Part shown: positions 1-64,000 of the stretch, piece after piece
Numbering within the stretch: the stretch's first letter is position 1
How the letters are laid out: each line of letters starts with the position of its first letter
Program-made: the position numbers and the translations under genes
Assembly: GCF_026914265.1 (NCBI RefSeq)
Contig: NC_069135.1
Location: 823,001-887,000, forward strand
Source of the DNA: Mya arenaria
Taxonomy: Eukaryota > Mollusca > Bivalvia > Myida > Myidae
Length of the DNA stretch: 64,000 bases
Direction: 5' to 3'
Notes under the pieces: generated by a model
The model's input: only the letters and a program-made list of their open reading frames with translations
Database searches by the model: none
Told to the model about the DNA's origin: nothing

Positions 1-80
1 GCTAACTTGGACAATTTAAGGGGGGATCAGATAGTGGTATCTAGTGAGGAAGAAAAAAATAGTCAGGCATCTGTGCTTAC

Positions 81-249
81 GTCCTTTGTAGCTCTGGTAT
101 ATGTAGGAAGATGTGAGATTCCTGGCAGAGGGGCTGTAGTTGTTTCCGATTGAGTCACTCACATGACAATGGTGTTTCTTCTCCTTTATCGGAGCTGCTT
201 TTGTCCAGGAGCCTCGCTCCAAAATCTGTGGTCGCTCACTAAATGCAGG
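81..249 (-). CDS. Putative internal exon of an unidentified gene
   Basis: Read on the minus strand, a pyrimidine-rich acceptor ending in ccag precedes 169 open bases that end at a good donor (gtaagc). The frame is phase 0 in and phase 1 out, and encodes a basic, Ser- and Tyr-rich stretch of about 56 residues beginning PAFSERPQILERG and containing SSYIYQSYKG near its end. It could follow the exon at 4103-4195 directly, because that exon ends in phase 0. I do not recognise the family. The rest of the gene would lie to the left of the window. The splice signals and absence of stops are seen; the exon status is inferred. Confidence 0.45.
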
Positions 250-1804
250 CTGGAAAGAGGTAAATTGACAGTTATAACCATGTTCACATCTTTTGACCTG
301 TTAATTTTTCAATTGTTGTATGTCCATTATTAGTTAGTTTTTTTTCTGCAGTTTTTAAAAGAAAGTTTTTCAAATTTTAGGCCTGGTATAAAAAAAAGCT
401 CACTTGAAGAGCTTGTAGTAGTCAAAAATATATTTTGTTCATTTTTATAAATCTGCCTTACCTTTGTTTTGGTAATTCAGCAGTCGGCAGTTATTTATTT
501 GAATCAGGTTAATCAGTACATGTATGTAAACAGACAGGCTGCGCAAGTATACAAAATATAATTTCGGCCATTAAGCTGGATAAAGGGCTATTATTATGGA
601 TTTGGATAAAAACATACCAATAACCTTTACCCAGTATGTAAACAAAAATGAATTGTCATTTAAGGAGTGTCAGATTTGAAAACCAGGTGGAAATAAACAA
701 GATTAATCTAATTAAAGATTTAATAGTATTTGAAGGATTTAAATTTAATATTCTAAGTTAAGAAATGAATAGTCTTTAAATAACAAAATTAAATATATAA
801 TGGGTTAATAAGTTCATGGCCCCACAGAATCTTATTCTATGATATATGCAAAATTCAATTGCAAACTCGTAAAACAAGAAATAATTGTTGGTAAAAATAA
901 CCGTGCGTTTTAAGTATAAATAAGATTGAAATAAATGTAGTTACTTTTTTAACTTGGTAAAGATATTGATGAGCCAGTAGCATAATGCAAGCAAGTGTCA
1001 CTGCTGAAAGTTTTACTGAATGACTGATCAACAGTATCAATTACTATATGGCAAAGGTACGACAGGTTTTATATTGAACAACCAGACTGGGCATATCAGT
1101 GACATCTTATCAGTCAGTCCTTGATAAAACATGCACTGAAATGCAACAATGAATCAGTGTCAAGTAAATTATTCACTGTAGTTATATCTTTGGGAACTCT
1201 TAAACAAGATAGTTTGTGTGATATTTGTAATAATATAATTATTTAATGCTAGGATGAGATTTTGACCACACACTGGAATAAATTTTTCAAGCATAGAATA
1301 ATTGTTTGTAATGGGTTTTATTTGAATGGAATTCGAAATACATGTATAAGTCACAAAACAAGTTATCAAAAATATATTGTCACTGGATATGTTTATGCAG
1401 ACTTTTCATAAGAATGCTTTCTTTCAAACCCTAAAGGCTTGACTGCCTTACTTTTGGTTTATTACTTGGTCTTTCACTTCAGCCAAAATTTTGACTGTTT
1501 TTTTAAAAGATCCGGATACTAATTGATTCAATAGAAATTTGTTTGGAGTACAAGTGTTAAATATGTCAACGAGTGGTAATAAGTGGATTAAATGACTGTC
1601 ATGATATTTGAGGTCAGATATCAATCAACACAGGTGATGACCCACAACTGTAAAAGGGGAATTTCATTTATTTAGCAGACTGTTCAAGACTTAGGCAAGG
1701 GGCAAGGATATTTGGATAAGGGTTTCCCATGTCTATATTGTATGCAGTGTGATAAATATATATATACAGGGAAAATAAAACAGGTCTCTCTCTTGAATGT
1801 GAAC
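250..1804. other. Intronic or intergenic AT-rich DNA
   Basis: Short AT-rich ORFs only, with no family resemblance or paired splice signals that I could support. Probably part of the intron between the exons at 81-249 and 4103-4195. Confidence 0.5.
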
Positions 1805-3050
1805 AGTTAACGCATACATGTGATAACGTCCCGGACGTCCGGGATTGTCCCGGAAATCGTATCTCTGTCACGGAGTCACGGAGGGTGCATGTTTGTCCCG
1901 GAAAGTCATAAAAAAAAAACGAAAAAAAAAAAAATCTCGGAATCGGAATCGATTATCTTAATTTTACCAATGTAAGTCAGCTATTTTGCCTGTCCGGGAC
2001 ACTGGTCGTAAAACACAGGACATGTTGACACTAATCCGTTAATTGGTACGTGTGTCGTCGAGGTCATCGTCAATCACCCGATAATTGATCTATCGGCCTA
2101 TTGTTGTGCTTAACGAGTGGGGGAGGGTTCTTGTATACAAATTCATTGCTTTCATATGGATTTGTTAGGTCTTATGAATGATAGCTTTTAATTGATGAAT
2201 TGATATTTTTCACACATTTTACCAACAAACGAGCATGAAGGTAAGTTCAAAGAAAGTGACAAAATGAGTAAAAAAACAAAATTAAAACACGGAAAACATC
2301 CCATATTCCTTTCAAATTTCAAAGTCGATACGTCGTTATACTTTTAACAACTTATGCGTCCATAAGGAATTTTAGTGTTTTGACCTTTTTTTCCGAACTA
2401 TCGTGTGTATTTTTACGCCGAAATAAAACTGACGATATGGGGTTTACAGGCGGTTATATAGAGTGCTTTAATCACGTGACCATGGTAAGTCACGTGATCG
2501 CTTTATACAGCCAATTGTTGACACGTCTCTATCAAAATTATATGCATCTCCAAACGGAAAAAAGCTCATCGACTGGAAAATCTTCTTTATCGTCTGAAAA
2601 ATATTGTGTGTCATAAATTGCAAACGTTTTAAATGTGATGAAAAAATAAATATTTTGTAACGCATGTTCTCAAAAGCGCGGGAAAACAGGTGCCCGTATA
2701 GTTGTTTATTTCCTGTTTTGATGAAACCGAAAGTAGACTGCATATCCTCCTGGTTAGCACTTCATTTAAAGCCTGGGAAAATATCTGGTGGTTTTATTTT
2801 TTCAAGAAAATGCAGAAAAAAAAACAACCATGTCAAGTAAAAAATACGTCTTGGCAGTCAAAATAGGTACATTTTCCCGACGTTAAAAACGACTAAAATA
2901 GCCCCAGATATGCTATAGAATGCACCACAGACGTTCCCCATTTAAAAAAATTTTCGGGGGGGCATGCCCCCGGACCCCCCTAGTGTGCGTTGACATTACG
3001 ATGGGTGTCCCGGAATCGACCCAAGAAATTATCACATGTATGAGTTAACG
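1805..3050. mobile_element. hAT-like non-autonomous DNA transposon with 8-bp target duplication
   Basis: A 1.23-kb element (1813-3042) is bounded by a perfect 14-bp terminal inverted repeat, CATACATGTGATAA at the left end and its reverse complement at the right. It is flanked on both sides by the same 8 bases, AGTTAACG (1805-1812 and 3043-3050). TIRs that start with CA and an 8-bp target duplication are the hallmark of the hAT superfamily. No transposase ORF is visible, so it is non-autonomous or decayed. GC-rich subterminal parts (about 1828-1880 and 2955-3025) contain repeated cccgga motifs. It lies in the intron between the two putative exons of the left-end gene. Confidence 0.75.
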
Positions 3051-4102
3051 TCTCGAGGCAAAGAAAAAATCCAGACAAAATAAAAAAGTATTTAGTAAAA
3101 AGTCCTATACTGTACCTCAGTTGAGTCATGGTACTTAACAGTTAAATAAATGGATCAAAGACCTTGGATAAGATTTCGACAACCTCTTGATTTTATCCTT
3201 GTAATAAACACCTACAGGTTTTATTTTTTTCAGTACTTAAGGAAAATGAAATATAGCCAGGGAATTGGTAATTTTTGCAATTGTTTTCATTAAATTTTGA
3301 TATCTTTTATTAACAATTATATGTTTGGAGTATTATCAAACACTTTTTTCAACCATTTTGTTTGGGATTTTTTTATCAAAGATTGGGGAAACAACATGTT
3401 TTGGCATTGGAAACATCAAATTGGTCATAAAACCCTGCTGACCTTTTACATCTTATCATGTAAAAACAGTTTTAGCAGTATATACATGTATAATCTGAAT
3501 GACATTTCAAGTTCTCGTCTAAATTACTTCATCATTGGAGCAACGGTATTGACTTTAAGCATCTCTGTCTAAATTATTAAAGGGTATTTTCATGCATAAT
3601 TATACCTGATCTATTTTCATTCTGTGTTTTCTCTTTTGGTCTGAGTTTATTCTAAGTTTCTAAAACTTATTGCAAAGATAAAAGAAAAGCAGATAAAAAA
3701 TGACAGTAAGAAACAGTCCTATAGCGAGAATTGTGAGTCCATGGGTGTCCAAGTGTAAGTAAGTTAGGGCCCAGACTTAACTTTGCAACATAAGAACTTA
3801 ATAAGGAACCTTTTTTATTCGGTAACAACACAACTGGTGCCAAATAATTAAACGGCAAATCTTAAAATAAGGGACGAAACTCTACCATAGTTTACAACAA
3901 TTTTTCTGAATCGAATAAAAACGCTTTCTGATGGTGTCATATAAGTAAGAAGTGTGTAAATGTGATTTTTTTTTTCGGATTTTTTTTTAGCTCTTAATTG
4001 TCATCGTTTGTTTGTGACAAATTCATCGAAAAAGATAAGCTATGCAAACACCCTCGAACTTTTTCTAAGAATGGTTTGCATTACTCCCGTATATGTGCGT
4101 AC
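3051..4102. other. Non-coding AT-rich DNA
   Basis: No supported gene. It is the rest of the presumed intron on the right of the hAT-like element. Confidence 0.5.
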
Positions 4103-4195
4103 CTCTCTGGCGCTGAGTGGTGGGAGATGCTGGAAGGATAAGGGCCGGTGCTGCTTCTCAAAGTCGTTCGGCTCGGCCACCGCAATCCCGTGCCT
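4103..4195 (-). CDS. Putative exon of an unidentified gene
   Basis: On the minus strand an acceptor (ttgcag) opens exactly 31 codons that close at a donor (gtacgc), phase 0 in and out. The encoded segment begins RHGIAVAEPNDFEKQHRPL and ends HLPPLSARE. It is clearly more GC-rich and protein-like than its surroundings, with all three codon positions well used. The next exon in the same gene is probably 81-249. I do not recognise the protein. No convincing first exon was found; the CpG-rich stretch just to the right could hold the promoter. Confidence 0.5.
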
Positions 4196-4359
4196 CTGCA
4201 ACAGAAATTCATATTTATTTAGATTTTGTATTATTGTAAGGCTTAGACATCAGTTCTAGGTAATAGTACATTCTATCGATGTACTACATGTACACTGTAA
4301 ATAGTACATCATCAGTATTCTAATCCTAACTCAAGGCTTGGACAGTTTTCTTTTCACAT

Positions 4360-4560
4360 ACTGGCGGCAATAGAGGTACGCCCGTTTGCCATTTATCAGG
4401 ACATCAACGGCGTTCATACGTCTTTACACAAATAGAAAGTTTCTACACGTGCGTTGACATGTACATTGTATGTGAGGAAACGCCAGTGACGCGTGACGAT
4501 TTTAGGTCACTTGACGTCATGTTGGTCTTTGTGATGAGGTAGGTGCGGGAGGGACCGAGA
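4360..4560. promoter_or_regulatory. CpG-rich stretch with a CRE palindrome, candidate promoter
   Basis: This stretch is unusually rich in CpG for the window and holds several TGACG motifs, including the full palindrome TGACGTCA at 4512-4519 (consensus CREB/ATF site). It lies upstream of the minus-strand exon at 4103-4195. The promoter role is inference only. Confidence 0.25.
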
Positions 4561-7470
4561 AGCCGAAAACATTTTTTTTAATGAAAAACTTGCAATAAAA
4601 AATATGTGAAGGATTTTAGTACTGGAGATCAGACTGACAACCAGCATGGTATACTGCTTTAAATGTCATCGCCATTCCGATTATACCAATCTTACATGAA
4701 GCGTATGTCCCTCTATCGCTTCAGTTTTTTTAATGCATTTACAGTTCTAATGACAAGGTTCTGCAGCACAGAGGTGTGTTGTTTTTGGCTGGACTCTAAA
4801 ATTATCAAGTGTGTTATTTTTGCTGTTTTTTTTTAAGAAACTCGAATGTAATTCGACAAAAGTTCGCATGCTGGATTGATAAAAACAATAAAACGCTAGT
4901 TTTATGGATCGTAATTCTTTCTTTTTATTTCTGAGGACAAAAAAATGACAGCCGGAAATAGAGATGCCACCACTAGCAATGTACGTGGGTTATTTATAGA
5001 ATAATATGTGGTATATTTCAGGGGTGGATCGAAATTATGATGAAGAACATAATTATAAGGTACAATCTTAATACGCGAGCGTTCTTAGTCATATTTTTTT
5101 TTACTTAACATGTTCTAAATATGACCAGTTTTCAGTTGGCGGGGTACCAAATATTTAAGCTTGTTGGATTGATATGTTATCCAAAAGGTTGGGGGACTGT
5201 TAAAAAAGGGCTAAAGGGCTATTACAAACCGAACTGTTGGCTCGTGACTCTGGCTGTTAGGTGGTTACCTCACGTGTATCTTACTTGAATGTCATACAAT
5301 GGTTTGTATCGGTTGGCATTGGCAACATTAGACGTTTCCATTTCTCGGCGGATGGTAGGAGGATGTGGGGGGGGGGGGGGTAATAAGGCATTTTAGTTTC
5401 TTTGAAAGGTTCATTTCACTGATACGCCATAGATGTCAGTATTCATGTACATGCATTTCGAAGTTAGTTATTCAAGTTAGGTGACACGTATTTGCTAGTC
5501 GATATCAAAACGGTCGAACGATCGTGTATTATGCACATCAATAAAACATAACATTGCAGGTTTTCTAACTACTTTATCATACTGAAAGTTAACAATATAG
5601 TACTAACAAAATATATAAAGCAATCCAAGATGAATGACGTCTGTATCAGTGTATGGGGTTTAAATAGCAGTTCTTTAACCCATCATTTTGCTTCATTAAT
5701 CATGGTGAAATGAGGTTGAATAGAAAAAAAATATCAAGTTTCAGGGACAGCAAATAGAAAATATGAAATAAAATACATTGCTTTGTTTGCTTGACTAATT
5801 AAATATGTACGGGAAATTCAAAAAATTATACCAAAAGAAATTTATACACCTACAATTGTATTCTTTGACTACCTCTATTATTTGATTAGTTATGCTTAAA
5901 CTTAACCGTTGTTATTTAATTTTCTACAACCAAATATAACTATCTTCGTATTGAAATAGTTGATATTTAATTCCCATAGTGGCATGCAGTAATCATGAAA
6001 GCAATTTAAACATTTTGTTGAAAATCACGTTCATTGTCTGCAAAGAGCACGGTGCCATCGGCGAATAGGGGAACTATTTATTGCAGGTACACAATGCACT
6101 TATTTGAAACTTCCTTTATATCGACACACCAATCGTTTACATAAATGGAAAATAAAACCGGGAAAAAAGACTCTCCTTTACGGACTCCACACAAACATGC
6201 GAAATGTTGTCCATTGTTAGAGACGCATGATTAAATTAAATTTGATTATTTATTTAAAAAATATTTATTAAATCTACAATTTATATCACAACACAGCCCG
6301 CAAAAAGGATTCGAAATTAGCATTCAATTCCTCCATTTTGGAAAGTGAATCAAGTGTCATAATTAGACAGGCATTAGATGTTAAAACCCATGGGAAGGAA
6401 ATGAACGCGTTCTGTAGAAATATGACGCTGTGTCAGAATTCTCTATGGTACCATGAACGTGAAAGAATCACCGGATCTAACCAAGTTAAGCGAAAAACAT
6501 TAATTAATGTCAGCTATTGTCGAAATCGTTTAATATAGGATGCAATTATAAAATTGTTCTCCTGGGTTTAAGGGTATCCGTGCCCCAATCAATATTCAAT
6601 TAAAGAGGGCAGAATTATTTTCTCTGATTACCACTATCCGTGATTTCATGAAGGCCGAAACCTGGTTGAATACGTCTTAATGACATACAGATGTGAAATA
6701 AATTGAAACTCTCTGTCAATATATGATTTATTCTATACAAATGAAAAGTGAATTACGATTTCGATTTATTTAAGCAATGGCGCTATATGCACATAAGAAT
6801 GATACACCCACTTCTGATGTTTGAATGCAGAACGTAACGTATCGGGTCCTCTCTTTCAAATTCATATTGCTGGGGTAATATCACTGCAATCAATAAATAT
6901 TACGTTTCTATCAATTTAAATCTCCAATGTCAGGATTAACATACAATATGTTACGCAAGCAAATATCAACTAGATTTTTTAAATGTACAATAACTAGTAT
7001 TTCAAGTCCGACAATACATCTTCGGAAAAAAGTAATGGCCTATTAATCGAAATTCAAACGTGAGAGTCATTGCACGATTGATAACATGTAATATAACAAG
7101 AACAGGAATAAATTGTATCCATTTTCCAACAATATTTTGTTACTTCTTTATTACATTAATTTCCTCAAGTAACATTTATTACTCTGCTAATAAACCTTTT
7201 GAGCACGCGAGCACACGGTGACACAGCGGACATTCATTAAGTCTCCACCTGCACATTTAAGTAGCGCTTTAAAAGGACTCGCTCATGTTTTTGGACCAAA
7301 ATGAGTTTTTACCGGTAATGTATCTGAAAACACTTATTTTATCATCATTTAACTCTATGATAACGAAACTGTAGGAAAAATATAGTTATAGTATAAAAAG
7401 TATATTGGTTTTAGTGGGGTTATAATCCAAACCAGTAAAGTCAAGAAAAAACAAGAAAAACCAACGCCAC
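4561..7470. other. Gene-free AT-rich DNA with a poly-G tract
   Basis: No supported exon on either strand. A homopolymer G tract lies near 5366-5379. The longest ORF here (6338-6538, plus) has no recognisable features. Confidence 0.5.
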
Positions 7471-9191
7471 CGTCTACTATAATGACGACGTGCAGTACAC
7501 ATAACCATATTTCACCCGTCTACTATAATGACGACGTGCAGTACACATAACCATATTTCCCCCGTCTGCTATAATGACGACATGCAGTACACATAACCAT
7601 ATTTCCCCCGTCTGCTATAATGACGTCATACAGTATACATAGCCATATTTCCCCCGTCTGCTATAATGACGACATGCAGTATACATAGCCATATTTCCCC
7701 CGTCTGCTATAATGACGACATGCAGTACACAAAGCCATATTTCCCCGTCTGCTATAATGACGATGTGCTAAACACATAACCATATTTTCCCATCTACTAT
7801 AATGACGACGTGCAGTACACATAACCATATTTTCCCCATCTACTATAATGACGACGTGTAGTTCATATAACCATATTTCCCCATCTACTATAATGACTAT
7901 GTGCAGTACACATAACTATATTTCCCCGTCTGCTATAATGACGATATGCAGTACACATAACCATATTTCCCCCATCTACTATAATGACGATGTGCAGTAC
8001 ACATAACCATATTTCCCCCATCTACTATAATGACGACGTGCAGTTCACATAACCATATTTCCCCCATCTGCTATAATGACGATGTGCAGTACACATAGCC
8101 ATATTTCCCCGTCTGCTATAATGACGTTATGCAGTACACATAACCATATTTCACCCGTCTGCTATAAAGACGACATGCAGTACACATAACCATATTTCCC
8201 CGTCTGCTATAATGACGACATGCAGTACACATAACCATATTTCACCCGTCTGCTATAATGACGACATGCAGTACACATAACCATATTTCACCCGTCTGCT
8301 ATAATGACGTTATGCAGTACACATAACCATATTTCACCCGTCTGCTATAATGACGACATGCAGTACACATAACCATATTTCCCCCGTCTGCTATAATGAC
8401 GTTATGCAGTACACATAACCATATTTCACCCGTCTGCTATAATGACGACATGCAGTACACATAACCATATTTCCCCGTCTGCTATAATGACGACATGCAG
8501 TACACATAACCATATTTCCACCGTCTGCTATAATGACGACATGCAGTACACATAACCATATTTCCCCGTCTACTATAATGACGACATGCAGTACACACAA
8601 CAATATTTCCCCCGTCTGCTATAATGACGACATGCAGTATACATAACCATATTTCCCCGTCTACTATAATGACGACATGCAGTACACATAGCCATATTTC
8701 CCCCGTCTACTATAATGACGACATGCAGTACACATAACCATATTTCCCCCGTCTGCTATAATGACGACATGCAGTACACATAACCATATTTCCCCCCGTC
8801 TGCTATAATGACGACATGCAGTACACATAACCATATTTCCCCGTCTACTATAATGACGACATGCAGTACACATAACCATAATTCCCCGTCTACTATAATG
8901 ACGACATGCAGTACACATAACCATATTTCACCCGTCTACTATAATGACGACATGCAGTACACATAACCATATTTCCCCCGTCTGCTATAATGACGACATG
9001 CAGTACACATAACCATATTTCCCCCCGTCTGCTATAATGACGACATGCAGTACACATAACCATATTTCCCCGTCTGCTATAATGACGACATGCAGTACAC
9101 ATAACCATATTCCCCCGTCTGCTATAACGACGACGCACAGTACACATAACCATATTTCCCCGTCTGCTATAATGACGACGCGCAGTACACA
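7471..9191. repeat. Minisatellite, ~45-46-bp unit, about 38 copies
   Basis: Tandem array of the consensus cgtctgctataatgacgaca followed by tgcagtacacataaccatat and ttcccc, with length variation of 1-2 bp in the C run and scattered substitutions (ctact/ctgct, cgacg/cgaca/cgtta). Copies are most uniform to the right of about 8350. Stop-free frames on the minus strand (8391-9267) are a by-product of the repeat. Confidence 0.95.
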
Positions 9192-10850
9192 TGAAGTGAT
9201 TATTAGCGTTGTTAACGCTTTTGAAATTGTTTTTCTTCAAAGACGATATTTGAGCAAATATCCACATTTCGGCTGAAGGGTTCCAGCTTTTGGTATGTTA
9301 GTATTTATACTCCTAACGATTTGCCGCTCTTTATTTCGTCATACACAAAGAGAACATTTCACAAAAACACGAGCGAGTACCCTTTAACGGACTCGTTATT
9401 TTCATGTTCGTTTATATTGGCAACGCCTTTTTCCAACCAAGTTGAAATTGACTTATTTTGCTTCGTCAGATATTGAATCCGAATTTCTAACAAATGAAAA
9501 AATCGCCTAACAATAAGTTTGCACAGGCCTGTTAACAGGTCCGTGTTTAACTGTGTTTCTTTAAAACGAAGAAAAAGTGCTTTGATTATAAAATAAAATA
9601 CATTTTTCGTATAACTGAATTTATAAGCTTTTTTTCTCGACGTCAAATTTCGAATATAAATTTTGATGTTTTATTTATTGGAAACGTATACAAAAAAGAC
9701 CATTGCAATTTTAGAGTTTTGCAATTTCGAAACATACATTTTTATTCATGAAATATGGTTCAATTGATTGCGTATGGCATTTTGATCAGTCACCGGCGAA
9801 TATTTTTTATGTTACGTGTCGACTTCTTTTTTACAGAAATCGTTGTGCTGATAACGACGATAGAACGTTACTCCTACATTTTCAAAAACTACAGAAACGC
9901 CAAGAAAAACTCATCAACTTATATGTAGGAATTCTAAAGTCCGCCTGACATTTTACGTCTTAGTACACAGACTTGACTCTTACTAGTGGCCTAGTTTTAA
10001 ACCAGAAAATATCAATATTCGCACTTGTCTCAAAAATCATGTTAATAAATATTCTGACCAAGTTTCATGAATATCGGATTGAAACTGTTGTATAACCAAA
10101 CGGAAAAAGAATTGACGCAGAAATACCCGCCCGTCCGGTATTTACCAATCTATAGTTAGGATTTTTTCGACAAACAATCCGGCTAAAATACTTAGACCAC
10201 TGTCCCAATGCCGGGTTTATTAACCTATAGATAACTGTCGGCCTTACCTTAACCTTTTCGCTGTATAATAAAACAGCGAAATAATATCATACACTAATAG
10301 GGTCGGAAAATCCGGTTAAATCGTTTGTTCACCGTTTCTGGTATTAACCGCCATTTGTCCGCTTAATTATTTTCATAGCACCGCGCGAAAATTAAATATT
10401 TACATATGTATTTTTCATCTTAACCAGTGGTTATGTGAGAATAAAATCTTTGTCACTAACAAGATCTGTAGTTCGACTACTGTTCAGAAAACATTACACA
10501 ATAGGGTAAAGATCAACCATGATAAATTATAACACTGACGCAAGGTCACGATCACTTAAAATTTCGCACAATACTAGTTACAAAGTAATTTGTTAAGCCA
10601 TGTTTAGACTTGACTAGTTAGATGTGTTCATATCAGAAAGGCTGTACATATTGACTAATTAATCTGCTTTCAGTTTCCGACAAAACGGTAAAACAAATTG
10701 AAAGTATTGAACTGTTTGCGTCAGAAAAGCAGAGTTGTATAACATTAAAAGTTTGAAACACAACGAAGAACTGCTAAGCAAAACAGTAGTTTATTTAAAT
10801 AGTTCAACCTCTTGGCGTTCATGCTTTACATCATACATGTTCTGTTATGC
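9192..10850. other. Gene-free AT-rich DNA
   Basis: Only short ORFs with no recognisable protein features or splice context. Confidence 0.45.
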
Positions 10851-10853
10851 ATA

Positions 10854-11095
10854 TATAGATAAAACTAAGAAACTGGCCTATAGATAAAACTAAGAAACTG
10901 GCCTATAGATAAAACTAAGAAACTGGCCTATAGATAAAACTAAGTAACTGGCCTATAGATAAAACTAGAACATTTGAATTAGTAACAGGCCCTCTGGATA
11001 AAACTAGAACATTTGAAATAAAAAATGGGCCTGTAGTTAAAAGTAGAACATTTTTAATAGGTAGCGGGCCTATAGACAAACTAGAACAGGAGACA
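10854..11095. repeat. 25-bp tandem repeat, five good copies then decayed ones
   Basis: The unit tatagataaaactaagaaa plus ctggcc is repeated five times almost perfectly from 10854 to about 10975. Shorter, diverged copies (gataaaactagaacatttgaa and similar) follow up to about 11095. Confidence 0.85.
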
Positions 11096-11589
11096 AAAAA
11101 AAATTAACAGAAAGAATATATCAGGGAAGATGTATCATTTTATCATTTCAGGAATACACGCCACAAATATGTGACATTTGGTTGCCTGGTGATCCCATAT
11201 TACTTTGGTTTAATAATAACTGGTTTTGGTGACAGAACAAGGTTTTACCGAAAATATAGGAAACGAGTTCTTTTTCGCCGTCAAATCTTGCACAATAGGT
11301 CATTTTACAGCCGATTTCAGATGAGATAAAGATCAAATATACAAACTTTAATAACTGTTTACGATGTACTTTCAGTCATTTATTTTACATATAAGAATTG
11401 GCAAGCAAAATTCTTTCAAATCATACCAAAATTGTTATGGAGTCACCAGGCATAAAGTTGGAAGACTTAAGTTAATGGAGCTACCAGAGAGCAAGCTTCT
11501 GGTGCACCGGATTTCATAAACAACTAACAACACTAAAGAAAAATAATATCCAAATGTTTTTATCCCAGTTGAATAAGTCGTTGTCTATA
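11096..11589. other. Short gene-free spacer between two minisatellites
   Basis: No supported gene; the 62-codon minus-strand ORF at 11148-11336 has no recognisable features. Confidence 0.4.
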
Positions 11590-13385
11590 TGTACATACAG
11601 ATACAGTGTCTCTTATGTACATAAACAAACATTGTCTCTAATGTACATACACATATATTGTTTCTAATGTACATACACATACAGTGTCTCTAACGAACAT
11701 ACACATACATTGTCTTTTATGAACATACACATATATTGTTTCTAATGTACATACAAATACATTGTCTCTTATGTACATAAACAAACATTGTCTCTAATGT
11801 ACATACACATATATTGTCTCTAATGTACATACACATATATTGTTTCTAATGTACATACACATATATTGTTTCTAATGTACATACACATATATTGTTTCTA
11901 ATGTACATACACATATATTGTCTCTAATGAACATACACATACATTGTCTCTAATGTACAAACACATAACATACATTGTCTCTAATGTACATACACATATA
12001 TTGTCTCTAATGTACATACACATATATTGTTTCTAATGTACATACACATATATTTCTCTTATGTACATACACATACATTGTCTCTAATGAACATACACAT
12101 ACTTTGTCTCTAATGTTCAAACACATACATGGTCTCTCAGGTACAAACACATACATTGTCTCTAATGTACAAACACATACATTGTCTCTAATGAACATAC
12201 ACATACTTTGTCTCTAATGTTCAAACACATACATTGTCTCTCAGGTACAAACACATACATTGTCTCTAATGTACATACACATATATTGTTTCTAATGTAC
12301 ATACACATATATTTCTCTTATGTACATACACATACATTGTCTCTAATGAACATACACATACTTTGTCTCTAATGTTCAAACACATACATTGTCTCTCAGG
12401 TACAAACACATACATTGTCTCTAATGTACATACACATACATTGTTTCTAATGTACATACACATATATTTCTCTTATGTACATACACATACAGTGTCTCTA
12501 ATGTACAAACACATACTTTGTTTCTAATGTACAAATACATACATTGTCTCTAATGTACATACACATTTATTGTCTCTAATGTACAAACACATATATTGTC
12601 TCTAATGTACAAATACATACATTGTATCTAATGTACATACACATTTATTGTCTCTAATGTACAAACACATATATTGTCTCTAATGTACAAATACATACAT
12701 TGTCTCTAATGTACATACACATTTATTGTCTCTAATGTACAAACACATATATTTCTCTTATGTACATACACATACATTGTCTCTAATGTACAAATACATA
12801 CATTGTCTCTAATGTACATACACATTTATTGTCTCTAATGTACAAACACATATATTGTCTCTAATGTACAAACACATACATTGTTTCTAATGTACAAATA
12901 CATACATTGTCTCTAATGTACATACACATTTATTGTCTCTAATGTACAAACACATATATTGTCTCTAATGTACAAACACATACTTTGTTTCTAATGTACA
13001 AATACATACATTGTCTCTAATGTACATACACATTTATTGTCTCTAATGTACAAACACATATATTGTCTCTAATGTACAAACACATACATTGTCTCTAATG
13101 TACAAACACATACATTGTCTCTAATGTACAAACACATACATTGTCTCTAATGTACAAACACATACATTGTCTCTAATGTACAAACACATACTTTGTCTCT
13201 AATGTACAAACACATACATTGTCTCTAATGTACAAACACATACATTGTCTCTAATGTACATACACATATATTGTCTCTAATGTACAAACACATACATTGT
13301 CTCTAATGTACAAACACATAACATACATTGTCTCTAATGTACATACACTGTCTCTTATGTAAGAACACATATACCATCTTTAATG
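11590..13385. repeat. 26-bp minisatellite, about 68 copies, with higher-order structure
   Basis: Unit attgtctctaatgtacaaac plus acatac, alternating with a variant carrying gtacatacacatatat. The variants are organised: the blocks around 12007-12204 and 12266-12463 are near-identical multi-unit copies offset by 259 bp, so local duplications of about ten units have occurred. Right of about 13040 the array homogenises to the plain acaaacacatac type. Confidence 0.95.
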
Positions 13386-16239
13386 GACATACACATAAAC
13401 TGTGCATAAATAAATTTCCTGTAAACACACATATATTATATCATATCATAAGAACAGGGGCCATATTAAAAATAATCTTAAGTCATTACTGGAATTTAGT
13501 TGATTTGCTAAAATGTCCAAAGTCCAATTAAAAAAATACAAATAAATTATTACAGATATTATTTAAGTTATTGAAAAATATGACCAGTGAGGTCATTAAC
13601 TTAGAAAAAAAACTTAAGTCAGGGAATGTGACTTAAGTAAATTTAAGATGTTTTATGGTTGGACAATACACTTTTATTTTCCTCCAGAAGAAGAAACAGA
13701 AATGATATCAATCATATAACAGAGCAATTGAAAATACATAACTTAAATTTACAAAGGTTAATCTCCTTAACATTAAGAAAACAACTTCACAAAGAAAACC
13801 ATTCAAAAGATATGTTACCTGTTTATGAGGCATTCTGACAATTCAATCCAATTTTTTTTACAATTTTAATTTCATTTTAACTCCAAAATGTAACACATTA
13901 AATCCAAGCCACCAAATTTAACACCGTCTAGATCTACCTATTTCACTTTCTGATCTTCCCTGCATAGACATTGAAAGTACAGTACCTAGAGTAGGAATTA
14001 TCTCCTAAAGTGATCAGGATATTGGAAAAATATTAATATCTACAATACTATAGCCAGATTGCAGTGTCGGTCCCCGATAGAAAACAAACAATAAGTTTTA
14101 CTATACGAATAATGAAGAATAGTAAGAGAAAGGCATAAAGACGATTATAGGGCTTTAAAATTTCATTATCTTCAAATAATGGTGGAGTGAAATAATGGAA
14201 ATATCTAGTCAATAGTTGTTATACAGAGGGTGTTATTCACTACAGGACTGTAAACACTTAAAACAGAATTATGACATGGAAACCGTCAAACGTCATAATA
14301 CAATTAAAAATAAAACAAAAACAAAACACTACATTGGTACTTGCATCCATATAATTTGCGGTTAAAACACCCACTTTTATTACAATTTTTTTATAAAGAA
14401 TAAGGCCAGGAATTTAAATGAAAAAAAATAAAAAAAATAAGTGACACTATAAAGTGCACTGCAATAGAAGTAAAATCAACACATCAATGAAATAAAGAAA
14501 TCAAATACATTTAAGTTTTTTTTGTTTATATTATAATTTAATAAGATCACAATTTTTATAATTGGTTATGTATATCTGCTGAAAGATTTATCTTTATCAT
14601 TTTCATTTTAAGTACAATATTTAAATTCATAGACAGTGTTCATGTTTTAGGTCTGTTTAACAAAAAAGTTAAACAAGAAGGCCACTCAACAATTTCAGCA
14701 AATGAAGAACCCCACTCATTTAAGAGCAATGCTAATATAAGAAATGGCAAGCGCTCAACGGTGCATATGTAAATAAAGTAGTTTGTTTACATTATGAATT
14801 TTATGTATTGTAGGACAACACATCGAGAGGTTATCTTTAAATTTCAAAGCTTGTTGTCATTAATTCGACCACCCAGATAAGCTTAAGCCGGTTCAAGCAA
14901 TAAAATTACAAAGTTTTGCTGAAAGCGAGAAAATTACTAATTCAGGTATGCAACTTCTGTCATGGTTTGGGTTCTCCAATGTAAAGCAATAGTAACAGTA
15001 TGTTATCTAAGGTTAATGGTCATGTGATCATTTACAATATATTTGTATGCTATTATACAGATTAGAAGATGACATTAATTCATTAAGCCCTGCATCCCAA
15101 GTGCTGCTTAATTTTTAAGCTGTGTATCCTAAATAAGATATTTTGATAAAAAAGAATCAATAAAGTTAATGCTAAGACATCTATCTGTATTTATGGCATG
15201 ATAAAATGTTTGCATAGGACTTAAAGATGAAACTGCATTAAACTGTTCGAAACTTGGCCCTATAATTTCAAATGTCTTCCCACAGTGATCAACGCTTGTG
15301 TATCAAATATATAACATAAAATTACACCATATTACATGCTAAATTTATGTCATAACATGTACACATGTTAAACAAACTAATCTTTTTAAAAGAGAAAACG
15401 ATTTCATTTTTTTATTTCCAAATGGAGAATTTAAAGCAAGATTACACAATTTTTAATACAATAAAATCCCAGTTGATAGAATTAATGCTCATACACATGT
15501 ACAGGAAATATTACATGCTGTTACTCTGCAATATAACAAACAAAGGTAATTCCAAAAAAGATTGGCTAAGATTACACATCCTTTTATTTTAGAACATAAT
15601 TGAAATTTTAAAGTAACATAATCCTGGCTTAACTAAGCCATTAATATGGCATAACCTTGGCTGTGGTTTAGTGCCATATTAATTTATAAAACCAATTAAA
15701 GACCAAATCATCAATGGAAATCTGTATGGAATTATATCCCGCTATTTATCCGAGAATCATCATCTTTATTTGCATTCAAATCACATTTAAAAAAAACAAC
15801 ACCTTATGACAAAACAATGACTTTAGTGAATGATTGTCTTTACAAATTGTTTGTTTAAATGAGATTTCTTTCATAATTATGAACATTGTAAATGTTGTGT
15901 TTGAATCTCGTCTTGTTTGCTATTGTTTGAATGAGAAATGTATACTTATATGTTTGTAGAATCCATTGAAGACCATATTGTAAACAATATACTTTTGTAA
16001 CTTAATGAGTTATCTTCATGAAATAAAGTTACTATTATTATATTATTATAAATCTGGTGGCTGTATTTTTCAGCGGCTTTCAATCCATCTTGCAATCATA
16101 ATGGCAGAGGCAGCAGTGTAAACACTTATAATTATAAAATAGAGGTGAAATGCAAACGTATCATATTTCTATGATGCCTATTAAATCAATGAGGCTTTTT
16201 TCCTCAGAAGATTAAAAACAAGCAATACATTGGATGAAA
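13386..16239. other. Gene-free AT-rich DNA downstream of the minus-strand gene cluster
   Basis: No supported exon. It contains TTTATT near 15765, that is AATAAA on the minus strand, which could serve the C1orf74-like transcript unit, but the distance makes this only a possibility. Confidence 0.4.
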
Positions 16240-17016
16240 TCATAGTGCAACAGCATCTAATGTGACACATTCTTTTCCAATCTGAAACTCATCCACCTTA
16301 GCAGACTTCCTGAAATCAGACTTTAATTGGTACCACCATCTACTCACTTCATCTTCACAATGTTTCAGCCCTCGAGGGTAGCTGAACTGGTAAAGACTTT
16401 GTTTGGAATGTAACTGTGATACAGCAGCCTGCAGTGCTCTTGCATTCCCTGATTTCTCAAGTGACATAGTTACCGTGACAACCATCAGTGGTTCCATCGC
16501 CAGACAATTTCCACCTTCTGCATCATTTACATCATACCAATATATTAATGGATAATTCAACATAAAACCAAATAGACTACTTATATTACAAATTGCTGTG
16601 CTATGCAAGACAAAACACTTAATGATTGTACAATCTATATTTTCACAAATCTCACTGAAACAAGCCTTTAGGCCGTTAACAGCAGCGCCATCCTGCAAGA
16701 GTCTAGGTTTACATGCTTTTTGTGACACATCAATTAGACGATTATCAATTCCATCAAAATTCAACATTTTTATAAGATCTACATTTACAATCAAGCAGTC
16801 CAGATCGATTTGTACAACATTTAAGCAGTTGTTGATGAGTTCATGTTGTTGTAATTCATGTAAGACGTCCACCAACTTAGACCCATACGGCGTACTTAAA
16901 TCATACAAATATGCGGGTTTTAATTTGCAGTCCACCGAAATAATGTTAAAGAAAAACTTACAAGCATCAACTTTTCTACCAAGATATTTCTTCACGATTT
17001 CTTTAACTTTATCCAT
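16240..17016 (-). CDS. C1orf74/UPF0739-family protein, intronless ORF
   Basis: An uninterrupted 258-codon ORF. It resembles the UPF0739 (C1orf74, DUF4504) family of uncharacterised animal proteins. Family-like features are the LGRK start region (about residues 12-15), LKPAYLYD (about 32-39), a hydrophobic FGFMLNYPLIYWYD block (about 149-162), a CLAMEPLMVV block soon after, and a YQFSYP segment about 50 residues before the end. Function is unknown for the family; no signal peptide or transmembrane helix is evident. The length fits the family (about 250-270 aa). It begins 287 bp downstream of the RPP14 stop on the same strand, with no AATAAA or ATTAAA between, so it may share the RPP14 transcript. 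It has no MaoC/hot-dog hydratase motif, so it is not HTD2. Family assignment is from memory of motifs. Confidence 0.7.
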   Translation of the reverse strand: MDKVKEIVKKYLGRKVDACKFFFNIISVDCKLKPAYLYDLSTPYGSKLVDVLHELQQHELINNCLNVVQIDLDCLIVNVDLIKMLNFDGIDNRLIDVSQKACKPRLLQDGAAVNGLKACFSEICENIDCTIIKCFVLHSTAICNISSLFGFMLNYPLIYWYDVNDAEGGNCLAMEPLMVVTVTMSLEKSGNARALQAAVSQLHSKQSLYQFSYPRGLKHCEDEVSRWWYQLKSDFRKSAKVDEFQIGKECVTLDAVAL

Positions 17017-17303
17017 GTTTTTACATATGTTCTGTTTTAAAATTAAACAATATGTTTGTTTTGTAATACATAAAGCAAGTGATCGCCTTCATCTTTAGTC
17101 ACAACACTGTCAAAACCACCTCACAGGTGCAAACGTGTACTTATTGGTATTTTCGATCAACTTTTCCAAAATGTTTTTTTTTTAAAGTTCACATTCCTTC
17201 TCTGATCCTTCGACATAACCCAGACTTGTCAAATAGCTGAGAATCTCAACACATGCAACTGGCAGTCAATCAGAATAACCCATGTTAAAGTAATAAGTGG
17301 TCT
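17017..17303 (-). other. Short spacer between RPP14 stop and the C1orf74-like ORF
   Basis: 287 bp with no canonical poly(A) signal on the minus strand and several upstream ATGs. A possible splice acceptor (tttaattttaaaacag) lies just before the ORF start, so a separate or alternatively spliced transcript cannot be excluded. Confidence 0.5.
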
Positions 17304-20300
17304 TCAGGAATGGATAACTTCAAGTGTCATGTCCCGACTGTCTGCCGACAGAGCAAGTAGATGAGGGGACACCTGGAAAGAGAAAAACATTCTGATGAAG
17401 TCACATACATGTAAAATTGTAAATGTGCTTGATAACGTAACATTGCATGTTTCGTCTGGATGTATTGTGAAACATTGTTTCATTTAAGGATTAATTATTA
17501 TTTTTCATGCGTTTCATGCAGTATGAACTAGGCCACAATTTTGAAAATCCATTATGCAAAAGGGTGATTGTTTGAAAATTGGCAAAAAGATGGCCTAGCT
17601 TTCATCCTGCATGAATGCATGAAAATTTAAATCATTTCTTATATCTACATTTTCTCTTTTTACTTTCATTATTTTTGGTGGTATTTGTTTTTGAATGCTA
17701 TTATTTTTGCATTTTTTTAAAGAAAAGTATTGAGATTTTTTTTTAATTTGACCCTTGTAATTATAATTACATGACCCAGGGCTGATATTCATAAAACATC
17801 TTAAGTCATTTCCTAACCTAAGTCATGTTCCAATGTTAAATATCTCACTGTTGACACGTATCACATGATATAATAACTTTATACTATCAAAAATGATTTA
17901 TTTTCATTAATTTAATGTAATAAACACACTTGTATGTTAAAGTCACTGGTACATTTCTTTCAATCTGACTATGAAAATGGACTTCAATGATTTAAGATAA
18001 GGATTGACTTAATATGTTTTATGAATACGGGCCCTGGTCTTTTTTGTGTTTTATTACTCTCCTTTAACGGGCAATCTTGTCTGGAGCACAAATTGAAATG
18101 TCTGGTATTGACTTCAAACCTCATATACAGATAGATCTCATTGTGGAGACTTGTAGTATACAGGAACCTTAACTATGGCTGCAGAGATAATTTTCAAAAT
18201 ATTGTTCAGGTATTGACTACAAACATAATGTACAGATGCCCATCATTCAGTGCACAGAAACCATAACTCTTGAGAGCAGTTTTTTTGTACTTATTCCCTT
18301 TGATAATTTTCATATTCATTTCTTGTTGCAAGCATAACTTGCAATTACCTTCAGGTGTTAACTTCTAACTTACTATACAGTTACATCTCATTCAAGAAAA
18401 GTGTAGTGCACAGGCAACATAACTCCGGGTACAGTACTTTTTTATTGGATGTTCTTTGGTTATTTTCATACTTTATATTTGTCTGAAGCATAACTCGAAA
18501 CGTTCTTCAAGTATTAACTACAAATATTGTATAACAAGAGGCACATCAGTGCCTGTGCTCCACTGGCCAAAAGGTTCAAGCAAAGACCACCTAACGAACA
18601 TTTTCGTCAAGTTTCATAGAAATACAATCATCAATTTTTGAGGAGAAGTTATTTAAAAAAAATTTTTACTTTAATAGCTCTGGCTGCCATGTTGTGCAGT
18701 GGACCGAAATGATTTGGGCAATTTGAGTAAAGGAGCACCAAACAAACATTTCTGTCAAGTTTTATCGAAAAAAGGTCATCGGTTTCGACGACAAGTCGTA
18801 TAAAGTTTTTTTTATTTTTTAGCTCTGGCAGCCATGGTGTGCAGTGGACTGGAACCATTTAACAAATTTTGGTTAATGACCATCCAAGGAACATTTCTGT
18901 TAAGTTTCATCAAAATCTGATCATCGGTTTCTGAGAAGATGTTCTTTAAAGGTTTTTCTATTTTTTTGCCCTGGCAGCCATGTTGTGCAGCCGACCGGAA
19001 CCATTTGAGCAATTTTGGTTAAGGACCACCCAAGGAACAATTCTGTCAAGTTTCATCAAAATCTGCCTATCCGTTTCAGAGGAGATGACGTTTAAAGATT
19101 TTGCTATTTTTAGCTGTGGCGGCCATATTGTGCAATGGACCAGAACCATTTGAGCAATTTTAATAAAGGACCACCCAAGGAACATTACTGTCAAGTTTCA
19201 TCAAAATCTGCCGAACCGTTTCAGAGGAGATGTCGTTTAAAGATTTTGCTATTTTTAGCTCTGGCGGCCATATTGTGCAATGGACCGGAACCATTTGAGC
19301 AATTTTGGTAAAGGACCATCCAAGGAACATTTCTGTTAAGTTTCATCAAAATCTGATCATCGGTTTCTGAGAAGATGTTCTTTAAAGGTTTTTCTATTTT
19401 TTTGCCCTGGCAGCCATGTTGTGCAGTTGACCGGAACCATTTGAGCAATTTTGGTTAAGGACCACCCAAGGAACAATTCTGTCAAGTTTCATCAAAATCT
19501 GCCTATCCGTTTCAGAGGAGATGTCGTTTAAAGATTTTGCTATTTTTAGCTGTGGCGGCCATATTGTGCAATGGACCAGAACCATTTGAGCAATTTTAAT
19601 AAAGGACCACCCAAGGAACATTACTGTCAAGTTTCATCAAAATCTGCCAAACCGTTTCAGAGGAGATGTTGTTTAAAGATTTTGCTATTTTTAGCTCTGG
19701 CGGCCATATTGTGCAATGGACCGGAACCATTTGAGCAATTTTGGTAAAGGACCACCAAAGGAACATTCCTGTGAAGTTTTGTCAAAATCCGCTAATCAGT
19801 TTCAGAGGAGATGTCGTTTAAAGTAAAAGTTTACGCACGCACGCACGCACGCACGCACTCACGACGGACAATCTGTGACGACATAAGCTCCATGGCCTTC
19901 GGCCAGTGGAGCTAAAAATAAATCTCATCAAGAAAAATGTAATGAACAGGATACATAACTCTGGGTGCAGCATCTCTTTCAGTTATTGCTCTTTGTTAAT
20001 TTTCATACTTAGTTTTTGTCAGGTGCTTTACTTCCAATTTCCTTCAAGAGTTGACTCCTTACATTATATACAGACAATTTCATTCAGGAAAAAAGCAGTG
20101 CAAAGGAACCATGACTCGGAGTGCAGTGTTTTTTGAGTTACTGCCCTTTGCTATTTTTCATACTTTTTGTCTGTAGAGTAACTCGGAGAGTTCTTCAGGT
20201 ATTCACTTCAAAATTCACATAACAAAAGATGTTTGTCAAACATTATGCTCCCATGAGCGCCTTGTCAAGAATATTTGGACAATTGAATGAAATATGCATG

Positions 20301-23300
20301 GACTGAAATGACAGCTGATTGTCATTGACATTGGATGCCTTTGAGGCAGTTTTAAGAGTTATGACCATTCAAAGTGTGGGGATAGTAGGAACAGTTTTAA
20401 TCATGTTCAGATGATGACTGATCTTCGCAGATAAACATGTATCCTCCTAGCAGCAATAAGATGTAATTTCAATGACCAATATGAGTTATGACCTTGACCT
20501 TTGACTCTATGACCTCAAATTCCATAGGGGTCATCTGCTGGTCACCCCAACCTAAATGTCAAGTTTTGAGGGCCATGGGTTCAGGCGTTGTCAAGCTTTC
20601 ACAGGGACAAGATTTTTCGACCTTTGACCTGATGCTTAAATCAATAGGGGTTATCTACTTGTTAGGCCCAACCTCCAAGTCAAGTTTGAGGGCCATGGGT
20701 GCAGGCATTGTCAAGTTATCACTCAGACAACCTTTCTGCTTTCAAGGTCACAGTGACCTTTGACTCGATGACCCAAAAAATTAATAGGAGACAAATGGGG
20801 TCATCTACTGGTCAGGCCCCTTTATGTCAAGTCTGCTGACAATAGGTCCAGGAATTGTCCAAGTTATCACTCGAACAAACCTTGGTCTACCGACGGACCG
20901 ACCGACTGACCTACCGACCAACATGTGCAAAGCAATATTCTCTTCTTTGAAGGGGGGGGGGGGCATAAAAATATATGCCATTGAGAGAATGCAGTAAATG
21001 GGTGCAGCATTTTTTTTGTTATTGCACTTTTTTATTTTCATACATTATTTTTTGTCCGGAGCATAACTTGAAAAGGCCTAGAGGTAATTACTACAAACTT
21101 CATATACAGACAGATATCATGTAGGAAAAATGCAGTGCAGTGCATAAAGAAACAGAACTCTTAGTGGTGTATTTTTTCAGTTATTGTTCAATGTTTAATT
21201 GTAATACTTTTTCGTAAGGCAACGTTGATGTTCTTAATTTGGCATGGGATATAGCAGTCTGTTTTTGCTTTTGATATACTATTTTTTCTACTTCCCATCA
21301 TATTTTTTTTAAGGTATCGACTGCAACTGTACAAAAGAAACATTATTTTGAGTTTGGTCCACTCAATTTAAAATTTCTCCCCTAATTTCACAAATGTTAT
21401 AGTCTTTATTTAATCTATTAATGGTAGGACCTTTAATTTTATTGATGCCTCCTGCAGCATAGAGCATTGAAGGAGCATACATCACTCTCAGTGATACTTC
21501 TTATTACAAGAAGGTTGTGTAGTGGGAGTATAAATTACATCCAATTGTAGCTCTGGTTATTAAATGGACAAGTATACCAACCGACGGACAGATAGAACAT
21601 ATACACCAACATGTGCAAAGCAATAAAACCCTACTGGTCGAGAACACTGAAGGCATGGACTGGCCTGTCACCATTCCGACGGTGTGACCGAGGAGCAGAC
21701 CTTCACAAGATTTCCAGAGAAGGACAGATGGGTGTAACGCTATAAAATATACACATACCTGGAGAACCCTGAAGGCACACGGTGCCCCGCCAGCATTCCC
21801 ACACAGTGTGAGCGAGGACCAGACCTTCACCAGATTCCTGGGAGAAGTGCAAACAAAGATAAGAAAAAAGTCTATAATATTTATTAAGAGAAATGATGCA
21901 ATTTTATATAAAGTCAGGGACAAAAACATGAATAAATCATAAAAAGTTCCCAGTTGACAAAGACAATTTTTGTTTTTTGTTTTTTTGTCTCTCTGAATCA
22001 TATACAAATGATGGAAATAAATAATATGGAGATATTATAAAGATATAAAAAGGAAGTTGTGATTGCCATCTAAAATTTGAATTAATGCATGATGTACCTG
22101 TGTTCTATTCTCAGAATAGCGCTATTATCAGCAGGGTCAAACTTAAGAACATCAATCAAGCTGCATGAAAGTGCCTGAAACCAAAATATGATGACATTGA
22201 AAGACAAACTATTTCACAATGTAAAAAAATTGGCTTAAATATTTAAACTTCAAACATTTAGTAAGTTGATTTACCAAAATGTTTGTGTCTTTCTTCTTCT
22301 AAGGAAACATTATCCAAAAAAACATACCGTTGAAAGGTGTTAATAAAAAATTATTACAATATATATCGCAATATATTGACAACTTTGTGGACAAATTATT
22401 AACTGTTACTCATGATGAGTTTGATGTTTTTCAAGAAATGAAACATTCAAATAAATATAATGAAATGAGTTGTTAAACAAGGAGACTAAATTTTAACAAT
22501 TGACTCGTGCATCAAACCTTGAAAAATGTAGTAGTATCATCTGATGTGTCCAACTTTACATACAATCACAATCAATGTGTCAAACTTGGTACACAATTGA
22601 ACAAGACAACAGTCATTCTTAAGCAAATTGAACCTAAACTATTTACATTGATGACTCTTCAGCTATTTCAGGCATGTCCCGTAATGCTTACTGTACTGTA
22701 TACTTACCAGTCCAAACAATGATTGGACAGCCTCCAGCACAAGTTGTTTGAACTGAACCTCATCAATGGTTGCCCTTGTGCCTTCTTCAAAGTCCCTACA
22801 CGGGGAATTATACATATAGTCAAAGAAGAAAACAGAATGACACCACTTATAGAATGACAGGCTTTTGAATTCATGGAAACTTTCAAGTTGATTTGTGTTG
22901 TTTGGTATAAAGCAATAAACTGACAATTTCAAAAATTAACTTTATGTCAATATTCTGTGAGCTGTGATTGATACAATGCCTAGAAAATTTAAGAAATCTA
23001 GACTACGGAAAAAAAAGGTTCACAGAGCTGCTGTGACATTAACTGTACATTGTTGATAGGAAATGTGGTTAGATACTGTAACTAGAATTGTTTCAAACTT
23101 TTGAGACATTAAGTAGCTTTCACAATCTTAAAACCAAATACTTTTCCAAAGATTTTAGGCTAAGTTGATCTGAATTTTTATTTGCATGAATGAGTAAAAA
23201 AATATACTTTTAAGAAAGCTTTACAGTCTTTGATATAGTCACCATGGAATAGGCAGGAAATACCTACAGCCTAGTTTTCAGGTAGCAATAATCCAAAGAG

Positions 23301-23326
23301 CCCTTGTTCACAATCTTCTTGTACAT
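17304..23326 (-). CDS. RPP14: Ribonuclease P protein subunit p14 (RPP14), five coding exons
   Basis: Coding exons on the minus strand: 23326-23268, 22795-22708, 22174-22098, 21837-21759 and 17372-17304, all with GT/AG borders and matching phases, giving 123 aa (human RPP14 is 124 aa). RPP14 is a POP5/RPP14-fold subunit of nuclear RNase P, which trims the 5' leader of pre-tRNA. Family hallmarks read directly: QFKQLVLEAVQSLFG in exon 2, AILRIEHRNLVKVWSSLTL across exons 3-4, CAFRVLQVSPHLLALS across exons 4-5. The start (MYKKIVNKGS) is chosen because no in-frame ATG precedes it within the exon; about 13 nt of 5' UTR share this exon and a further upstream UTR exon is implied by the acceptor at 23340-23341. 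The last intron (4.4 kb) is filled with repeats and a decayed copy of exon 4. Confidence 0.93.
18525..19919. mobile_element. Tandem-core element A (145-bp monomers, pearl/Helentron-like)
   Basis: Begins with tattgtataacaagagg, followed by a small hairpin (ggcacatcagtgcc) and gctccactggcc, and ends with cacgcacgcacgcac, a tggccttcggcca hairpin, ggccagtggagc and gagctaaaaat. The inner 12-mers are exact inverted copies (18557-18568 and 19901-19912). The core is about eight monomers of 145 bp sharing ctgtcaagtttcatcaaaat and accatttgagcaatttt. Monomers form a three-unit higher-order repeat of about 436 bp. Ends shared with the element at 33322-36191 suggest one family with exchanged cores. Relation to bivalve pearl or Helentron-type elements is inferred from architecture (tandem core, terminal microsatellite, 3' hairpin). 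Confidence 0.8.
20221..20970. mobile_element. Tandem-core element D, copy 1
   Basis: Starts aacaaaagatgtttgtcaaa and ends gaaggggggg...gcataaa after a ccgaccgacgg microsatellite. The inside holds irregular repeats of tgaccttgacctttgac, ataggggtcatctactgg and gggccatgggtncaggcatt spaced 120-155 bp. A second copy of the same family lies at 42538-43806, which allows direct comparison. Confidence 0.75.
21628..21715 (-). pseudogene. Decayed duplicate of RPP14 exon 4
   Basis: On the minus strand this reads as a diverged copy of the exon at 21837-21759: an aaatcttgtgaaggtctg start, a stretch corresponding to the exon body, then tgccttcagtgttctc in place of tgccttcagggttctc. The translation begins NLVKV like the real exon but then has substitutions, an in-frame TGA and small indels, and no usable donor. 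It lies about 120 bp downstream of the real exon, in the next intron. Flanking words (accgacggacagat and gtgcaaagcaata) are shared with the end of element D, hinting at how the duplication arose. Confidence 0.75.
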
Positions 23327-23339
23327 CACAGTGTTTTTC

Positions 23340-24217
23340 CTGAAATTAACAAAATCAACAAAAAACAACAAACGTAAAACAAAATTGTTCAAAAGGTGTA
23401 ATGGGGATGGTGCTTAATTGTACATATTGACAATTAGACTGTTTTGTATTTTTCATATTTATCAAATGTGCTTGGATGGGTCAAACTTCTCACCTGCCTT
23501 TCCTTTTAATATCGTTTTATTTGTATAAGATGCACCTTCCAAGTTCTCTTTAATACCAGGACTTTTTTCAGTGATTTTTTATGTTAAATTTATATTTTCA
23601 TGTTATCTGATGTGTTCGAGCATTAACATTGTACAAGAAAATTGATGAGTGCTCATCTTATATAGCTGGGATTGACGGGTATAACACAAAAAATCAAGGA
23701 CGTTTTCAAATTTGTAACATTTACTCAGAATCCTCAGACACATACATTGGTTACACACAACTAATATTGATACTTGTTATTTGCCAATATCAAAATATAT
23801 ATATATTTTTTTTTTATACATTTTGACAATCACAATTATAAAATTATGCAGAATATAATAAATAATTAATAATGTATCATGTTACAGCATTGTGGCAAAA
23901 AAGATCATCCAAATCATTGCATAAAATTCACTATTTTCAATTATAAATCTTGAACATTTTATTAAATATTTCATTTAAAGCAATCACACTTTTGTACTGA
24001 ATAGACTTCTTAGAATAGTCTGTTGAATAGCCAGAAACTGTGGTAGGTGTAGCTGTTTTGAAAAAGCTAGTAATGTCTCACAATAAACTGTTGTCAGTTG
24101 TGTTTTTACGGTCCAAATGAAGTTTCTATGCGCAAGACCGTGAATTCTTTTTCAGTACTTTCTCTTATTCAGAATTTATAAATAATTCTTCTTTGAGTCA
24201 ACACTAAGCTCTTTCCT
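23340..24217. other. Region upstream of RPP14 coding exon 1
   Basis: AT-rich intron or 5' flank. No coding exon is supported. The RPP14 5' UTR exon should lie somewhere upstream but could not be placed. Confidence 0.4.
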
Positions 24218-24699
24218 CTTAAAGGGACTGTACACCAGATTGGCACCAAAAAGGTTTTTGTCTGTAACGAATCTCAGGACATTTATTTAATAAAATGTTT
24301 TACTCTTTGATAACATAATTGTAAAAAAAATGCCAAAATGTAAAAAAAAGATCAAGTTGGAAGACCGGGTTCGAACCGGTGTCGCCAAAATTGCAGTCTA
24401 GTGTTGTATCCAGACCACTGTGCTACAAAGGCTTTCCTTTTGCGGATGAAATATTTAAGCTTTATACCTAACTTGGAAATATCACGTGATAACATCGACT
24501 AGCCAATCACGCATAAGGAATTAATTCTACTAGGTAGACATACCTAGTAATCTTTTTTAATGGAACAATACGAAAAAACTGCGAAAAATAAATCAAGTTT
24601 CAATGCATTGTACACATCATTACCAAGTTTATGTCAGTTTTTGATAATTTTCTTCTTTTTTTTCCGCTATTTCATCATACAGAATACAGCCCCTTTAAG
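24218..24699. mobile_element. 482-bp element with 14-bp inverted termini and a tRNA-like core
   Basis: Left end cttaaagggactgt (24218-24231) and right end acagcccctttaag (24686-24699) are inverted copies with one mismatch. Inside, on the minus strand, 24360-24434 looks like a tRNA gene: A-box-like TAGCACAGTGGTC (24425-24413) and B-box GGTTCGAACCC (24377-24367). The acceptor stem does not pair, so it is not a functional tRNA. It is either a tRNA-derived SINE inside or at the core of a MITE-like unit. Confidence 0.6.
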
Positions 24700-24899
24700 T
24701 TCTGCTATCTTAGTACAAAAGGGTTTGTTTATGATCCTCAATGGCAAAAAAAAAACCTACATAACTAACTTAATTCCTTTAATACATTTTATGACATTAT
24801 CAATGAGGTAATGAATTCTACAAAGCAAGTACTGTAATCAAAGGGAAATTACAATGCTGTGACAACTGTCACACAACATAACGCAGTTATGCACCAGTC

Positions 24900-25220
24900 A
24901 TTTGAAACCACGGCCCCCCCAGGTCCGGGGAATAGCGTGGACTTTTGACTTCGTAAAATCCCCGCCAAATGCCCCCGCATTCCCCGCTATATTTTATGCA
25001 AAGACAAAACCATCGCATTCACCCGGCACTGCGGGACCACCTGAAAAGTAAAAATACGGCCCATTTCCCCTGCTATCCCCGGTATACATCCGGACCGGGG
25101 GGTCACCCACATACCCACAGCACATGGAACTTGGACAATCACCAATCACCTACACAAAGCTTTCCTTATATCAGAGTTTTATTTCTAACCGATGGTTGGG
25201 GGTCGAAATATGGCCCCGTT
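24900..25220. other. C-rich stretch of repeated CCCCG/CCGGTA words
   Basis: Unusually GC-rich (ggtccgggga, atccccgcc, ccccgctat, tatccccggtat, ccggaccggggggtc) for this AT-rich window. It looks like a fragment of a dispersed repeat rather than an exon. The plus-strand ORF over it has no recognisable features. Confidence 0.35.
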
Positions 25221-26317
25221 CCTAATGCGAAAACATTTACTTATTTCATTCATATTTTTTTGCAGAAAAAAATGAGCATTAATGGTTGCAGTGCCAAGTG
25301 CCGAGCAGTAACTTCTAGTTAAAATGAAATAATAATAGTTTGTGCAGTAAACATATCACACAAATAACAAAACAACTGCATCAAAATAAGCATTTACCTG
25401 CAAAATAAATGTAAAACAGGCATGAACGTACAACCATTCATTTATAGGTTATGGCAATTTTGTTAACAAGGGAAATAATTCTGGCGACTATCATGGTTAC
25501 ACACAACCATTACAAACGAATGACTGTCGACTGTGCGTTAACTGAAATTATCAAAACAGCATGAAATATACTTCCGTTTTGGACTTAATTTAAGTTGGTA
25601 ATCATTTGTGAACATCATCCCGATCTTTTGACTACATTCAGAAAATGGCATTCGCTATAAACATATGATGGGTCATTTATCCAAATAACTCCATTCTAAC
25701 CGTCCATAGCCCATAATTAAGGCTATCAATCGAGCCTCCGAAGTTTAGGATTAGTTTCTATAAACGTTCTGTTCGACAATACCCGACAGTGTGAGTTTGT
25801 ACTGTAACGGAAGAAGATAGACTGTTAGGTCATGATACGCATCGGTGTCCCGTTATTGTTGTGTTGTTGTTGTTTTGTTGCTGCGTAGCCGGGTTGTCGT
25901 CGTACTGCTATATTGGTCTTTTCCGCAAAAGCTTTTGCGTTGACCGCGCATGACATTGAAATAATGCAGTATGATATTCTTTATTTATTACGGTTACACA
26001 ATGTCTAAAGTGCTTACACAAGTAAATCGATATAATACCGCCAAGTATTATTTCAACATTTAATATATTCGAAATGATATGGGAATAAGTTATAAAACAG
26101 GTTAATATGAAAATATAAACATTAAGAAATAGTTCATTGTAATGCACACTTCTTGAAGTGATAGTAAATCCCAGAATTTATCACAAAACAGTCTAAAGAT
26201 TCCATTTGTTTTTTTTTTACTTTTCCATATCAATTCCCGACTGCAACTGTTTGGCTTCAGTGAAATATATACACCGGCATACACGTTTCGTTAGGGCCGT
26301 GTCCGTTAAGTTCAGAA

Positions 26318-26397
26318 ATGCTCACGCCGACGGCAAATGAGCAAATTGTCGTTCGGCGTATGAATAGTGGCGGGATGGATAAATTTATTCGTGCAAG
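26318..26397 (+). CDS. Possible first coding exon of an unknown plus-strand gene
   Basis: An ATG in a CpG-richer stretch opens 80 bases that end at a strong donor (gtacgt). The short peptide starts MLTPTANEQIVV and contains MNSGGMDKFIRA. No downstream partner exon with a matching phase was found before 30 kb, so this may be chance. Confidence 0.2.
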
Positions 26398-27279
26398 GTA
26401 CGTGGTTTTCGTGTAGGGTTAAACGGTTGATGAAGCGTGTAGCGTGTAGTGCCATATAATTCCCGTTTGAGGATTTTAACATTGACAGAAACTTTCGGCA
26501 AAACTATTGTAATTTCAAAACATAAGTTACAAGTGTCTGGCGAATTTTCTGATTACAATCATGACACCTTCGAATATGAAAAACAGTGTCGTTTATCCCC
26601 ACGAAGTCCATTACGTGCATCTTTTGCCATAAACAAGGCAACGATAGTTAAAACAGCCCCAACACTCTGAAGTTAGCATGTTTATCCATAAATTGATGCA
26701 ACCTGATAGATTTGTTTATTTGACTTTTACATAACGTAAATCTGAACACACATCATCAAGGGTTGTGTTAGCTGATAACTGTCAATCCTGAAAAAAGGCG
26801 GGAATTTAGCCAAAAGCGGGGTAAAGGGGCTAAGACCCTTCTTAAAACCGTTTCCAAATTAATTATTTTATATTCACCGGTACCTTTTACTGTTTATGAA
26901 AATGTCCGAGCAAGGAACAACAATACAATTGTACAATGGTCTGAAGTTAAAAAGCACTCAAACCTGATTTCAGGACTTATTCTGAACATAAAAATCCTTG
27001 AAAACTAGATGTAAGAAGACGAGTGCTTAATTAAGATGGATTCTCATCTGAGTGATACAGGGTAGTTTATGTACACTACACATTAAAGGCTATCGTATTT
27101 CTGCCACTCCATGAACACTATGCTCCTGTTATACCCGCGATCTGGTGGAGCTTATGTTGCTGCATTTATGCATTTTGCAGTATCGCCAAAGTAAAGTATT
27201 ATTTCTATTGTCTATCTTTAACAGCAACATTGTGACATCATTTACGGACTGATAACGTTCTGAGTAACGCGGTCGTCAA

Positions 27280-28026
27280 GGTCGTGCGCATGGTCAAAAT
27301 TTCATTGTTGTAGCTTCAAAAATAAGAAAGAAGGTCAAAAGGTCACAGTCAAGGTCATCCGAGGACAACATTGATGCTGGTTTGCAAAACTGTACAGTCT
27401 AAATATCATTGCTGTAGCTTTAAAAATAAAAAAATAGGTCAAAAGGTCACAGTCAAGGTCATCCGAGGAAAACACTGATGCTCGTTTGCAAAACTGTACA
27501 CATGGTCTAAATTTCATTGCTGTAGCTTTAAAAATAAAAAAGTAGGTCAACAGGGTTGGGGCCAGCTTTGGCCCCAGGGGCATAATTTCAACTGTTTTAC
27601 TAGACGGTCATCATATGATTGCTCCACAACAAATATCAAAGGTATGAGCCGTGTGGTTTGAAACAAGAAGATTTTGAAAATATTTCTGAAATAAGTCTCT
27701 ATGAAACTTGTGACCCCAGGGCAGGGCCAGTTTTGACCCCAGGGGCATAATTTGAACAACCATGGTAGCGGACCACTAAATTATGCCTTATTCAAAATAG
27801 CAAGCTTCTGCCTAGCTGTTACAGAAAAAAAGAATTTTCAAACATTTCCCAATTTAAGTGTAGAAAGCCTGTGAACCTGAGGGCGTGGCCAGTAATGACC
27901 CCAGGGGCATAATTTGAACAAACATTCACAAGCAATTGTGTTTAGATGGATGCACGAAAGACAGACACTTCTGGTTTTTGGCCAATAGAGCTAAAAATGG
28001 CCTTTGTCCAATAGAGCTAAAAATCA
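27280..28026. mobile_element. Tandem-core element E, ending in gagctaaaaat
   Basis: Contains three copies of aggtcacagtcaaggtcatc about 105 bp apart (27350-27560) and three copies of accccaggggcataattt about 162 bp apart (27575, 27737, 27899). It finishes with ttttggccaatagagctaaaaat repeated twice (ends at 28000 and 28026). The gagctaaaaat terminus is the same as in the elements at 18525-19919 and 33322-36191. Confidence 0.65.
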
Positions 28027-28281
28027 ACCAACCCCTTTAAACTGTAATGTTGATCTCTTTCAACGAGGGCAGGGAGTATGACACAAAACCAACCGCACAA
28101 CCGAAAAACAAGTTTTTGAAAGGAATCGAGCTCTGATGGACATCTAAATACTGTACAAGTCTCATCGAGATACAATCAAAACTAAAGACTGTATCGTGTT
28201 CACAAGCAATTGTTTACAGAAGCACTGATGCACATACAATGTACACATTACCATTGGCCTTTGGCCAGTAGAGCTAAAAAC
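28027..28281. repeat. Small dispersed-repeat fragment with the same 3' terminus
   Basis: Ends ttggcctttggccagtagagctaaaaa (given in parts: ttggcctttggcca hairpin, then gagctaaaaa at 28271-28280). No tandem core remains. Confidence 0.5.
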
Positions 28282-30408
28282 AAAACAAATGCAAAGCAAC
28301 CTTGGTTTTATATTTTTTAATAAAATATAAACAACTATAAATGCTATTACCATCCGTGTGCCAAGCAATCTATAAGTGAGTTTCTTCTAACGAGATTCGA
28401 GATAGTTATTAAATAATGCTACAAGTAATTTATTACACATTTTTAATAATTGAACTATAAAATATCTTTCTCTTTAACATACTTTTTCTCCATCAAATAT
28501 CAACATTTTTGGTAGCACATCATATGATGTGTTTATAATTTATGAGCTTTTATAAGACTTCCATAACTGAATGAAAGTCTTATACACAATCGGCACTTTA
28601 AGTACAACTATATCTTAATACACATATTTAAACAAAGACTATTGCTGTTGTAAGCGCAAAATCGCGGTGGGAAAAGTAGTGAAGAATATCACAGCACCAA
28701 ATCATTTTTCAACAAGAACAACATAATGGCTAGTTTATCTAAACCTCTGAAGGAACAAGTGACTTTCAAGTTACCATGATTACAATGACCACCATAAATA
28801 CTGGTAGGTTTACTAACATCATTGCCAATGAATTGCTTCTATGTACAGTTACACAAGTGTAATACTGCTTTACAAATTTCTTGCAATAGACAGTGTAGAG
28901 TTGATTATGATTTGACAAATATACATTTATTACTGTACATGTATGATAAAACTTAAACTGGCCTTTAATAATAAACAACTTGTGATGACTGTAACAATGA
29001 TTTTTACTTCATTTTCAAATTGAGTTTGTCAGTAGAATACCCTTACTGAAAATGTTCAAGAATACAAAAAAATAAGCAATTATAAAATACAAATCATCAT
29101 ATAGCTAGTGAGGAATCATTACTACTGAAGTAATTAGTTAACATATATTATTGAAAATGACTTCTAATATAATATGCAATACCATGTTTCCGGTTAAATA
29201 TAACTATCACACAGTTTTTCTGTATTACGCATGTGTAATATAACAAAACCACTCTGTTACTAAGCAATTTAATTGGATAAAATAATTTCTTAATTAAAAA
29301 TATTCCAGCAAGTTATACTTTTATTTATGATAAGGATTTATTTTAATAAAGTACACTATCTCCATTTAAAGTAAACAAACTGTTTTGATTTGTATCCCTG
29401 TTGCAACTCAGCGCATACACTGCAAGCGGGGAACCAAACAGATTACGTTTGCTGCAAACATGTTTACTGAATGCATGGCAAATTTCAATAGAGTGCTTTT
29501 GCTGTGATTCTTACTGGATATCATCTCAGTTCTTTTATTCTTCTATAACAGAATTATAAGGATCAGATATATATTTTGTTTCAAATTATTCTGCATACTA
29601 CAATTCTGCAATGCATGTGGCACGGGAAATGGCATTGCTGTGTCAGTTTCTTGAGACTCATCATTAGCGCAGGTGAAAGGCTAACAGTATGTTTTTATTT
29701 TTGTATTTTTTCCTGGGAAAAAGAATGAGATGAAAAGAATCTGACACTTGTCATCAAATAAAACATGAATTCATATGTCGACTCTAGACAGATCATTTAT
29801 ATATATTTAATGGCTCACTAGTCAATACCACTTAAATATTATTTCTTTTGGCCTGGTGGGCACTGTACAACATAAAATCATCCTTCATCACATAAAATGA
29901 ACTATTGGAAAATATTGCAACTTAAATCTTCTTAAGCCACTATTGCATAATAACTACAAATGTAGTAATGAGAAAGGAACTAATGTACACAATGTTCAGA
30001 ATCATACCACCTACATGCCTAACCATCCTCCGTGTAAATACAAAGAAGTAAATGAGCAAAAAGGAGATTTGGTCCAATATCATACTAAAACTACTTTTCA
30101 GCCAATTTTTAAAAAAAAGTCCTTTTTGGACCAAGATGATACTTTTTTCTTATCATCTAAAGATGAAGTGATCATATTGATTAATTGGTATCTTTCTTAA
30201 TATCTAATACGTGCACACAAACATTCCAAATCAGACAGGTATGGGTCATTATTCCTGAAAAGGCCCAAAACCTGTAAATATAGGGAAAGAACTAACAATT
30301 TAACAAAATAAATGCATACTGGCTTTTAAAGGATTTACTTTAATATGCGTTTAAATGCTTCAATTGAATATTTTTTTATCCTTCAGGACTCAAGAAATTC
30401 CAGTCTGT
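28282..30408. other. Gene-free AT-rich DNA downstream of NEDD1
   Basis: Holds the presumed NEDD1 3' UTR next to its right edge. TTTATT (AATAAA on the minus strand) occurs near 29693 and 29326, but no single poly(A) site stands out. Confidence 0.4.
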
Positions 30409-33400
30409 TCAGTATATTTTTCGGAATCGTTTGTTTTCGTCTTGAAGTCTGCTAATTTCCTCCAAAAGTTCTGGATTCAGTGAGTACTGCTCCAATAGAT
30501 GAACTATCTCACTCTGAAACAGAAAAATACAGGCTTACACTTACTCGCACTTGAGAAATGGTCAAGTAAGACCAAAAAACCAATATGGTCTAATTATTAC
30601 AATACTCAGGAGTCATTGAAGTTAGGCCGGTTCTCTATCTTTTCTGAGATGTTATGCCAGTAAATATTGTAACCAAGGTTGGTCAACATTGAATGAGTTA
30701 TGGTTAGGTTAGAGAACGGACAACTTCAATGGATACTGCCCTCTCTATGTGATCCCATGATACGTCAGAATAATGTGTAATATGGTTAGATACCTGTAAC
30801 TTGAAGAACTCCACCAACATTGCAGACTGGAGGTTGACAATGTCTCTGTGAAGTTGATCCACTGTTTCTTCCAGCTCGTCCCTGAACACACCCCTCATCT
30901 CTCCCTTAAATGAATTAAGTTCCTCCTGAACAACACTGCGTACAATCTGCGCAATTCTTGCCTCACTCAAGTTTGTACTCAAGGATTTCTGTTTATGATC
31001 TGTGTAGGTGTCACTTTTGTTGGAACCTTCAGACTGAGCACTAACACCTTCTGGTGTAGTAGGGTAGTGTTTTTCAGCACCATTTGCACCTTCTTGAGAG
31101 TTTCCTGAAGAGTCACCAAAGTGCACAGTGGGTAATGAAGGTGAAGCACTGATTCCTACTTGATGGTTTTCAGAGAGTCTGGATAAATCCGGGCTTCTGT
31201 GACTATTAGAAAACTGTGGACTGCCATCGCTGTCTGAGACTGGGTAGGTACGGAGCTCTGCATTAATAAAGGGAACAGTTTATCCTTTATGTAACAATAT
31301 CTTGGTTTTCTCAGCATGTTTACATTTCATTAACTATGAAAATGTGTAACTTTTTGTAAATATAAAATAAATATTGTAAGACAAATACATTACCAACATT
31401 AGCATAGCGAGTTTTGACGTTTCGGCAGTTCAGGCTTAATACTTGTACAATGAAACTAATGTCAATTTTAATGTAGCTTGAAAAAAAACTGTAACTTTAC
31501 ATTTTAATGCCTAGCAACATTAATTAGGACAACTCGCATAAGCATATATTCTTAAGCATTCAAATAAATATTACCATTATCAAATGCTACTTGTTTTTGG
31601 TGGGAATGTTGTCTTTCATTATTGTGTGCTGAAAAGTTGACATTTCTTGCATTTGTTGCTTTGCTGGTGTGATCAAACACTGTATCCCCATTGGTCAGAC
31701 TAGTGTGAGGGAGCGGGTCTGTGATGTGGTATTTGGTGGTCTGAGGTGTGGCACCGAAAATGTTTATCTGAGGGGCTGATACCTACAAACACAAACAAGA
31801 CCCTGTTAAAGCGCTTCAACACCAAGTGTCCATAAATAAAAAAATAACTGAATATTTAATTCAAAACATCAGTATACAAAGGTTTGATATAGATTTCCAA
31901 CAACAGCATAAACTCTTATGTATAAAAAAAACATTATTTGTATGTAAATCATGAGCTCAAATGTGGAAAAACTTTTTTTCTAATTTTGAAGTCCCTATAG
32001 ACAGTATTTTTTTTTTTTTTTTTTATTAAATCTTATAATCAAATAAAGAAGCTCATTAAACCACAGATGTGAAAATATTCACTTCAGTTGATATCTTATT
32101 AAAACAGCTTTATCTACTTGTGTGTTGATTCTGTTCTCAATTGATGTAAGGACAGGACTTTTCCTGATCTGGGTTGCCGGAGAGCCATAACCCGGGTAGG
32201 CCAATGGGGACAACCCTGCACCACTGGAGTCTCTGCCACCTACAGGGTCATGGAGAGGGGAAAACACTCCACCTGTAACAGTGCGAGAAAATCAAACTGA
32301 CTTTAATGCTTATGACTCAGTGATGTGTATATGTTCATGTGCCATTATTGATGACTTGATTATATCTTCCCTGCTAAGCTTAAAGCTGCACTCTCACAGA
32401 TTGAACGTTTTGACAATTTTTTATTTATTTTTGTCATGGAACGCGCCAATTTATGCAAAAATGCATGTTTACCATTCATATAAGACTGCTGACAAAAAAT
32501 GAGTCAGATTTTTCTATTCAAATAAAAATGATGTTTTATGCATTTTTCTTAAACTGTTAGTAAACCTTGAAGACATAAAGCATTAGTTTTCGAACTGAAA
32601 TATGAAAATCTGCGATCTGATCTTTTGTCAGCAATCTTTTATTACTGGTTTGCAGATATTTATGCAAAAATTTCCTCATTCCAAGACAAAAAATAAAAAA
32701 GTTATAAAAACTGTATCTGTTAGAGTGCAGCTATAAAGAAACCTTTGGTGACAGTTGGGGCTAAAAGTCAAAATATGTTTCTTGATATACCAGGACTTAA
32801 GACTCTGGTAAATGTCGCTCAATAACTGAAAAAGTTAACACTGGTCATTTCTTGTCACTTCACCAACGTAGCACATTTATTCCAAATACTCAGTCAGGGC
32901 TTATTAACTGGGAATTCTTTTCAGTTATTTCCATCAAATAACAAACTTGTGTTCCTCAAATATCACATCTAAGTGAATCATACACCCCACCCCACCTGCA
33001 TACATGTCCCCAGATGTCTGCCTGAGGGCCCCAGAGCTACTGACCAACCCCTCACTGCTGCCCCGAGACTCGGAATCCTCACCTCCGCTGTCCTGGAAAC
33101 CTGTAGAAAACCAGACAACTTATTAGTATATACATGACTGAAACAATGGATTGAGACACACGATCTAAAATACACTGAATATGGCACAGGTATCTCATAT
33201 CAACATACTGGATGTTAAAACTTTTGACGACATTCATGAGTATCTTATTTTGCAAGAAAAAGGAAAGTGATGTGCATGCGTACAGTGAGATTCACTTACA
33301 AATATCTTATATCTTTATAGGTATTGTATAACAAGAGGGCCATAATGGCCCTGTATCGCTCACCTGTAGTTTTTGACCTGGGTTGACCCAATATAGAACT

Positions 33401-36400
33401 TGACCTAGCTTATGTTAAGATGATCATTCTGACCAAGTTTCATTAAGATTAGGCTAAAATTGTGACCTCTATTGTGTTTACAAGGTTTTTTTACTATCTG
33501 ACCTAGTGACCTAGTTATTGACCGCGGATGACCCAATGTGGAACTTGACCTAGATTTTATAAAGATGATCAGTCTGACCAAGTTTCATAAAGATTAGGCT
33601 AAAATTGTGACCTCTATTGTGTTCATAAGGTTTTTCTAATATCTGACCTAGTGACCTAGTTATTGACTGCGGATGACCCAATATCGAACATGACCCAGAT
33701 TTTATAGAGATGATCATTCTGACCAAGTTGCATTAACATTAGGCTAAAATTGTGACCTCTATTGTGTTCACAAGGTTTTTCTACTAATTGACCTATTGAC
33801 CTAGTTATTGACGGTAAATGACCCAATATCGAACTTGACCTAGATTTTATAGAGATGATCATTCTGACCAAGTTACATTTAGATTAGGCTTAAGTTGTGA
33901 CCTCTATTGTGTTCACAAGGTTTTTATACTAATTGACCTAGTGACCTAGTTATTGATCGCGAATAACCCAATATCGAACTTGACCTATATTTTTCTAGAG
34001 ATGATCATTCTGACCAAGTTGAATTGAGTTAAGCCTAAAATTGTGACCTCTATTGTGTTCACAAGGTTTTTCTACTAATTGACCTAGTGACCTAGTTATT
34101 GACCCCAGATGACCCAATATCGAACTTGACCTAGATTTCATAGAGATGATCAGTCTGACCAAGTTTCATAAAGATTAGGTCAAAATTGTGACCTCTGTTG
34201 TGTTCACAAGGTTTTTCTTATAATTGACCTAGTGACCTAGTTATTGACTGCGGATGACCCAATATCGAACTTGACCTAGATTTTATAGAGATGATTATTC
34301 TGACCAACTTGCATTGAGATTAGGCTAAAATTGTGACCTCTATTGTGTTCACAAGGTTTTTGTACTAATTGACCTAGTGACCTAGTTGTTGACCGCGGAT
34401 GACCCTATATCGAACTTGACCTACATTTTATAGAGATGATCATTCTGACCAAGTTGCATTGAGATTAGGCTAAAATTGTGACCTCTATTGTGTTCACAAG
34501 GTTTTTCTACTAATTGACCTAGTGACCTAGTTTCTGACCTGGGTTGACCCAATATGGAACTTGACCTAGCTTATGTTAAGATGATCATTCTGACCAAGTT
34601 TCATTAAGATAAGGCTAAAATTGTGACCTCTATTTTGTTCACAAGGTTTTTCTAATAATTGACCTAGTGACCTAGTTATTGACTGCGTATGACCCAATAT
34701 CGAACTTGACCCAGATTTTATAGAGATGATCATTCTGACCAAGTTGCATTAAGATTAGCCTAAAATTGTGACCTCTATTGTGTTCACAAGGTTTTTGTAC
34801 TAATTGACCTAGTGACCTAGTTATTGACCGCGGATGACCCAATATCGAACTTGACCTAGATTTTATAGAGATGATCATTCTGACCAAGTTGCATTGAGAT
34901 TAGGCTAAAATTGTGACCTCTATTGTGTTCACAAGGTTTTTGTACTAATTGACCTAGTGACCTAGTTATTGACCGCCGATGACCCAATATCGAACTTGAC
35001 CTAGATTTTATAGAGATGATCATTCTGACCAAGTTGCATTGAGATTAGGCTAAAATTGTGACCTCTATTGTGTTCACAAGGTTTTTCTACTAATTGACCT
35101 AGTGACCTAGTTATTGACCGTGAATGACCCAATATCAAACTTGACCTACATTTTACAGCGATGATCATTCTGACCAATTTGCACTGAGATTAGGCTAAAA
35201 TTGTGACCTCTATTGTGTTCACAAGGTTTTTCTACTAATTGACCTAGTGACCTAGTTATTGACCGCGGATGACCCAATATCGAACTTGACCTAGATTTTA
35301 TAGAGATGATCATTCTGACCAAGTTGCATTGAGATTAGGCTAAAATTGTGACCTCTAATGTGTTCACAAGGTATTTCTACTAATTGACCTACTGACCTAG
35401 TTTTTGACCCCAGATGACCCAATATCGAACTTGACCTAGATTTCATAGAGATGATCAGTCTGACCAAGTTTCATAAAGATTAGGTCAAAATTGTGACCTC
35501 TGTTGTGTTCACAAGGTTTTTCTAATAATTGACCTAGTGACCTAGTTATTGACTGCGGATGACCCAATATCGAACTTGACCCAGATTTTATAGAGATGAT
35601 TATTCTGACCAAGTTGCATTGAGATTAGGCTAAAATTGTGACCTCTATTGTGTTCACAAGGTTTTTGTACTAATTGACCTAGTGACCTAGTTGTTGACCG
35701 CGGATGACCCAATATCGAACTTGACCTACATTTTATAGAGATGATCATTCTGACCAAGTTGCATTGAGATTAGGCTAAAATTGTGACCTCTATTGTGTTC
35801 ACAAGGTTTTTCTACTAATTGACCTAGTGACCTAATTATTGACCGCGGATGACCCAATATCGAACTTGACCTAGATTTTATAGAGATGACCATTCTGACC
35901 AAGTTGCATTGAGATTAGGCTAAAATTGTGACCTCTATTGTGTTCACAAGGTTTTTCTAATAATTGACCTAGTGACCTAGTTTTTGACCCCAGATGACCC
36001 AATATCGAACTTGACCTAGATTTTATAGAGATGATCAGTCTGACCAAGTTTCATAAAGATTAGGTCAAAATTGTGACCTCTATTGTGTTCACAAGCAATT
36101 GTGAACGGACGGACGGACGGACGGACGGACGACGGACGAAGAGTGATCACAAAAGCTCACCTTGTCACTACGTGACAGGTGAGCTAAAAATTGGTCTTAG
36201 TCTATAAAGAAAGTAAGAGTTCAAGTTAATACGATTCAATGCCACTGACACACAGTACCTTCCCTGAGTGGTGAGAAGACATCAATGTCCACATCAGAGC
36301 GTGGTGTCCGCAATTCAGACAGGGCTACACCAACATTTCGTGGAGAGGATGGAAGTTGTCGATGTTTCAGCTGTTTGTTGGCTGCACTGGTTGGTTTGCC

Positions 36401-39400
36401 ACTTCCTGACTCAGACTGGTAGAGAAGAAAATAGAGTTACAATTTAAAACTCCTATTTTCAAACATATACTTAGCTGATATGGCAGATATATCAATGTGG
36501 AGTGATGTTTTGTAAGCATAAAACTACAAGAAACACAAAATACGTCAATGAATGGAGAAACTAAACATTTACAAATCAAATTAATATAAAAAATTTAACA
36601 CAACAATGTCATGTGGCTAAACTTTTGTTTTAAACAAGCTGAAATGTATGCGCCCAAAAACCATCCACAATTTTATTCAAAATAACAACATTTATCAAGA
36701 GCACTGCAAGGCTGTTTTTTCAATTAACTAAAGGGGCAAAACTTGACTAATATGAAAGTCTACATTCACATGTGTGTAATGTCAATTTTGACATGAGCAC
36801 TAAGTTTCATTTGAATATCTGAAATTGTTTTTTGAGTTATGGCAAAGGTAAAAATGTTTTTGGCAAACTGACAATGCCAATGTTCCCAAAACATCAAGGG
36901 CTACGACACAATGCCATTACGGCCACCAACACCAAGGGCTACGACACAATGCCATTACGGCCACCAACACCAAGGGCTACGATACAATGCCATAACGGCC
37001 ACCAACACCAAGGGCTACGACACAATGCCATTACGGCCACCAACACCAAGGGCTACGACACAATGCCATTACGGCCACCAACACCAAGGGCTACGATACA
37101 ATGCCATTACGGCCACCAACACCAAGGGCTACGACACAATGCCATAACGGCCACCAACACCAAGGGCTACGACACAATGCCATTACGGCCACCAACACCA
37201 AGGGCTACGACACAATGCCATTACGGCCACCAACACCAAGGGCTACGACACAATGCCATTACGGCCACCAACACCAAGGGCTACGACACAATGCCATTAC
37301 GGCCACCAACACCAAGGGCTACGACACAATGCCATTACGGCCACCAACACCAAGGGCTACGACACAATGCCATTACGGCCACCAACACCAAGGGCTACGA
37401 CACAATGCCATTACGGCCACCAACACCAAGGGCTACGATACAATGCCATTACGGCCACCAACACCAAGGGCTACGACACAATGCCATTACGGCCACCAAC
37501 ACCAAGGGCTACGACACAATGCCACTACGGCCACCAACACCAAGGGCTACGACACAATGCCATTACGGCCACCAACACCAAGGGCTACGACACAATGCCA
37601 CTACGGCCACCAACACCAAGGGCTACGACACAATGCCATTACGGCCACCAACACCAAGGGCTACGACACAATGCCATTACGGCCACCAACACCAAGGGCT
37701 ACGACACAATGCCATTACGGCCACCAACACCAAGGGCTACGACACAATGCCATTACGGCCACCAACACCAAGGGCTACGACACAATGCCATTACGGCCAC
37801 CAACACCAAGGGCTACGACACAATGCCATTACGGCCACCAACACTAAGGGCTACGACACAATGCCATTACGGCCACCAACACCAAGGGCTACGACACAAT
37901 GCCATTACGGCCACCAACACCAAGGGCTACGACACAATGCCATTACGGCCACCAACACCAAGGGCTACGACACAATGCCATTACGGCCACCAACACCAAG
38001 GGCTACGACACAATGCCATTACGGCCACCAACACCAAGGGCTACGACACAATGCCATTACGGCCACCAACACCAAGGGCTACGACACAATGCCATTACGG
38101 CCACCAACACTCAAGGGCTACGACACAATGCTTTTACGGCCACCAACACCAAGGGCTACGACACAATGCCATTACGGCCACCAACACTAAGGGCTACGAC
38201 ACAATGCCATTACGGCCACCAACACCAAGGGCTACGACACAATGCCATTACGGCCACCAACACAATGCCATTACGGCCACCAACACCAAGGGCTATGACA
38301 CAATGCCATTACGGCCACCAACACCAAGGGCTATGACACAATGCTATTACGGCCACCAACACCAAGGGCTACGACACAATGCCATTACGGCCACCAACAC
38401 CAAGGGCTACGACACAATGCCAACACCTTCACTTACACCAACGGCTTAGGCTTTGATACAATGCCAACACTGCCACCAAGACTATGCAACAGTGCCAACA
38501 CCCCACCAACTCTAAGGCTATGACATGATACCAACACGGCCATCAACATCGAGGCTATGACATGATACCAACACGGCCATCAACATCGAGGCTATGACAT
38601 GATACCAACACCAACTCTAAGGCTATAACATGATACCAACACGGCCATCAACATCGAGGCTTTACATGATACCAACACCAACTCTAAGGCTATAACATGA
38701 TACCAACACGGCCATCAACATCGAGGCTATGACATGATACCAACACGGCCATCAACATCGAGGCTATGACATGATACCAACACCAACTCTAAGGCTATAA
38801 CATGATACCAACACGGCCATCAACATCGAGGCTATGACATGATACCAACACCAACTCTAAGGCTATAACATGATACCAACACGGCCATCAACATCGAGGC
38901 TTTACATGATACCAACACCAACTCTAAGGCTATAACATGATACCAACACGGCCATCAACATCGAGGCTTTACATGATACCAACACCAACTCTAAGGCTAT
39001 GGCATTACATTGAATACCAACACCACCAAGGCCCAACAAGGCTATGACATTACTTTAACATGAGTTCTTCAGACAGACAAGCTACTAGGCGGAAACGCTC
39101 ACCTTAGCTTCCGTCTGAAACCGGAGGCCCTGGACTGAAGACTTGTGAGCATCTAGGAAATTTACTGGTACAGAGGCCATACGGAGGTCATAGTTGAGGA
39201 TTTGACCCCTTGTTGTACCCACGGCAATGGTTATACCGTTACTCATGGTGTCTATAGAGGTCAAGGGGCTGTCGGTGTTGATCACCTTCACAACCCTAGA
39301 GGGAAAAATGAGCATACCCATTACATGATGAAGCCAAAGTATTTCACCTCCTTTCAATCATAAATCTTCCAATAACTTCATTTCTAATCTATTTGGTGTC

Positions 39401-42400
39401 ACAAACATGAACTTAAAGCATATATGCTTTTACTTAACTTCTTATTCAACAATGGAAAAACAAATGTGACAATTTGTGTAAGTTTAAGATTGAACAGCCA
39501 GATTTTCTTGTGTCAGGAAAATGGGTTATTTCATTGATATCATTGGAGATATTACATTTAGTAATTTAAATGTGAAATGGATATGTGATTATTGATATCT
39601 TTAATGTTAATTTGTACTTATTATGTTTTTGTTGATTTGCTATATTTCAGGGTTCTCATACTCATTCAGTTGGGAACTATATACATATTGAGATTTTAGC
39701 ATACTTTTTTATAACACCTGAATAAATGATACTGTAACTGGACAGAGTAAGTTACATCCAGGGTCGGTTACACGAGCATTTTGCTAGTGTAGCCAAGTGC
39801 TTAATTTGACCACTTATCTAATGAAACATGCATAACCAGATAATGAAACCTCTTACTTCTTAGTCTGGACATCATGGCAGGCAATACGTTTGTCGAGGCC
39901 CACAGAGACCAGGAAAATGTCGTTGATCGGGGAGAAGCTGAGTCCTGTGGCGGGAGCCCGGTGACAGTCAAATGTGTGAAGCAGTTGCCGACGGTTACAG
40001 TCCCAAAGGCAGACAGCACCGTCATCAGAGACAGAGCCCAGCTGGGACTTCTTGCGACCGAACTGTACCTGTCTGATTGACTGGGGAACAAAAAAATATG
40101 TCAAGGTGGCCAAGTGATGTAAAGTTTAGGCTATTTATTAACTATTCAGATAACAAACTGAACTTGAAATATTTCTATTACAACAATTTTAAATTCGTTT
40201 TTTGCATTTCATTTTCTAGAAAACATACAAATATGAGGCAAAATTTCAGTAGTATTGCCATTCTGACAACAATAAGTATCACAATTAAATTATAGTTTTC
40301 AATACTAAAATAATAATTTAAATCAAACACATCTGAATTCAGTATGAAAATATTAAATTTTATATTGATATAAATAATAAAACAAATTTCAGAATCTATC
40401 ATCACTTTCTGTAATTAAGCTGTATACACCACAGAATGGTATTAGTACAATGTATATCATAATCATCCAAATTTTAAAGCTTTAGTCATGTAAATCTGCT
40501 TCAACTCCCATCAACTACCTGCACATTAGGGGACAGGAGGGGCCGACATCCCTGGCCTGTTACTACGTTGTACAGGATAATCTCTCCCGTCTCAGACCCG
40601 GACGCTATTGAGGTTGTTCCCTGGTTGAAACGTGCGCATGTAACAGGGCCCTTGTGATCCTGTAGTATAGCAAACATTTATAAGAGAACTGAAACAACCA
40701 AACTGTATTAATGCGTTACTAACTGGTGTATTTTATGATGAAATTATCAAGTGTTTAAAAGTTATATGAGAAAACAATATTGCTAAATAAGTTGATTTCA
40801 TAACATTACAAACCTTAGTACAGCTATCACTGATAGTTATAGTAGGAAATGGCAGTGCAGAATTTAGAAACCCCACCTTAAAATGATAATGCTGTGGATA
40901 GATCTATGGCTCTTGTAAACTGCACCTCCTCTTATTGTCCCTTACCATTGTTTGAAGTTTTATAAGATTCCATCTGGTAGTTTTCAAGTTATATTCGGGA
41001 CAAGAAAAGGGTAACAAAGGGTAATAACTCTATAATTGAATAAAATAGAGTTGTGGTTCTTGTTCACTGCATTGCCTCTCTTTGGGCTTGACCACTGTAT
41101 GAAGATGAAAATAAATTACATCCAGTAGTTTTCAAGTAATTGTTTGGACAAAATTTATAGTTAGTCAAGAACAATGGTGAATCATATGTCCAAAGAATAA
41201 TTTCACCATACAGAAAACCCATATCTGAGGAATCATTTTAGCACTGATATACACCATACCTTTATATCTTAAGAATCATTATACAACTGACATACACCAT
41301 ACCTTGTATGTTTTTCTGATCTTCCTTGTTTTTGAGTCCCAAACCGAGATGATACCGTTGGATCCCCCTGTGAGCATGTAGCGTGAGGTGTCATTCACGT
41401 CCAGGCACATACAGCCAGCCTGCAGGGACCAGACAACATCATAGCCTTTTAAGATGAATATGATTACATGCCAATAAGCTCTGCAGCACTCAGTGTTAAC
41501 CAAGCTGGTTCAAAAATTAACAATAAAATTATTGAGTGCTGATTAACTTAAAACAACGTGCATGTACCTTATTGAGATTGCATACTTACATCACATTTCA
41601 GGAAGGATTTCTCCCATGTCTTTACATCCGTTATCACCACATTATCCGAGTGAACAGATCCACTTGCAAGGAAGCTGTCTGATTTTCGGTTAAGTAGTCT
41701 AACAATTTAATTTCTTGTACACACCACATCATGGGGAGGTCTATTCAGACTTCAAAGAAGCAAAATATAAAGATCCTGAAAATAAAATCATTGAATTTGG
41801 AATTGACGGGTCAATGGTGTTTGAGCCAGTGTGAAATTAAGTGTGCATGCGTGTATGTGTGTGATGTATGTTGACAAACCACATGTCATGAAAATTGGAG
41901 TTTTTTTTTTATTAATATCTTGCAGCAAAAAACTATTTTTTGCTAAGATTCTGTAATACTCTTATCAGTTTTATGTGACTAAGATAATCTGCAGAAAGAA
42001 TAACGTAAATATTTCATGAAAAAAAATGATTATGAAATGGAGAAATTATTTCCCAAGATTTCACCTTGTGACTTATTTTTTGACCTGAGGTGACAAGTAT
42101 TCACAAATGTTCAAAACAATTTGTAGACAATTTTATAACAATTGGATAGAAACTATTGCCTTTATGAAGAAGAAAAATGAATTTATAACATGAGGAAAAT
42201 ATTTCCTAAGATTTGACCTTTTGACCTAGCTTTTGACCTCACAAATGTTCAAGTCACAATGTAGACAAGTATTTTGATATAAGTTTAAAAACATTTGTAT
42301 AAAATCTATTGACTGTGTGACATGGATTTTAAAAATCAAATGAGTAAAGGATACTGTCTGCAGCCCAGCACACACTGGTAACATTCTCATCATGTGGGTT

Positions 42401-42490
42401 GAACTGGTGTTCCAGGATAAAGTCATTGCAGTCCCAGATTTTGATGTCATCACCAGCAGACACCAACTGCATGTTCATGTTTGATGTCAT
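30409..42490 (-). CDS. NEDD1: NEDD1, WD40 centrosomal gamma-tubulin adaptor, 12 coding exons
   Basis: Exons (minus strand): 42490-42355, 41678-41590, 41419-41303, 40659-40519, 40080-39857, 39295-39103, 36415-36259, 33100-32996, 32272-32118, 31782-31575, 31257-30794, 30513-30409. All have GT/AG borders and continuous phase; total 697 aa (human 660). Residues 1-300 are a WD40 propeller (SAGDDIKIWD, GSNGIISVWD, VSDDGAVCLWD, VGLDKRIACHD, GTTRGQILNYDLRM). The middle (about 300-600) is low-complexity and Ser/Pro-rich, with FSPLRE and FSPLHDP motifs like human FSPIRD. The C-terminal ~100 residues are helical and end in LLEQYSLNPELLEEISRL and ENKRFRKIY, the conserved gamma-tubulin-binding tail. NEDD1 docks gamma-tubulin ring complexes at centrosomes and spindles. 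The start (MTSNMNMQLVSAGDD) follows in-frame stops; a 5' UTR exon is likely. Confidence 0.95.
32381..32735. mobile_element. 355-bp MITE in a NEDD1 intron
   Basis: Left end taaagctgcactctcacaga and right end atctgttagagtgcagctat are inverted copies (about 18 of 21 positions). The inside is AT-rich without ORFs. It lies between NEDD1 exons 8 and 9. The superfamily cannot be set because the target duplication is unclear. Confidence 0.7.
33322..36191. mobile_element. Tandem-core element B (145-bp monomers, about 19 copies)
   Basis: Starts tattgtataacaagaggg (the same as element A) with a ggccataatggcc hairpin and cgctcacctgt; ends with an acggacggacgg microsatellite, a caccttgtcac/gtgacaggtg hairpin and gagctaaaaat. 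The core monomer is 145 bp and carries tgacctagtgacctagttat, gacccaatatcgaacttgac, gatgatcattctgaccaagt and gtgacctctattgtgttcac. Copies are 90 percent or more alike by eye in the middle and diverge at the edges. It lies in the intron between NEDD1 exons 7 and 8 and contributes most of its 3.2 kb. Confidence 0.9.
36890..38430. repeat. 38-bp minisatellite, about 40 copies, in a NEDD1 intron
   Basis: Unit ccattacggccaccaacacc plus aagggctacgacacaatg. Substitutions are rare (cataacgg, ctacgata, actaaggg), so the array is young or actively homogenised. The unit has no stop codon in any plus-strand frame and its length is not a multiple of three, so all three frames stay open and cycle with a 38-residue period. 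Long plus-strand ORFs here (for example 36832-38190 and 37253-38449) are artefacts of this. Confidence 0.97.
38431..39060. repeat. Diverged continuation of the 38-bp array
   Basis: Alternating 37-bp units (caacacggccatcaacatcg plus aggctatgacatgatac) and 31-bp units (caacaccaactctaaggcta plus taacatgatac). The words ggccaccaacaccaagggct and ggccatcaacatcgaggct show common origin with the 38-bp array. It ends about 40 bp before NEDD1 exon 6. Confidence 0.9.
40890..41170. repeat. Two decayed ~140-bp tandem units in a NEDD1 intron
   Basis: Both halves share gttcttgt/gctcttgtaaactgca, cactgtatgaag/cattgtttgaag and tccagtagttttcaagt/tctggtagttttcaagt. No ends are recognisable. Confidence 0.45.
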
Positions 42491-42537
42491 CAGTCTTAAA
42501 GCAGTTAATTATTAAAAAAACTGCAATACAAATACAA

Positions 42538-43806
42538 ACAAGAGATGTTTGTCAAACATTATGCCCCCCCTGAGCGCCATGTTGTCAGGATTATTTGGAC
42601 AATTTAATGAAATATGCATGGACTGAAATGACAGCTGATTTGTCATTGACATTGGATGCCTTTGAGACAGTTTTAAGATTATAAGTATCGATCATGTGTT
42701 TCCAGTACGGATAGAAAAATCCGACCTGAGGACACGCACATAAGCCGGTAATGAGGCTTGCCGAGTTACCGGCCACGCTGCATGCCCGAGGGTCAGATTT
42801 TTCGATCTTGACCGGAAGAACATGGTTGATATTTTTCTTGTATATCTAAAATTATCAATTTGTGGAAAAGATTGACGTAAAAAACGTTGGCGATGTTGTT
42901 TACTAACGTCATAAATCGCAGTAATTTTAAATAACTAAAAATCACATTTTTTACGATTATTTATTTGCAATTAAATTAAAAGTCTTGCATACATATATAT
43001 TTGATTGGGCCTTATGGAAATGGCTTAATACACTTTTTATAAACCATACAATAAAAGAAATAAGAAGTCGTGCGTTTGTTGCGCATGACTTATCTTAAAT
43101 AGGAGATGTAAGATGAGTTTTTCCAGCACTGGGCACATGACCGGAAACACACGTCTGGTATGCAAGAATATGACCATTTAAAGTGTGAGGATAGTAGGTC
43201 AAGTTTTAAATCAAGTTCAGATGATGACTGATATTTGCAGATAAAAATGTATCCTCTTAGCAGCAGGGAATAAGTAAATATGACAAAATTTTAATGATGA
43301 ATATGAGTTATGACCATGAACATTGACTCTAGACCTCAAAATCCATAGAAGTCATCAACTGGTCACCCAAACCTAAATGTCAAGATTGAGGGTCATGGGT
43401 TCAGGCATTGTCAAATTATCACACATACAGGAAAGGGTCACTGTGACCTTGACCTTTCACCCAATGACCCCTCAAATCAATAGGGGTCCTCTACTGGCTA
43501 GGCCAAGCCTCCATGTCAAGTTTGATGACTGTAGGTCTAGGCATTGTTGAGTTATCACTCAAACTAGCTTTAAAATCCTTTTACCATTAAAGGTCACTGT
43601 GACCTTGACCTTTGACCTGATGACCCATATAATCAATAGGGGTCATATACTGCTCATGCCCAACATTCATGTCAAGTTTGATGACCATACATCCAGGAAT
43701 TGTTAAGTTTGAAGTTATCACTCGGACAAGCTTTGGTCTACCGAAGGACCGACTGACCGACATGTGCAAAGCAATATACCCCTCTTCTTCGAAGGGGGGC
43801 ATAAAT
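42538..43806. mobile_element. Tandem-core element D, copy 2, with a nested MITE
   Basis: Same family as 20221-20970: starts aacaagagatgtttgtcaaa, ends gaaggggggcataaa, with inner inverted words ttatgccccccct (42559-42571) and aaggggggcataa (43792-43804). The core has tgaccttgacctttgacctg and aataggggtcatatactg repeats. About 490 bp that copy 1 lacks are inserted near 42680-43165. It lies immediately upstream of NEDD1 coding exon 1. Confidence 0.8.
42695..43151. mobile_element. ~457-bp MITE nested in element D copy 2
   Basis: Ends are tgtgtttcc (42695-42703) and ggaaacaca (43143-43151), inverted copies. The left part contains an imperfect palindrome: gaaaaatccgacc/ggtcagatttttc arms around gccggtaa/ttaccggc arms (42712-42805). 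The paralogous element at 20221-20970 runs through the insertion point without this segment, which confirms that it is an insertion. Confidence 0.65.
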
Positions 43807-46600
43807 AATATTACAGACTTCAATAGAGTTCAGGGTCTCCAACAGGCGTTTATGGCTTTTCAGCCATGACATGCCTTCCACTAGCAAGGTTTATTACTGA
43901 CTCACGTTAATTTGCAACATGCTTTAATCGGCACAGTGACAAGCCGTATCATTTGACAATACACCTTTATGCTGCGATTACAACGATTGCATTGGTTGAC
44001 TGACATCAGAAGGCATGTCAGAAGGTTTACGGTATTTGCATTACCAATTACTAAGTTGTAATTGAGATGCATGTCTGAAGAAAGGATGATACCTATCTTT
44101 CTTTTACTTATTTTGAATATTAAATTTTACTCAACCTCTTACTGGTTACAACCTAGACCACATTATTTACGTGCTCCGGGCTCTTTTATATTCCAGCATG
44201 AAAACACCTGGGGATTAACATGTACCGAATACTCACAATTATTAAGTAGGTACTAAAGAACACCTGGAAGGATAATTGTGCACGGTGAACACAAGCAAGG
44301 GGCTCTTAACCAACTGAGCTAACTGTATTGTTGGGAAATAGTTCCAGTCTATGAATATGGGTTCCACTCAAGTACTCAATTATCAATAGCACGTTCAGTT
44401 TCTGACAATACCTCAATTGTAATTATTTTTATTGACAATACCTAATTGTAATTATTTTTATATATTCCTGTACAATAAGTCTTTATCTTTAACCATGCTT
44501 ATGTTATGTGTATGTTTGAATTTATTTGGAATTTGTAATGTTTTGTTTTCTATTTATAAGCAAAAACAAATGAAGTCTTTGGAATGTTAACCTGTTTTAA
44601 TATTAAATTTAACATGCAAATACAGTGTCTTTATAACACTATATTATACATGTTTTCAACAGCATGTATTGACAAGTTAGTAGCACAATGTCAGACATAC
44701 GAACATCTGGCAATGGCAAGAGGAAGATTTGGGTCGGGTCTCCGAGTCAGTAGATTGGGTTCAAAAGCGGTAGAATGTCAAAGTCCCTTTTGTTTTCAGT
44801 CAAAAACAAAGATGGATATGGATGGATACAATGTAAACAAAAAATTTGATGGTTGGTACTATATTTAGATTTTCAGAAAATATGCATAGAATATGTCATG
44901 GTTCAGGGTCTTGTCAGTGCTTTTGTTGGAATATTACATCTGGCTTGTGAAAACTCAAGTTTATATTTAGAAGAGCTGCTTATCAATCAATCAGACTGCC
45001 AAACAGGTGTAGTGCATACTGGAAGAGCAGACGACCAAAAAATTGTGTATGTTAATTTTTGGGCCAAAATGTCTAAAATTTTATACATTGATTGCATTAA
45101 TAAAAACTTTGTGAATTTTATTTCTATATTGTTTTGATCAAAGCATAAAAGAAAGAAAGTTGAATAGTAGGATTCCGGTATTTGTGCCATAAATGTTACT
45201 GTAACAACTTGAAGATTGCATCATTAAGGCATCAAAGTCATTATTGTTGGTATCTTTTTGGGCGGTACTGACACATAAGCAATCTAATTCAATTAATTAT
45301 TGTACCGATAATAAGTCTGTCACCTCTGACCTTGTTGATAATGTAAACAACAAAACGGAAGCATTAAGCCGCATGGGCACTGTGAAATGACCTGTTTATT
45401 TATAGATTCATGACGTAAATATAGTCAAAAAGTCAGCCATACTTTCCCTTTAGTGTGTGCAACGTATTAATAATAATATCATTTTTACATGCACTTTTAA
45501 GAAATTTAGGGGGACCCAAATTTAGGTAATAAATAAATGAAACGCTATTAATTTATTGATATTTAGCTTTTATCTGTCAAAATTAAAGTGTCCTGACTGA
45601 ATACCGGACTTCGAGGTTCAGGTGTCCCTCCCGAAAAATTGGTGTCCTCGGGATCCTGGGACCCCGTTAGTGTCGAACGCTGCAATCAGAACATTACCAG
45701 CTAAACGAGAGGCACATTTTACATGCCTTCTCCAATGAACATTTTCCAGGCTGCTGTTGGCTTGCCTGCCACCATTTAAGTTTACCAACGAGGAAAAGCG
45801 TGCCTGTGGTTGGGCTCGAACCAACAACCACGTGAACACTACCACGGAGCTCTACCCAGCCGAGCTGAAACAGTTGGTTCTAAACCACACTAAAGAACTT
45901 ATTCTTACGGTCCTTTGGACGATCTACCACATAGCTATCGAGGAAGATGTAATAGCAGTTAAAATCCGTTCCATTTACATATTATGATTATGAAATTATG
46001 GCCAGGATTCTACTTGATCAAAGTCTGTATGTGAATTCTGAAGGTTCAAAAGATTGAACTGGCATATTATATACAACTACAACTGCATTATATTATGAAA
46101 TTGTAATAAACTCTAAAATTGCAGTGAAATACAGGTGGAGACACTAATAAATGACCAAAAAATGCTGACATTTAATTCTGTAAAAGGCGCTTTGTTTTTC
46201 TCGGAAGTAACCACAAGAAAACTGCACCGCAGTGTCATAAATAGGTTACAGTCAACTATTATATATATAATGACCGTTACAAAATTAATATTAACCTACG
46301 CCTACGTCCAATATGTATGGTATGTATACAATAAAAAATAATTATTAATTAAAATAAATGAGTTCTGAGTGGAGTTCACGTTTTGAGTGGATTTCACGTG
46401 AAATCCACTGGATTCCTGTATCACCTCGCACCGCGCCTACGTTATTGATGTGGTATGGTGGAATTAACAAGGACTTGGCTTCATATTACATATTTTACGC
46501 CATATATTTGTATATAAATTCTCACGATTTCAGATGTCAGAATATCAAACATTTAACATTAAAGTAATTATTTACTAAAGCGCGGTCCAGTTTGCGGAGG
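43807..46600. other. Gene-free DNA upstream of NEDD1 with tRNA-derived fragments
   Basis: Short ORFs only, without recognisable protein features. Includes a tRNA 5'-half-like piece near 44300-44325 (minus strand, TAGCTCAGTTGG A-box) and the SINE-like block at 45795-45875. Confidence 0.4.
45795..45875 (-). repeat. tRNA-like SINE fragment
   Basis: On the minus strand, an A-box-like TCGGCTGGGTAGAGCTC (45863-45847) and a perfect B-box GGTTCGAGCCC (45822-45812) lie at roughly tRNA spacing. The stems are incomplete, so this is a tRNA-derived repeat and not a tRNA gene. Confidence 0.5.
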
Positions 46601-46640
46601 ATATAGAAAGCGTTGACTAGTGTGGACGACATATATATAT

Positions 46641-46759
46641 AACTAAAAACTAAAATATTTTAAATGTTATATATATAACATTTAAAATACTTAAGTTATT
46701 TATTTAATAGTTATATTTAGTTATATATACAACATTTTAATTATTTTAGTTTTTAGTTT
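46641..46759. repeat. Nested AT-rich palindrome
   Basis: An inner perfect 32-bp palindrome (46657-46688, arms attttaaatgttatat) is enclosed by perfect 16-bp outer arms, aactaaaaactaaaat at 46641-46656 and its reverse complement at 46744-46759. No ORF or known element end is attached. Confidence 0.85.
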
Positions 46760-47399
46760 CCATTTTGTTTTAAACTAGTAAATTAAACTGACATATACTT
46801 AAAACAATGAAATGAAATATGATTTTTTTTTATTATTAAACTTAATAAACAACGGTTAATTATATTATTAAGTGATAACAGTTATATAAATTTGACATGA
46901 GATAAATCATTTTCAAATTATGTTGAATAAATATACTGAACATGCCTGTGAAGACTAAATGAACTAAATAACACACTTATCACATTGTTTTTGATCACCA
47001 TAGCATTCTGGTAAATTGCATATACAATAAATTTCAATAGTAATATTTTTGCTGTTTGTTTTAGTGTTTGGTTATTCTGTTAGTTTTTCGCTTTCAGAAC
47101 ATTAAATTATGTGTTCCCTTAGTTCATCAGAGTTGAAAAAAGTTGTTTTTATGAAGAAAAAAATAAAGTGGCATGTGCGATGGCGTATAGTCTACTTTAA
47201 ACAGAAAGCACAATTATATGAATACATGTACTGTTGTTATTTCTTTCATAAATTTGAGAAAGTTGTATTTTTAAACCGTTGGAAATTATTCGATCATTCG
47301 GCCTGTTACATTCTAAGGTGTCTGTAAGATATATATTGTTTTCATATATTCAAGTTACCCAGTGATGTTTAGGTCTACCATTGTATGGTGTATTTGGCT

Positions 47400-48120
47400 G
47401 TAAAACTCTTCATCTGTTGGTTGAAGCGGAAAGTGTGTGGTTCATATCTTCTTGTTGTCGTCGTATTTTGGTACCCTTTCCGGTGAAGTTGTAGTCCTTC
47501 AATCTTATTTCCAAATTGATTTTTTAAAAGTCTATTTGCTGCACCAATAAGCTGTGAATTTATTTTCCCATTTCAGTCACTTAAAATATTGTTTAACATC
47601 TGCGAAAGTCTAAGGTTTTTTTATCCATATCATAAACCCTGACTGTCATCGCTCAATGACTTCGCCCAATTGTAATATTGGAAAGTTCAGATAATTTAGC
47701 GTATTCTTTTTTACTTTTTTAGTATTGGAATCTGGAGATATAAATGGAAGTTTTCTTTTCTTCTCAGTACTAGGGTTTTTTTTTGAGTTCTAAACTTGGG
47801 CGTTGAAGCATCAAATAAACTTCTTCGAACCTCGCTGGTAGTTATGTTTAGTTTTTCACTTTTTTCTATTGTATTTATAGCGGGCGTTTTCAGAATGTCC
47901 TTATTTTCTTTTTGAATAGTTGAATCAGGCGCCGGATTCACGACTATATCCGAATCTTCTTCCTCCTTTTCTTGGTTTCACATTTTAAATTACCTTTTGG
48001 GTGACAGTTTTTTTCTTAATTGTGTAAGACGGAAACATAGCTGCTTGATGTCACCCTCAATATCTACGGCTGATTTTCGTCCAATTTCGTTTGTGCCACA
48101 ACTACAATCGTCTTAGAAAT
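47400..48120 (-). pseudogene. Decayed protein-coding relic, probably from a mobile element
   Basis: On the minus strand, protein-like segments are separated by stops and frame changes. One reads GDIKQLCFRLTQLRKKLSPK, then a 76-codon run with IQKENKDILKTPAINTIEK and RRSLFDASTPKFRTQKK, then a LIGAANRLLKNQFGNKIEGLQ-type block near 47500. That last motif recalls the protease-like region found in some animal transposon proteins, but I cannot fix the family. No complete gene is present. Confidence 0.35.
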
Positions 48121-48179
48121 TAACCATTAATTTTGATTTTTTATTCCTCATAGAACCAGAAGGACGATATAGCACCTGA

Positions 48180-48780
48180 ACAAATATCAACTACTAGTAT
48201 ACTTCTACTTGAAAAGTGCGGAATACATTGAAGTAGAACAAATCTCAACAATACATCAATTTGAATACTACGGGCGATTTATAAGTATATAAAATATCTT
48301 TAACACATTGATTTTGGTCATGTATTCGTAATACATCTATTTAAATAGTGCGGACGACAGAGAAGTAGAACAAATCTCAACATTACATTTGTGTGAATAA
48401 AGCGGACGATACAGAAATAGAACAAATCTCAACAATACATCTGTTTTAATACTGCAGAGGATATCTAAATATATAAAATCTCTTTAACACATTAATTTTG
48501 GTCATTTATTCGTAATACATCTATTTGAATAGTGCGGAAGACATAGAAGTATAACAAACGTCAACCGTGAATACACCTGTTTTAATACTGCGGACACATA
48601 GAAGAAGAACAAAACTCATTAACACATTTCAATTTTGGTCATAATTCCTAATACATCTATTTGGATACTGCGGGCGACAAAGCAGTATATAACAAGTCTC
48701 AACATTACATTTTTTTAATAGTGCGGACGATATAGAAATAGAACAGGTCTCAACATTTCATTTAGTTTGACGACATAGAA
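48180..48780. repeat. Degenerate tandem repeat (~55-60-bp and ~80-bp units)
   Basis: Recurring words: gaagtagaacaaatctcaac, aatacatctatttgaatagt, gcggacgacatag and tctttaacacattnattttggtcat. At least eight diverged units. It lies upstream of the TIR-STING gene. Confidence 0.75.
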
Positions 48781-48863
48781 GAAGAACACAGCTTGGATTA
48801 ATCCAAACATTTGAAAAAAAACAGCCGAGTCCAACAATATTTTAACATTACTAGCCCAATTGG

Positions 48864-49075
48864 ACTGTAACGGTCCGCTGTAGGCGGCGGATGTGCGTTC
48901 ATAGTCTCCACTTCTATGCGCTTGCTAGAAAGCTCAGCTGTCCTGTGAGGCATAGTAAGTTGGACCGGAAACAATCTTTCAGGAGAGCTCTGCTTTCCTG
49001 TTGGTTCAAGTGTAACGGTCCCCTGTAGGCGGCGGAGGTCTACTGCGGCGGAGATGCGTTCATAATAATACCTGC
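48864..49075. promoter_or_regulatory. GC-rich direct duplication upstream of the TIR-STING gene
   Basis: tgtaacggtccgctgtaggc plus ggcgga at 48866 is repeated at 49011 (tgtaacggtcccctgtaggc plus ggcgga), 145 bp apart, each followed by gatgcgttcata-like sequence. It is among the few CpG-rich stretches 5' of the gene. Promoter function is inference. Confidence 0.3.
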
Positions 49076-49460
49076 ACCTGATTTGTATACTGATCATGAA
49101 AAGTGGTCTAACCACTGCCCTGAGTTACACTATTAAGTGTTCTCGACGAAAATTGTTGTCTGCGTCTTATTTTTCGGGATCCCATGGTTTATTTTTAGCT
49201 TACTGGAAAGAATCCATTTCCGCTTTAGGTTAGTTGTTGTTCTCTTGTTGTTTTTTTAACACTACAGTAAAACATGTTTTGGCGCTCTCAGAACTTGCGT
49301 ATACTTTTTCCCCAAGCCAATTCTATTGATTTTCTTAATGATAACATTGCATAAAACCACGGACCTATAAAATGCCGATGTTTAGTGTACTTCGATTTCG
49401 GATACAGTACACATTCGGATTCCATAACAATGGAGTGAACTTTTAACTTTAACAGGAGTT

Positions 49461-52400
49461 ATGACTGTAGAAGATGAAGGACGTTTGGTTGATCGGGAAC
49501 TGAATCGGTAAGATTTGAAGTACTGTATTAAATTAACTCCATTTGATAAACTGTCTCAGGGATTAGAAGACTTGAAACAATAACTCAAAAAGTATGATAG
49601 CTAAAATGTATGCTAAGATTTCAAGTTGTTATTTAGATCATGGGTTATTACAACCATGACAACAAAACAATAATACCTTAACAAACGATGTATATATAAT
49701 ATATATATATATTGTATAGAAACAAAGTGAACATACATTTATATAGTTTCCTAAAATAAAAAGTACTAAGTCTAAGACAAAGAAGTTATTTTGTTTTAAA
49801 GGAGAACGACTATTTGACAGATATATGGCCTTTAAGGGTCTTAAAAATAAATCCATTTTACAAGTTCTTGTTTGTATTTACTGTTCATCAATTGATCTAA
49901 CTCAATACAATTAGAGTTTTGACAAAGTACAATTTAAAACATATCTTTCTATCATTTGATAAAAGTTGACATTCAAACAATATTAAGTAATAAAATCCAT
50001 TACCTAAAAGAGTACTACTACACAAGTGACATGTTCCCAATATTTTGACCACGACCTACTTCATTATAAAATTTGTGATTCATAATTCTAAATTTTAGCA
50101 AATACATTGAAATATTCTTTGGTAGTATTTCAATACAGCTTCCAAACACATAATTTAAACCTTCTTGTATACTTTGTACATACGACATTTTTAATCCTAA
50201 ATTACTGAAAGTATTCTTATCAAATAAAAGCCATGGGAACTTAATGCAAGAGGTAACGTAATTGTGCAAAAAAATATGCAGTATTATACAGTAAGTGACT
50301 AATTTTGCTGCTACTAACATCAGCAGAATTCACTATTTTACTCCAAAAGGTGTAACCTAGTTTAAGTAAGAAATGCTAGAGAAGTCCATGTCCGATCGGA
50401 AAATAGCTTCATGTCAGAAAATAGCTCATGTTGGAAAATAGCTCATTGAGCAAATGTTTCTTGTTAACACATACCCGACCTTAAATAAAGATTCTTGTAT
50501 CTTGCTTTTCTTCATTACAATATTTATTTAACAATCGCCAAAAAGCTTTGGGATCAGAATGACCAATAATTTATATAAAATAATAAACAGTTTATTTTTA
50601 ACCCATTTGAAAGTACAAATTTTCTTATAATTCATTAATTTCTTATAAGATTTACTTTTTTATGAAATGAGCTCTAGCATCTTTACAATCATTACGAACT
50701 GAAAGTTTTAATAGACTCTTTAAATTACTCCTTCAGAAATGGTCATTTAACACCACTTCAAAAACAAGGTATAATCTCTCTTATTCCAAAACGAGATAAA
50801 GACTTAGAAAACCTTTCAAACTGGAGACCAATCAGCTTATTAAACACTGATTATAAGATAGCAACGAAGGCAATTTCGAACAGAATAAAAAAAGTTTTAC
50901 CTGAACTTATTGATAACGAACAAACGGGCTTTATCAAAGGCAGATATATTGGTGAAAACGTTCGTCTAATAGTTGAGGTCATGCAATACCTTGAAGAGAA
51001 TAATATGCCCGGACTCCTGTTTTTCGCCGACTTTCAAAAAGCCTTTGACAGCGTCGACCACTCTTTTATATTAGACAGTTTGAAAACTTTAAATTTTGGC
51101 TCGGATATAATACAATGGACAAAACTCTTCTACAACGATATACAAAGCATAATAACGAACAATGGTCATTTGTCTGAAACATTCCAAATTGAAAAAGGGG
51201 TAAGACAAGGATGTCCACTCTCATCGATTTTATTTATTATCTGCTTACAAATACTGTCTAGCAATATAAAACAAGATACCAATATTAGGGGAATCAAAGT
51301 TATCAATACGGAAATCAAACAATCGCTTTTTGCTGATGATGCAACTTACTTTATTGATGGTTCTGAGAAATCTTTCGAATCCTTGATCAAATCATTAGAG
51401 TCCTTTTCTAAATGCTCTGGCCTAAACCTCAACATTAATAAATGTATAATCCTAAGAGTGGGAACGTTAAAGAATACTACAATTAAATTATGTCAATCTA
51501 AATCCTTTGTATGGACTTCAGAATATGCGACAGCGTTAGGCATCACATTCTACAATAACAAGCAACAAACAATCGACACAAATATCAACAAAAAGCTAAA
51601 CGAACTACATAAGACATTAAAACAATGGGAACATCGAACACTAACTTTGTTGGGTAAAGTAACAGTTGTAAAAACGTATGCGCTACCAAAGATAATATAT
51701 CCATTTACCGTGCTGGCGAATCCAAGCAAACCCGTTATTGAAAATGTTAAAAGGGCTATCTTCAAATTTATATGGGATGGGAAGCCAGACAAAATAAAAA
51801 GACAAATACTGTATCAAAATTACGAATATGGAGGATTAAAACTAACAAACATTGAACATTTTCTTGACTCAATAAAAGCGTTATGGGTTAAACGATACTT
51901 GGATGATAATAATAAAAGCCAATGGAAAATCTTCTTTAAAAATAAACTGAAAGCACATGGCAACCAACTAATATTTGAATGTGAAATGGATAAATATTTC
52001 ATTGATAAAGTGTCAGGACAATGTGCATTTCTGAACAATGTGCTTGAAGCATGGAGCAAAATAAAACAAGTTTACGATCTAAATAAAATAAAAATAGCCA
52101 AAACAGTTATATGGAATAACAAAAACGTCCAAAACCTAGGAAACACACTTTTCTACAAACATTGGTATGAAAAGGGTTTAAAACTTTTTGAACACATTTT
52201 CGATTATAGAACCAATAATTTTTATGTTTTTAATGAAATTGAATATCTATACGGCATAGTAAACACCGATTTCATAAGATATCAGACCCATATTAAATCT
52301 ATTTCTGCAGAAACGAAACAACAGCTGATAAAAGATGGAATTAACCACATAAACGGCACGTCGCTTCGAGAAAAAATGGTAGAATCTAGGCAAAGAAATA

Positions 52401-55400
52401 ATATCCTGTACTTAATATTGAACAAAGCAACAATTTCATCGCCAGCTTCAGAATTAAAATGGAATGAAGCCCTGGAAGAAAACATTGAGTGGAAAAAAAT
52501 ATACTGTAATATATACATATCTACAATAGATACTACGTTACGTAGCTTTTACTACAAATTTCTTTTAAGGACAATACCAACCAACAAACTGCTTTTTAAA
52601 TTGAAACTTGTCGATTGTAGCTTATGTACATTCTGTAACTCGGGTATTGAATCTATTGAACATTTATACTGGGAATGTTACAAGACACAACAATTATGGA
52701 ATAAATTAAACAACTTCATAGCTTCAACAACAATTAACATAATTATAGGTAAACGCGAAGCTTTATTGGGAACAGTGACAAAAAAACAAATACAACAACA
52801 TATGCAACTTTCTTATTATTCTTATGAAATTTTATATACATTCAACCAAGTATAATAAAAGAACACTATCCTTTGATGCATACTTGAAGTATTTGAGATT
52901 AAGGATTAAAATAGAAGAACAAATTGCGTTGAACAATGACAAACTTGAAACCCACAACAAAAAATGGGAAGTACTTAAACATACAATATAATTCAACAAT
53001 AAAAAGACACAATTAGCCATACAAAGAACTCTTAGACTTAAAAAAACAACAACAACATTAATGGAATCTAATACAGGGGACACCGATCGTATAAACATCA
53101 TACGATCGGGTGTGTATGAAATGTGTATGTGTGCGTGCGTGTGTGCGCGTGTGGGAGCGAGTGTTTGTGCGTGTGCATGTGTGAGAGCATTATTGTTTCT
53201 GAATATATGTTTTCCTATCAACATACATAGATTTGTTGTATATGTTGAGAATTTAAAACTGTACTGATATATGTATCTATGTAAAAAAATAAATGAGAAA
53301 AAAAAATCATTACGAACTGGTGGTTCATTAACAATTTTCTTCTGTAACAACAATTGAGATTTATCAGCAGCATCAGTTGAAATATTTGAAACACTATTTG
53401 TCAACTTATTAACAACATCAACAGTATACTGTTTACTCATACTTAAGTATCTATTTCATCTGCCAAAGCAGTGATCTTTAACTCATCAATGTGACTTAAA
53501 AATTTATGTTTTGCATTATTATCCCATATTGGTATATTTACAACATTATCAATGGAATCAGCAACAGTATTAACACTATCAGTACCTTGATGTAATGACA
53601 TATTAATACTAAATTATACACAAGAGTGATTATCAGAAAACAATGAATCATGTTCCTGTACCTCAAAATTCTTGGAAATAATTCCGGCGATAGCAAAACA
53701 TGATCTAAAAGAGTACTGCTAATACATATGCAATGACCAATATCAATATCTTTGCCTAGCTATATATAGGTAAGCAGACTTACATAGATCTATCAAACGA
53801 TAACCATAGACTATGATAGTTATTTGGAGCATGAGAATCACGTGAACATCGTTCTACTGAACACGAAACTCGGTTTGTGGATGGAGGGCCATAACAGGTC
53901 ATGCTTGTCATTTGTTTTGTCGGACAAAATGTGTGGTCGGTATGGCAACGGCCATAGTGAAAATTCTTGACTGGACCTTGGCATCATGAAACTTGGAGAG
54001 GACCGAAAATACCACTTTTTAACTTGATTTGGCATAAAAGATACATTCATGAAACTTAGTACATGTATGTGATTAGAAGGCCATAATGACATTATACATG
54101 GCGTTTTATTGTGTTGTCGGACAAAAATGTGGTTTAAATGACAACAAGTAGTTTTTATGACAACAAAAAATACGCTGAAAAAGTGGACCACTGTGATATT
54201 TTGTTTGCAAGTGGTTACTGAACAATAAGGAATGTTCGTACATCATTTAAAATCAATTACTATAACAACATTACCGTAATGATAATATTGTAGTGCAAGG
54301 TATATTCACTGTCTTGTTTCTTTTCTTTTCAGTGATTCAAATATTGTTCAAGATGAAAAGAAATTTGAACATGATGTTTTTCTCATATACGCTGGCAAGG
54401 ATGAAGATATTGTGAGGAAAATACATAAAGGTTTGTCAGAAGATCTCAAGCCTGGTCTGCAATGTGCAGCACAGTTTGACCCGCGTACCTTTCCAACAGG
54501 GAGACCTGTGATGGCAAGTATATCAAAACTGATCAATACATCACATCGAACAGCTCTCGTCTTAACCCAACATGCTCTAGAAAGTCCCTGGATCAACTTG
54601 GAAACGATTCTTGCCATAGAGCAATCACAACACAGACAAGATAATGATTTAACTCTGAGGCTGCTCCTGGTTAACATTGAAGAATCAGAAGTTAAACGTT
54701 TGAAACGAGGACAGTTTAAGACAATACCTCATATTCCCGTGGATTTGAATGATGTCAATTGGCAGGAACGTTTGAGAGAACGGTTATTTGGTAGGTTTTT
54801 TGTTTGGTACAATTCATGTTTTGTTAAATTCAACGAAAACTACAGGGGTAAGCTTAGTAGTATAACATCAAATATAAATCATATTTCGAGCCCCGAGCTA
54901 AGGAAGGGCCCAAACAACCGTATATTGTTACATGAACTCCGACAATAAACAAATATTAACTTGACTTAAAAGACACCGGCAAACGTAATAAATCACAGCC
55001 AACATACCACACACGCATCAACATAGCTTAACCGTTAAATGTTGTTCAGGAGAACACGACTTTACTGGGTATGTCAGTGGCCATGACCTCACTCTATCCC
55101 CAACAATAGTATTACCAATTATATTTTTTTAAACAAATGTGAATATGAATCATAGCGATACCTTAAATCGATACTTCTTCATTCAACCATTGCATGCTTT
55201 TTAAGCTGATTAAATGTTGCTTGTATCTACAGCAATGCTACATAAATGTTGCTCTTTTTTCTTACAGAGCCCATTCAAGTACATGACATTTTGCCTGTTG
55301 GTAGTTTGGCGCATGGGCTTGTGTTTTCCCACTTCAACGGCTTCTTGTCCTACGTAATCAAACGTATGTGTTGCTGTGTATCTTTGTGTATTTAAAACGT

Positions 55401-58400
55401 TTTAAGAAAATTTAAACTTACACAAAACAAATGGCCTTCCATACACACATGGCATCTAAGAGGATAACTAATAAGTGGTCTTATTGGTATCCATTTGGTT
55501 CAGTTTGACTACTATCTAATGTTATTATGTCCAACATGTTGAAACCTTCAAACGTTGTAGTTTTCATACACCGCTCACATGTTTATTCCAACAGTTGAAG
55601 CTTAATGTGCATTTTATTTCAGATCTACCGGGTGGTCTAGAGAGGCATCCCATGTACAAAGAGTTCTCCGAACATTTCTGTAGAAAGTACAATATGCTTG
55701 TTCCGTTGTCGTGTAAAACGTTGAACTCATTAGAAGGCACAGATGAAAACACCGGCATTACAATTGAAAAAGATGGCGATAGTATTGAATTCAAAGTGAA
55801 TCACATGGGGAAAGAAAGGACCATGAGCATTACAGTCTACAAAATATCCAAGGGAAACGAATTCTACTTCTTTTTTGCCGACATGCCACAAGTTTTGAAC
55901 TGTATCTACCAGCTGTGGGATCTTGGAGTGAGTGGGGTTGATTGCCTGTTGCAAGTGGAAAGATTCAAGCACACTTATAACAAGGTCGTGAACCATGCTG
56001 ATTTCTCTTTGGAAGGCTATGACACGTTTAGAATGTTAGATTATGATGGTATGTATTAATTGTTGCAGTGATCAGGTCACAGTTGTATGTAACGTGATTT
56101 TAGTACACGTAATTTAAACTTGAAATTGAAATTTAGTCTTTATTCGCAGCACTCTCAACCAGTCTGACCAACAATAGCGGTGTTTTGGTCCATTGTATTT
56201 TAAAGCCGTAGTTGAATACAGACCTCGAGATAATCATTGTACAGGACTGTATATCATAATTTGAGCACCGATTTGAAGAAATGTTAGGACACATGGCGTT
56301 AACGTGGGATAAATACGTCGACGTTTGTTATGTCAATGTGTCTGTGGTTTGGTATGATGTCATCATGAGATACTTTCAAGTTTTTTTGAATTTTCTATAT
56401 ACTAGTATGTAAAACATGATACTATAACATAATAAAATAAACCCATGTTTGACGCGATTCATTTCGCCCAACATTGGTGAGGTATGTAATAAGCCAAATA
56501 AGATATTAAGAAAATATAATGTGTGAACAATTTAATTATTATCCGTTTAAAGATTGAAAAATATCAGAGGCTGGCAATATTCTATTATGCCTCAACAATT
56601 TATTAATAACTTTAAAGTTTATGCATACATGTATACAGTTTGTAAATATTTGCAGATAAAACCACTACTCACTTCGAGAAACTGTTTGAATCTGTGAAGA
56701 AAAGTGTTGCTGATGACAACCGGGCCAGGAAAGAAGTTAAGAAAAGTGGAAAACCTTGGGTTAGACAGGAATCTGACCAGGTCAGTTTCATAGCCCATCT
56801 ATTTATTTTGTTAAAAACATGATGTCATCGTCGGGCAGATTTTTGCTTGAACATCTTTGGATATGCTTGCATCAAACTCGCTACATGAACACAGTTCAAT
56901 GAATGACAATTCATGAACAAACGTCAATAATAATTGATTGGTTTGCACATAACTATTAATTCTTTTTTCGAAACAAATGAGCTTGGCCATATAGCTTACT
57001 TACCTAGCATGTTCGTAAACGAGAATACCTTTTGGGGTAAACATTTTGTATTTTAGGTAACAGAAGGTGTGCTTGTTTCCTGTGTTGAGGATTCCGTCGA
57101 GGACAGGAAAGTTGCTGAGCAAATAGTTGAGTATCTGGAAGAGAAAAAAGTCAAAGTGGCGCTAGGCAGTCAGTGTGTTGGATCTCTTTCACAAATCGCA
57201 AACTCCTATAAATGGTACGTGTTTGTTTTCTCAGAGGATGCCATGCGATCACATTCCTTGACATTCAACTGCATTCAACTGTTGGGCAATAGTGTGTCGG
57301 ATAATGAGGTAAAAGTTATTCCTGTGTTGAACAATATAAGCATAGAGGAATTGCCAACTTTTGTACGCTGGGTGACACTGCTGACGACTTCGGATAAGAA
57401 TTACTGCGAACATCTTTACGACACGATCAGAGGTATGTGCGCTATCTTTCAAATGGACACGTTCGAAAATATGTTAAACATTGAAATTACCAATACAAAA
57501 AAAGTTATTATAATGGTAAATTGTATTGAAATCAACCGTATTGCAATTGAAAGATTGATGGTATTTTGAATGATTGGTGGTATTTTGTAAGACTGGTGGT
57601 ATTTTGCAGGGGGTCCTGTTACAATGGAAGAACGCATGCCGGCTGGTGATGTGGCCACAGGTCTGTGCTGGGCGTACCTTGTCAATTACCTGAAGTATAC
57701 ACTGTTTACACTAGCTGTAGTGGAGGATGGGGAAAGGCGTTTAAAATTGGGTAAATACTTGATGTTTAGTGATCTTGAATATTACTTTGAATGTTAAATT
57801 AGTTGATATATGATAAAAATTGTTGGACACAGTGTAAAAATAAGCTTAATATTAGTAGCCAGCGGGAAAAAAATGATGTCAGTAATGTATTTTTATATGA
57901 TATTTAATTGAATTATCCCTTATAAGTCAAGTCGTCGTCGGCAACCTTGATACATAAAAACCGTTGGACAGTTGACTGAAAACATCTCGTTTAAAACAAT
58001 AAGAATGAGGCAGGGGAAACAACTCGCGTTCCACTGAAGTCTCATGTTACAATTCTCCAATAACCCTTTCGTGACACTGGCCTCCATGGCCGAGTGGTCC
58101 TGTCTGCTGTCTAAAAAATACTGAAAAGGCGGACCCGCGGTCCAATTCCGGCTTTTGTCAGAATATTTTACTACGGGAAAGCATTTGGTATCGTGTGGAA
58201 CCAATAAAACTGCTTTTTCATTAATGATATATGTTGACGAGATTTGCTGGCCAAATCACCCACGGTACACACCGAAGCACCGCGTAGTAGTGGAGTATCC
58301 GACGATGTGATCCAGACAGACATCGACATATATCATATTCACTGGGGTTTTCTCATAATCCTGAACTTAATACAGAACGGGTTTCCAATCATAAATTCAT

Positions 58401-61400
58401 TGAGGTTCTTTTCGGTTTGGGTCTTCTTTTATCTTCATATTATTATTGGCTAAAATAATTTGCCATATGATAAAACACTTGAAGACTAGTGAGCCATTGA
58501 TTATGATGTGATATTTACTTGCAAACAGTCATATTGACCTCGGCTGTATGACTTTCTGCCAGTTAATATCAGGTCATCCAGTACTTAATGGCTCACCAGT
58601 CAGTAATTGTATCTTATTGTCAGATTTTCTAAAACAAAAGCAGATGTATTGTCGTTGATATTGGTCTTGGGGTCGTTTTTTCTTTGAGTTTTCTTTGAGT
58701 CGTATAAATAAAATGATGTTGGCAAGTCCTGTCCTTCTGGTGAAAATATAACCCAAGGTGATGCCCATTGGTTAACTGTGGAAACGGACTGGCGTTGGCA
58801 TTGATCAGCTGGCGATACTCTTTCAATTTAATATAGACAGTTTACGTCCGAAATTAAAGTGCATTAATTATCTTTTGAAATGTGTAATGTTGTGTAAATG
58901 CCCGTCCATTTTGCTTTGCAGATTTTGTTCGAAGGATCAGAAAATTCTTGAAAGACAGGAACATTAGAAATGGTTGTTTGGACAAGGTTTGCATCTTATG
59001 CCCGGCTTCATGTGAAACACCAAACGAGATAGCTGAAGAGGCAAATGAAGGGTATTCGTTTGTGGAAAAAATGTTGTTGTTTTTATAAGTTTGCCGTTTC
59101 CATAGTTAAAATGACACTCACATTCAAAAAATCAATACATTCAGATGTATAACAAACTTTAAACAAAGTGAAACATAAATATTGAGTGATAAACCTTTAA
59201 CCACTTACTGAAAAATGCATTTATGGAAAATATATATTACTGATAACAATATTATAACCGTGTATTTAATAGCTGAAAGGGCAAAAAAATAAATGATTGG
59301 TGAATGCTAAAAGATTAACTGCGATCTACTATCTTCCAAATTAAACTCGGTGTCCTTGATAAGCACCATTGTTTTCGACATATGTTCATCCTGTTGGTAT
59401 AGCAAATCAATTGTATTAAATGTGTTAAATCTTATTTGGGAGTAAGAGCGCATCTGGAAGATGGAAATACTTCTCATATAAAACAGGGTCGGTATTATTA
59501 GAAATAAAAAAGGGATTGTTAACATACATTGCAGATAAAGTTATCGGAAGAATTATCAAAATGACGAAGTATGTATGTACTTTGCCTTTACTAAATTAAA
59601 TTTGTTTTCTTTATCAAAACGATCATTTAAATGCCAGTGATAACATTTGGAACTTTCGACCATTTTCCATCGAAAACAACCTCGTTCCTATGCCGGTACA
59701 TCAATAATAGTAGTTCGTGATTTTTTTTAATGAATTGTAGTGTCACAGTTAACGAGTATTTTGAACATCTAAGTTTATAAATTTATGGGCATTGAAGTTT
59801 ATTATTGGATTAATTAATAAGATTCAAAAGAGTAATGTCTTAAATTTTAACTGCTAAATTGAAATTACTACGCGATCTTCTTGCTGCATAGTTAACTGTT
59901 AAAACAACCCGACTGTTAACCGTCCATATACGTCCTGAGGTTGACTTCAATGGGAAATGACTGAGGATTTCCGAATGCAGTGAAAATAGTTTCAGGTATA
60001 TTCATCACATAAGAGGTTCATTGATATATTTTTAATATTTAGGTTATATCCTTCTGATAATTTTATTTTAATGGATAAAGTGAGTATGTTTTTAAACAGG
60101 GCAACAAATGGACAGGGAAGGCTGGAGAAAGTTGGACAGTTGCTACCAGTCTTTGCCAACACCGGGGGACACATTGACAGGGTGTTCAGTCTGTACGTGT
60201 ACAAGTACCACAACGAGAAAACACAGAAGGTAACCATGACTTTTCCAAACAAATGCAATGAATCTAATCACTGGCAAAGGGATATTATACAACGTATTGT
60301 AGAAGTACCAAAATGAAGAAAGTAAACAAAATTTATAATTGTTTTTTTCGCGACATTTTATATTTTGAAATAAATGTGACTTTGCCATTATAGTGTCGCA
60401 TGATAAGCATGTCAGCGATATAGGGACTGTAATGTCCGGCATTGTCGCTCGCCTTTTTGCCGTCACACGCATGTACGGTCACTTGGACGTGTTGGTGTAG
60501 ACTCTTCAAACTTGGTGTGCACCTTGGTCATGGTCAGTGAATGAACGCTTTTAAAGGTTAAGGTGACCTTTACTTCAACAATTCAACACGCTTTCGTTTC
60601 CATTCAATACATTTTGATCGAATTGATGTTAGGTGTTCTTCAGACTTGCTTGGTATGCACATTGACTATGGTGTGTATATGGCCGCTATTTATTTAATGG
60701 TCAATAGGTCATGGTGACCTTTACTAAAAAGCAGATTCGCGGAATTCTTGTTCACGTTATGGTGTTGAAAAAGAACTATTCGTCAGAGAAAACATTGAAC
60801 AAAATTTAATCGTAAAGCGCTATATGAGAAACAGTATCGAAATTTATTCCAAAAAGCCCAAAATAAACATGGTAAAACTGATGGTTTTCAAGTTAACTTT
60901 CTCATTTCAGACCGTTTACTTTGTCACCGAGGTTTGTACTCCGTTTGGATGTCTGCACCAGATGGCTTCCAAATTCCCGTTTGCTGGTTTAACAGCCGAA
61001 GACAAAGTCAGACAGGGTGAAAAGTTTGTAAACACGTACCGAGAAATAACTTCTCTACAGGCGGTGAAAGAAAAGTTTGGCGACTTTGAGAAATACACAA
61101 CACTGCTGTACTACAAAGGTTAGACATAGTATTTGTTAAAGTATATCACGGATTCATTTGTGGTTTAAAAACTTTATATAAATAAAACATATTTTTACTA
61201 GCACAGTGTGTGTCTGATGAAAGGTTCGTGTACATAGTTAAAAGCACATTTTAGTTTCACGCGCAGAAAACACTTTCTGGACTAGATTTCAACAATTGTT
61301 TTTTATCATATTTCGAAACATTGTTAATGAAGGTTTACATGTAAATTGACAGTAAATGCATGTGTGTAGTGTTTCCCCGCAAATTACGCGTTTATTTGTT

Positions 61401-61557
61401 ATCCTATTTTTTGACAGAGCCGACGACATTGATGACTGTCATTGAAGAGACGCTACTTGAAGAGACCGGGTTTATTTACAAGGAACTTGTTCGGCGTGAT
61501 TCTGATCCTGATATTCCTTTGCGTTCTGTTGCTGAGCCGGAAACCTCAACCGTTTGA
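49461..61557 (+). CDS. Tandem TIR-STING-TIR-STING fusion protein, 11 exons
   Basis: Exons: 49461-49507, 54333-54790, 55268-55363, 55623-56048, 56656-56780, 57057-57432, 57610-57750, 58922-59051, 60100-60229, 60911-61118, 61418-61557; all GT/AG, phases continuous, 758 aa. TIR1 about 27-165 (HDVFLIYAGKDED; FPTGRPV loop; W102 and E106 in SPWINLE). STING1 about 176-384 (VGSLAHGLVFSHFNGFL; R266). TIR2 about 385-510, diverged, no W...E. STING2 about 520-725 (GDVATGLCWAYLVNYL; IDRVFSLYVYKY; TEVCTPFG; LLYYKEP). STING binds cyclic dinucleotides; NADase-type TIRs cleave NAD+; TIR-STING fusions are known in oysters. There is no transmembrane STING N-terminus, so the protein should be cytosolic. The start is the first ATG of an exon that splices in phase to TIR1. 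STING identity is strong; ligand and activity are inferred. Confidence 0.92.
49990..50330 (-). pseudogene. Second decayed LINE endonuclease fragment
   Basis: A minus-strand open stretch of about 100 codons ends in EVGRGQNIGNMSLV followed by an STLL-like continuation after a stop. It resembles the same endonuclease region as 53440-53760 (GKDIDIGHCICISSTLL there), so it is probably another relic of the related family. Confidence 0.4.
50702..52855 (+). pseudogene. LINE ORF2 fragment: reverse transcriptase and C-terminal region
   Basis: The frame is open from the very first base of the insertion for 717 codons. Reverse-transcriptase motifs in order: LIPKRDKDLENLSNWRPISL, NEQTGFIKGRYIGEN, LFFADFQKAFDSVD, GVRQGCPLSSILF, and the catalytic FADD in LFADDATYF (near 51329). 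Then the LTLLGKVTVVKTYALPK and KFIWDGKPDKIKR blocks typical of L1/Tx1-type elements. The N-terminal endonuclease is missing because of truncation. After the stop at 52855 the C-terminal homology appears to continue in another frame (RTLSFDAYLKYLRL) to about 52990, so a one-base frameshift near 52820 is likely. It cannot be an autonomous element. Confidence 0.9.
50702..53304 (+). mobile_element. 5'-truncated L1/Tx1-like LINE with 15-bp target duplication
   Basis: The target duplication AATCATTACGAACTG is perfect at 50687-50701 and 53305-53319. The element between starts mid-ORF2 (typical 5' truncation) and ends in an A-rich tail. The 3' UTR holds a near-perfect hairpin (53080-53113) and a GT-rich simple stretch (53100-53185). 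It sits in intron 1 of the TIR-STING gene in the same orientation, inside an older minus-strand LINE relic. The perfect duplication and long open frame argue for a recent insertion. Confidence 0.9.
53440..53760 (-). pseudogene. Older minus-strand LINE relic (endonuclease end and linker)
   Basis: Minus-strand translation shows the C-terminal end of an endonuclease/exonuclease/phosphatase domain, STLLDHVLLSPELF, then after a frameshift SKNFEVQEHDSLFSDNHSCV. A linker leading towards KDARAHF continues on the far side of the young LINE (about 50660-50700). The young element thus split this one. Confidence 0.6.
53838..54190. repeat. Two decayed ~180-bp tandem units in TIR-STING intron 1
   Basis: Both share catgaaact/cacgaaact, agggccataa/aaggccataa and gttttgtcggacaaaatgtg/tgttgtcggacaaaaatgtg. 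No ends of a mobile element are visible. Confidence 0.55.
58073..58155 (+). repeat. tRNA-Leu/Ser-like SINE fragment
   Basis: An A-box TGGCCGAGTGGTC (58087-58099) and a degenerate B-box GGTCCAATTCC (58139-58149) lie with spacing like a long-variable-arm tRNA. The stems do not close, so this is a tRNA-derived relic in TIR-STING intron 7. Confidence 0.5.
60440..60740. repeat. Dispersed-repeat relic with ggtgacctttact words
   Basis: Two units about 160 bp apart share cttcaaacttggtgtgcacc/cttcagacttgcttggtatgc and aaggtgacctttact/atggtgacctttact. It lies in TIR-STING intron 9. Confidence 0.5.
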
Positions 61558-62304
61558 TAAAAACGGAAATGTTGGGATTCAATTACCGGAAGTTGTGATA
61601 GGTTGGATGTGATATTATACGTGTGATTTAATGCTGGCATTACAGGTCAAAGACTTGAAATGAATTAGTATTTAATGATTGTAAGAGTTGTTCAAAACAT
61701 TTTACGTATTATACAAACCCACTGTGACCAATAATAAGAAGAACAGATGGACAAAGACCGTGGCCAGGTTGGAGGAGTTACTAATCTCAGTTGTACCGTT
61801 ATAGCAAGCAAACGCATTGCTCGGTATTCCTGGCAGTGTATTGGATGAATGATCTTTAACTTAAGTCAATCTCTAAAGAGGATTTTCCTGCATAACTTTA
61901 CAAAAGCAATTATATTATGGAGTGGAGATCTTTATGTGTGCATGCCTTACTCAGGCTTACGTGCGGTTTTTCTGATTACAAGACTAGTTTTGAAAATACT
62001 CAATGATCAGGAACAACGAGAAAATAAATAGTGTCAGTGTGGACGAGGTACAGGGCGACTGAACAGCCACAAGAGCACAGCAGCAGCCACACTGCACTCA
62101 ACGCCACTTGTTGACAAACTAGGGCACTTTTCCTTGTCTTGTCTTATGACACGGTATAAGGTACCTTCGAGAAACTCAAAGCGTTCCCAAAGTGTTACAG
62201 ATCTGTTTATCTCTTTATCCTTCAATCAGCACACAATCAGTATTTTTTATCGGTATAGCTTTTTGATGTGTATTTGTTCTACTTGATGTTTTTATGTGTT
62301 TGTG
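61558..62304 (+). other. 3' flank of the TIR-STING gene with a possible poly(A) signal
   Basis: An AATAAA at 62023-62028 is the first canonical poly(A) signal on the plus strand that I see after the stop codon (about 470 bp). No other gene is supported. Confidence 0.4.
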
Positions 62305-63140
62305 TGTGTGTGATTATTGTTTATACAAGTGTGTCTCTAGTTTACTGTCCCCTGGGCCATTGTTTATACAAGTGTGTCTCTAGTTCACTGTCCCCTGGGC
62401 CATTGTTTATACAAGTGTGTCTCTAGTTCACTGTCCCCTGGGCCATTGTTTATACAAGTGTCTCTCTAGTTCACTGTCCCCTGGGCCATTGTTTATACAA
62501 GTGTGTCTCTAGTTCACTGTCCCCTGGGCCATTGTTTATACAAGTGTGTCTCTAGTTCACTGTCCCCTGGGCCATTGTTTATACAAGTGTGTCTCTAGTT
62601 CACTGTCCCCTGGGCCATTGTTTATACAAGTGTGTCTCTAGTTCACTGTCCACTGGGCCATTGTTTATACAAGTGTGTCTCTAGTTCACTGTCCCCTGGG
62701 CCATTGTTTATACAAGTGTGTCTCTAGTTCACTGTCCCCTGGGCCATTGTTTATACAAGTGTGTCTCTAGTTCACTGTCCCCTGGGCCATTGTTTATACA
62801 AGTGTGTCTCTAGTTCACTGTCCCCTGGGCCATTGTTTATACAAGTGTGTCTCTAGTTCACTGTCCCCTGGGCCATTGTTTATACAAGTGTGTCTCTAGT
62901 TCACTGTCCCCTGGGCCATTGTTTATACAAGTGTGTCTCTAGTTCACTGTCCCCTGGATCATTGTTTATACAAGTGTGTCTGTAGTTCACTGTCCCCGGG
63001 GCCATTGTTTATACAAGTGTGTCTCTAGTTCACTGTCCCCTGGGCCATTGTTTATACAAGTGTGTCTCTAGTTCACTGTCCCCTGGATCATTGTTTATAC
63101 AAGTGTGTCTGTAGTTCACTGTCCCCGGGGCCATTGCGTT
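62305..63140. repeat. 43-bp minisatellite, about 19 copies
   Basis: Unit gtttatacaagtgtgtctct plus agttcactgtcccctgggcc plus att, nearly invariant apart from a few ccactgg, ggatcatt and tctgtagtt variants. One two-unit block (ggatcatt followed by ccccgggg) is repeated near the right end, showing recent local duplication. Confidence 0.95.
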
Positions 63141-63154
63141 GTGCCTCGTTACAG

Positions 63155-64000
63155 GGTTTTTTATTATACCCCCACAAACGAAGTTTGAGGGGGTATATAG
63201 GAGTGAGCTTGTCGGTCGGTCTGTCGGTTTTCATGGTTTCCGGACGATAACTCATGAAAGGCTAGACAGATTTGAAAAAAAAATTGGTACACAGATGTAA
63301 CATCAGAAGATACAGGTCAAGTTCGATATTGGGGCTGGTGGGGCCAAGGTCAACGTAACTGTTACTAAAAATAGAAAAACGGTTTCCGGACGATAACTCA
63401 TGAAAGGCTTGACAGATTTGAACAATTTTAGGTACACAGGTGTAACATCAGAAGATACAGGTCAAGTTCGATATTGTGGCTGGTGGGGCCAAAGTCAAGG
63501 TCACTGTTACTAAAAATAGAAAAACGGTTTCCGGACGATAACTCATGAAAGGCTAGACAGATTTGAACAATTTTTGGTACACAGGTGTAACATCAGAAGA
63601 TACAGGTCAAGTTCGATATTGGGGCTGGTGGGGCCAAGGTCAAGGTCACTGTTACTAAAAATAGAAAAACGGTTTCCGGACGATAACTCATGAAAGGCTT
63701 GACAGATTTGAACAATTTTTGGTACACAGGTGTAACATCAGAAGATACAGGTCAAGTTCGATATTGGGGCTGGTGGGGCCAAAGTCAAGGTCACTGTTAC
63801 TAAAAATAGAAAAACGGTTTCCGGACGATAAATCATGAAAGGCTTGACAGATTTGAACAATTTTTGGTACACAGGTGTAACATCAGAAGATACAGGTCAA
63901 GTTTGATATTGGGGCTGGTGGGGCCAAGGTCAATGTTACTAAAAAAAAAAAAAAAAACGGTTTCCGGACGATAACTCATGAAAGGCTTGACAGATTTGAA
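63155..64000. mobile_element. Tandem-core element C (145-bp monomers), cut by the window end
   Basis: Opens with a hairpin (tatacccccacaaac/gtttgagggggtata) and gtcggtcggtctgtcgg, then at least five monomers of exactly 145 bp (for example ggtttcc at 63526 and 63671). Monomers carry ggtttccggacgataactca, acaggtgtaacatcagaaga and ggccaaggtcaaggtcactg. The right end lies outside the window. Confidence 0.88.

What the first reader, a model, noticed from the sequence alone, without database searches (positions are those of the whole stretch)
49461..61557. A single gene encoding TIR-STING-TIR-STING in tandem
Eleven exons splice in phase into a 758-aa protein with two TIR and two STING ligand-binding domains in alternation and no transmembrane STING N-terminus. 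Single TIR-STING fusions are established in oysters; STING and NADase TIR are both established as immune modules. A covalent tandem would make a built-in pseudo-dimer, since STING works as a dimer and TIRs act by self-association. I cannot tell from here whether this architecture has been described.
Basis: partly seen in the sequence, partly recalled or inferred. Interest (0 to 1): 0.93.

Follow-up and report, generated by a model that had tools for sequence, protein, structure and literature searches.

The report
Double TIR-STING immune sensor in clams
A soft-shell clam gene carries two copies of the TIR-STING immune sensor fused head to tail in one protein, the two copies have diverged in a fixed way shared by related clams and the zebra mussel, and this suggests a natural single-chain, lopsided version of a receptor that elsewhere works as a pair of identical chains.

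Summary
Eleven exons at 49461-61557 splice in phase, all GT-AG, into 758 aa, with TIR 31-161, STING 182-346, TIR 398-493 and STING 523-716. Both STING domains pass Pfam's cut-off; the second TIR alone does not (21.6 of 28 bits), but profile comparisons support it. The genome is Mya arenaria. Eight tandem proteins, one truncated, occur in Mya, Dreissena, Ruditapes and Mercenaria, so the fusion is old and not an artefact. Three introns sit at the same places and phases in both halves: a whole TIR-STING unit was duplicated. The halves then diverged in a fixed way. TIR1 keeps the catalytic-type Glu in 7 of 8 proteins; TIR2 lacks it and the BB loop in 7 of 7. The two STING pockets carry different invariant residues. 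I read it as a single-chain, asymmetric TIR-STING pseudo-dimer with one degenerate TIR. The intramolecular pairing is inferred, not shown; NADase activity is undecided. Ten literature searches, some with capped lists, showed no description. New variant of a known kind (oyster TIR-STING).

The parts
49461..49507 (+). exon 1, start codon, N-terminal tail (aa 1-15)
   Evidence: also present in P0001 and similar in paralogue P0002
54333..54790 (+). exon 2, TIR1 (TIR_2 aa 31-161), keeps W102..E106 and the BB loop
55268..55363 (+). exon 3, start of STING1 with the stem helix (aa 169-200)
55623..56048 (+). exon 4, body of STING1 (to aa 342), R266 (= human R238) and D287 (= human E260)
56656..56780 (+). 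exon 5, end of STING1 and the linker (aa 343-384)
57057..57432 (+). exon 6, TIR2 (aa 385-509), degenerate: no catalytic-type Glu, no BB loop
57610..57750 (+). exon 7, start of STING2 with the stem helix (aa 510-556)
58922..59051 (+). exon 8, STING2 (aa 557-599)
60100..60229 (+). exon 9, STING2 lid region with the R238 equivalent (aa 600-643)
60911..61118 (+). exon 10, STING2 with the E260/T263/P264 equivalents (aa 644-712)
61418..61557 (+). exon 11, end of STING2, C-terminal tail, stop codon
50678..52852 (+). LINE reverse transcriptase ORF inside intron 1, an insertion, not part of the gene product
   Evidence: RVT_1 134.7 bits, zf-RVT 32.5 bits

Best explanation
This is a cytosolic cyclic-dinucleotide sensor of the animal TIR-STING kind in which an oyster-type TIR-STING unit was duplicated within one gene, before Myida and Venerida split, and the two halves then became unequal. 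Most likely the two STING domains of one chain pair with each other into the V-shaped receptor that other STINGs form from two identical chains, so the ligand pocket is lopsided. TIR1 is the signalling-competent TIR. TIR2 is a pseudo-TIR that holds the shape or offers one assembly surface. Ligand binding would close the receptor and let TIR1 modules of neighbouring molecules stack and recruit partners. Shown: the architecture, the duplication, the fixed asymmetry. Inferred: location in the cytosol, pairing, ligand, TIR output.
For: Architecture. Family of eight tandem proteins (one truncated) in four genera. Unit duplication: introns 2/6, 3/7 and 4/10 are all phase 1 and fall in columns 177/176, 223/223 and 380/380 of the half-to-half alignment; 0 of 100,000 random placements matched all three. 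Before the Myida-Venerida split: 8 STING1 rows form one group and 7 STING2 rows another, support 100/99 or better (orders of Mya, Ruditapes, Dreissena). Fixed asymmetry: STING1 has G166 in 8 of 8, R238 in 8 of 8, Asp at E260 in 8 of 8; STING2 has Asn at G166 in 7 of 7, Y167 in 7 of 7, E260 in 7 of 7, R238 Arg in 6 of 7 and Lys in 1. TIR2 is about as conserved as TIR1: identity of the window protein to P0003, P0004, P0005, P0008, P0009 is 30-49% in TIR2, 28-53% in TIR1, 10-36% in the linker. The best solved relative by sequence of both halves and of both TIR profiles is oyster TIR-STING 6wt6.
Against: No structure of the chain's own pairing: AlphaFold2 gave mean pLDDT 69.2 and pTM 0.48, and no coordinates were available. 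Neither STING half keeps R232 or Y240 (0 of 8 and 0 of 7 each), so affinity for 2'3'-cGAMP may be low or the ligand different. The Ruditapes protein lost the TIR1 Glu. Between the two venerids P0005 and P0008 the linker (51%) is as conserved as TIR1 (49%) and TIR2 (53%), so the constraint argument rests on the more distant pairs. Pfam alone sees TIR2 in few relatives. The recombinant STING part of the oyster protein was reported to bind dsRNA and dsDNA (PMC8218723, passages), so a ligand other than a cyclic dinucleotide is not excluded. No RNA or protein data on this gene were available.
Confidence: 0.5

Rival explanations
1. Like pairs with like between chains: STING1 pairs with STING1 of another molecule and STING2 with STING2 of a third, so the tandem is a linker that makes chains or filaments rather than a closed pseudo-dimer.
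For: STING and TIR act through filaments in the bacterial TIR-STING (PMC9402430, passages). The linker between halves (aa 347-386) is variable between the window protein and its five more distant full-length relatives, 10-36%, as a flexible tether would be.
Against: The stem-helix residues at human positions 161, 163 and 166 differ between halves in a fixed way (STING1: F in 7 and Y in 1 of 8, H in 8 of 8, G in 8 of 8; STING2: W in 6 of 7, Y in 5 of 7, N in 7 of 7), which fits unlike partners better. This is an inference only. The linker is 51% identical between the two venerids.
Confidence: 0.27
2. Only one half binds ligand. The other STING and the BB-loop-less TIR2 form a regulatory or autoinhibitory module left over from duplication and since fixed.
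For: STING1 lacks the W161, R232, T263 and P264 equivalents in 8 of 8 and has Y167 in only 2 of 8, while STING2 keeps Y167 and E260 in 7 of 7. TIR2 has lost the Glu and BB loop in 7 of 7.
Against: The ligand-contact R238 equivalent is Arg in 8 of 8 STING1 domains, and an acidic residue holds the E260 place in 8 of 8; the oyster STING, of known structure with cGAMP, lacks T263 and P264 too. STING1 is somewhat better conserved than STING2 between the window protein and P0005, P0008 and P0009 (40-51% against 36-48%), though not between the two venerids (63% against 68%).
Confidence: 0.2
3. Two adjacent genes wrongly joined by the model, each a single TIR-STING.
For: Each half is a complete TIR-STING unit.
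Against: The same fused order is annotated in Mya paralogues, Dreissena, Ruditapes and Mercenaria. Intron 5 is 276 bp with no + strand AATAAA and exon 6 lacks an early Met. TIR2 is degenerate in 7 of 7 proteins examined, which a free-standing gene would not explain.
Confidence: 0.03

Closest known systems
Oyster (Crassostrea gigas) TIR-STING, PDB 6wt6/6wt7
   Same: N-terminal TIR directly before a STING ligand-binding domain; best PDB sequence match of both halves (E 1.6e-10 and 6.4e-9) and of both TIR profiles.
   Different: One unit, not two. Oyster has W161, Y167, R232, R238, Y240 and E260; here neither half keeps R232 or Y240. 17-21% identity over the Foldseek alignments.
Bacterial TIR-STING of CBASS (Sphingobacterium faecium)
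   Same: TIR then STING; there ligand-driven filament assembly activates a NADase TIR, which needs Glu 84 and an Asp from the neighbouring TIR (PMC9402430, passages).
   Different: The animal fusion is held to have arisen separately (PMC10732462, passages); single unit; the domain here is STING_LBD, not prok_STING.
Human and sea anemone STING
   Different: Membrane helices at the N-terminus there (recalled); none here, and TIRs instead.
TLR and MyD88 TIR domains
   Same: Next sequence matches of TIR1 after oyster TIR-STING are TLRs (E 4.6e-9 to 6.4e-8); TIR2's next are MyD88 at E 0.017-0.027, not significant.
   Different: Those sit on receptors or adaptors without STING. Plant resistance TIRs are close behind for TIR1 (Roq1 5.9e-8, RUN1 3.8e-7).

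Membership tests
animal TIR-STING | TIR domain directly N-terminal to a STING ligand-binding domain | tested here: met
   in both halves (TIR2 below its own Pfam cut-off; supported)
animal TIR-STING | a single TIR-STING unit per chain | tested here: not met
   two units per chain; hence filed as a variant
animal TIR-STING | pairing of two chains into a dimer | not testable with these tools
   no coordinates or multimer prediction available
animal TIR-STING | no N-terminal transmembrane helices | tested here: met
   hydropathy maximum 1.22; 7 of 8 proteins (window included) show none, Ruditapes P0005 has one C-terminal segment
STING | STING ligand-binding fold | tested here: met
   STING2 of P0001; STING1 of the Mercenaria relative P0006
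STING | lid Arg equivalent to human R238 | tested here: met
   Arg in 8 of 8 STING1, Arg 6 of 7 and Lys 1 of 7 in STING2
STING | binding of a cyclic dinucleotide | not testable with these tools
   needs protein; R232, Y240 and other contacts are changed
NAD-cleaving TIR | catalytic Glu in the WxxxE helix | tested here: inconclusive
   present in TIR1 of 7 of 8, absent in TIR2 of 7 of 7; TLR-type scaffold TIRs also carry such a Glu (recalled)
NAD-cleaving TIR | NAD cleavage | not testable with these tools
   none
bacterial CBASS TIR-STING | prokaryotic STING domain (PF20300) | tested here: not met
   only STING_LBD PF15009 matched in the window protein; among the relatives one sub-threshold prok_STING match (P0004, 17.0 of 27.1 bits)

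The most novel reading that the evidence does not exclude
A natural single-chain STING heterodimer: the two fused halves are fixed as unlike partners, each giving a different set of pocket residues, so one chain reads an asymmetric cyclic dinucleotide (2'3'-cUA, which oyster cGLRs make, or 2'3'-cGAMP) in one orientation, while one live and one BB-loop-less TIR give the assembly a direction or a stop. STING signalling would then no longer depend on two chains meeting.
Probability: 0.33. Interest if true: 0.86.

Novelty: new variant of a known kind. Interest (0 to 1): 0.68.

Why it matters
STING is known as a receptor of two identical chains closing on one ligand. A lineage that fused two units and let them diverge offers a natural test of which half does what: whether asymmetric ligands are read asymmetrically, whether one TIR suffices, and whether pairing can be fixed in cis. 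It also shows that animal TIR-STING, described as rare (PMC10732462, passages), was elaborated in heterodont bivalves, a group that includes Dreissena polymorpha, one of the bivalves reported to encode more than 200 cGLR proteins in one genome (PMC9980059, passages).

Tried and rejected
Two-gene model: rejected for the reasons under rivals. Bacterial or viral origin: PADLOC on two proteins gave weak matches, at best 16.8 bits for P0001 and 26.8 bits (ThsB, TIR-like) for P0009; the viral structure library gave two matches below E 0.001, with TM-scores of 0.12-0.17. Two equivalent NADase TIRs: rejected. First impression, in an early note, that STING1 is dead: withdrawn, since R238 and an acidic residue at E260 are invariant in it. 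My earlier wording that both TIRs look more like scaffolds than enzymes was too strong and is withdrawn: plant resistance TIRs match TIR1 about as well as TLR2 does. Origin of the halves from two different STING lineages: the tree's weak split (74/71), with oyster beside STING1 and human/anemone beside STING2, cannot exclude it, but three shared introns speak for one TIR-STING ancestor. Fusion of two neighbouring duplicate genes cannot be told from duplication inside one gene.

Count of STING genes in the window's genome: the genome search was unreachable six times. Single TIR-STINGs of other bivalves: the third protein search (5 hits of 4504 candidates) did not return even the oyster protein, so absence elsewhere means nothing. 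Pairing of the two STINGs in the predicted model: no coordinates available. Rfam at gathering scores and tRNA scan: nothing. A bacterial promoter/terminator scan of the exon 5-6 region is not informative for an animal gene.

Rows dropped before counts: P0001 (same gene as the window protein), P0007 (shorter, shares most of its sequence with P0003, taken as a second model of that gene), P0012 and P0013 (Dreissena fragments), P0014 (metagenome TIR fragment), P0010 and P0011 (TIR proteins without a STING match), and P0006 from counts that need its second half, which is truncated. The TIR profiles A6 and A7 hold six sequences each (P0002 and P0006 left out).
Full report
What is there. Domains by Pfam are TIR_2 at 31-161, STING_LBD at 182-346, TIR_2 at 398-493 and STING_LBD at 523-716. 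STING1 (32.2 bits) and STING2 (65 bits) pass the cut-off of 27 when each half is searched alone. TIR2 scores 21.6 against a cut-off of 28. In seven relatives Pfam counts two STING stretches in 7 of 7 but two TIR_2 stretches in 2 of 7. TIR2 rests on profile evidence: with TIR1, 94.1% and E 1.3e-7, against 0.2% and 1.5% for two TIR-STING control pairs, and a six-sequence TIR2 profile whose best and only PDB match below E 0.01 is oyster TIR-STING, E 1.4e-5. There is no membrane segment.

The public model is 7 aa shorter because it uses an upstream donor in exon 2.

It is a family. Protein searches found tandem proteins in four genera: Mya (the window gene, P0002, P0003, P0004), Dreissena (P0009), Ruditapes (P0005) and Mercenaria (P0008, and P0006, which is cut short in its second half). 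One search returned 7 hits among 7990 candidates, one search returned 10 among 7998, one search returned 5 among 4504; in the first two only the candidates sharing most words were scored. Mya and Dreissena are Myida, Ruditapes is Venerida; Mercenaria is a venerid too (recalled). The search needs shared exact words and did not return the oyster protein, so it says nothing about other bivalves.

How it arose. Introns 2, 3 and 4 of the first half and introns 6, 7 and 10 of the second are all phase 1 and fall in columns 177/176, 223/223 and 380/380 of the half-to-half alignment; in a 14-row alignment the columns are 314/313, 360/360 and 520/520. With uniform random positions and phases, 0 of 100,000 trials matched all three; this null is crude, but the match is hard to explain other than by common descent of the exons. 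So one TIR-STING unit was duplicated, by internal duplication or by fusion of two neighbouring copies. STING2 has two further introns. In a tree of 18 STING domains, 8 STING1 rows and 7 STING2 rows each form one group at 100/99 or better, so the duplication is older than the split of the four genera. The deep order relative to oyster, human and anemone is weak (74/71).

How the halves differ. TIR1 keeps Trp and Glu of the WxxxE motif in 7 of 8 proteins; Ruditapes has Cys and Gln. TIR2 has no Glu there in 7 of 7 (Asn, Gln or Lys) and shows a gap of 8 to 12 alignment columns where the BB loop of TIR1 sits in 7 of 7. Each STING half keeps a lid basic residue at human R238 (STING1 Arg 8 of 8; STING2 Arg 6 of 7 and Lys 1 of 7). 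Position 260 is Asp in 8 of 8 STING1 and Glu in 7 of 7 STING2. Position 166 is Gly in 8 of 8 and Asn in 7 of 7. Position 167 is Tyr in 2 of 8 and 7 of 7. Neither keeps R232 or Y240, 0 of 8 and 0 of 7. The numbering follows human STING, read from the printed piece of 9cua, a G230A/R293Q variant; which residues contact ligand is recalled, apart from R238, for which a passage of PMC9980059 was seen. The window protein is 30-49% identical to five more distant full-length relatives in TIR2, 28-53% in TIR1 and 10-36% in the linker; between the two venerids the figures are 53, 49 and 51%. So TIR2 looks kept by selection rather than decaying, on the evidence of the wider pairs.

How it probably works. 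In the bacterial TIR-STING, ligand closes the STING lid, dimers stack into a filament, and TIRs then touch and become NADases, with an Asp from the neighbour completing the active site (PMC9402430, passages). By analogy, a single chain here could form the closed receptor by itself. The unlike invariant residues at the dimer helix and pocket suit unlike partners, and cGLRs of oysters make the asymmetric 2'3'-cUA (PMC9980059, passages). The output is less clear. After oyster TIR-STING, TIR1 is nearest to TLR TIRs (E 4.6e-9 to 6.4e-8), which are scaffolds (recalled), but plant Roq1 (5.9e-8) and RUN1 (3.8e-7) and bacterial AbTIR (1.3e-5), which are or are named NAD-cleaving (partly recalled), also match. 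Ruditapes lacks the Glu. Sequence therefore does not decide between scaffold and enzyme. In the oyster, knocking down the single TIR-STING lowered TBK1, IRF and interferon-like transcripts, which points to signalling; the same paper found that its STING part bound dsRNA and dsDNA and did not place it downstream of cGAS (PMC8218723, passages).

Is it known? Ten searches of a 5.39-million-paper library gave no paper that, in its listing or in the passages I opened, describes a protein with two TIR-STING units. Several lists were capped: 20 of 42 papers, 30 of 37, 20 of 37, 15 of 4,444. Passages were seen in PMC10732462, PMC13142454, PMC9980059, PMC9402430, PMC8195603, PMC8905726, PMC8218723, PMC10855445 and PMC12424679; none was read whole. 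Morehouse 2020, the oyster structure paper, is not held, and most subscription journals are not either. Of the seven proteins, five carry NCBI names such as hypothetical or uncharacterized protein, P0006 is called stimulator of interferon genes protein-like and P0007 STING-like. PMC10732462 calls eukaryotic TIR-STINGs rare.

Verdict. The architecture is certain, the duplication is well supported, the asymmetry is clear, and the mechanism is inferred. It is a new variant of the animal TIR-STING kind.

Noticed in passing
window 50678-52852 (+): A 725-aa LINE reverse transcriptase ORF lies in intron 1 in the gene's own direction.
   Followed up: partly
window 16241-17088 (-): A 282-aa uninterrupted ORF matches DUF4504 (PF14953, 117.8 bits).
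   Followed up: no
window 62316-63136 and 63235-64000: A 43-bp minisatellite of 19 copies starts 0.8 kb downstream of the gene, followed by a 145-bp tandem array to the window's end.
   Followed up: no
window 7470-9192, 11581-13348, 33367-36095, 36890-38263: Large minisatellites with units of 46, 26, 145 and 38 bp; ORFs of 162 to 455 aa run through the last in three reading frames.
   Followed up: no
Mya arenaria proteins P0002 and P0004: These two tandem paralogues bear consecutive gene numbers (LOC128218978, LOC128218979) on a contig of the same length, so they are probably neighbours; the window gene and P0003 lie on contigs of other lengths.
   Followed up: no
Dreissena polymorpha protein P0009, aa 1-150: A third, degenerate TIR-like domain before TIR1 (TIR_2 17.8 bits, E 0.0049, below cut-off; hhalign to TIR1 79.9%, to TIR2 0.4%): possibly TIR-TIR-STING-TIR-STING.
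   Followed up: partly
Ruditapes philippinarum protein P0005, from aa 722: A strongly hydrophobic C-terminal segment (Kyte-Doolittle 3.08) that the other seven proteins lack, a possible membrane anchor.
   Followed up: no
P0001 (MAR_010777) against window 54770-54790: The public gene model omits 21 bases of exon 2 by using an upstream in-frame donor; this may be an error or a splice variant.
   Followed up: partly
P0014 (contig of 2866 bp, JGI source): A 192-aa TIR fragment 57% identical to TIR1 from a JGI source, probably animal DNA in an environmental sample.
   Followed up: no
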